Positions 1 to 33,666 of a stretch of 33,666 nucleotides of DNA are shown here, piece by piece. The notes beneath the pieces are model-generated. The model did not search any database. It saw nothing but the letters and a program-made list of their open reading frames with translations, and was not told the origin of the DNA. A program made the position numbers and the translations under genes. Position 1 is the first letter of the stretch. Each line of letters begins with the position of its first letter. Source of the DNA: Actinomycetes bacterium. GTDB taxonomy: Bacteria; Actinomycetota; Thermoleophilia; Solirubrobacterales; Solirubrobacteraceae. Location: NCBI GenBank assembly GCA_021851525.1, contig JAJZDA010000014.1, forward strand, positions 1-33,666. The letters run 5' to 3'.

Positions 1-8
1 TCCGATCT

Positions 9-938
9 TTGGCGTCACCCGAGCAGATGCCGGCGCGCACGGTGTCCAAAGACGCACAGCCGCGCCTCAGCATCGTTGTCATCGCCCAGGATGAAGAGCA
101 TGACATCCGTGCGTGCATCGAGTCAGCGCTGTTTGCCGACGAGCTTGTGGTGGTGGATGGCGGCAGCGTCGACCGCACAGTTGAGATCGCGGCCTCTTAC
201 CCTGGCGTGCGGGTGATCGAGCGACCGTGGGCGGGGTACGCGCCGCAGTGGAACTTCGCCATCTCGGCCGCGACTGGGGACTGGGTGATGACACTCTCGG
301 CTGACGAGGCGATCACCGCAGAGCTCGCCGTGGAGCTGCGTGAGGCGATCGAGTCGGCGCGGTATGACGCCCTGCGCGCGTCATTTCAGTTCTACGTCTT
401 TGGTCGTCACCTGCGGTTCGGCATCTTCCAGCTGCATCGAGAGCTCCGCTGCGTGCGGCGCGAGATGTTGCTGGGAATGTCTGATGACCTTGTCCACGAG
501 CATCTGCTCGCGGCACCTGAGGCCCGCAGCCACAACCTCGCCGGAAAGATCGTCCACAAGACATACGCGACCCGGGAAGAGTGCCTTCGCAAGTCCGACC
601 GGTACATCGAGCTCGAGGCCACGGAGCTGGCGGCATCCATCGAGCAGCGCGGAATGCACCTCATGCCGTTCAGCCTCCGCGACGTGCTGCGGGCGTTGCG
701 CTCCTCATCTGGAGCCGGCGTGTCTGTGCGGGAACGGCTCCGCCCGCTGAAGAACAGCCGGCCCTCCTACCTGACCTGGTTCTGTGGTCCGCTCGTGCGG
801 TTCCTGTTCGACTACGTGGTCTGCCTCGGGTTCCTGGACGGCAGCACGGGGTTGTTCCTCTCGCGTACCGGAGCGGCCTACACATATCGCCGCTATGTCA
901 GGGCACAGGAACTGTTGAGCGCGAAGCGGCCGCAGTAG
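9..938 (+). CDS. Family 2 glycosyltransferase, WaaE/beta-1,4-glucosyltransferase-like
   Basis: Probably transfers a sugar from a nucleotide donor to a growing surface polysaccharide or glycolipid on the cytoplasmic face of the membrane. The N-terminal GT-A fold is clear: LSIVVIAQDEE opens the first strand at about residue 20, followed by ELVVVDGGSVDRT near residue 48 and DWVMTLSADEAIT near residue 91. The last stands where this subfamily normally has a D-A-D-E metal and sugar-nucleotide motif; here the first Asp is Ser. The layout resembles LPS-core WaaE/KdtX-type enzymes. The C-terminal third holds a hydrophobic stretch (FCGPLVRFLFDYVVCLGFL) likely to associate with the membrane. I give the TTG at 9, but an ATG at 27 fits as well, and the frame stays open to the window edge, so the true start may lie outside. 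The flippase follows after 12 nt and RmlC after that, which supports a polysaccharide role. The acceptor and donor cannot be told. Confidence 0.85.
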   Translation: MASPEQMPARTVSKDAQPRLSIVVIAQDEEHDIRACIESALFADELVVVDGGSVDRTVEIAASYPGVRVIERPWAGYAPQWNFAISAATGDWVMTLSADEAITAELAVELREAIESARYDALRASFQFYVFGRHLRFGIFQLHRELRCVRREMLLGMSDDLVHEHLLAAPEARSHNLAGKIVHKTYATREECLRKSDRYIELEATELAASIEQRGMHLMPFSLRDVLRALRSSSGAGVSVRERLRPLKNSRPSYLTWFCGPLVRFLFDYVVCLGFLDGSTGLFLSRTGAAYTYRRYVRAQELLSAKRPQ

Positions 939-950
939 CCTGTTGAGGAG

Positions 951-2201
951 TTGGCGGAAGCGCTTGAAGAACGGGACACAAGGTCCCGACACACTCTCAC
1001 GGTCAGCCTGCTGCTGGTCCGGATCCTCGCGCTGGTGACCAACGCCGCCGTCGCGCGGCTGATCGGCAAGGCCGACTACGGTGCGGCGGGGGCGACGTTG
1101 GCCTTCGGGTCGCTCGTCGCCGTCCCGCTGTCGGCGATCCAATGGGCGGTCACGCGGCAGGTCTCGACCGCTCCGCGTGATCACTACATGCTGCGCCGGC
1201 TCTCTGCGGCCGTCTACGCCGGTGCGGCGACCATGCTGCTCGGTGGCGTGGCGGCGGCCGGGCTGGCGGATCACGCGCTTCACCTGCATGGTGTCTGGCC
1301 CAGCACGTTGCTCGGCCTGTTCCTCGCCGCTGTGCTCGTCGAGGGCATCCCGATCGGGGTTCTGATCGGTGAGGGCCGCTTCCGATACGTATCGGTCTGC
1401 GTGCTGGTGGGAGCGACGTTGAAGATCGCGATCTCAGTCATCTGGGGAGCGCTCCACCCGAACGTGATCGGACCGCTGGCCGGCGCCGGGATCAGTGAGT
1501 TCATCACCGCCCTCGCGCTCACCGTGCCGATCGCCTCACGCCTCTTCAGGCGCCAGGGTGAGCAGCACATCAGCTTCTCCGAGGTGTGGCTCTCGATGGC
1601 CGGAACCACGGGCCTTCTGGCGATCATGAGCATCGACACGATCGCTGCTCGCCATTGGCTGACAGGCCCGGCCTCCGGCCTGTATGCGGTCGCCTCGGCG
1701 CTCGGCAGTGGTGTCTTCTTCGTCTCCTCCTCCGCGATCGCGGCTCGCTACGCCGATGTCTCGCGAGGCGCCGCGCAGGGGCAGAGCCGGGCGTTCTGGG
1801 TGGGGCTCACGGAGGTGGCGGGCCTCGCCGTGATCACCTGCGGGGTGCTGGTCCTGGCTGCTCCGCTGGCCATCAGGATCGTGTTTGGCGCGCAGTACGG
1901 CGGCGCGCGCTCAGCGCTGATCGTGCTGAGCTTCTCATACGCGCTCCTGGGGGTCCTCTCCTACCTCGTCAACCACCTGCTCGCGCACCGCACGCGCGCG
2001 ATCCTGCTGCCCTGGATCGGGACCGCGGTGCTGACCGCGCTTGTCTTTCTGCGGCACGGCGACACGGTCGCTATCGCCTCCGACGCGCTGCTCGCCTCAG
2101 CCACGATCTTCCTCGCAATCCTGCTGGTCTCCGTGCGGCTGGAGCGCCGTCCGCGGATCCATCTGCACCTGGTGGTGCCTGAAGAGGAGCTGCTGCGCTG
2201 A
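951..2201 (+). CDS. Polysaccharide flippase/exporter (Wzx/MATE-like, MOP superfamily)
   Basis: A 416-residue integral membrane protein, likely to flip lipid-linked sugar units across the cytoplasmic membrane. It is almost wholly made of hydrophobic helices (about 12) separated by short Arg-rich loops, and begins with a Wzx-like first helix followed by an N-A-A-V-A-R-L-I-G segment typical of polysaccharide biosynthesis proteins of the MOP superfamily. A later segment, RIVFGAQYGGA, matches the family's usual FG-x-x-Y motif near helix 9 to 10. It lies 12 nt after the glycosyltransferase and before rmlC, so a polysaccharide operon is likely. The start is a TTG with a GAGGAG directly against it, a spacing too short for a normal Shine-Dalgarno site, so the initiation point is uncertain. 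The family is usually 420 to 500 residues, so this member is on the short side. The transported substrate is unknown. Confidence 0.8.
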   Translation: MAEALEERDTRSRHTLTVSLLLVRILALVTNAAVARLIGKADYGAAGATLAFGSLVAVPLSAIQWAVTRQVSTAPRDHYMLRRLSAAVYAGAATMLLGGVAAAGLADHALHLHGVWPSTLLGLFLAAVLVEGIPIGVLIGEGRFRYVSVCVLVGATLKIAISVIWGALHPNVIGPLAGAGISEFITALALTVPIASRLFRRQGEQHISFSEVWLSMAGTTGLLAIMSIDTIAARHWLTGPASGLYAVASALGSGVFFVSSSAIAARYADVSRGAAQGQSRAFWVGLTEVAGLAVITCGVLVLAAPLAIRIVFGAQYGGARSALIVLSFSYALLGVLSYLVNHLLAHRTRAILLPWIGTAVLTALVFLRHGDTVAIASDALLASATIFLAILLVSVRLERRPRIHLHLVVPEEELLR

Positions 2202-2237
2202 GGGCGCGCCGTTTGCCGGTCCATTACAGTGGCCCGG

Positions 2238-2792
2238 ATGCAGGTTCTGACGACCAGCCTCGATGGTGTGCGTCTGCTCGAGCCGGTGGTGCACGGTGAC
2301 GCGCGGGGCTTCTTCCTGGAGAGCTTCCGCGTCGACGCGCTGGCGGCGGCGGGGATCGCCGAGTCCTTCGTGCAGGACAACCACTCCCGATCCCGGCAGG
2401 GGGTCGTGCGCGGCATGCACTTCCAGCCGGGGCAGGCGAAGCTCGTGCGCTGCGCGCGTGGCGCGATCTTCGATGTGGTCGTTGACATTCGTGTCGGCTC
2501 GCCCTCGTTCGGTCGCTGGGAGGGGTACGAGCTCAACGATCAATCCCACCATCAGCTCTACGTGCCCAACGGCTTTGCACACGGGTTCTGCGTGCTCAGT
2601 GAGGTCGCCGACGTGATCTACAAGGTCAGCGAGTACTACGACCCGGCTGCGGAGGGCGGCTTCCGCTTCGACGATCCGGACGTCGCCATCCGGTGGCCGC
2701 TAGATGCCTCGGCGATGATCGTCTCCGCGCGCGACAGCTCCGCTGCGACGCTTGCGCGGCTGACGCCGTCGTTGCCGTTCCGTCAGCAGTAG
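2238..2792 (+). CDS. rmlC: dTDP-4-dehydrorhamnose 3,5-epimerase
   Basis: Catalyses the double epimerisation of dTDP-4-keto-6-deoxy-D-glucose to dTDP-4-keto-L-rhamnose, the third step of dTDP-L-rhamnose synthesis in the cytosol. The cupin fold signatures are all here: HGDARGFFLESFR near the start, RGMHFQ with the catalytic base His61, the YVPNGFAHGF strand, and IYKVSEYY with the catalytic Tyr128, followed by the DDPDVAIRWP motif that carries the dyad Asp. Length (184 residues) is normal for the family. A GTG at 2229 would add three residues; the ATG at 2238 gives the usual RmlC N-terminus. RmlA, RmlB and RmlD are not in the window and may lie upstream. The gene closes the polysaccharide block, and rhamnose is therefore a probable component of the polymer. 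Confidence 0.93.
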   Translation: MQVLTTSLDGVRLLEPVVHGDARGFFLESFRVDALAAAGIAESFVQDNHSRSRQGVVRGMHFQPGQAKLVRCARGAIFDVVVDIRVGSPSFGRWEGYELNDQSHHQLYVPNGFAHGFCVLSEVADVIYKVSEYYDPAAEGGFRFDDPDVAIRWPLDASAMIVSARDSSAATLARLTPSLPFRQQ

Positions 2793-2827
2793 CCGCACGC
2801 CGTCCGCAACTTCGGCATGATCCTGCG

Positions 2828-3799
2828 ATGCTCCGCCGCCTGACCGTCAATCAGAAGCAGTTCCGCAACGTCACCTACGTGGCGTTGGCGGCGCTCACGC
2901 TGATCGTCTTCACCGGCGCCGCGGTGCGCCTCACGGACTCCGGTCTGGGCTGCCCGACCTGGCCGCGCTGCTACGGCCACATCTACCCGCCGCTGGCGCT
3001 GCATCCGCTGATTGAGTTCGGTAACCGCGCGCTCTCGGGCTTCGTCGGCGTGATCACGCTGGTCACGGTCGTGCTGGCGTTCACGCGCCGGCCGTTTCGC
3101 CGGGACCTGGCGTGGCTCTCGCTCTCGCTGCCGTTCGGCGTGGTCTGCCAGGCGGTGCTGGGCGGCTTCACGGTGCGTGAGAAGCTCGCCCCCGGGTTTG
3201 TGATGTCCCACTTCCTGCTCTCGATGGTGATCCTGATCTTCGCCGCGTGGCTTGCCTGGAACGCGACCCATGAGCGTGGCTGGCGCGCTCCCGGCCAGGA
3301 TCGCCTGCTGATCTGGTGCGTGCGTGGGCTGAGCGTTGTGTGCGCGCTGACGCTCGGGCTGGGGACGATGGCCACCGCCGCGGGCCCGCACTCCGGCGGG
3401 CTGGTGGGGCAGCACGTCAAGCGGCTGACCTTCAAGGGGCCGGACACGCTGCAGTGGGCGGTCAACCAGCACGCGACCCTGGCGGCCGCCTTCGGCGTGC
3501 TGACGATCCTCGTGTGGCTGCTCAAGCGCAGCCGCGTCGGTGAGCTCGACCCGCTGGAGCCGCTCACCGTGATGGGGGTCCTGCTGGCCGCCCAGGGGCT
3601 GGTCGGCGCAGTCCAGTACGAGCTGAAGCTGCCCGGGCAGATGGTCTGGGTTCACGTGGTGCTGGCGACCGTCACCTGGCTGGTGTCGCTGTGGGCCGTG
3701 GCGCGGGAGGGCCGCGTCGGCCCGCGCGTGCTGGCAGAGTCGGGAGGCACAGTCGCTACGATCGTGACCGAATGGTCGCAGAGCGTTCAAGTGCGCTGA
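2828..3799 (+). CDS. ctaA: Heme A synthase (COX15/CtaA family)
   Basis: Oxidises the C8 methyl of heme O to a formyl group to make heme A for aa3-type cytochrome oxidase, in the cytoplasmic membrane. The 323-residue protein has eight predicted helices in two four-helix bundles. Motifs: DSGLGCPTWPRCYG near residue 37 (the extracellular loop cysteine pair), IEFGNR with Glu63, MSHFLLSM with His128, NQHATLAA with His215 and WVHVVLATV with His276. These match the Glu57, His123, His216 and His278 positions of the Bacillus subtilis enzyme; the His60 equivalent is Asn66, a form I recall from other actinobacterial members. The frame is open further upstream into rmlC, but the family N-terminus begins at the ATG at 2828. 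The 3' end overlaps the response regulator start by 28 nt. No ctaB or oxidase subunits are in the window. Confidence 0.92.
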   Translation: MLRRLTVNQKQFRNVTYVALAALTLIVFTGAAVRLTDSGLGCPTWPRCYGHIYPPLALHPLIEFGNRALSGFVGVITLVTVVLAFTRRPFRRDLAWLSLSLPFGVVCQAVLGGFTVREKLAPGFVMSHFLLSMVILIFAAWLAWNATHERGWRAPGQDRLLIWCVRGLSVVCALTLGLGTMATAAGPHSGGLVGQHVKRLTFKGPDTLQWAVNQHATLAAAFGVLTILVWLLKRSRVGELDPLEPLTVMGVLLAAQGLVGAVQYELKLPGQMVWVHVVLATVTWLVSLWAVAREGRVGPRVLAESGGTVATIVTEWSQSVQVR

Positions 3800-4518
3800 G
3801 CCACGGCGGCTCAGACGGCGACGTTTCGCTGAGCATCCTCGTCGTTGACGACGAGTCGGATCTGCGTGAGATGCTGACCCGCTCATTCTCACGCGAGGGG
3901 CACCGCGTCACAGCCGTGCCTGAGGGGCGTGCCGCCATCGACCGTGCCAGCACTGAGCACTTTGACATCGTCCTGCTGGACGTGGCGCTCGGTCCGGGGC
4001 CCGACGGGTACGAGGTCTGCCGCACGCTGCGCGGGCGGCGCAACGTGGTGCCGATCATCATGCTGACGGCGCTTGACTCCGAGGCCGACGCCGTGCTCGG
4101 GCTGGAGGCCGGTGCCGATGACTATGTGACCAAGCCGTTCGGCCTGGCGGAGCTGCGCAGCCGCATCCGCGCGGTGCTGCGCCGCGCCGGACCGCGCTCC
4201 GGGGGGATGAGCTCGGACATCCTCACGGTCGGCGAGATCTCACTGGACCGCTCACGGCGCGAGGTGAGCGTCGGCGGTGAGCAGGTCAAGCTGACCTTCA
4301 GCGAGTTCGAGCTGCTGGACGCGCTGATGACAGACCCGGGCCGCTTGCTCAACCGCCAGGAGCTGCTGCGCGCCATCTGGGGTGACAGCGCCTATCGCGA
4401 CCCGCGCGCGATCGACGTGCACATCCGACACCTGCGTGAGAAGCTCGAGCCGGAGCCCGACAAGCCGACGTACATCCTCACCGTGCGCGGTGCTGGCTAC
4501 AGGCTCGGCAGCGCCTGA
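3772..4518 (+). CDS. OmpR/PhoB-family response regulator
   Basis: A two-domain DNA-binding response regulator of 248 residues. The receiver domain shows the acidic pair Asp26/Asp27, phospho-acceptor Asp70 in the LLDV strand, the switch Thr99 in IIMLTA, and Lys121 in VTKPF. The loop after Asp70 (ALGPGPDGYEV) is two residues longer than the usual LPGMDG form. The C-terminal winged helix runs from about residue 150 to the end and carries LTFSEFELLDALM, RAIWGD and VRGAGYRLG, typical of the OmpR class. I place the start at the ATG at 3772, inside the end of ctaA; the frame is open further upstream but the domain does not extend. The cognate kinase begins 8 nt downstream. The signal and target genes are not evident; the overlap with ctaA suggests co-transcription with it. 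Confidence 0.93.
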   Translation: MVAERSSALSHGGSDGDVSLSILVVDDESDLREMLTRSFSREGHRVTAVPEGRAAIDRASTEHFDIVLLDVALGPGPDGYEVCRTLRGRRNVVPIIMLTALDSEADAVLGLEAGADDYVTKPFGLAELRSRIRAVLRRAGPRSGGMSSDILTVGEISLDRSRREVSVGGEQVKLTFSEFELLDALMTDPGRLLNRQELLRAIWGDSAYRDPRAIDVHIRHLREKLEPEPDKPTYILTVRGAGYRLGSA

Positions 4519-4526
4519 GGACGGGG

Positions 4527-6074
4527 ATGTTCGCGCGGCTGCGCTGGAGCGCCTTCGGGCTCCGTGGCCGGATCGTCGGGACGGTTCTGGTGACCACGGT
4601 GGTCACCCTCGGCGTCGCCGCGCTGGTGCTTCTGCCACGCCTCGAGAGCGTGCTGGAGACGGCCTCCAAGAGCTCGTTGAAGTTCGAGATCAAGGGCGCC
4701 CACACGAGCCTTCAGCGGCTCAGCCAGATCGACTACTCCTACGTGCCGCTGATCTCCAGCAGCAACCGTGAGGTCCGCCAGCTGGCGCTGCGCACCGTCA
4801 ACCGCCTGGAGGCCGTTGAGCAGCAGCTGAGCGCGCAGCTCGGGAACGCTGCGGTGACCCTCTACGGCTCGGTCGACAAGTACGGCACCGGCCACCCGAT
4901 CGGCGGGCGCTCGAGCCCCAACCAGCCGGCCACGGCGATCCAGCCGGTGAGCGACGCATCCGACGTGGCCACCGCCGCCACCCTGCGGCGGACCGTCTTC
5001 GGGTTTGGCAACAGCGGCGGCTCGCAGGTGGTGCGCGCCGCGATCTGGCTGGGGCCATCCGCCGACGCGGTGCTGGCGGTGCGCTCCTCGATCGGTGAGA
5101 TCCCCAACGCCGTGGCCGCCGTGCGGCGCGCGTTTGAGATCGCCGCCGCTGCGGCGATCCTGATGACGCTGGTGATCGCGATCCCGCTCGCCGGCACGCT
5201 CGTCAGCCGTCTGCGGCGGCTGCGCCAGGCGGCCCTGCACCTGGCGATCGACGGCAGCGGCCGGGCCGGCTTCCCGGTGGATCGCGCGCGCGATGAGGTC
5301 GGTGACCTGGCCCGCTCGTTCTCGATCATGCAGCGCCGGCTGCGTCAGCAGGAGGAGGCTCGCCGGGCGTTCGTCGCCACCGCATCGCATGAGCTGCGCA
5401 CGCCGCTCGCGTCGCTGGAGGGGATGCTGGAGCTGCTTGCCGACGACCTGCAGGCGGAGCAGTTCGACCTGGATGACGCCAACGCGCTGCTCGATCGCGC
5501 GCGGGCGCAATCCCGGCGGCTGGCGCGGCTGGCCGCTGACCTGCTTGACCTCAGCCGCATCGACGCTGACGTGCCGCTGCGCTCGGAGCCAGTCGAGCTG
5601 TGTGAGCTGGCGCGCGCGGTGGCAGCCGAGTTCGACGTGTCAAACGGGGAGCGCGGGGTCTCCACGGTGCTCCAGGAGCAGCAGGCGCCGGCCTGGGCGC
5701 TCGCTGACCCGGGCAGCGTCGCGCGGATCCTGCGGATCCTGCTGGACAACGCCCTGCGGGTGGCGCCCGCGGGCAGTGAGGTGCGGCTGATCGTCAGCGC
5801 CGCGCCGGCGCCCGCGGTGAGCGTGATTGACAACGGGCCCGGTGTGGCCCCGGAGGAGAGAGCGCTGATCTTCGACCGCTTCAAGCGTGGCACGGAGACC
5901 GGTGGCGAGGCCGGCTTCGGACTGGGCCTGGCGATCGGCAGGGAGCTTGCGCAGCGGATGGGCGGCACGCTGGTGCTGGCCGACACGGAGCGCCCGGGAG
6001 CGACCTTCACGCTCACGCTGCGCCCCACGGGCGCTCCCTCAACGGAGCTGCTGGACAGCACGGTCAGCGTATGA
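4527..6074 (+). CDS. Membrane sensor histidine kinase (HAMP-HisKA-HATPase)
   Basis: A 515-residue sensor kinase that pairs with the response regulator just upstream. In order: a short cytoplasmic N-terminus, a first membrane helix at about residues 14 to 38, an extracytoplasmic sensor region of some 160 residues with no domain that I recognise, a second helix at about 201 to 225, a HAMP linker (RDEVGDLARSFSIMQ), the dimerisation and phosphoacceptor helix with His288 in ASHELRTPLASL, and an ATPase domain with the N box (LLDNALRVAP), G1 box (VIDNGPGVAP), F box (IFDRFKRG) and G2 box (GFGLGLAIGRELA). All catalytic motifs are intact. The gap to the regulator gene is 8 nt, so the two are co-transcribed. 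The N box reads DNALR where most kinases have an aromatic or Lys at the last position; this is common in actinobacteria. Confidence 0.93.
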   Translation: MFARLRWSAFGLRGRIVGTVLVTTVVTLGVAALVLLPRLESVLETASKSSLKFEIKGAHTSLQRLSQIDYSYVPLISSSNREVRQLALRTVNRLEAVEQQLSAQLGNAAVTLYGSVDKYGTGHPIGGRSSPNQPATAIQPVSDASDVATAATLRRTVFGFGNSGGSQVVRAAIWLGPSADAVLAVRSSIGEIPNAVAAVRRAFEIAAAAAILMTLVIAIPLAGTLVSRLRRLRQAALHLAIDGSGRAGFPVDRARDEVGDLARSFSIMQRRLRQQEEARRAFVATASHELRTPLASLEGMLELLADDLQAEQFDLDDANALLDRARAQSRRLARLAADLLDLSRIDADVPLRSEPVELCELARAVAAEFDVSNGERGVSTVLQEQQAPAWALADPGSVARILRILLDNALRVAPAGSEVRLIVSAAPAPAVSVIDNGPGVAPEERALIFDRFKRGTETGGEAGFGLGLAIGRELAQRMGGTLVLADTERPGATFTLTLRPTGAPSTELLDSTVSV

Positions 6075-6190
6075 GCCGCGGGCCCGTGCCGGGCTGCCGG
6101 TCGGCGCCTCTGTGAAGCCGCGCGCGGCAGGCGGCCCGGAAGCCGCTCAGGCGTGGTTAGCATTGATCTCATGTATGGACTGGGAATCTG
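6075..6190 (+). promoter_or_regulatory. Intergenic gap with small hairpin and weak promoter-like element before dedA
   Basis: After the kinase stop codon there is a small GC hairpin (GCCCG, loop TGC, CGGGC at 6082-6094), which may be a weak terminator. Further on, TAGCAT at 6158-6163 fits the TAnnnT pattern of an actinobacterial -10 box about 28 nt before the DedA start, but no convincing -35 box lies at the right distance. A GGGA at 6184-6187 could serve as the ribosome site for the ATG at 6191. Confidence 0.3.
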
Positions 6191-6844
6191 ATGCTCACGC
6201 TCGCGGCGATCATCAGCGTGTCGGGCAGCCTCGGCTACGTTCTGCCGGCCCTCATCGGCCTGGAGTCGATGGGCGTGCCCTCGCCGGGGGAGACCGCGCT
6301 CGTGCTGGCCGCGGTGCTGGCCAGCCAGGGCAAGCTGAACATCTGGCTGGTGATCGCGATCGGCGCGGCCTCCGCGATCATCGGTGACAACCTCGGTTAC
6401 CTCTTGGGGCGCCGGCTGGGCCGTGAGGTCCTGGTGGCGCGCGGCCCGTTTCACGCGCGCCGGGCGCGGCTGGTCGGCCTCGGTGACCGTTACTTCGCCA
6501 GGCATGGCGCAAAGACGGTCTTCATCGGTCGCTGGATCGCGCTGATCCGCTTCGCCACCGCCTGGCTGGCCGGGATCAACGAGATGCCGTTCCGCGTCTT
6601 CTTCCCGTGGAACGCGCTGGGCGGGATCAGCTGGGCGCTCGCGTATGGCCTGGCGGCGTACTTCGGCGGCAACGCGTTCGTGAGCGTGGCCAGCAACGTC
6701 GGGCTGGTGGCGGCAGGGGCGCTGGTGGTCGCGCTGGTGGTCGGCTTCGGCTACGTCAAGTTCCGCGAGCGGCGCATCGAGCGGGGCCTGGACACGGAGG
6801 CCGACGAGCCGACGATCCAGGCCGTGTCAGAAGAGCCTGCGTAG
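6191..6844 (+). CDS. DedA family membrane protein (VTT/SNARE-associated domain)
   Basis: A polytopic inner-membrane protein of 217 residues from the DedA family, whose members are implicated in lipid carrier recycling, membrane potential and envelope integrity. Sequence hallmarks are SPGETALVLAAVLASQG (residues about 36 to 52), with the conserved acidic residue of the first re-entrant segment, GAASAIIGDNLGYLLGRRLG, and the FIGRWIALIRFATAWLAGINEMPFRVF segment, which holds the conserved FxGR and the glycine-rich motif. Terminal helices flank an acidic cytoplasmic tail (EADEPTIQ). Length is typical. It stands alone in its transcription unit and meets msrB tail to tail over a GC palindrome. The exact lipid substrate, if any, cannot be read from the sequence. 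Confidence 0.9.
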   Translation: MLTLAAIISVSGSLGYVLPALIGLESMGVPSPGETALVLAAVLASQGKLNIWLVIAIGAASAIIGDNLGYLLGRRLGREVLVARGPFHARRARLVGLGDRYFARHGAKTVFIGRWIALIRFATAWLAGINEMPFRVFFPWNALGGISWALAYGLAAYFGGNAFVSVASNVGLVAAGALVVALVVGFGYVKFRERRIERGLDTEADEPTIQAVSEEPA

Positions 6845-6863
6845 CCCGCCCCGCGGGGCGGGC
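6844..6863. terminator. Perfect 20-nt GC palindrome between convergent dedA and msrB
   Basis: A perfect 20-nt inverted repeat (GCCCGCCCC, centre, GGGCGGGC) begins on the last base of the DedA stop codon and lies between two genes that converge. It has no T-tract on either side, as is usual in GC-rich actinobacteria. A bidirectional terminator is the likely role. Confidence 0.55.
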
Positions 6864-6895
6864 CCGGCAAGCGTCAGGCGGCGGACCGCCGCGGC

Positions 6896-7315
6896 TCAGC
6901 TCGAGGCCTGGAAGCCGAGCGCCAGTGAGTTGATGCAGTAGCGCAGCCCGGTCGGCTCGGGCCCGTCCTCAAAGACGTGGCCGAGGTGGCCGCCGCAGTT
7001 CCTGCACAGCACCTCCGTGCGGATCATGCCGTGGCTGTGGTCGGGCCGCTGGATCACGTTCTGGCTGTCCAGCTGGTCGTAGAAGCTCGGCCAGCCGCAG
7101 TGCGAGTCAAACTTCGTCTCGGAGCCGAACAGCGGCGCCCCGCAGCCGCCGCAGTGGTAGATGCCGTCGTCCCGAAGGTCGAGCAGCGCTCCGGTGAACG
7201 GCCGCTCGGTGGCGGCGTTGCGCAACACCTGAAAGGCCTCCGGCGAGAGCCGCTCGCGCCACTGCTCGTCGGTCAGCTGGGATGCATCCTCTGTGGGAAT
7301 GTCTTCGCGTTCCAT
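6896..7315 (-). CDS. msrB: Peptide-methionine (R)-S-oxide reductase
   Basis: Reduces the R epimer of methionine sulfoxide in proteins, using thioredoxin, in the cytosol. The protein has 139 residues from the ATG at 7315. Zinc ligands are present as two CxxC pairs, C55-GG-C58 and the [12 protein letters not shown] pair near residue 101; the SHCGWPSF segment includes the residue that often resolves the disulfide (Cys73), and the catalytic Cys is in RYCINSLAL close to the C-terminus. All expected motifs are intact. The frame remains open for 57 further codons upstream, but that part is low-complexity Ala/Arg and lies outside the family, so the ATG before EREDIPTED is preferred. It is a separate enzyme here, not fused to MsrA. 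Confidence 0.94.
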
Positions 7316-7446
7316 GCTGAGCACGTTAGCGCGCCGCGCCGTGGCGGCGTGAGCGCCCGACGGGAGTTTCGCCCCTTGCTCGCGCTGGTCCCCGCCGCGC
7401 GCGGCGTCGCGTGCGGCGTCGTGCGCGGCCGCGGTGCTGGTGTCGG

Positions 7447-8262
7447 TCAGTCGGTGGCGATCGGCCGCCGCGGATCGCGGCTCCACTCAGACCAGGAGCC
7501 GACGTACAGGCGCCCCGGTCCCAGGCCGGCACGCTCCAGCGCCAGCAGGTTGTGGCAGGCGCTCACGCCGGAGCCGCAGTATGAGATCACGGGCGTGCCC
7601 GCGAGGATCCCGGCGGCGGCAAAGCGCTCGCGCAGACGCTCCGGCTGCCCGATCAGCCCGTCCGCCTCGATGTGCTCCCTGGTCGGGACGTTGCGGGCGC
7701 CGGGGATGTGCCCGGAGCGGGGGTCGACCGGGTCGGGGCCGCCGTGAAAGCGGGAGCTGTCACGGGCATCGATCATCACGTCCGTGGTCTGCCCAAGCTC
7801 GTCGATCGCTGCGAAGCGCTCCCGCGGCCAGGGGCGCGCCGTGAACTGCGCGGGCGGGCGGGCCGGTGGGGTCTGGCGCTCGAGCTCCCGCTCGGGCCAT
7901 GCGCCCAGGCCGCCGTCCAGCAGCGCCGCCTGACCTCCGGTGATGCGCAGCAGCCACACCAGCCGCGCGGCTATCACCCCGCCGCAGTCGTCATAGGCGA
8001 CCACCACGTCAGCGTCACCGATCCCCAGGGCGCCGAGCTGCGCCGCGAAGCGCTGCGGCGAAGCCAGCGGATGCCTGCCGCGCAGATCATCCTGATGGGG
8101 CTCACTGAGCGCCTCCTCGAGCTCCACGTAGACCGCGCCGGGGATGTGCCCGGCCTCATACGCGGGGCGCCCTGGCCGTCCGTCCAGATAGAAGCGCAGG
8201 TCCGCCAGCACCACCTCATCCCGGTGCTCACGCAGCCAGTCAACGCTCACGAAGGGCTCCAT
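7447..8262 (-). CDS. sseA: Thiosulfate/3-mercaptopyruvate sulfurtransferase (two rhodanese domains)
   Basis: Transfers a sulfane sulfur from thiosulfate or 3-mercaptopyruvate to cyanide or a thiol. The 271 residues form two rhodanese domains. The N-terminal domain (residues 1 to about 130) is the catalytically silent one: its loop position reads [16 protein letters not shown]. The C-terminal domain carries the active loop C-G-S-G-V-S-A-C, with the sulfur-accepting Cys first. [12 protein letters not shown] and [16 protein letters not shown] are the CH2-type motifs of both halves. A CGSG loop argues for mercaptopyruvate over thiosulfate, though this rule is not strict. The start is the ATG at 8262; the same frame continues upstream only through a 24-bp repeat array. 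It is transcribed away from the helicase gene. The symbol reflects family similarity, not proven substrate. Confidence 0.9.
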
Positions 8263-8278
8263 CGAACAGACCGTAGCC

Positions 8279-8374
8279 GAGCGCCCGGCCCCACCGGTCC
8301 CCGGGCGCCCGGCCCCACCGGTCCCCGAGCGCCCGGCCCCACCGGTCCCCGAGCGCCCGGCCCCACCGGTCCCC
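8279..8374. repeat. Four tandem copies of a 24-bp repeat between divergent genes
   Basis: The unit is a two-base R linker (GA or GG) followed by an identical 22-mer, repeated four times head to tail without spacers (8279-8302, 8303-8326, 8327-8350, 8351-8374). Each unit contains the palindrome ACCGGT, and the unit junction reads close to a CCGGGCGCCCGG palindrome. The only variation is in the two-base linker. The array fills most of the gap between the divergent starts of the sulfurtransferase (8262) and the helicase (8407). As 24 is divisible by three, several frames read through it, but no gene start is plausible inside it. Confidence 0.9.
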
Positions 8375-8406
8375 GGCGTCATGTCCGACCCGCGCGGCAC
8401 CATGCG

Positions 8407-10044
8407 ATGCCCGTGTCAGTGACGACCGCAAACAGGCCCCGCGCTGGAGGCGCGACAGAGCTGCGAGCATGGCAGCAGCGCGCGCTCGAACAGATGGCGC
8501 GCTGGTCTGAGGGTTCGTTCCTGATCTCCGCGGCCCCCGGTGCCGGCAAGACCCGCCCGGCGCTTGAGTTCGCGCGCGGCGAGCTGAGCCGCCGCGCGGT
8601 GGACGGTGTCGTGATCGCCTGCCCGACGGCGCCGCTCACGCGGCAGTGGGCGCGGGCGGCCCACCAGCTCTGCCTGGAGCTGCTCCCGGACGCTGAGAGC
8701 CCACGCCCCCCGAGCGGCTTTCACGGCGTGGTCGTCACCTACGCGCGGATCGCCAACGCGCCGGCCCAGTGGGCCGCGGCGATGCGCGAGGGCACGCTCG
8801 TGGTGGCCGATGAGGCACACCACCTCGGCGAGGACCTCTCCTGGGGGGTGGCGTTCGCCCACGCCTGCGCGCGTGCGCGGCGCTGGCTCTTGCTCTCCGG
8901 CACGCCGTTTCGCTCCGACGCCACCCCGATCCCGGGGGTTCGCTACGACGCCGACGCGCTCGCCGAGCCGGACGTCTCCTACACCTATTCCGACGCGGTG
9001 CGCGACGGTGTCTGCCGGCCGGTGGTCTTCGTCACCTACGACGGCACGCTCTCCTGGCGCAGCGGGGAGGACGTGATCGAGTCGAGCTTCGACACGGTGC
9101 TCTCGACGCGTGAGGCGAGCCGCCGCTACCGCACCGCCATCTCCACCGAGCTGCCCGACGGCCTGCCGCGGATCCTGGGGGAGGCTCACATCCGCCTGCA
9201 GCGGCTGCGCGCCGACGGCCACCACGACGCCGGCGGCCTGGTGATCGCCGCCGACTCTGAGCACGCGCGCAAGATCGCCGGGCGGCTGCGCGAGGTGACC
9301 GGCCACTCGCCGGTGGTGGTGCTCCACCAGGACCCCCGCGCCGCGCAGAAGCTCGCCGACTTCACCGCCTCACCCGACCCCTGGATAGTGGCCGTCAACA
9401 TGGTGTCCGAGGGGGTCGACATCCCCCGCCTGCGGGTCGGCGTCTACGCGACCGCCGCCAAGACCCCGCTGATCTTCCGCCAGATCGTCGGCCGTTTCGT
9501 GCGCACCATCCAGGGCCGCGATCCGGAGCCGAGCTGGCTCTACATCCCGGCCGACGCGATCCTGCGTGACCACGCCGCCAACGTCGAGCATGAGCTGCGC
9601 TCGATGCTGCGTCAGCGCGATGAGGGTGACGGCAGCGAGCTTGAGGCGGTGGAGCGGCGCCAGACCGAGCGTGGTGACGCGCTTGACTTTGAGCCGCTCA
9701 GCGCGGACGTCGCCCCGCAGATGACGCTCTTCGGCCCGGTCGCCGGCGATCAGCTGCCCGCGCCCGCGGCGATCCGTCCCAGCGCGCCGGTGGTCCCGCT
9801 GCCCGCCGTGCCCGCTCCCGCCGCAGCGGACGCCCCGCTGCCCGCCTTCGAGCGCCGGGCGCAGCTGCGGGCCAAGCGCCACCGTCTGGTGGCGGACCTG
9901 GCCCGGGACCTGCGCACCAGCCACCGTGAGGTCAACGCGATGGTCAACCGTGAGCTCGGGATCGCATCGGTGGAGAAGGCCACGCTCGACCAGCTCGAGC
10001 GCTCGATCGCCTGGCTGGACCGGCGCCTCTACGGCTCCCGCTGA
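8407..10044 (+). CDS. Stand-alone superfamily 2 DEAH-type helicase
   Basis: A 545-residue SF2 ATPase likely to unwind or remodel nucleic acid. Motif I (Walker A) is SAAPGAGKT with Lys48, motif II is ADEAHH with DEAH at 135 to 138, motif III is LLSGTPFRSD, motif V is MVSEGVDIPRLRVGVYAT, and motif VI is FRQIVGRFVRT. All are intact. This arrangement belongs to the ResIII/UvrB-like helicase group. After the second RecA-like domain come an acidic segment, a Pro/Ala-rich linker (about 455 to 480) and a basic helical C-terminus of some 60 residues (RAKRHRLVADLARDLRTS) that may bind nucleic acid. I see no nuclease domain or partner nuclease next to it. The ATG at 8407 is preferred; the frame upstream runs antisense through the sulfurtransferase and is not family sequence. 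Its cellular role is unknown. Confidence 0.85.
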   Translation: MPVSVTTANRPRAGGATELRAWQQRALEQMARWSEGSFLISAAPGAGKTRPALEFARGELSRRAVDGVVIACPTAPLTRQWARAAHQLCLELLPDAESPRPPSGFHGVVVTYARIANAPAQWAAAMREGTLVVADEAHHLGEDLSWGVAFAHACARARRWLLLSGTPFRSDATPIPGVRYDADALAEPDVSYTYSDAVRDGVCRPVVFVTYDGTLSWRSGEDVIESSFDTVLSTREASRRYRTAISTELPDGLPRILGEAHIRLQRLRADGHHDAGGLVIAADSEHARKIAGRLREVTGHSPVVVLHQDPRAAQKLADFTASPDPWIVAVNMVSEGVDIPRLRVGVYATAAKTPLIFRQIVGRFVRTIQGRDPEPSWLYIPADAILRDHAANVEHELRSMLRQRDEGDGSELEAVERRQTERGDALDFEPLSADVAPQMTLFGPVAGDQLPAPAAIRPSAPVVPLPAVPAPAAADAPLPAFERRAQLRAKRHRLVADLARDLRTSHREVNAMVNRELGIASVEKATLDQLERSIAWLDRRLYGSR

Positions 10045-10080
10045 GCGCTCCCGCGGAGCGCACCCGCTGAGCGCTCCCGC
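10037..10080 (+). repeat. 18-bp direct repeat spanning the helicase stop codon
   Basis: The 18-mer CCCGCTGAGCGCTCCCGC occurs at 10037-10054 and again at 10063-10080. The first copy contains the stop codon of the helicase gene, and the second repeats that stop codon outside the gene, so a short local duplication of the gene end is likely. Confidence 0.8.
10045..10061 (+). terminator. Short hairpin just after the helicase stop codon
   Basis: GCGCTCC, loop CGC, GGAGCGC forms a perfect 7-bp stem directly after the TGA. There is no T-tract. It lies before the promoter of the next gene, so a terminator role fits. Confidence 0.45.
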
Positions 10081-10103
10081 AGTGGCACCCGGAGCGACGA
10101 TGA

Positions 10104-10138
10104 TTGCGGACGCAACTATCTGCTAGGATCTGCGCATG
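10104..10138 (+). promoter_or_regulatory. Probable leaderless promoter with a TTGCG/CGCAA inverted repeat
   Basis: TAGGAT at 10124-10129 fits the actinobacterial TAnnnT -10 box and stands 6 nt before the ATG at 10136, the spacing that places the transcript start on or next to the start codon. There is no Shine-Dalgarno sequence, as expected of a leaderless gene. A perfect inverted repeat TTGCG-GA-CGCAA at 10104-10115 sits where the -35 region would be and may be a repressor or activator site. Confidence 0.55.
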
Positions 10139-11194
10139 ACCTTTGAACTTGGACTTGCGACCTTCGCTGATCTGGCTGCCGGCGTGAGTCCGCAACAGCG
10201 GATGCGGGAGCTCTTGGAGGAGGCGCAGCTGGCTGACCAGCTCGGCCTCGACGTGTTCGCCGTGGGTGAGCACCACCGCGCTGACTACCTCGTCTCATCG
10301 CCCGCCGTGGCGCTCGCCGCGATCGCCGCGCGAACCGAGCGGATCCGCCTCTCCAGCGCGGTCACCGTGCTCAGCTCGGCTGATCCCGTGCGCGTCTTTC
10401 AGGAGTTCGCGGAGCTCGACCTGATCTCCGGCGGGCGGGCCGAGATCATGGCCGGGCGCGGCTCCTTCATCGAGTCCTTTCCGCTCTTCGGGTATGACCT
10501 CGACGACTACGACGAGCTCTACGCGGAGAAGCTTGACCTGCTGCTGGCGATCCGCGCCGGCAACCCGGTCAGCTGGTCTGGCCGTCACCGCCCGCCGCTG
10601 CGCGACGCGGCAATCTATCCGCGCCCGGTCCAGGAGCAGCTGCCGGTCTGGGTGGCGGTCGGCGGCACGCCGATGTCTGTCGTGCGCGCCGCGACGCTCG
10701 GGCTGCCGCTGACGATCGCGATCATCGGTGGTCAGCCGGCGCGCTTCAAGCCGCTGGTGGAGCTCTACGACCAGGCCTGGGAGGCTGCCGGGCACGCGCC
10801 CCAGGACCGCAGGCTGGCGATCAACACGCACGGCTTTGTGGCGCCCACCCGCAGCGCCGCGGACAGCGCCTTCGCGGCCCCCTACCTGGAGATGATGAAC
10901 CGCATCGGCCGTGAGCGCGGCTGGCCCCCGGCGGGGCGCGACCAGTATGAGGCGCTGACCGCTGCGGACGGCGCGGTCGCGCTCGGCGCGCCTGAGCAGG
11001 TCGCCGAGAAGATCCTGATGGAGCACCGCCTGTTCGGCAACCAGCGCTACGTGGCGCAGTTCAGCGTCGGCGCCGTCAAGCACGTCGACGTGCTGCGCTC
11101 GATCGAGCTGTTCGGCACGGAGGTGGCGCCGCTGGTCCGCCGCGAGCTCTCCGGTGAACCTGATGGGCGCCAACCGGTTACCGTTTCCGGCTGA
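10136..11194 (+). CDS. LLM-class (luciferase-like) flavin-dependent oxidoreductase
   Basis: A predicted FMN- or F420-dependent monooxygenase or reductase of the bacterial luciferase superfamily, 352 residues, cytosolic. The TIM-barrel pattern is clear: [11 protein letters not shown] at the first strand, [37 protein letters not shown] in the second and third strand region (the EHH motif near residue 43 is typical), [18 protein letters not shown] with the conserved SGGR, and [11 protein letters not shown] in the middle. Cofactor type cannot be decided from these motifs. The ATG at 10136 lies 6 nt from a -10 box, suggesting a leaderless message. The DoxX gene follows after 27 nt with its own strong ribosome site, and an aldo/keto reductase follows that, so all three may be one unit. 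Confidence 0.88.
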
Positions 11195-11221
11195 GGGCAC
11201 AAATATCTCAATCGGAGGTCG

Positions 11222-11893
11222 ATGATGAAGCTCGGACGTCTAATGCTGCGGGCCGCTGTCGGTGGCTTCTTCGTGGGCCACGGGACGCAGAAGCTGTTCG
11301 GCTGGTTTGGCGGCAACGGTCTCGGCGCCACCGCGTCGGGCTTTGAGAGCATGGGCCTGCGCCCCGGCAAGCTGCAGGCCACCGCGGCCGGTGTGGCGGA
11401 GAGCGCCGGCGGGGCGGCGCTCGCGCTCGGTTACCAGACGCCGCTGGCGTCGGCGACGCTGATCTCCGTGATGCTGACCGCGATCAACCGCGTGCACCTC
11501 AAGAACGGGCCGTGGGCATCCAAGGGCGGCTATGAGTACAACGTCGTGCTGCTGGCCGCCGCCGCCGCGCTGGCCGAGGCCGGTCCCGGCGGGCTCTCGC
11601 TCGATGCCCTGCGGGGCAAGGAGAAGGAGGGCGCCAAGTGGGGCCTGCTGGCGCTGGCGCTGGGCGTGGCCGGTGCCGCCGGCGCGCACGTCTACTCCGA
11701 GCAGCAGGCCGCGAAGGCTGCGCCCGTGCCCGCCTCCAGCAACGGCTCGGCGGCCACCGCGCCGCAGCCCGAGCCAGCCCCGGTGCCGGAGCCCACGCAG
11801 GTCAACGGCAACGGCAACGGTGAGGACGCCGCCCAGGCCGCCGATGAGGCCGACGCCCAGTCGGCCGGCGGTGAGGGCGACAGCGAGGCCTGA
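11222..11893 (+). CDS. DoxX-family membrane protein with a long Pro/Glu/Ala-rich tail
   Basis: A four-helix membrane protein of 223 residues. The N-terminal 130 residues are DoxX: LGRLMLRAAVGGFFVGHGTQKLFGWFGGNG carries the helix-1 motif, and GVAESAGGAALALGYQTP and the YEYNVVLLAAAAALAEAGPG segment give the later helices. A further hydrophobic stretch (WGLLALALGVAGAAGAHVY) precedes a hydrophilic tail of about 55 residues rich in Pro, Ala, Glu, Asn-Gly and Asp, which is not part of the family. DoxX proteins are linked to oxidative and thiol stress in mycobacteria (MRC complex), but no such function is proven here. The ribosome site GGAGG at 11214-11218 is strong; a second ATG lies at 11225. The aldo/keto reductase starts 6 nt after its stop. 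Confidence 0.82.
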   Translation: MMKLGRLMLRAAVGGFFVGHGTQKLFGWFGGNGLGATASGFESMGLRPGKLQATAAGVAESAGGAALALGYQTPLASATLISVMLTAINRVHLKNGPWASKGGYEYNVVLLAAAAALAEAGPGGLSLDALRGKEKEGAKWGLLALALGVAGAAGAHVYSEQQAAKAAPVPASSNGSAATAPQPEPAPVPEPTQVNGNGNGEDAAQAADEADAQSAGGEGDSEA

Positions 11894-11899
11894 GCGCCC

Positions 11900-12937
11900 A
11901 TGGACACACTGCAGCCCTACGCTCCGCGCGCGGAGCGATATGACGGCGTCAGCTACCGCAGGACGGGGCGCAGCGGGCTGCTGCTGCCCCCGATCTCCCT
12001 GGGGCTCTGGCAGAACTTCGGTGACACCCACCCGCTCAGCCAGAGCCGGGCGATCCTCAGGCGGGCGTTTGACGCCGGGGTCACGCACTTTGACCTGGCC
12101 AACAACTACGGGCGCCCCTACGGCAGCGCCGAGACCAACTTCGGGCGGCTGCTGCGTGAGGACTTCTCAGCGCACCGCGATGAGCTGGTGATCTCCACCA
12201 AGGCCGGCTACGACATGTGGCCGGGCCCCTACGGCGAGTGGGGCTCGCGCAAGTACCTGATCGCCAGCCTCGACCAGAGCCTGCAGCGGATGGGGCTTGA
12301 TTACGTGGACATCTTCTACTCCCACCGCTTCGACCCGGAGACGCCGCTCGAGGAGACGATGGCGGCGCTGGATCAGGTCGTGCGCCAGGGCAAGGCGCTG
12401 TATGTGGGGATCAGCTCCTACGGCCCGGAGCGCACCAAGGAGGCGGCGGCGATCCTGCGGCGCATGGGGACCCCGCTGCTGATCCACCAGCCCTCCTACT
12501 CGATGCTCAACCGCTGGATCGAGGATGAGCTGCTGGCCACGCTGGAGGATGAGGGCGTCGGCTGCATCGCCTTCTCGCCGCTGGCCCAGGGGCTGCTCAC
12601 CGATAAGTACCTCAATGGCGTGCCCGACAGCTCACGCGCCCGCAGTGGCGTGCACTTCCCCGCCGATCAGCTGACCGACAGCAACCTCGCCAAGGTCAGG
12701 GCGCTGGGCGAGATCGCGCGCGGTCGCGGCCAGAGCCTCGCGCAGATGGCCATCGCCTGGACGCTGCGGGACCCGCGGGTGACCTCCTCACTGATCGGCG
12801 TCTCGAGCATCCAGCAGCTGGATGACAATCTCGCGGCGCTCGCCAACCTCGACTTCGGCGCGGATGAGCTGGCGGAGATCGACCGCTACGCGCACGACGG
12901 CGAGATCAACATCTGGGCGCAGTCAAGCCAGCAGTGA
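11900..12937 (+). CDS. Aldo/keto reductase, YghZ-type (L-glyceraldehyde-3-phosphate reductase family)
   Basis: An NADPH-dependent carbonyl reductase of 345 residues with a TIM barrel. The catalytic tetrad is complete: Asp65 (HFDLANNYG), Tyr70, Lys101 (ISTKAGYDMW) and His142 (FYSHRFD). The segment KAGYDMWPGPYGEWGSRKY and the C-terminal segment with ISSIQQLDDNLAAL-like spacing are the marks of the YghZ/Gpr subgroup, which in Escherichia coli reduces L-glyceraldehyde 3-phosphate and methylglyoxal. The nucleotide-binding loop near the C-terminus (TSSLIGVSSIQQLDDN) is intact. It lies 6 nt after the DoxX gene and is followed by a strong hairpin, so it ends the transcription unit. Detoxification of reactive carbonyls is a reasonable role; the substrate is unproven. 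Confidence 0.9.
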   Translation: MDTLQPYAPRAERYDGVSYRRTGRSGLLLPPISLGLWQNFGDTHPLSQSRAILRRAFDAGVTHFDLANNYGRPYGSAETNFGRLLREDFSAHRDELVISTKAGYDMWPGPYGEWGSRKYLIASLDQSLQRMGLDYVDIFYSHRFDPETPLEETMAALDQVVRQGKALYVGISSYGPERTKEAAAILRRMGTPLLIHQPSYSMLNRWIEDELLATLEDEGVGCIAFSPLAQGLLTDKYLNGVPDSSRARSGVHFPADQLTDSNLAKVRALGEIARGRGQSLAQMAIAWTLRDPRVTSSLIGVSSIQQLDDNLAALANLDFGADELAEIDRYAHDGEINIWAQSSQQ

Positions 12938-12939
12938 CC

Positions 12940-12970
12940 CGGGTGGTTGTGGGCTGCTCACAACCACCCG
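12940..12970 (+). terminator. Perfect 12-bp hairpin after the aldo/keto reductase gene
   Basis: CGGGTGGTTGTG, loop GGCTGCT, CACAACCACCCG forms a perfect 12-bp stem starting 3 nt after the stop codon. No T-tract follows. It is the clearest terminator-like structure of the left half of the window. Confidence 0.75.
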
Positions 12971-13067
12971 CCAACCCCCGGCGCTCACCCCCGCCCACCG
13001 CCCGCCGCCCGCCAGCCAGCGCGCAGCGCTCGCCTGCCGCGGCTGAGCACAACGTCAGTGCACGAAC

Positions 13068-13114
13068 GCTTGCAGGACTGAGATCGGCAAGCACCCCTGC
13101 CGAAGCCAAGGGGG
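13068..13114 (+). promoter_or_regulatory. Two small hairpins in the leader of the NlpC/P60-like gene, one covering the G-rich ribosome site
   Basis: GCTTGC at 13068-13073 pairs with GCAAGC at 13087-13092. Next, CCCCT at 13094-13098 can pair with AGGGG at 13109-13113, which is the only Shine-Dalgarno-like sequence before the ATG at 13115. The second hairpin would hide it. The stems are only 5 to 6 bp, so this could be chance. Confidence 0.3.
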
Positions 13115-14314
13115 ATGCATCGCCAGCTGTCAAAGGTCGTCTGCGCCGCCGTGTCGGTCGCGCTCACGCTCGCCGGCGCCGCCTCGGCCAGGACCACGCA
13201 CCGCGCCACCCGCAGTCCCCGCGCGGTCTCCCAGGGCGCGCTCAGCGGCACCGTCACCCTGGTTGACGGCGGCCAGTTCACGATCCGCACCCCCGGCAGG
13301 CCGGTGGGCGTGATCAACGCGCTCACGGTGGCGGCGACCCGCATCGGCGCGCTTGACCTGCCCTACGTCTGGGGTGGGGGGCACGGCCAGGCCGGTGTCG
13401 CCAGCCGTGGCGTGCGCGGCCCCGGCTACAACGGCCGGCGGGTGGGGTACGACTGCTCGGGCGCCGTCGCCGCGGTGCTCAGCGCCGGCGGTCTCTGGCC
13501 CCAGGGCGCGGGCGTCCCCAATGACCTGGGGGTGGTCCGCTACCTGTTGCGCCATCACATGATCGCGCGCGGGGCCGGCAGCGGCCCGGCCGAGGTGACG
13601 CTCTACGACACACCCGGCGTGCACATCTTCATGAACATCGACGGGCGCTTCTGGGGCACCTCCGACGGCGGCGGCGCGGGCGACTCCAAGGGCGGCCCGG
13701 GCTGGCTGGGGTATGGCGCCTGGAGCGGCTCCCGTGGCCTGCGGATCTACCACTTCCTGCCATCTGTGCTTCGTGCCAGGACCACCGCCGGCTCCTCCAT
13801 GACCTTCTACGCCGGCCCGACGGCGGCGCCGGTGCCGGCGGTCGGCACCCAGGTGCGCGTGCTCTACAGCACCTCCGGCTACGGCACGATCATCGCTGAC
13901 GGACTCAGCTACACCCAGCAGGCGACCGATGCGGGCACGCTCACAGCGGTCGCGCCGGCCGGCGTCAGCTTCACGCTCCAGGACGCCACCGGCCTCGCGC
14001 TGAGCTTCAACGTGGCCCCGGGCAGCGTCCTGGCCTCGCAGCTGGCGACCGGCCAGATCCCGCTCGGCACGGCGATCACGGTCACCTACACGGACCTCAC
14101 CACGCAGCTGCCGGGCCCCACGCCCGGCGCGCCGGTGGCGCCGCCGACGCAGGTGCTGAGCGCCCTCTCCCTGACGCTCACGCCGCCGCCCACCACCACC
14201 ACCACGACCACAACCCCGACGACCACAACCACCACCACGCCGACGACGACCACCACGCCGACGAGCACCACCCCAACCACCACCACCCCGACGGGCGGCG
14301 GCGGGGTCGGGTAG
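13115..14314 (+). CDS. Secreted NlpC/P60-like cell wall hydrolase with a Thr-rich tail
   Basis: A 399-residue exported protein that probably acts on peptidoglycan. The N-terminus is a Sec signal peptide (hydrophobic core CAAVSVALTLAGA, cleavage likely after ASA near residue 25). Residues about 75 to 215 look like an NlpC/P60 domain: LPYVWGGGHG, then YDCSGAVAAVL with the putative catalytic Cys, and VHIFMNIDGRFWGTS with the probable catalytic His. Some twenty residues lie between the WGGGHG and DCSG motifs where classic P60 enzymes have fewer. Residues about 225 to 345 form a region of beta character with no family I know. The end is a Thr/Pro tail (codons at 14192-14293) closing in a Gly-rich stub, with no LPxTG or membrane anchor. 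The G-rich ribosome site lies directly against the ATG, so the start is not certain. Confidence 0.75.
   Translation: MHRQLSKVVCAAVSVALTLAGAASARTTHRATRSPRAVSQGALSGTVTLVDGGQFTIRTPGRPVGVINALTVAATRIGALDLPYVWGGGHGQAGVASRGVRGPGYNGRRVGYDCSGAVAAVLSAGGLWPQGAGVPNDLGVVRYLLRHHMIARGAGSGPAEVTLYDTPGVHIFMNIDGRFWGTSDGGGAGDSKGGPGWLGYGAWSGSRGLRIYHFLPSVLRARTTAGSSMTFYAGPTAAPVPAVGTQVRVLYSTSGYGTIIADGLSYTQQATDAGTLTAVAPAGVSFTLQDATGLALSFNVAPGSVLASQLATGQIPLGTAITVTYTDLTTQLPGPTPGAPVAPPTQVLSALSLTLTPPPTTTTTTTTPTTTTTTTPTTTTTPTSTTPTTTTPTGGGGVG
14192..14293 (+). repeat. Low-complexity ACC/ACG tract encoding a Thr-rich tail
   Basis: 34 consecutive codons encode 28 Thr, 5 Pro and 1 Ser in runs of up to eight Thr, using mainly ACC and ACG with some ACA. 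Such stalks in secreted proteins are often O-mannosylated in actinobacteria. The simple sequence may change length by slippage. Confidence 0.85.
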
Positions 14315-14332
14315 GCGGGCTGCGGGCAGCCA

Positions 14333-14348
14333 CCGCCCCCACGGGCGG
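14333..14348. terminator. Short hairpin between convergent genes
   Basis: CCGCCC, loop CCAC, GGGCGG gives a 6-bp GC stem in the 76-nt gap where the NlpC/P60-like gene and the aromatic operon converge. A weak bidirectional terminator is possible. Confidence 0.35.
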
Positions 14349-14390
14349 CGGGGCCGGATGGCTGCGGGGTCGGTTGGGCGGGCCGCGGGC

Positions 14391-15362
14391 TCAGTGCCCG
14401 GCGTCAGCCTCGAACGGTGGCGTTCCGTAGCTGTGGAAGGTCGCGACTGTCGGGTTGTGCCAGGCCTGACCCTTGGCGCGGTCGGCCTCGGTCCAGACCA
14501 CGCAGGGCTCGTCCGGCGCGTAGAGCAGGCGCCCGCCGCTGGTCACCTCGATGCGGTTGCCGCCCGGCTCATAGCCGTAGAGGAAGAAGCCCTGGGCGAT
14601 CGCGTGCTTGGACGGTGCGAACTCTATGAACACGTCGTTCTCCACCCAGATGTCGGCGGCGCGCAGGCACTCCTCGCGGGTGTCGACCCAGAAGGCCACG
14701 TGGTGCAGGCGGCCGTGGGCACCCTGCGCGGCGTGCGCGTCGCGCGTGTAGATCAGCTCGTGCGCGGCAATCGAGAGTGACATCCATGAGCCGCCCAGCG
14801 AGCCGTCGCCCAGCTCGATCCGCTCGTACTCTCGGTAACCGAGCGTGTTCACGCAGAAGTCGCGGTTGGCGCGCACGTCACCGGCGAGGATGTTCACGTG
14901 GTCAAGTCGCTTGACGGCCACGGCCCTGTTGGGCTGCTTGCCGTGCACGTTCTTGAAGTCGGTCTGCTCGTCCGCGGACTTCACGTGACGCTCGCACTCG
15001 TGGTAGAGCTTGAAGCGGTGGCCGTCGGGGTCGCGGAAGCGGTAGGCGCGCCCCAGCCCGCGGTCCGCGCTCTGCTCCCAGCCCTCGCCCAGGCCGCTGG
15101 CCTCGATCAGCTTCACACGGTGCTCCAGCGCCTGCTCGTTCCAGGCCCGCAGGCCGACATAGCCCATCCCTGAGGTGGCCGCCTCGGTCAGCTTCAGCGA
15201 CCAGCCCTGGTAGTCATCCCAGCCGCGCAGGTGGACCGACTGGCCCTCACGCGCAACGACCGTCATGCCCATCATCTCGGTGAAGAACTCGAGGCTCTCC
15301 TGCGGCCGCGGGGTGAGCATCTCAACCGGCCCGAGGTGAGCCAGATCCGGTGGCGTGCTCAT
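14391..15362 (-). CDS. Catechol 2,3-dioxygenase-like extradiol dioxygenase (VOC superfamily)
   Basis: A type I extradiol dioxygenase that would cleave a catechol-type ring next to the two hydroxyls, using Fe(II) or Mn(II). The 323 residues form two VOC domains. The C-terminal one holds the metal ligands: His in LDHVNILAGD (about residue 154), His in LHHVAFWVD (about 218) and Glu in NRIEVTSGG (about 275). Between them, HELIYTRDA supplies a likely second-shell region. The N-terminal domain shows LGPVEMLTPRPQESLEFFTEMMGM, close in pattern to XylE-type enzymes. Last gene of the operon; its ATG overlaps the stop of the aldolase gene by 4 nt. The ring substrate is not evident. The two genes upstream have GalC and GalB character, so a carboxylated catechol, such as a protocatechuate or gallate relative, is a fair guess. 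Confidence 0.85.
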   Translation of the reverse strand: MSTPPDLAHLGPVEMLTPRPQESLEFFTEMMGMTVVAREGQSVHLRGWDDYQGWSLKLTEAATSGMGYVGLRAWNEQALEHRVKLIEASGLGEGWEQSADRGLGRAYRFRDPDGHRFKLYHECERHVKSADEQTDFKNVHGKQPNRAVAVKRLDHVNILAGDVRANRDFCVNTLGYREYERIELGDGSLGGSWMSLSIAAHELIYTRDAHAAQGAHGRLHHVAFWVDTREECLRAADIWVENDVFIEFAPSKHAIAQGFFLYGYEPGGNRIEVTSGGRLLYAPDEPCVVWTEADRAKGQAWHNPTVATFHSYGTPPFEADAGH

Positions 15363-15994
15363 CGCTGCGCCTCGACGATCGCGCGCAGGCCGTCAAGCTC
15401 ATAGGACTTGGCTCCGGCCTGCAGCCGCTCGCGCTTGAGCTGCTCCTTGGCCTCGCGCGCGAGCGCCGCCTCCAGCACCTCGCCGACCCGCAGACGCGGC
15501 ACAACCGCCACGCCGTCCGCGTCCAGCACCAGCACGTCACCGGGGTTGATCGTCGCGCCGCCGACGCTCACCGGGACGTTGAGCTCTCCCGCGGTGGCCT
15601 TCTCGGCGCCCTTCACGCGCACGTGGCGCGCCCAGATCGGCAGGCCCATCTGCACCAGCTCCTCGACGTCACGAACCGAGGCGTCGACCAGGATCGCCGC
15701 CGCCCCCGCGGCCTGCGCCTGGGTCGCCAGCAGGTCGCCCACCAGCGCCACGGCACGCGGCTGCGGCATCGTCAGCACGAGCACCTCGCCGGGCTCCACC
15801 TCGGCCATCGCGGCGTGCACCATCAGGTTGTCGTCTTGGGCGCAGAGCACGGTCCGCGCCGGCCCCGCCGCACGGCTGCCCGGCACTATCTGGTGCAGCT
15901 CCACGTCCACGTAGCCGCCCCGCCCGCCAGCCTCGTAGACCGTCGCGGAGCCGAGCCTGCGCAGCTGCTCGAGCTGTTGCGCGGTGGCGCTCAC
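15359..15994 (-). CDS. RraA/GalC-type HMG/CHA aldolase
   Basis: Predicted class II pyruvate aldolase that cleaves 4-hydroxy-4-methyl-2-oxoglutarate or 4-carboxy-4-hydroxy-2-oxoadipate to pyruvate and pyruvate or oxaloacetate, the last step of the gallate and protocatechuate meta pathways. It has the RraA-like fold: SATVYEAGGRGG near the N-terminus, ALVGDLLATQAQAAGAAAILVDASVRDVEEL with the G-D-L-L and V-R-D catalytic residues (Arg binds pyruvate, Asp holds the metal), and GDVLVLDADGVAVVP near residue 155. 211 residues is normal. The GTG start at 15994 overlaps the stop of the preceding gene by 4 nt. RraA-like proteins are sometimes annotated as RNase E regulators or as menaquinone methyltransferases; the neighbours point to the aldolase role here. 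Confidence 0.87.
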   Translation of the reverse strand: MSATAQQLEQLRRLGSATVYEAGGRGGYVDVELHQIVPGSRAAGPARTVLCAQDDNLMVHAAMAEVEPGEVLVLTMPQPRAVALVGDLLATQAQAAGAAAILVDASVRDVEELVQMGLPIWARHVRVKGAEKATAGELNVPVSVGGATINPGDVLVLDADGVAVVPRLRVGEVLEAALAREAKEQLKRERLQAGAKSYELDGLRAIVEAQR

Positions 15995-16716
15995 AGCTCG
16001 CTCACCACCTGCGGGATCACGCGCTGGAAGGCCTCCGCGTGGCGCACCTCCTGGTTGCCGCTGGCGCGGCGCGCGTGGTTGCCGCGGTGCCCGGCGCGCT
16101 CGGCGTAGTAGGTCTGCAGGTAGGACTGCGCCTGCATCTGCGCCATCGCCTGCTGCTTGCGCTCAAACACTGAGGTGATGTCGACGAAGGTCGTCGGCTT
16201 GAAGTTGCAAAGCTCCGGCTGGTGGGGCTCGAACAGGAACAGGGCCGGCGGCCTGACCGTCGCGAAGGCGCTCTGCACGCCGGCTCCGGCGGCGAGGCTG
16301 CGAGCCCGGTCCACGGCCGCAAACGCCACCGGGTGGTCAGGGTTGAAGGGGTCGGTGTCGGTGTGGGTGATGAGCACGTCGGGCGCGAAGGAGCGGATCG
16401 CGTCGGCGATCAGCTCAAGCTCGGTCCTGCCGATCTGCAGCGGGTAGTCGCCCAGGTCCAGGCAGCGGAAGCTCGCGCCCAGCACGGCTGCGGCGGTCTC
16501 GGCCTCGGCCTGGCGGATCCGCTTGACGTTCTCGATCGTCTGCGGGTGGGCCGGGTCAGAGTTCTTCCACAGCTCACCGGACTCCCCGCGCTCGCCGTAG
16601 GAGAGCGCTATCACCTCGGCCTCGCCACCGAGCTCAACTGCCTTGGCGATCGCCCCGCCGGCCCGCCAGACGAAGTCCGCGGAATGGGCGCCGATCACCT
16701 GGATGCGCCGGCTCAA
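15991..16716 (-). CDS. GalB-like PIG-L family hydratase (4-oxalomesaconate hydratase type)
   Basis: A zinc-dependent protein of the PIG-L/LmbE deacetylase superfamily, 241 residues. The AHSADF motif (GAHSADFVWRAGGAIA, residues about 9 to 24) replaces the AHPDDE of sugar deacetylases and is a mark that I associate with GalB, the 4-oxalomesaconate hydratase of Pseudomonas putida gallate degradation. The second metal site lies in ITHTDTDPFNPDHPVAF (residues about 116 to 132), with HPD-V-type histidines. GalB hydrates 4-oxalomesaconate to 4-carboxy-4-hydroxy-2-oxoadipate, the substrate of the aldolase encoded next, so gene order and chemistry agree. The start is a TTG overlapping the preceding stop by 4 nt. 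An amide or ester hydrolase of the same fold remains possible. Confidence 0.8.
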   Translation of the reverse strand: MSRRIQVIGAHSADFVWRAGGAIAKAVELGGEAEVIALSYGERGESGELWKNSDPAHPQTIENVKRIRQAEAETAAAVLGASFRCLDLGDYPLQIGRTELELIADAIRSFAPDVLITHTDTDPFNPDHPVAFAAVDRARSLAAGAGVQSAFATVRPPALFLFEPHQPELCNFKPTTFVDITSVFERKQQAMAQMQAQSYLQTYYAERAGHRGNHARRASGNQEVRHAEAFQRVIPQVVSEL

Positions 16717-17639
16717 GGCTGATCCTCCCCGGCCAGGCGGCGCGTGTTGGTGACGACCATCATGTGAACCTCCTCCTCACTGAAGCCGGCTTCCAGGAAA
16801 CGGTCGGCGAACAGCGCCATCCCGTCTTCCACCGGTGGGTTGAAGACCTGTCCCAGGTCGGTGGACAGCACGTTGTTGGCCACCCCGGTGGCGCGCACCC
16901 CGGCGAAGACCTGCTCCCAGCCGACCTTGCCGGTGTACGGGGTGGTGAAGCACCGCTCCAGCAGCGCGCCGCGCTGCGCCAGCGCCAGCTGGTCATCGAG
17001 CGAGAGGTTCTGGGAGGGGAACTCAGGATGGGTTACCACCACGTCCCGGACCCCCGCGCGCAGCGCGCCGTCGACCACCGCGAAGATCTCGTCGCGCGCC
17101 AGGTGCCCGGTGGCCAGCACCAGCTGGTGACGCGCGGCCACCTCAATCACCGCCTGCGTCTGCTCGAGCAGCCGCCCGTCCGCGTCGAGCACCTCCACCG
17201 CCTGCGCGGCGAGGCCGGCCTCGCGCAGCTGCATCTCGAAGCGCATCCAGACGGGCATCGGCGCGCCGGGGGCGAAGCTGTGGACCTCATCGATCTCATT
17301 GGCGGCGTGGACCGTGGGCATCCACACGGTGCGCGCGCCCGCACGCGCGGCGATTTCCACCGCCAGCGGGTTGATCCCGCCGACTGCGCGGTTGAGCACG
17401 ATCGCACCGATCGCGCGCACCCCCGGGACTGCCGCGTTGACCGTCCGGGCGCGCTCCGCGGTTGAGCTGTAATGCGACTTCAGCTGGAAGCCGGCGGTCC
17501 CCAGCTCCAGGCAGCGTCGCGCGAGCGTGATGTCGTCCGTGATCCGGGGAACGAAGTCCGGATCGATGTGGACGTGCATGTCGTAGCCGCCTCGCACGAG
17601 CGCTCGGGCGCGCTGAGAGGGCTTCGGGTGCTCGCTCAT
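16713..17639 (-). CDS. Amidohydrolase-like protein (DUF6282-type TIM barrel)
   Basis: First gene of the aromatic operon, 308 residues. The pattern is that of the metal-dependent amidohydrolase superfamily: an HxH pair at the end of strand 1 (His22 and His24 in DMHVHIDPD), a histidine in LATGHLARDE (strand 5 region), another in VVTHPEFPSQ (strand 6), and an Asp in VLSTDLGQ (strand 8). I recognise it as DUF6282, a family with no assigned reaction that I know of. In the ring-cleavage pathway a lactonase step is done by LigI, also an amidohydrolase, so a lactonase or hydrolase acting on a ring-cleavage product is a sensible hypothesis. No Shine-Dalgarno is evident before the ATG at 17639. It is followed by a 4-nt overlap with the GalB-like gene. 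Confidence 0.7.
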   Translation of the reverse strand: MSEHPKPSQRARALVRGGYDMHVHIDPDFVPRITDDITLARRCLELGTAGFQLKSHYSSTAERARTVNAAVPGVRAIGAIVLNRAVGGINPLAVEIAARAGARTVWMPTVHAANEIDEVHSFAPGAPMPVWMRFEMQLREAGLAAQAVEVLDADGRLLEQTQAVIEVAARHQLVLATGHLARDEIFAVVDGALRAGVRDVVVTHPEFPSQNLSLDDQLALAQRGALLERCFTTPYTGKVGWEQVFAGVRATGVANNVLSTDLGQVFNPPVEDGMALFADRFLEAGFSEEEVHMMVVTNTRRLAGEDQP

Positions 17640-17866
17640 GTCATCAACATTGTCGCCAATTCTGTGATCAAGTTACCGGGTTTTGGGGCCCGGCGGTCCG
17701 TGCTTCCGGCGCTCCGTGAGCACGCCCGCGCCGGCCGCGCACTGCGGGATTTCCCCGAACGCGCCGTGTGTGAACACGGATTCTGGGCGCTCGCCGGCGG
17801 CCTACTCTCACTTGATTGAACGGACTGATGTCCTCACCCAGCTGCTGCGGACCTCAGGAGGAGCAG
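17640..17866. promoter_or_regulatory. Divergent control region of the aromatic operon and the stress protein gene
   Basis: This 227-nt gap separates two divergent genes. A perfect inverted repeat CCGTGT-GTGA-ACACGG lies at 17764-17779 and could be an operator. Towards the stress gene, TACTCT at 17803-17808 fits a -10 box with a weak TTCTGG 16 nt before it. Close to the aromatic operon the AT-richest stretch of the gap (17641-17685) contains TGATCA within an imperfect palindrome, a pattern seen in GntR/IclR operators. A strong ribosome site AGGAGGAG lies at 17856-17863. None of these is proven. Confidence 0.35.
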
Positions 17867-18826
17867 ATGTTCAGGAAGGTGCTGGTCGCAATCGACAGGG
17901 AGACGCTCGGCGCGGACGCCATCGCTCTGGCGACGCGGATCGCGCCCGGCGCCCGGCTGAGCTTCGCCCACGTCCACAACGGCTTCCCCTTCGGGGTCGA
18001 TGCCGCCAACCGCCAAGAGCTCGACCGGGAGGCCAGCGACGAGCTGCTGGCGCAGGCGATCGAGGCCTGTGGCCTGGAGGCGGAGCGTTGTCAGATCGAC
18101 TCGTTTCGGATCGGCGCGGGCCTGCACCGGCTGATCGATGAGACCCACCCTGACCTGCTGGTGATCGGCTCCACCCGCACCGCCCGGGTCGGGCGTGTGC
18201 TGGTCACCGATGAGCTCGCCCAGGCGCTCAACGGCGCGCCCTGCGCGCTGGCGGTGGCGCCACTCGGGTACTCGGAGGATGACGTGCCGCTGGCGGAGAT
18301 CGGGGTCGCCTACGACGGCGCGCCGGAGTCCGTGGCGGCGCTTGTGGCGGGCATGGAGATCGCCGAGCGCGCGCACGCCCGCAGCGTGGTCTTCCGCGTC
18401 GCGCCGCTGCCCCACGGTGAGTTGCGTCACGGTGTCTGGGACACCTACGCGGCGGCCATCAGAGACCGTGTGGCGGAGGTCCGCGTGGGGATCGAGAATG
18501 AGCTGGAGACGCTCGGCGTGGCGCAGCATGGCGGCATCGAGTCGCAGGCCGCCTGCGGGGAGACGGTCGAGGAGCTGGCGCTGTTCAGCTCCTACGTGGA
18601 CCTGCTGCTGCTCGGCTCACGCGGCTACGGACCTCCCGGGCGCCTGGTCTACGGCGCCACCACGGCACGCATGCTGCGCAACGCCCGCACGCCGCTGCTG
18701 CTGATGCCGCGAGCGCAGGTCGGTGCGACGCTGCTGCCGGATCGCGCTCAGCTGGAGAGATGGGCGGGGACCGGTCCGCAGAGCAGCGCCTCGGTGGCGC
18801 CGACCGTGTCCGGCCGCGCCAGGTAG
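17867..18826 (+). CDS. Tandem universal stress protein (two UspA domains)
   Basis: A 319-residue protein of two UspA domains, cytosolic. Domain 1 (residues 1 to about 140) begins MFRKVLVAID and ends CALAVAP; its nucleotide loop is degenerate (VIGSTRTARVGRVLV). Domain 2 (about 145 to 290) begins EIGVAYDGAPES and carries GSRGYGPPGRLVYGATTARML, close to the G-2x-G-9x-G-S/T ATP-binding motif, so only the second half is likely to bind ATP. The AGGAGGAG ribosome site decides the ATG at 17867 over an in-frame ATG at 17816. Its last 79 nt overlap, on the other strand, the end of the GAF-GGDEF-EAL gene. The family is tied to starvation, hypoxia and redox stress; no specific signal can be read here. 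Confidence 0.9.
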   Translation: MFRKVLVAIDRETLGADAIALATRIAPGARLSFAHVHNGFPFGVDAANRQELDREASDELLAQAIEACGLEAERCQIDSFRIGAGLHRLIDETHPDLLVIGSTRTARVGRVLVTDELAQALNGAPCALAVAPLGYSEDDVPLAEIGVAYDGAPESVAALVAGMEIAERAHARSVVFRVAPLPHGELRHGVWDTYAAAIRDRVAEVRVGIENELETLGVAQHGGIESQAACGETVEELALFSSYVDLLLLGSRGYGPPGRLVYGATTARMLRNARTPLLLMPRAQVGATLLPDRAQLERWAGTGPQSSASVAPTVSGRAR

Positions 18827-20595
18827 TGCCCCTGGCCGTAGGCGTAGCCGAGCTGCGTCACCAGTGCCAGTGAGTCGGCGTCCTCGAGGCCCTCGGCCAC
18901 GGCTATGAGGTTGTGCGCCCGCGCGATCGCCGCGATCGCGCTGGCCACCGTGCGGGCGGCGGGGTCACGGCAGATGTCAGCCGTCAGCCGGCGGTCGACC
19001 TTCAGCGTGCGCACCGGCAGCTCCCGCAGCCGCGCGATCGAGGAGTGGCCGGTGCCGAAGTCATCCAGCGCCACCGGCATCCCCGCCTGGCGCAGCCGCT
19101 CGAGGCTGCGCTGCATCATCTCCGGCTCCTGCATCAGCGCGGACTCGGTGATCTCGAGGATCAGCGCCTCGGTGGGCAGCTGAGCGCGCGCCAGCATCGC
19201 CAGCAGCTCATCCGCGAAGGTCGGGTTGGCCAGCTGCATGACCGAGACGTTGACCGCCAGGCGCACGTCGGGCAGGCGCTCGCGCCAGCGCCGCGCCTGC
19301 TCCACCGCCAGCAGCATGATCCGCACCCCGAGCGGCACGATCAGGCCGGTCTCCTCGGCCAGCGGGATGAACTCCTCCGGGCCCACCAGGCCGCGCTCCG
19401 GGTGGTTCCAGCGGGCCAGCGCCTCAACGCGCGTGAAGCGCCGCGTGCGCAGGTCGAGGCACGGCTGGTAGTGCAGCACGAACTCCCCGCGCGCCACCGC
19501 GTGGCGCAGCTGCGCCTCACGGCTGATGCGCTCCGCCACGCGCGCGTGCAGGCCGGCGTCATACGTGCGCCGCCGGCCCAGCCCCTCGGAGCGGGCGGCG
19601 TGCATGGCGGTGATCGCATCGCCGATCAGCCCGTAGGCGTCGGTCTCGCCGTTGCTGTGGGCGATCCCGATCGTGGCTGTCACAAAGAACTCGCCGCCTT
19701 CGACGATCACCGGCTCGTCGAAGGCGCCCAGCAGCCTGTCGGCGACGCGCAGCGCCGTGCGCTCGTTGGCCGCGGCGACCATCACCGTGAACTCGTCCTC
19801 CGCGTAGCGTCCGACCAGCGCCTCATCACCGGCGGCGCCGCGCAGCCGCCGGGCGACCTCGCCCAGCACGCGGTCCCCGGCCAGCTTGGAGAGGTGGTCG
19901 AGGATCGGCTTGAAGCGGTCCACGCCGAGGGCCAGCACCGCCACCTGGTTCTCGGGCTCGCGCACGCGCGCGTTGACCAGCTCCAGGAACTGCATGCGCG
20001 TCGCCAGCCCGGTGGCCGTGTCGATGCCGCCGGGCACATCCTCGGTGGCGTGCAGCCGGGCGCTCTCGACCGCGAGCGTCGCGAGGTTGGCCAGCGCCGC
20101 CGCGGTCTCGATCTCCTCCACAGCCGGGGTGTGCGGGCGGTGGCGGTAGATCGCCAGCACGCCCAGCGCGGGCCCCTGCGCGTGGCGCAGCGGGCAGATG
20201 ATCGCCGAGCGGATCTCGCTGCCCTCCAGGATCCCCAATGTCTGGCGCGCCAGCTCATCGGTGCGGGTGTCGTTGACGACGCTGATCTCGCCGCGCATCA
20301 CCGCCTCGCCGAGCACGTTGAAGCCGCGGCCGATCACCAGCCCGTCAACCGCCACCACGTACTCATCCGGGATCGACGGGCCGGCGGCGAAGCGCAGCAC
20401 GCCGGCGCTGCGGTCAAGCAGCATCACCAGCGCCCAGGCGTCCTCGTGGATCAGCTCGAGCTGATCACATACGGCGGTCAGCGTCGCCAGCAGCGAGCCG
20501 CCGCCCACCATCTCCGCGATCAGCCGTCGCTGGAAGCTCAGCAGCTGCTCGCTGCCGGAAGCCGTCGCGGTCGGGGTCTGCTCGCTGGCTGTCAC
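18748..20595 (-). CDS. GAF-GGDEF-EAL protein, probable c-di-GMP phosphodiesterase
   Basis: A soluble 615-residue signalling protein. Residues about 20 to 185 are a GAF sensor domain. Residues about 190 to 345 are a GGDEF domain whose signature is degenerate (RYAEDEFTVM, so AEDEF in place of GGDEF), making cyclase activity doubtful; it may bind GTP as a regulatory site. Residues about 355 to 605 are an EAL domain with the catalytic set present: VEALARW, NVSVMQL, ILEITESAL, ALDDFGTGHSSIARLRELP, LKVDRRLT and AEGLED. The motif ending LGYAYGQGHYLARP is typical. Hydrolysis of c-di-GMP to pGpG is therefore likely. Start is the GTG at 20595 with no strong ribosome site. It ends inside the 3' end of the convergent stress protein gene. 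Confidence 0.9.
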   Translation of the reverse strand: MTASEQTPTATASGSEQLLSFQRRLIAEMVGGGSLLATLTAVCDQLELIHEDAWALVMLLDRSAGVLRFAAGPSIPDEYVVAVDGLVIGRGFNVLGEAVMRGEISVVNDTRTDELARQTLGILEGSEIRSAIICPLRHAQGPALGVLAIYRHRPHTPAVEEIETAAALANLATLAVESARLHATEDVPGGIDTATGLATRMQFLELVNARVREPENQVAVLALGVDRFKPILDHLSKLAGDRVLGEVARRLRGAAGDEALVGRYAEDEFTVMVAAANERTALRVADRLLGAFDEPVIVEGGEFFVTATIGIAHSNGETDAYGLIGDAITAMHAARSEGLGRRRTYDAGLHARVAERISREAQLRHAVARGEFVLHYQPCLDLRTRRFTRVEALARWNHPERGLVGPEEFIPLAEETGLIVPLGVRIMLLAVEQARRWRERLPDVRLAVNVSVMQLANPTFADELLAMLARAQLPTEALILEITESALMQEPEMMQRSLERLRQAGMPVALDDFGTGHSSIARLRELPVRTLKVDRRLTADICRDPAARTVASAIAAIARAHNLIAVAEGLEDADSLALVTQLGYAYGQGHYLARPDTVGATEALLCGPVPAHLSS

Positions 20596-20808
20596 CGTGG
20601 CACCGGCCGTCGATCACGGTTTGCGGGCTGCGGCGCCGGCCGCAAGCGCCCAAGCGCAGCCAGGCCGGTTCTGGCCCGCGAGCGGTCTGGTCCGCGGGAT
20701 CCGCGGCGGTTCGGTGGGCAGGCTGCTCACGTGCGCGACTGTACCAGCGGCCCCGGGCGCCAAAGCCGCATTTTGCGAACCGCCGCGGGATTGCAGTTTC
20801 CCTGCAAC
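20596..20808 (-). promoter_or_regulatory. Gap between sigma factor and EAL gene with a terminal hairpin
   Basis: Just downstream of the sigma factor stop codon an inverted repeat TTGCAG-TTTCC-CTGCAA (20791-20807) could form a 6-bp hairpin that ends the sigma transcript. On the minus strand, a TACAGT with a TTTGGC 15 nt before it, near 20735-20775, could be a promoter for the EAL gene. I see no gene in this gap. Confidence 0.3.
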
Positions 20809-22110
20809 TCACGGACTCCCGCAGCCGCCGCCGGGCGCCTGCGGGGCGCCGCCCAGATCGGCGTTGCGCCGCACCAGCAGACGCCGCTCCGCGGGGGTCG
20901 GCGCCAGCTCGATGGCGCGGGTCAGCGCCGCGCGGGCGTCCTCCAGCCGACCGCTCGAGCGCAGCAGCTCCGCGTCGGTCGCGTGCAGCAGGTGGTAGCT
21001 CTCCAGCGTGCCCTCGGCGTGCAGCCGCGCAAGCAGCGAGGCGGCAGCCTGCGGGTCGCCGCTCATGCTCAGCGCGACCGCGCGGTTGAGCGTCACCACC
21101 GGCGAGCCGTTGAACTCCTGCAGCAGCTCGTAGAGCGCGGCGATCTGCGGCCAGTCGGTCAGCCGCGCGCTCGCGGCGCGCGCGTGGCAGGCGGCGATCG
21201 CGGCCTGCAGCTGATAGTTGCCGGGCGCGCGCAGCGCCAGCGCCGCCTCGAGCAGCTCGAGGCCCTCACTCACCTCCTGCGCGTGCCAGCGCGAGCGGTC
21301 CTGCCGGCCGAGCGTGATCAGCTCGCCGCCGGCGTCCAGCCGCGCGTCACGCCGCGAGTGCTGGAGCAGGAGCAGCGCCAGCAGCCCCATGACCTCCGGC
21401 TCATCGGGCATCAGCAGGTGCAGCAGCCTGGCCAGGCGGATCGCCTCATCGCACAGCGCGGTCCTGATCAGCTCGTCCCCGGCGGAGGCCGCGTAGCCCT
21501 CGTTGAACATCAGGTAGAGCACCGCCAGCACACCTCCCGTGCGTGCCGGCAGCAGGTGTGCGTCCGGCACGCGGTAGGGGATCCCGGCAGCCGCGATCTT
21601 GTGCTTGGCGCGGGTCAGCCGCTTGGCCATGGTCGCCTCGGAGACCAGGAAGGCCCGGGCTATCTGCGCGGTGCTCAGCCCGCACAGCATCCGCAGGGTC
21701 AGCGCCACGCGCGCCTCCAGCGGCAGCGCCACGTGACAGCAGGTGAAGATCAGCCGCAGGCGATCGTCGGCGATCTCCCCTTCGGGCGCGACCAGCTCAT
21801 CGACGCGCTCCTCCACGGCCTGCGCGTGGGTGAGCAGCTCCGCGGCGCTCTGCGCCAGAAGCCGCTCACCCCGCGCCCGCCTGCGCAGGCGGTCAACCGC
21901 ACGGTTGCCGGCGACCGTCGTCAGCCAGGCGCCGGGACGCTGCGGCACGCCGGCCCGCGGCCAGCTGCGCAGCGCCTCCGCAAACGCCTCCGCGACGCAC
22001 TCCTCGGCCAGGTCCCAGTCGCCGGTGCGCCGGATCAGGGTCGCCACCACGCGGCCCCACTCCTCGCGGAAGGCGCGGTCCACGGCCTCAGTGACGGCGT
22101 CCCCGCTCAC
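20809..22110 (-). CDS. ECF42-like RNA polymerase sigma factor with C-terminal TPR-like extension
   Basis: A 433-residue extracytoplasmic function sigma factor. Region 2 (residues about 10 to 80) includes WDLAEECVAEAFAEALRSW and the DRLRRRARGE end; region 4 (about 110 to 165) includes LRMLCGLSTAQIARAFLVSEATMAKRLTRAK, the -35 binding helix-turn-helix. From about residue 175 comes the DUF6596 segment (VLYLMFNEGYAAS) and then a helical, TPR-like tail with PVVTLNRAVALS and SYHLLHATDAELLRSSGRLEDA. This make-up is that of group ECF42, which lacks an anti-sigma factor and is regulated by the tail. ECF42 genes are known to adjoin DGPF proteins, exactly as here: its GTG overlaps the DGPF gene by 4 nt. 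Confidence 0.9.
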   Translation of the reverse strand: MSGDAVTEAVDRAFREEWGRVVATLIRRTGDWDLAEECVAEAFAEALRSWPRAGVPQRPGAWLTTVAGNRAVDRLRRRARGERLLAQSAAELLTHAQAVEERVDELVAPEGEIADDRLRLIFTCCHVALPLEARVALTLRMLCGLSTAQIARAFLVSEATMAKRLTRAKHKIAAAGIPYRVPDAHLLPARTGGVLAVLYLMFNEGYAASAGDELIRTALCDEAIRLARLLHLLMPDEPEVMGLLALLLLQHSRRDARLDAGGELITLGRQDRSRWHAQEVSEGLELLEAALALRAPGNYQLQAAIAACHARAASARLTDWPQIAALYELLQEFNGSPVVTLNRAVALSMSGDPQAAASLLARLHAEGTLESYHLLHATDAELLRSSGRLEDARAALTRAIELAPTPAERRLLVRRNADLGGAPQAPGGGCGSP

Positions 22111-22832
22111 ATCTTCCAGAACGGCCGCACCTCAACCCTGTGGACCCGCGCGAGCGGGTGCGCCGCGGCCGCGGAGATCGCCTCCTGGAGGCTCGCGCCG
22201 CTGATCACGTCGAGCCCCGCGATGAACTCCGCGGTCTCCGCGAACGGGCCGTCTGTGACCAGCGTCTCGCCGTTGCGCACACGCACCGTCGTGGCGGTCT
22301 CGCGGTGCTCCAGCGGATGGCCCAGCACCTGCAGCCCGCGCTCACGCAGATCAGCGGCCCAGGCCAGGCCGTCGCGCATGATCTGCGCCTCCTGCGCCGG
22401 CGGGCCGGGGATGCCGTCGACGCACATCATCAGGCAGTGGGCCTGGCCCTCGGCCCACTCGTCCCGCGCGAACGCGGGGGCCTGCGGCCCCAGCTCCAGT
22501 CCCGGCGCGAACGGCCTGATCTCGATCGACTTGAACCATGCGACCGGATGCTTGGAGGCGACCTCGATCGCCTCATCCAGATCCGCACAGTCGATCACGT
22601 CGAAGCCGGCGATGTGCTCCTTGGTCTCGGCGAACGGGCCGTCGCTGAGCAGTGTCTCACCGTCCCTGACGCGCACGGTGACCGCCGCTCCGGGTCCCTG
22701 CAGCGGTGCGCCCAGCAGCCGCACCCCACGCCCGTCCATCTCCGTCACCCAGCCCTCGACCTCGCGCTGCATGACGGCGATCTCCTCCGCCGGCGTCGGC
22801 TCGCTGCTGCAGATGAAGAGCAGGTAGTTCAT
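22107..22832 (-). CDS. Double DGPF (YCII-related) domain protein
   Basis: A small 241-residue protein made of two DGPF/YCII-like domains in tandem. Domain 1 (residues 1 to about 110) opens MNYLLFICSSEP and holds DGPFAETKEHIAGFDVIDC; domain 2 (about 120 to 241) holds DGPFAETAEFIAGLDVISG. Both keep the D-G-P-F motif; each ends in a VEVRPF or IEIRPF strand. Single-domain DGPF proteins are the common partners of ECF42 sigma factors; a fused pair in one chain is less common. The function of the family is unsettled. The start is the ATG at 22832, with the ribosome site AAGGGAGAG before it. It is the first gene of a two-gene unit with the sigma factor. The frame is open upstream through the LacI gene, but only as antisense. 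Confidence 0.88.
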   Translation of the reverse strand: MNYLLFICSSEPTPAEEIAVMQREVEGWVTEMDGRGVRLLGAPLQGPGAAVTVRVRDGETLLSDGPFAETKEHIAGFDVIDCADLDEAIEVASKHPVAWFKSIEIRPFAPGLELGPQAPAFARDEWAEGQAHCLMMCVDGIPGPPAQEAQIMRDGLAWAADLRERGLQVLGHPLEHRETATTVRVRNGETLVTDGPFAETAEFIAGLDVISGASLQEAISAAAAHPLARVHRVEVRPFWKM

Positions 22833-23114
22833 GACTCTCTCCCTTTCGGAGTTTGACGATTCAGACAGGCGACGAACAGCGACGGCGCGGATGGACAGGC
22901 ATCGCGCGCCGCATCGCGCGCCGCCGACCGCGCCGCCCGCGCGCCGCGGCTGGCGGCGATGCCTTCCAGCGGCGCTTGGCCACGCTTTACCATCGGCTCG
23001 TGTGCGTTGCGCAGAGACCGAGCGGTCAGACCGGGGCGGACGGGACCGGGCAACCTGCCCGCGGCGCCCCGCTGGGCGCCGCGCGCCGCGCCGGCAGCCG
23101 GCGAGGTGACGCCG
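22833..23114. promoter_or_regulatory. Divergent region between the DGPF-sigma operon and the LacI gene
   Basis: The 282-nt gap is rich in GCGC tracts. A 12-mer GCATCGCGCGCC is repeated twice back to back (22899-22922). On the minus strand, a TGTTCG and a CGTC about 18 nt apart lie just before the DGPF gene. They recall the TGTCGA and CGTC-like boxes reported for ECF42 autoregulated promoters, but the match is loose. The LacI gene has a GAGGTGA ribosome site at 23103-23109. I see no gene inside. Confidence 0.35.
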
Positions 23115-24212
23115 ATGGCGCGTGAGCGCACGGCCGACGGTGACGGCGCCGCGCGCCGCGCGCGGCGCACGCGCGCCGACGGCAGCAGGCCGGTGACGAT
23201 GACCGACGTGGCGGCCGCCGCCGGGGTCGCCCAGAGCACCGTCTCCCGGATCCTCAACGACGCGCCGGCCCCCATCTCGGTCTCGCCGCAGACGCGTGAG
23301 CGCGTGCACGCGATCGCCCGTGAGCTCGGCTACCGCCCGCACCCGATCGCGCGCGCCCTGCGGGGCGCGCCGACGATGCTGCTCGGGGCGATTGTGCGCG
23401 ACATCACCGACCCGTTCTTTGCGGGGGCGATCGAGGCGCTGTCGCTGGAGTGCAAGGCCCGCGGCTACTCGGTGGTGCTGGGTCACGCCCGCGCCGCGGC
23501 CGATGAGGCGCTGGCCATGACCGCGGTGCTGGAGGCGCGCCAGTGCGACGCGATCGTGCTGCTCGGCGACTTCACCGCCGAGCACCGGCTGGTGGAGGAT
23601 CTGCGCCAGGGGCACGCGCCCGTGGTTGGGCTCTGGCACGGCTCTGAGCGCGACCGCCCGTTTCCCACGGTCGGCGTCGACAACCGCGCCGGGGTGCGCG
23701 CCGCGCTCGAGCATCTGATGGCGCTCGGGCATCGCAACATCGCCTATGTCGGCGTGGAGTCGCTGGGGGACATGCAGGAGCGCAGCGGCGCCTACATGGA
23801 GCTGATGGCGGCGGCCGGCGGGCCGCCGCCCCCCGGGTATGTGCAGACCGTCGCCAACACGGTGCTCAGCGGGCAGCCGGCGCTGGACGCGATCCTCGCC
23901 CAGGAGCCCCGTGCGACGGCGATCTTCGCGGCCACCGACACGATCGCCCTGGGTCTGCTGCACGCGGCCTACGAGCGTGACCTGCGGATCCCCGAGGATC
24001 TCTCGATCGTCGGGTTCGATGACCTGCCGATGGCGGCCGCCAGCGTGCCGTCGCTGACCACCGTGAAGATGCCGATCCCGGAGATCGTCGCCAGGGGTGT
24101 TGAGCTGTGCATCGGCGAGCGCGCCTGGGACGGTGAGGGAGCAGCGCCCCATGTGCTGCTGGCGCCGAGCCTGGTGGTGCGTCGCTCAACCGCGCCCGTC
24201 GCCGCGCGATAG
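23115..24212 (+). CDS. LacI-family transcriptional regulator, probable repressor of the arabinose locus
   Basis: A 365-residue LacI/GalR-type DNA-binding protein. After an Arg/Ala-rich N-terminal extension of 28 residues comes the helix-turn-helix (MTDVAAAAGVAQSTVSRIL, residues 29 to 47) and hinge (ELGYRPHPIARALRG). The sugar-binding core begins LLGAIVRDITDPFF and contains GHRNIAYVGVESLGDMQERSGAYME, FAATDTIALGLLHA and LSIVGFDDLPMA, all at usual positions. The ATG at 23115 has a GAGGTGA ribosome site and is preferred over longer versions of the frame. A palindromic operator lies 167 nt downstream of its stop, in the promoter of the transport and ara genes. L-arabinose or a relative is the probable inducer by context only. 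Confidence 0.92.
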   Translation: MARERTADGDGAARRARRTRADGSRPVTMTDVAAAAGVAQSTVSRILNDAPAPISVSPQTRERVHAIARELGYRPHPIARALRGAPTMLLGAIVRDITDPFFAGAIEALSLECKARGYSVVLGHARAAADEALAMTAVLEARQCDAIVLLGDFTAEHRLVEDLRQGHAPVVGLWHGSERDRPFPTVGVDNRAGVRAALEHLMALGHRNIAYVGVESLGDMQERSGAYMELMAAAGGPPPPGYVQTVANTVLSGQPALDAILAQEPRATAIFAATDTIALGLLHAAYERDLRIPEDLSIVGFDDLPMAAASVPSLTTVKMPIPEIVARGVELCIGERAWDGEGAAPHVLLAPSLVVRRSTAPVAAR

Positions 24213-24364
24213 GCGGGGCCGCGGTGGGTCTGCGGTCTCGCGCGGCTCGGTCTGACGGTCACCGGCGGCGGCGATCAGCGACGGCGCGCCGGGCTGGCCC
24301 GGCCGTTGTGCGGCGCTTCGCGACGGCTCGCCGGGACTCCGATATTGGCGTTCTGTTAGCTCCC

Positions 24365-24400
24365 TTGACACCCACTGCATACGATTGCTTACATTCGTAT
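24365..24400 (+). promoter_or_regulatory. Sugar operon promoter overlapped by a LacI-type palindromic operator
   Basis: A consensus -35 box TTGACA lies at 24365-24370. The likely -10 region is in the AT-rich stretch around 24388-24395 (for example TTACAT), 17 to 19 nt later. Over it lies a 22-bp palindrome with arms ATACGA (24379-24384) and TCGTAT (24395-24400), plus further symmetric bases between. Its size and place fit an operator for the LacI-type protein encoded just upstream, repressing by blocking polymerase. Confidence 0.65.
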
Positions 24401-24414
24401 CTGAGGAGAGGGAA

Positions 24415-24483
24415 GTGGACCGGACCTGTAATCACGGGGGCGCTGGACCCCGCCAACTGATCGACCGCTCGACGGTGCGCTGA
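24415..24483 (+). CDS. Possible 22-residue leader peptide before the ABC transporter operon
   Basis: A GTG at 24415 with AGGAG at 24404-24408 (6-nt spacing) starts a short frame of 22 codons ending in a TGA at 24481-24483. Its product begins MDRTCNHGGAG and ends IDRSTVR. The next gene starts 2 nt later in another frame and has no clear ribosome site of its own, so translation of the short frame may be coupled to it. No run of one codon points to attenuation. It may also simply be a ribosome loading site. I know of no similar peptide. Confidence 0.4.
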   Translation: MDRTCNHGGAGPRQLIDRSTVR

Positions 24484-24485
24484 CG

Positions 24486-26033
24486 GTGGCCGTGTCCGCA
24501 CCCCAGCAGAACGTCGTCGGTGACGCGGTCGCGTCGCTCGCCTATGAGGCGCTCGAGATCAGCAAGTCATTTGGCGGCGCCAAGGCGCTGGACGGGGTCA
24601 GCGTCGACTTCAGGCCCGGGGAGATCCACACGCTGGTCGGTGAGAACGGCGCCGGCAAGTCCACGCTGCTGCGCGTGATGTCCGGGATCTATGAGCGCGA
24701 CGGCGGTGAGCTGCGGCTCGGCGGTGAGTCGCTTGAGCGCCTGACCCCGCGCGAGGCGCAACATCGCGGCATCTACCTGGTGCCCCAGGAGCCGACGCTG
24801 ATGCCGCACCTCTCGGCGCTGGAGAACCTGTTCGTCGGCATCATCCCGCGCGGGCGGCTGCCGTTCACCGTGGACTGGAAGCGCATGCGTGAGTCCGCCG
24901 GTGACTACTTTGCCCAGCTCGGTCTGGCGATCGACCCCCGCCAGCGCGCGGAGACGCTCAGCATCGCCCAGCAGCAGCAGCTGGAGTGCGCCCGCGCGCT
25001 GGTGCACAACTGCAGCGTGATCTTCTTCGACGAGCCCACCTCGCCGCTGACCGCGCATGAGGCGGAGATGCTGTTCGCGCTGATGCGTCGCCTGCGCGAG
25101 CGCAACTTCACGCTCGGCTTCATCAGCCATCGCCTGGATGAGGTGCTCGAGCTCTCCGACCGCATCACCGTGCTGCGTGACGCGCGCGTGGTGGCCACGA
25201 TGGACGCGGCCGACGCGTCGCGTGAGCTGCTGGTCAACGAGATGGTCGGCCACCAGGTCACCATCCAGCGCCGCCACGCGCGCGCGGCGCAGAGTGACGA
25301 CGTCGCGCTGTCGGTGCAGCAGCTGCAGCGCGAGGGCGAGTTTCACAACATCTCGTTTGAGGTGCACCGCGGCGAGGTGCTCGGCCTCGCCGGGCTGGTC
25401 GGCAGCGGCCGCACGGAGATCGCGGAGACGATCTTCGGCCTGCGCCACGCCGAGGCCGGCCGGATCACGCTCGAAGGCCACCAGCTGGTGCGCCACAGCC
25501 CGCGCTCCTGCATCGACCGCGGCCTGATCTACCTCTCCGAGGACCGCGGCCGCAACGGGATCTTCGCCGACGTGCAGCTGCCGGAGAACGTCAGCTCGGC
25601 GATCGTGCCGCGGCTGCCGCGGCTGCGCGGCCTGCTCAACCGCAGGGTCGAGCAGCGGCTGGCGGGCGAGGCGATGGAGCGCACCCAGGTCCGCGCACTG
25701 CGCCGGGATGTCCCGATCCGCAGCCTCTCGGGAGGCAACCAGCAGAAGGCGCTGTTCGCGCGCTGGTTGCTGGCCGAGCCCAAGGTGGCGATCTTCGACG
25801 AGCCGACCCGCGGCGTGGACGTCGGCGCCAAGGCCGACATCTACGCGCTGATCGACGGGCTCGCGCGTGACGGCGTGGCGATCATCGTGATCTCCTCTGA
25901 GCTGGAGGAGCTGACCTGGATCTGTGACCGCGTGATTGCCGTGTATGAGGGGCACGTCACCGGCGAGCTGAGCGGCGAGCAGATCACCGTCGCGGCGCTC
26001 GGCCGGCTGATCGTCGAGGAGGGCGGCGCATGA
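24486..26033 (+). CDS. Sugar ABC transporter ATPase, AraG/XylG/RbsA type
   Basis: A 515-residue ATPase with two fused nucleotide-binding domains, the CUT2 pattern of pentose importers. NBD1: Walker A GENGAGKST near residue 56, signature LSIAQQQQLECARAL, Walker B VIFFDEPTSPLT and switch His in FISHRLDE. NBD2: a degenerate Walker A GLVGSGRTE, as usual in this family, then signature SLSGGNQQKALFARWLL and Walker B VAIFDEPTRGVDVG. The degenerate second site is normal for RbsA-like proteins. Start GTG at 24486 lies 2 nt after the leader frame. Its stop overlaps the first permease by 4 nt. The substrate is judged to be L-arabinose because araA, araB and araD follow in the same run of genes. Confidence 0.93.
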   Translation: MAVSAPQQNVVGDAVASLAYEALEISKSFGGAKALDGVSVDFRPGEIHTLVGENGAGKSTLLRVMSGIYERDGGELRLGGESLERLTPREAQHRGIYLVPQEPTLMPHLSALENLFVGIIPRGRLPFTVDWKRMRESAGDYFAQLGLAIDPRQRAETLSIAQQQQLECARALVHNCSVIFFDEPTSPLTAHEAEMLFALMRRLRERNFTLGFISHRLDEVLELSDRITVLRDARVVATMDAADASRELLVNEMVGHQVTIQRRHARAAQSDDVALSVQQLQREGEFHNISFEVHRGEVLGLAGLVGSGRTEIAETIFGLRHAEAGRITLEGHQLVRHSPRSCIDRGLIYLSEDRGRNGIFADVQLPENVSSAIVPRLPRLRGLLNRRVEQRLAGEAMERTQVRALRRDVPIRSLSGGNQQKALFARWLLAEPKVAIFDEPTRGVDVGAKADIYALIDGLARDGVAIIVISSELEELTWICDRVIAVYEGHVTGELSGEQITVAALGRLIVEEGGA

Positions 26034-27100
26034 CCACCGCGCCGAGCCCGTCGCCGCTGCTGAGCGCGCGCCCCGCGGGAGTCGGGCAGCGCAGCGCGCG
26101 CCGAACGCTCAGCCGCCTGCTGGCGATGCGTGAGCTGCAACTGGTGCTGGTCACGGTCGTGATCTTCGCCATCACCACCGCGCACGCCTCGACCTTCATC
26201 TCCGCCGGGAACATCTCGTTCCTGCTGGCCGACGCGATGGCGGTGGCGGTGATCGCCGTCGGGCAGACGATCGTGGTGCTGACGCGCGGGATCGACCTCT
26301 CGGTCGCCCCGATCCTCGGCACGGCGGCGCTGGCCGTCGGCTTCCTGGCTCAGAACCACAACCTCACACCGCTCGAGGGCCTGCCGCTCGCGCTGGCGAT
26401 CGGCGCGGCGATGGGGCTCGGCAACGGCTTCATGGTCGCGCTCGCCGGAATCCCGCCGATCATCGCGACGCTCGGCTCGCTCGCCATCTACAGCGGCGTG
26501 CAGGCGATCGTCGCGCACAGCCAGGAGGTGGTGACGCTGCCGCCCGCCTACTTCAACCTCGGCAACGGCGACGCGATCAACGGCATCCCCTATCTGGCGC
26601 TGATCGGCGCCGGCGTCGCCATCGCCTTCGCGCTGATCCTCTGGCGCACGCGCTTTGGCCGCTCCATCTACGCGGTGGGCAACAACGCCGAGGCCGCCCG
26701 CCGCGCGGGCATCAACGTCAGCCGCGTGACCGTCTCCAGCTACGTGCTGTGTGGGGCGCTCGCCGGGCTCGGCGGGCTGATCTTCCTGGCGCACGTCGGC
26801 TCGGCCGACTCAACCACCGGCACCGACTCCAACATCCAGCTCACCGCGATCGCGGCGACGCTGATCGGCGGCACCACGCTGACCGGCGGCAAGGGCGGGG
26901 TGATCGGCAGCTTCCTGGCGGCGATCTTCCTCGAGGTGGCGCTCGCCGCGCTGGTCGAGTTCCGGCTGAACCCGATCTGGGAGCCCGCCGGGGTCGGCGT
27001 GATGATCCTGCTGGCGGTGCTCGCCGATCCCACCACCGGGCGGCCGTCGCTGCGCTCCGCGCTGCGCATGCTGCTCCAGTCGCAGAGGGCCAGGACATGA
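26030..27100 (+). CDS. Sugar ABC transporter permease 1 (CUT2, RbsC/AraH-like)
   Basis: An integral membrane permease of 356 residues with eight to ten helices. The CUT2 motifs are present: GQTIVVLTRGIDLSVAPILG near residue 83, GIPPIIATLGSLAIYSGV, the cytoplasmic coupling loop (GRSIYAVGNNAEAARRAGINVSRV), and TLIGGTTLTGGKGGVIGSF near the end. It overlaps both neighbours by 4 nt (26030-26033 and 27097-27100), so translation is coupled. Many CUT2 systems use one permease as a homodimer; here a second, different permease follows, so the channel is probably a heterodimer. Confidence 0.93.
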   Translation: MTTAPSPSPLLSARPAGVGQRSARRTLSRLLAMRELQLVLVTVVIFAITTAHASTFISAGNISFLLADAMAVAVIAVGQTIVVLTRGIDLSVAPILGTAALAVGFLAQNHNLTPLEGLPLALAIGAAMGLGNGFMVALAGIPPIIATLGSLAIYSGVQAIVAHSQEVVTLPPAYFNLGNGDAINGIPYLALIGAGVAIAFALILWRTRFGRSIYAVGNNAEAARRAGINVSRVTVSSYVLCGALAGLGGLIFLAHVGSADSTTGTDSNIQLTAIAATLIGGTTLTGGKGGVIGSFLAAIFLEVALAALVEFRLNPIWEPAGVGVMILLAVLADPTTGRPSLRSALRMLLQSQRART

Positions 27101-28137
27101 GCGCGATGGCTGAGGGGCCCGCGCGCATCCGTCGCGGGCTGCGCCTGAACTCTGAGCAGTGGTGGATGACCTCGCTGGCGGTGCTGCTGGCCGCGGAGCT
27201 GCTCTACTTCTCGCTCGGCGTCCAGGGGTTCTGGGGTGGCGGCACGGGCATGCTCAACCAGACCGAGTACTTCCTGGACATCGGGATCATGGCGATCGGC
27301 GTCGGCTTCGTGATCTTCGCCGGTGACATCGACCTCTCGTGCGGGGCGATGGCGAGCTTTGTCGGGATCGTCATGGCGGAGCTCTGGAAGCAGGGCGTGG
27401 AGATCTGGGTGGCGGCGCTGATCGCGGTGCTGATCGCGGCGCTGATCGGCCTGATCCACGGGCTGATCATCACGCTCTTCCGGCTGGAGTCGCTGCTGGT
27501 CACGCTCGCCAGCCAGTTCATCCTCGGCAGCCTGGCGACGGCCATCGGCGGCGGCTACCCGCCCTACGGGTTCCCGCACGCGTTCACCTCGATCGCCGGC
27601 ACCGGCAGCGTCGGACCGATCCCGGCGCAGATCATCATCTTCGCGGTGATCGGCTGGTTCTCGGTGCTGCTCGTGCACCGCACCGCGTTCGGCCGCTCGC
27701 TGGTGCTGCTCGGGCACAACCGTGACGCGGCCCGCTACACCGGCGTCAACGTCTCCTGGACCAGGGTCCGCGCGTTCGTGCTCTCCGGGCTGTTCGCGGG
27801 GATCGCCGGGATCGTGATCGCCGCCACCTACAACTCGGTGCGTGATGACCTCGGCGACTCGCTGCTGCTGCCGGCCATCACCGCCGTGGTGCTGGGCGGG
27901 GTCGACATCTTCGGCGGGCGCGGCCACATGGCCGGCGTGCTGTTCGCCACCTTCGTGCTGGGCTTCCTCTATCAGGGGTTGCTGATCGAGGGCATCAGCC
28001 AGCTCACCGCGAACATGGTCGGTGGCGGCGTGCTGGTGGTGGCGCTGGCGCTGAAGATCGGGCTCGAGCGCCGCGGCGGCGGGCTGAGCTTCGCGCACCG
28101 GCTGCGCGCAAGGTTTTCACCTGGCGGTGTCCCATGA
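27097..28137 (+). CDS. Sugar ABC transporter permease 2 (CUT2)
   Basis: A second CUT2 permease of 346 residues, about 30 percent or less like the first by eye. Motifs include IMAIGVGFVIFAGDIDLSCGAM near residue 70, where the family usually has G-x-D-L-S; RLESLLVTLASQFILGS; the coupling loop GRSLVLLGHNRDAARYTGVNV; and AVVLGGVDIFGGRGHMAGV. The ATG at 27097 overlaps the stop of permease 1. The frame is open further upstream inside permease 1, but in a different frame from it and without family sequence. The pair of non-identical permeases in one operon suggests a RhaP/RhaQ-like or AI-2 type arrangement, with a heterodimeric channel. Confidence 0.92.
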   Translation: MSAMAEGPARIRRGLRLNSEQWWMTSLAVLLAAELLYFSLGVQGFWGGGTGMLNQTEYFLDIGIMAIGVGFVIFAGDIDLSCGAMASFVGIVMAELWKQGVEIWVAALIAVLIAALIGLIHGLIITLFRLESLLVTLASQFILGSLATAIGGGYPPYGFPHAFTSIAGTGSVGPIPAQIIIFAVIGWFSVLLVHRTAFGRSLVLLGHNRDAARYTGVNVSWTRVRAFVLSGLFAGIAGIVIAATYNSVRDDLGDSLLLPAITAVVLGGVDIFGGRGHMAGVLFATFVLGFLYQGLLIEGISQLTANMVGGGVLVVALALKIGLERRGGGLSFAHRLRARFSPGGVP

Positions 28138-28140
28138 GGG

Positions 28141-28250
28141 GAGACCGCCGCTTAAAAGACGGAGGCGCCGGTGACACGGCGCCCCCAGGCCGCAAGGCCC
28201 CTGTCGGAAAGCCGCACTGCCGCATTGGAGAAACACTCGGGCAGACGGCA
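28141..28250 (+). ncRNA. Structured RNA leader between permease 2 and the binding-protein gene
   Basis: The 143-nt gap between permease 2 and the binding-protein gene has three hairpins in a row: a 7-bp GGCGCCG/CGGCGCC stem (28164-28183), a GGCC-GCAA-GGCC stem with a GNRA tetraloop (28188-28199), and a longer stem at 28211-28249 made of GCCG/CGGC, CTGCC/GGCAG and GAG/CTC helices. A strong ribosome site (GGAGGGG, 28268-28274) follows. It could be a stabiliser of the binding-protein message, an attenuator or a riboswitch; I match it to no known class. Confidence 0.5.
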
Positions 28251-28280
28251 CAACCAACAACATTATGGAGGGGAAGGGGA

Positions 28281-29342
28281 ATGTCCAGGTTCACCCGGAA
28301 GCGTGGGCTCAGAGCCCGCGCAGCGAGCGTCGGAACGCTCGCGATGCTCGCACTGGCGGTTGCTGCCGCCTTCGCGTCGACCTCGAGCGCGCACCGCGCC
28401 AAGGCGCAGGGCAAGATCAAGGTCGCGATCGTGCCCAAGCTGCTCGGACTGCCGGTCTTTGAGGCCAACGTCAAGGGCGCCAACGAGGTTGCGCCGAAGC
28501 TCGGGATCGCGCTCAAGTACACGGCGCCGGCAACCGCCTCGGCCACCGGCCAGGTGTCGATCTTCAACAGCCTGATCGCGCAGCACTACAACGTGATCAC
28601 GCTCTCCGCGGACGACCCGACGGTGCCGGACTCGGTGCTCCAGAAGGCGATGAAGGCCGGGATCAAGGTGATCACCTTCGACTCCGACGTCAACCCGTCG
28701 GCGCGCAACTTCTTCATCCAGGACACCGCTTACAACACCATCGCGCAGGGCGTGATCCAGGCCGCTGAGAAGTTCACCGGCCCCAACGCGGAGATCGCGA
28801 TCATGTCCTCGACGCCTGACGCGACCATCCAGCTCGCGTGGATCAAGGCGATGAAGGCCTACATCAAGACCAAGTTCCCGCACCTGAAGATCGTCACGAT
28901 CGGTTACGGCCAGTCGATCCAGTCGACCTCGCTGACGGCCGCTGAGAACATCATCCACTCCTACCCGAACGTCAAGGCGATCCTGCCGATCGACGGCGCC
29001 GCAGTGGTCGGCACCGCGCAGGCCGTCCAGGCGCTGGGTGACACCGGCAAGATCGGCGTCTTCGGGATCGGCGACCCGCTGCCCAACCAGCAGTACTTCG
29101 CCAACGGCTCGCTGAAGGCGCTGTTCCTCTGGAACGAGGTGACCCAGGGCAAGCTCGTGATGTACGTCGCCAAGCTCGCCTACGAGAACAAGCTGAAGGC
29201 CGGTGGCTCGTTCACCACGCCGCTTGGCAAGTTCACGGTCGCGGCCAAGAACGATCCGGTCACGGGCGCCACCCGGAACACGATCATCTTCTCCAAGCCG
29301 CTCGAGTTCACCAAGGCCAACTACAAGAAGTTCGACTTCTAG
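28281..29342 (+). CDS. Sugar ABC transporter substrate-binding protein (Peripla_BP_4/RhaS-like)
   Basis: A 353-residue exported binding protein that would capture the sugar outside the membrane. The N-terminus is a Sec signal (core TLAMLALAVAAAFAS) with cleavage likely after SSA or AKA near residue 37 to 42. There is no lipobox cysteine: no Cys is seen in the signal region, nor elsewhere that I find. The mature protein shows the type I PBP pattern: KVAIVPKLLGLPVFEANVKG, SADDPTVPDSVLQKA, VITFDSDVNPSARNFF, AEIAIMSSTPDATIQ and VFGIGDPLPNQQYF, most like RhaS/LsrB-type proteins. Lys is used more freely than in neighbouring proteins. The start follows a strong GGAGGGG ribosome site and a structured leader. 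The ligand is presumed L-arabinose by context. Confidence 0.92.
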   Translation: MSRFTRKRGLRARAASVGTLAMLALAVAAAFASTSSAHRAKAQGKIKVAIVPKLLGLPVFEANVKGANEVAPKLGIALKYTAPATASATGQVSIFNSLIAQHYNVITLSADDPTVPDSVLQKAMKAGIKVITFDSDVNPSARNFFIQDTAYNTIAQGVIQAAEKFTGPNAEIAIMSSTPDATIQLAWIKAMKAYIKTKFPHLKIVTIGYGQSIQSTSLTAAENIIHSYPNVKAILPIDGAAVVGTAQAVQALGDTGKIGVFGIGDPLPNQQYFANGSLKALFLWNEVTQGKLVMYVAKLAYENKLKAGGSFTTPLGKFTVAAKNDPVTGATRNTIIFSKPLEFTKANYKKFDF

Positions 29343-29363
29343 ACCACTGGAGGCTCCTCAGGT

Positions 29364-29416
29364 CGGGCGTGCTGACGCGCCCGTGACGCGGCGGCCCGGG
29401 CTTCCCGGGCCGCCGC
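29364..29416 (+). terminator. Strong intercistronic hairpin between binding-protein gene and araA
   Basis: A perfect 13-bp stem, GCGGCGGCCCGGG, loop CTT, then its complement (29388-29416), follows a smaller GGGCG/CGCCC hairpin (29364-29381), in the gap between the binding protein and AraA. No T-tract follows. It could be a partial terminator that lets the binding protein be made in excess over the enzymes, or a message end protecting the upstream RNA. Confidence 0.6.
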
Positions 29417-29461
29417 TCACCACCGACCTTCTGCACTGACCCGCTCCGATTGGAAACCACA

Positions 29462-31006
29462 ATGCAAACCTCGCCAAGCGAAGTGAGCCGCGCGGCCACG
29501 GCCGCCAAGCCGTACCCGGGCGCAGAGCTTTGGCTGCTGGCCGGCAGCCAGGAGATGTACGGACCGCAGACGCTCGCAAACGTCGAATCGCAGTGGCGTG
29601 AGGTGGCGGCCGCGCTGGATGAGTCCGAGGCCGTGCCGGTGCGCGTCGTCGCGCGCCAGGTAGTGACCAGCCCCGAGGGGATCCTGCGGGTCTGCCAGGA
29701 GGCCAACGCCGCCAGCGAGTGCGTCGGGCTGATCGTCTGGATGCACACCTTCTCCCCGGCGCGCATGTGGATCGCCGGGCTCTCCGCGCTGCGCAAGCCG
29801 CTGCTGCACCTGCACACGCAGTTCAACGAGCAGCTGCCGTGGGCGCAGATCGACATGGACTTCATGAACCTCAACCAGTCCGCCCACGGGGACCGGGAGT
29901 TCGCCTACATCGCCACGCGCATGCGCCTGCGGCGCAAGACCGTCGTCGGTCACTGGCGCGACCCGCGCACGCTGCAGCGGATCGGCACCTGGTCACGCGC
30001 GGCCGTCGGCTGGCACGAGGCCACGCAGCTGCGAGTCGCCCGCTTCGGCGACAACATGCGCAGCGTCGCGGTCACCGAGGGTGACAAGGTCGAGGCGCAG
30101 CTGCGCCTCGGCGTGACGGTCGACGGCTATGGGATCGGCGACCTGACCGACGCGATCGCGCAGGCGTCGGAGGATGCCGTGGAGCAGATCGTCGGGCAGT
30201 ACGACAGCGACTACGAGGTCGTACCGGAGCTGGCGCCGGGCGGCGCGCGGCGCGGATCGCTGATCGACGCGGCGCGCATCGAGGCCGGCCTGCGGCTGTT
30301 CCTCACGCGCGGCGGCTACAGCGCCTTCACCGACACCTTCGAGGACCTGCACGGGCTCCCGCAGCTGCCCGGGATCGCCGTTCAGCGGCTGATGGCCGAG
30401 GGCTACGGGTTCGGCGCCGAGGGCGACTGGAAGACCGCGGCGCTGCTGCGCGTGATGAAGCTGATGGCCCGCGGGCTGCCGGGGGGAACGTCCTTCATGG
30501 AGGACTACACATACGACCTCACGCGCGGCAATGAGCGCGTGCTCGGCTCCCACATGCTGGAGGTCTGCCCGTCGATAGCCGCGCACCGCCCGAGCTGTGA
30601 GATCCATCCGCTCAGCATCGGCGGGCGCGAGGATCCGGTGCGGCTGGTCTTCAACGCGGTCTCCGGCCCGGCCGTGCTGCTCTCGATGCTCGACCTCGGT
30701 GACCGCTTCCGGCTGGTCGCCAACGAGGTGGAGCTGCTGCCGATCACCGAGCAGCTGCCCAGGCTGCCGGTGGCGCGCGCCGTCTGGCGCCCGCAGCCTG
30801 ACTTCTTCACCGCCACCGAGGCCTGGCTGACGGCCGGCGGCCCGCATCACAGCGTGCTCAGCACCGCGCTGGACCTGGAGGCGGTCACCGACCTGGCCCA
30901 GATCGCCGGGATTGAGCTGTTCGCCATCACCGCCGGCTCGAGCCTGCCGCAGCTGCTCAACGAGCTGCGCTGGAACGACGGTCCTCAGACCACGCCATGC
31001 CGGTGA
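29462..31006 (+). CDS. araA: L-arabinose isomerase
   Basis: Interconverts L-arabinose and L-ribulose, a Mn(II)-dependent cytosolic reaction and the first step of the arabinose pathway. The 514 residues show the AraA pattern: LWLLAGSQEMYGP near the N-terminus, GLIVWMHTFSPARMWI, and the metal-binding and catalytic residues Glu320 (GAEGDWK), Glu347 (FMEDYTYDL), His364 (GSHMLEVCP) and His462/His463 (GPHHSV), matching Glu306, Glu333, His350 and His450 of Escherichia coli. A TTG at 29450 lies in frame; the ATG at 29462 is the better start. Shine-Dalgarno support is weak. It overlaps araB by 10 nt. The C-terminal end (GPQTTPCR) is slightly extended. Confidence 0.96.
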   Translation: MQTSPSEVSRAATAAKPYPGAELWLLAGSQEMYGPQTLANVESQWREVAAALDESEAVPVRVVARQVVTSPEGILRVCQEANAASECVGLIVWMHTFSPARMWIAGLSALRKPLLHLHTQFNEQLPWAQIDMDFMNLNQSAHGDREFAYIATRMRLRRKTVVGHWRDPRTLQRIGTWSRAAVGWHEATQLRVARFGDNMRSVAVTEGDKVEAQLRLGVTVDGYGIGDLTDAIAQASEDAVEQIVGQYDSDYEVVPELAPGGARRGSLIDAARIEAGLRLFLTRGGYSAFTDTFEDLHGLPQLPGIAVQRLMAEGYGFGAEGDWKTAALLRVMKLMARGLPGGTSFMEDYTYDLTRGNERVLGSHMLEVCPSIAAHRPSCEIHPLSIGGREDPVRLVFNAVSGPAVLLSMLDLGDRFRLVANEVELLPITEQLPRLPVARAVWRPQPDFFTATEAWLTAGGPHHSVLSTALDLEAVTDLAQIAGIELFAITAGSSLPQLLNELRWNDGPQTTPCR

Positions 31007-32628
31007 GCGCCCGCTACTCGATCGGCATTGACTTCGGCACCGAGTCCGGGCGGGTGCTGCTGCTGGAGCTGGGCAGCGGCGAGCAGCTGGGCGTGACCGT
31101 GGTCCCCTACCCGAGCGCGGTGATCGACCGCACACTGCCGCACACCGGTGAGGCGCTGCCCCCCGACTGGGCGCTGCAGGACCCCGACGACTGGACCCAC
31201 GTGGTGCTCACCGGCATCCCCGAGGCCATCGCCCGCTCCGGGATCGACCCCGGCTCGGTGGTCGGGCTGGGCGTGGACTTCACCTCCTGCACGGTGTTGC
31301 CGGTCGCCTCCGACGGGCGGCCGCTGTGCGCGCACGCGCCCTGGCGCGACCGCAAGCACGCCTGGCCGAAGCTCTGGAAGCACCACTCCGCGCAGCCCGA
31401 GGCCGATCGTCTCAACGAGGTTGCCCAGGCCCGCGGCGAGAGCTTCCTGGCGCGCTACGGCGGCAGGATCTCATCGGAGTGGTACTTCCCCAAGCTGCTG
31501 GAGATCTGGGTCGATGACCGCGAGGTCTACGAGGCGATGGACGGCTTCTACGAGGCCACGGACTGGATCGTCTCGTGGATGACCGGGCTCGCTCAGCGCC
31601 AGGCCTGCACGGCCGGCTACAAGGCGATGTGGTCCCCGGACGAGGGCTTCCCCGACGCCGCCTACTTCGACGCCGCGTTCCCCGGCTTCAGCAGCCCGAC
31701 GGAGAAGCTCGGCTCGAGCTTCCTCCCGCTCGGCGCCCGCGCCGGAGCGCTGCGACCGCAGCTGGCGCAGCGCCTCGGCCTGGGGGCGGACGTCTCCGTG
31801 GCGGTCGGCAACGTCGACTCGTTCGTCTCGGTTCCGGGCGCCGGCGTGGCCGACCCGGGGACCTTCGTGATCGTGATCGGCACCTCCATCTGCGACATGG
31901 TGGTGCACCCCCAGGAGATCCGCCTGCCGGGGATCACCGGCGTGCTGCGTGACGGGATCCTGCCGGGCCTCTACGGCTACGAGGCAGGGCAGGCGGCGGT
32001 GGGTGACATGCTCGCCTGGTTCGTGTCGAACCTCGGCGGCGGCGTCACCCACGAGCAGCTGGAGGCCGAGGCCGCCGCGATCGCCCCGGGCGCCACCGGG
32101 CTGCTGGCGCTCGACTGGTGGAACGGCAACCGCACGATCCTCGCCGACGCCGACCTCACCGGCGTGATCCTGGGCCTCACGATCCAGTCCTCGGCGGCCG
32201 AGATCTACCGGGCGCTGCTGGAGTCGATCGCGTTCGGCAGCCGCCGGATCATGGACAACTTCCAGGAGCACGGCCTGCCGCTGCAGCGGATCGTCGCCTG
32301 TGGCGGCATCGCCGAGCGCAGCCCGCTGATGATGCAGCTGCTGGCTGACACCAGCGGGCGCACGGTCGAGGTCCCCGGCTGCGCCGACATCCCCGCTCGC
32401 GGGGCGGCGCTGTTCGGCGCCGTGGCGGCCGGGGCGTTCCCGCAGATCACCGCCGCGGTCGACGCGATGCGCCCGCCGACCGCCAGCAGCTACCACCCCG
32501 ACCCGCGGGCCGCCGCGGTCTATGAGCGCGTCTACGCGATCTATCGCGAGCTCTACGACACGCTCGGCTCCAGCCGCTCGGACTGGCTGCACGAGCTCAA
32601 GGCGATTCGCACCCGGGGGCACGCCTGA
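30997..32628 (+). CDS. araB: L-ribulokinase (FGGY family)
   Basis: Phosphorylates L-ribulose on O5 with ATP to give L-ribulose-5-phosphate. The 543-residue FGGY carbohydrate kinase has the ribulokinase signatures: YSIGIDFGTESGRVLL at the N-terminus (phosphate 1), VVGLGVDFTSCTVLPV, and in the C-terminal lobe GLLALDWWNGNRTILAD, SIAFGSRRIMDNFQE, VACGGIAERSPLMMQLLAD and VPGCADIPARGAALFGA, which closes the ATP site. The FTSCT segment separates ribulokinases from xylulokinases. The ATG at 30997 lies inside the end of araA (10-nt overlap), and its last base is the first base of the araD ATG. Length agrees with bacterial AraB. Confidence 0.95.
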   Translation: MPVSARYSIGIDFGTESGRVLLLELGSGEQLGVTVVPYPSAVIDRTLPHTGEALPPDWALQDPDDWTHVVLTGIPEAIARSGIDPGSVVGLGVDFTSCTVLPVASDGRPLCAHAPWRDRKHAWPKLWKHHSAQPEADRLNEVAQARGESFLARYGGRISSEWYFPKLLEIWVDDREVYEAMDGFYEATDWIVSWMTGLAQRQACTAGYKAMWSPDEGFPDAAYFDAAFPGFSSPTEKLGSSFLPLGARAGALRPQLAQRLGLGADVSVAVGNVDSFVSVPGAGVADPGTFVIVIGTSICDMVVHPQEIRLPGITGVLRDGILPGLYGYEAGQAAVGDMLAWFVSNLGGGVTHEQLEAEAAAIAPGATGLLALDWWNGNRTILADADLTGVILGLTIQSSAAEIYRALLESIAFGSRRIMDNFQEHGLPLQRIVACGGIAERSPLMMQLLADTSGRTVEVPGCADIPARGAALFGAVAAGAFPQITAAVDAMRPPTASSYHPDPRAAAVYERVYAIYRELYDTLGSSRSDWLHELKAIRTRGHA

Positions 32629-33380
32629 TGGCGGCCGCCCAGACCCCCGGACAGTCCCGCGGCGCGGGCACCGTCGCGGCCGACGCGGAGCGCCTGGCAC
32701 GGCTGCGCAGCGCCGTGCTGGAGGCGAACCTGAAGCTGCCCCGGCACGGGCTCGTGCAGCTCACCTGGGGCAACGCCAGCGCGATCGACCGTGAGCTCGA
32801 GCTGGTGGCGATCAAGCCCAGCGGCGTCGACTACGCGCAGCTGCGCGCGCAGGACATCGTCGTCACCGACCTGCAGGGCAACATCGTCGCCGGCGAGGCG
32901 CGTCCCTCGACCGACACCGCCACGCACCTGGCGCTCTACCGCGCCTGGCCGCAGATCGGCGGGGTCGTGCACACCCACTCCAGCTGGGCGACGGCGTGGG
33001 CGCAGGCGCAGCGGGAGATCCCGCTCCTGGGAACCACCCACGCCGATCTCTGCGCGCGCCCGATCCCGCTGACGCGGGCGCTCACCGCGGCGGAGGTGGA
33101 CGCCGGCTATGAGCTCGCCACCGGGCAGGCGCTGATCGAGCTGCTGGGCGACAGCGACCCGGCGCAGCTGCCGTGCGCGCTGGTGCGCCAGCACGGCCCG
33201 TTCTGCTGGGGCGCGAGCGTCGAGGCGGCGGTCACGGTGGCGGTCACGCTGGAGGAGGTGGCGCGGTTGGCGAGCCTCACCGCGACCCTGCAGCCGCGCA
33301 GCCTGGAGCTGGACCCGGCGCTGCGCCGCAAGCATTACGAGCGCAAGCACGGCCCCGACGCCTACTACGGCCAGCCCTGA
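32628..33380 (+). CDS. araD: L-ribulose-5-phosphate 4-epimerase
   Basis: Converts L-ribulose-5-phosphate to D-xylulose-5-phosphate by a zinc-dependent retro-aldol mechanism, completing entry into the pentose phosphate pathway. The 250-residue class II aldolase fold is clear: LVQLTWGNASAIDRE, KPSGVDY, RPSTDTATHLALYR (phosphate-binding region), the zinc ligands His115 and His117 (HTHSSWATAW), Asp140 (TTHAD) and His189 (RQHGPFCWG), matching His95, His97, Asp120 and His171 in the Escherichia coli enzyme. The N-terminus has about 20 extra Ala/Gly-rich residues (AAAQTPGQSRGAG) as compared with E. coli. The ATG at 32628 overlaps the araB stop by one nucleotide, so the two are coupled. It ends in a very strong palindrome. 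Confidence 0.95.
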   Translation: MAAAQTPGQSRGAGTVAADAERLARLRSAVLEANLKLPRHGLVQLTWGNASAIDRELELVAIKPSGVDYAQLRAQDIVVTDLQGNIVAGEARPSTDTATHLALYRAWPQIGGVVHTHSSWATAWAQAQREIPLLGTTHADLCARPIPLTRALTAAEVDAGYELATGQALIELLGDSDPAQLPCALVRQHGPFCWGASVEAAVTVAVTLEEVARLASLTATLQPRSLELDPALRRKHYERKHGPDAYYGQP

Positions 33381-33419
33381 GTGCCGGCCGGGCGCGGCCA
33401 CGCCCGGCCGGCACTCAGG
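33376..33419. terminator. 19-bp perfect stem that includes both convergent stop codons
   Basis: The arms CCTGAGTGCCGGCCGGGCG (33376-33394) and its exact complement (33401-33419) flank a 6-nt loop. The TGA of araD and the TCA (stop of the minus-strand gene) are at mirror positions within the arms. It is a strong bidirectional terminator candidate, with no T-tract. Confidence 0.8.
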
Positions 33420-33666
33420 CCAGGTGCAGGCGGTGCGCCACCGCGGCCGCCTGCGTGCGGCTCTGGACGTTGAGCTTGGCGAGGATCCTCGAGACGTGCA
33501 CGGAGGCGGTCTTCTCGGCCATGAACAGGGCCGCGCCGATCTGGCGGTTGCTGGCCCCCTGCGCCACCAGCGTGAGCACCTGCAGCTCACGCGCGGTCAG
33601 CCCGAACGGCGCGGGCGCCGCCTCAGCCGCCGCCCGCGGCTGCGCGGCGCGCGCCGCATCGCCCGC
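33415..33666 (-). CDS. LuxR-type helix-turn-helix regulator, C-terminal part (gene runs off the window)
   Basis: The frame on the minus strand is open from the window end to a TGA at 33417-33415. It encodes 83 residues, the C-terminus of a NarL/LuxR family regulator. The helix-turn-helix is complete: LTARELQVLTLVAQGASNRQ, then IGAALFMAEKTASVHVSRIL, then AKLNVQSRTQAAAVAHRL, including the usual Glu in the first helix and the V-x-x-H/S-x-x-x-I-L recognition pattern. Upstream is an Ala/Pro-rich linker. Whether the N-terminus is a receiver, an ATPase or a sensor domain cannot be seen. It converges with araD on the shared stem. It could be the output of a two-component system or a larger LAL-type protein. 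Confidence 0.85.
   Translation of the reverse strand, partial: AGDAARAAQPRAAAEAAPAPFGLTARELQVLTLVAQGASNRQIGAALFMAEKTASVHVSRILAKLNVQSRTQAAAVAHRLHLA

What the first reader, a model, noticed from the sequence alone, without database searches (positions are those of the whole stretch)
14391..17639. Mixed-ancestry aromatic ring-cleavage operon with an uncharacterised amidohydrolase
Four minus-strand genes are joined by 4-nt overlaps throughout. In order of transcription they are a DUF6282-type amidohydrolase-like protein, a GalB-like hydratase, an RraA/GalC-type aldolase, and a catechol 2,3-dioxygenase-like VOC enzyme. GalB and GalC are the last two steps of the gallate/protocatechuate 4,5-cleavage route, whose dioxygenase is usually a LigAB/GalA (type II) enzyme and not a VOC (type I) enzyme. 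No tautomerase (GalD) is visible. The amidohydrolase has HxH, H, H and D metal ligands and could be a lactonase (compare LigI) or a decarboxylase. The set may be a new variant of a lower pathway, with its substrate unknown.
Basis: partly seen in the sequence, partly recalled or inferred. Interest (0 to 1): 0.72.

Follow-up and report, generated by a model that had tools for sequence, protein, structure and literature searches.

The report
Gallate/methylgallate ring-cleavage operon, new type
Soil actinobacteria that live on plant matter carry a conserved four-gene operon that probably opens and breaks down the ring of gallate or 3-O-methylgallate, a key intermediate of hardwood lignin, using an iron dioxygenase of a different family from the known gallate-cleaving enzymes and an uncharacterised hydrolase-like protein in place of the usual tautomerase.

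Summary
In detail: DUF6282, GalB-like, RraA/LigK-like and VOC genes at 16713-17639, 15991-16716, 15359-15994 and 14391-15362 (minus) overlap by 4 nt each. It is not a patchwork of this genome: the same order recurs in about 33 other loci (Solirubrobacterales and, by inference, Rubrobacter). Three comparisons place it. (1) In G316 and five Streptomyces-like genomes the homologous operon is GalB-GalC-GalD-VOC, with GalD above the curated OMA-tautomerase cut-off, so VOC sits where GalA should be and DUF6282 where GalD should be; PrpF/GalD is absent from all 21 DUF6282-operon genomes tested. (2) Syringate demethylase DesA co-occurs (8 of 9 operon genomes versus 5 of 387 others) and in G471 lies beside the operon. 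(3) Two DesA genomes without the operon carry LigAB next to GalB-RraA instead. Best reading: a meta-cleavage lower pathway for 3-O-methylgallate/gallate with a type I dioxygenase in place of type II LigAB/DesZ/GalA, and DUF6282 supplying the OMA-forming step (PDC/CHMOD hydrolysis, or OMA tautomerisation). No activity is shown; substrate and DUF6282 reaction are inferred. New variant of a known kind.

The parts
16713..17639 (-). DUF6282 protein (PF19799), amidohydrolase-superfamily fold; first gene of the operon. Proposed PDC/CHMOD hydrolase or OMA tautomerase (takes the operon slot of GalD)
   Evidence: no PDB sequence relative; pLDDT 85.8; dihydroorotase, 2,6-dihydroxybenzoate decarboxylase, PDC hydrolase 2ffi among fold matches
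15991..16716 (-). GalB-like 4-oxalomesaconate (CHM/KCH) hydratase, PIG-L family, TTG start
   Evidence: 5cgz GalB E 4e-55; HxxD, DHP and EPHQPE motifs invariant in 12 relatives
15359..15994 (-). RraA/GalC/LigK-type 4-carboxy-4-hydroxy-2-oxoadipate aldolase, GTG start
   Evidence: NF006731 192 bits, cut-off 179; 3noj E 1e-43
14391..15362 (-). VOC type I extradiol dioxygenase; proposed gallate/3-O-methylgallate dioxygenase
   Evidence: (Fe triad His155/His214/Glu267 and Tyr257/His248/Asn157/Trp192 of HPCD conserved)
17640..17815 (.). Intergenic region between the operon and the divergent universal-stress-protein gene (17816 +); presumed promoter region
   Evidence: no sigma-70 consensus promoter or terminator found in 14200-17900

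Best explanation
The four genes encode a lower pathway for aerobic breakdown of syringyl-lignin acids. Inferred route: syringate is O-demethylated by a DesA-type tetrahydrofolate enzyme (encoded elsewhere in this genome, beside the operon in relatives) to 3-O-methylgallate, and possibly on to gallate. The VOC protein, a type I extradiol Fe(II) dioxygenase, cleaves that ring. With gallate the product is 4-oxalomesaconate (OMA); with 3-O-methylgallate it is CHMOD, which cyclises to PDC unless hydrolysed. DUF6282, an amidohydrolase-fold enzyme, brings the product to the form that GalB accepts: most likely by hydrolysing PDC or the CHMOD methyl ester (LigI/MgaC role), otherwise by tautomerising OMA (GalD role). 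GalB hydrates it to 4-carboxy-4-hydroxy-2-oxoadipate, and the RraA/LigK-type aldolase splits that to pyruvate and oxaloacetate. Shown here: gene content, order, conservation, linkage and replacement patterns, conserved catalytic residues. Inferred: every reaction, the substrate, and which reaction DUF6282 performs.
For: Conserved order DUF6282-GalB-RraA-VOC in about 34 loci including the window. Replacement 1: operons GntR-GalB-GalC-GalD-VOC-MFS in five Streptomyces-like genomes and GalB-GalC-GalD-VOC in G316; two GalD proteins scanned score 494 and 497 bits on NF033377 OMA tautomerase (cut-off 440), and the MFS gene is an aromatic-acid/H+ symporter relative (TIGR00895 234 bits). PrpF/GalD absent in 21 of 21 DUF6282-operon genomes, present in G316. 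Replacement 2: DesA genomes G051 and G075, which lack the operon, carry LigAB beside GalB-RraA. DesA linkage: G471 DesA (814 bits, cut-off 800) divergent from and next to the operon; G316 DesA divergent from its operon; DesA homologues flank the operon in Rubrobacter-like genomes. Co-occurrence 8 of 9 versus 5 of 387 (Fisher 8e-13), and 15 of 16 DesA genomes in the family have the operon (2e-11). The window's genome has an MTHFR-domain protein, PurU and a DesA homologue in a row, with PobA nearby. A SnoaL_4 (PF13577) gene, the family of MgaD in syringate catabolism of Pseudomonas NGC7 (PMC12314914), overlaps the VOC gene in L033-L035. Basic residues R182, R229 and K238 are nearly invariant in GalB-linked DUF6282 and almost absent from other DUF6282 proteins.
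Against: No enzyme of the set has been assayed. The nearest characterised VOC relatives (AphC type, catechol 2,3-dioxygenases) act on catechols without a ring carboxylate, and the HPCD residues Arg243 and Arg293, which bind its substrate's carboxylate, are not conserved. Many operon genomes of the family lack DesA (15 of 30), so syringate via DesA cannot be the only source. In the window's genome DesA is on another contig and scores 559 bits, below both the DesA and LigM cut-offs. The window's genome also encodes one weak LigB-family protein (353 aa, 69 bits) of unknown role. Co-occurrence counts are not corrected for relatedness. No promoter, transcription or growth data.
Confidence: 0.62

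Rival explanations
1. Protocatechuate 4,5-cleavage pathway made of non-homologous parts: VOC = LigAB role, a DUF1932 beta-hydroxyacid-type dehydrogenase = LigC role (CHMS to PDC), DUF6282 = LigI role (PDC to OMA), GalB, RraA.
For: A DUF1932 dehydrogenase is joined to the operon in the Rubrobacter-like genomes and in L036, L044, L166, L179 and near it in L174. PobA (4-hydroxybenzoate to protocatechuate) lies near DesA in the window's genome and in two Rubrobacter-like genomes. DUF6282 has an amidohydrolase fold with PDC hydrolase 2ffi among its matches.
Against: The window's genome (90% complete) has no DUF1932 match, and its closest relatives lack it at the operon. The GalD-VOC operons of Streptomyces-like genomes have neither dehydrogenase nor hydrolase, which fits gallate and not protocatechuate. 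The published lignin study reports protocatechuate ortho cleavage in these groups (PMC9296663).
Confidence: 0.2
2. DUF6282 is a new 4-oxalomesaconate tautomerase that replaces GalD, and the substrate of the operon is gallate only.
For: Swap between GalD and DUF6282 in otherwise homologous operons and genome-wide absence of PrpF in DUF6282 carriers. GalB of P. putida uses only the enol form (PMC9942251), so some enzyme for this step is expected. One sublineage (L168-L170, L172, L182) has lost the metal ligands H22 and H204 and Lys54 while keeping H24, H56, H179, D261, R182, R229 and K238, compatible with acid-base isomerisation.
Against: Amidohydrolase-fold enzymes are mostly hydrolases or decarboxylases; DesA linkage points to 3-O-methylgallate, whose cleavage needs a hydrolase or yields PDC (PMC8091115, PMC12314914).
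Confidence: 0.35
3. A catechol or alkylcatechol meta-cleavage enzyme (VOC) that only happens to be co-transcribed with a GalB/RraA pair used for another branch.
For: VOC scores 296 bits on TIGR03211 (cut-off 320) and a Streptomyces-like relative 323 bits, over the cut-off; PDB relatives are catechol dioxygenases.
Against: VOC stays with GalB and GalC in three separate lineages with different partners. GalB and RraA have no place in catechol meta cleavage, and no DmpD-, DmpE- or DmpG-like gene was noticed beside the operons (not searched with family models).
Confidence: 0.12

Closest known systems
gal operon of Pseudomonas putida KT2440 (GalA, GalB, GalC, GalD, GalT; PMC9942251)
   Same: GalB hydratase and GalC-type aldolase, same expected end products
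   Different: Ring cleavage by a VOC type I enzyme instead of type II GalA; DUF6282 instead of GalD
Syringate pathway of Pseudomonas sp. NGC7 (VanA1B1, MgaAB, MgaC, MgaD, GalDBC; PMC12314914)
   Same: 3-O-methylgallate route to OMA and GalB/GalC; a SnoaL_4 (PF13577) protein like MgaD joins some of the operons; GntR regulators in both
   Different: MgaAB is LigAB-like and MgaC an alpha/beta-hydrolase; here VOC and DUF6282, no GalD, and DesA-type instead of Rieske demethylase
[quoted passage not shown] PMC8091115, PMC3962378)
   Same: DesA-type demethylase, CHA aldolase, likely same intermediates
   Different: All three ring-cleaving enzymes there are type II; hydratase LigJ and isomerase LigU are different families (own knowledge)
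AphC/RHA1-type and XylE-type catechol 2,3-dioxygenases; PDB 9wgj
   Same: Fold, Fe(II) triad and catalytic residues; 9wgj is the nearest solved relative (E 2e-88)
   Different: Operon context with GalB/GalC; His200 of HPCD is kept in Solirubrobacterales VOC but is Tyr in the Rubrobacter-like, Streptomyces-like, G316 and 9wgj proteins
LigI 2-pyrone-4,6-dicarboxylate hydrolase
   Same: Amidohydrolase TIM-barrel fold; 2ffi among matches
   Different: No detectable profile similarity to a small Amidohydro_2 set (hhalign probability 4.6%); DUF6282 is its own Pfam family

Membership tests
GalB 4-oxalomesaconate hydratase | Sequence similarity to P. putida GalB over full length with PIG-L metal motif | tested here: met
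   5cgz E 4e-55 over residues 6-239; H11, D14, H128 and the EPHQPE motif invariant
GalB 4-oxalomesaconate hydratase | Hydration of OMA enol to CHA | not testable with these tools
   needs enzyme assay
CHA aldolase (GalC/LigK) | Score over the curated cut-off of a CHA aldolase equivalog | tested here: met
   NF006731 192.4 bits, cut-off 179; but TIGR02798 185.7 bits, below its 304.5
Type I (VOC) extradiol dioxygenase | 2-His-1-carboxylate Fe triad and catalytic Tyr/His | tested here: met
   HPCD positions 155, 214, 267, 248, 257 conserved in all 39 homologues compared
Catechol 2,3-dioxygenase (TIGR03211 equivalog) | Score over the curated cut-off of 320.2 bits | tested here: not met
   295.9 bits for the window protein
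Type II gallate/protocatechuate dioxygenase (GalA, LigAB, DesZ) | LigB domain PF02900 | tested here: not met
   VOC protein has only glyoxalase-type matches
gal operon (gallate pathway) | GalA + GalB + GalC + GalD together | tested here: not met
   GalB and GalC present; GalA and GalD absent; works like one by inference
LigI PDC hydrolase (PF04909) | Match to Amidohydro_2 or profile similarity | tested here: not met
   only PF19799 matches; hhalign 4.6% against three Amidohydro_2 proteins; fold resemblance only
DUF6282 (PF19799) | Score over the Pfam gathering cut-off | tested here: met
   214.7 bits, cut-off 26.8

The most novel reading that the evidence does not exclude
The VOC protein is the first type I extradiol dioxygenase for gallate/3-O-methylgallate, and DUF6282 is a new enzyme class for the OMA-forming step (PDC/CHMOD hydrolase or OMA tautomerase, possibly metal-independent in one lineage), together forming an unrecognised syringyl-lignin pathway of Thermoleophilia and Rubrobacter.
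Probability: 0.45. Interest if true: 0.75.

Novelty: new variant of a known kind. Interest (0 to 1): 0.62.

Why it matters
Stable-isotope work showed that Solirubrobacterales and Rubrobacter assimilate lignin carbon and encode DesA-like demethylases, and inferred protocatechuate ortho cleavage; its text mentions no gallate or extradiol route (PMC9296663). The ring-cleaving enzymes for gallate, 3-O-methylgallate and protocatechuate in SYK-6 are all type II (PMC3962378), and homology surveys such as the one in PMC12314914 look for those genes. This operon is a concrete, directly testable candidate for the missing step. It would show that the gallate-type meta pathway was assembled with two unrelated dioxygenases, would give DUF6282 a first function, and would supply enzymes for making or avoiding PDC from lignin.

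Tried and rejected
Paper search for DUF6282 returned nothing; searches for type I gallate cleavage or this operon gave no description of it. Bacillus ligniniphilus C23O (PMC8671467) was checked as a possible relative: the characterised BLC23O is a short, distant enzyme and says nothing on gallate. hhalign of DUF6282 against Amidohydro_2 relatives found no profile similarity, so LigI membership is not claimed. PDB sequence search with DUF6282 found nothing. Mapping of HPCD carboxylate-binding arginines onto VOC did not explain a carboxylate-bearing substrate. The VOC tree left 9wgj and the Rubrobacter-like group unresolved. No promoter or terminator consensus. The deacetylase reading of the PIG-L gene was dropped because its only solved relative by sequence is GalB and its context is ring cleavage.
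Full report
WHAT IS THERE. Four minus-strand genes, 14391-17639, each overlapping the next by 4 nt: DUF6282 (308 aa), PIG-L/GalB (241 aa), RraA (211 aa), VOC dioxygenase (323 aa). GalB's only PDB sequence relative is P. putida 4-oxalomesaconate hydratase 5cgz (E 4e-55). RraA exceeds the cut-off of the CHA-aldolase model NF006731 and its best PDB relative is the CHA aldolase 3noj. VOC falls just short of the catechol 2,3-dioxygenase equivalog (296 versus 320 bits), with 9wgj, 3lm4 and 7q2a as nearest solved structures. DUF6282 has no solved relative by sequence; an AlphaFold model from eight sequences (pLDDT 85.8) matches amidohydrolase-superfamily TIM barrels: dihydroorotase, 2,6-dihydroxybenzoate decarboxylase, lactonases, and PDC hydrolase 2ffi at rank 26. 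The flanks are unrelated: an L-arabinose gene set, a universal stress protein, a GGDEF/EAL protein and others.

CONSERVATION. The same four genes in the same order were found in 7 of 8 named Solirubrobacterales/Actinomycetes contigs of the genome collection, the eighth being cut off at a contig end, and in whole genomes of the window's family and of a second family f18. G041 of f18 has a single chromosome of 3,225,748 bp; from memory this is the size of Rubrobacter xylanophilus DSM 9941, so I call f18 Rubrobacter-like, an inference. In f18 a DUF1932 dehydrogenase follows VOC, with DesA homologues, an intradiol dioxygenase, ABC transporters and a GntR gene around. In L033-L035 and L180 a SnoaL_4 gene follows VOC, overlapping it by 4 nt in L033-L035.

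WHICH PATHWAY. First, replacements. A search of 396 genomes of the phylum with the GalB alignment gave 17 genomes. Nine have the DUF6282 operon (G048 is divergent and cut off). Five large genomes of one genus (f25/g50, Streptomyces-like by size, an inference) carry GntR-GalB-GalC-GalD-VOC-MFS, and G316 carries GalB-GalC-GalD-VOC divergent from DesA. The two GalD proteins scanned score 494 and 497 bits on the OMA tautomerase equivalog (cut-off 440), and the MFS gene belongs to the aromatic acid/H+ symport group. So a type I dioxygenase homologous to the window's (46-48% identity) stands in the place of GalA in otherwise complete gal operons. PrpF/GalD is absent from 21 of 21 DUF6282-operon genomes and present in G316: DUF6282 and GalD exclude each other in this sample.

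Second, syringate demethylase. DesA-like proteins (at least 300 bits) occur in 13 of the 396 genomes: 8 of 9 operon genomes and 5 of 387 others (Fisher 8e-13). 12 of 13 DesA genomes have GalB (3e-18). In the window's family, 15 of 16 DesA genomes carry the operon, while 15 of 30 operon genomes have no DesA (2e-11). These tests ignore relatedness. In G471 DesA (814 bits, over the 800-bit cut-off) is divergent from and next to the operon. The window's genome has one DesA homologue (559 bits) in a run MTHFR-domain protein, PurU, DesA with PobA nearby, an arrangement expected for tetrahydrofolate-linked O-demethylation.

Third, the alternative. DesA genomes G051 and G075 lack the operon but have LigAB next to GalB-RraA (LigA over its TIGR02792 cut-off). 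LigB-family proteins are absent from G338, from all six Rubrobacter-like operon genomes, and from most operon genomes of the window's family that were tested; G048 has one, and the window's genome and G457 have one weak match each.

Known biology fits. In SYK-6, gallate, protocatechuate and 3-O-methylgallate are cleaved by type II DesB, LigAB and DesZ (PMC3962378). 3-O-methylgallate gives CHMOD, which cyclises to PDC (PMC8091115). In Pseudomonas NGC7 MgaC hydrolyses CHMOD and MgaD, a SnoaL PF13577 protein, is predicted to act next (PMC12314914). P. putida GalB takes only the enol form of OMA (PMC9942251). Solirubrobacterales and Rubrobacter assimilate lignin carbon and encode DesA-like enzymes (PMC9296663).

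ACTIVE SITES. VOC keeps the iron triad and catalytic residues of HPCD, but not its carboxylate-binding Arg243 and Arg293 (roles from memory); His200 is kept in Solirubrobacterales and is Tyr in the Rubrobacter-like, Streptomyces-like and G316 proteins and in 9wgj. GalB-linked DUF6282 proteins share R182, R229 and K238 (34 of 35 each), hardly found in 11 other DUF6282 proteins; basic residues in these loops would suit a di- or tricarboxylate. Five proteins of one genus have lost H22, K54 and H204 but keep H24, H56, H179, D261 and the basic trio. Missing HxH in some f18 rows comes from my start-site calls.

VERDICT. Best reading: a 3-O-methylgallate/gallate meta-cleavage lower pathway with a type I dioxygenase (0.62). 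Within it, DUF6282 as PDC/CHMOD hydrolase is slightly favoured over OMA tautomerase (0.35). A protocatechuate version with the DUF1932 dehydrogenase in LigC's place is possible in some carriers (0.2). The scores overlap, since some alternatives concern one step only. Every reaction is inferred. Novelty: new variant of a known kind.

Noticed in passing
L168, L169, L170, L172, L182 (DUF6282 genes): One genus (g252, large genomes) has lost amidohydrolase metal ligands H22 (Tyr), H204 (Asn/Ser) and Lys54 (Met/Thr) while keeping other active-site residues; a possible metal-independent branch.
   Followed up: partly
L046, L047, L048, L049 (DUF6282 neighbours): Other DUF6282 proteins (33-38% identical to the window's) recur beside a three-gene set (clusters c13, c21, c22) whose sizes suggest a molybdenum hydroxylase; families not tested.
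   Followed up: no
L178:8216-9550, L183:6660-7994, L032:4663-5997, L030: A malic-enzyme-like gene lies divergently beside the operon in four close relatives; pyruvate and oxaloacetate are the expected pathway products.
   Followed up: partly
L166:7485-8609: A short MetE-like gene (NF005085 442 bits) sits between GntR and the DUF1932 dehydrogenase at the head of the operon in a genome without DesA; could be another methyl-handling enzyme.
   Followed up: partly
L171:6050-7663, L033:3525-5177: Benzoylformate-decarboxylase-like TPP enzyme joins or flanks several of the operons; role unknown.
   Followed up: partly
L145:2862-3731 and L036:13022-13855: An Amidohydro_2 protein (64% identical pair) occurs at the window genome's DesA locus and near the operon in L036; possibly a further ring-acid enzyme.
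   Followed up: partly
L235:8191-11308: Second GalB locus in G051: GalB-RraA-Gfo/Idh dehydrogenase-Amidohydro_2, looks like a protocatechuate 4,5 (LigC/LigI-like) branch.
   Followed up: partly
window 23106-33380: LacI regulator, sugar ABC transporter and AraA/AraB/AraD-like genes: probably an L-arabinose utilisation set.
   Followed up: no
window 20809-22110 and 22107-22832: Sigma-70-like protein with DUF6596 and TPRs overlapping by 4 nt a gene that looks like a two-domain YCII-type protein.
   Followed up: no
window ~8280-8403: Short tandem repeat (PGTGGAGRS-type) at the start of a rhodanese-like ORF and in the antisense frame.
   Followed up: no
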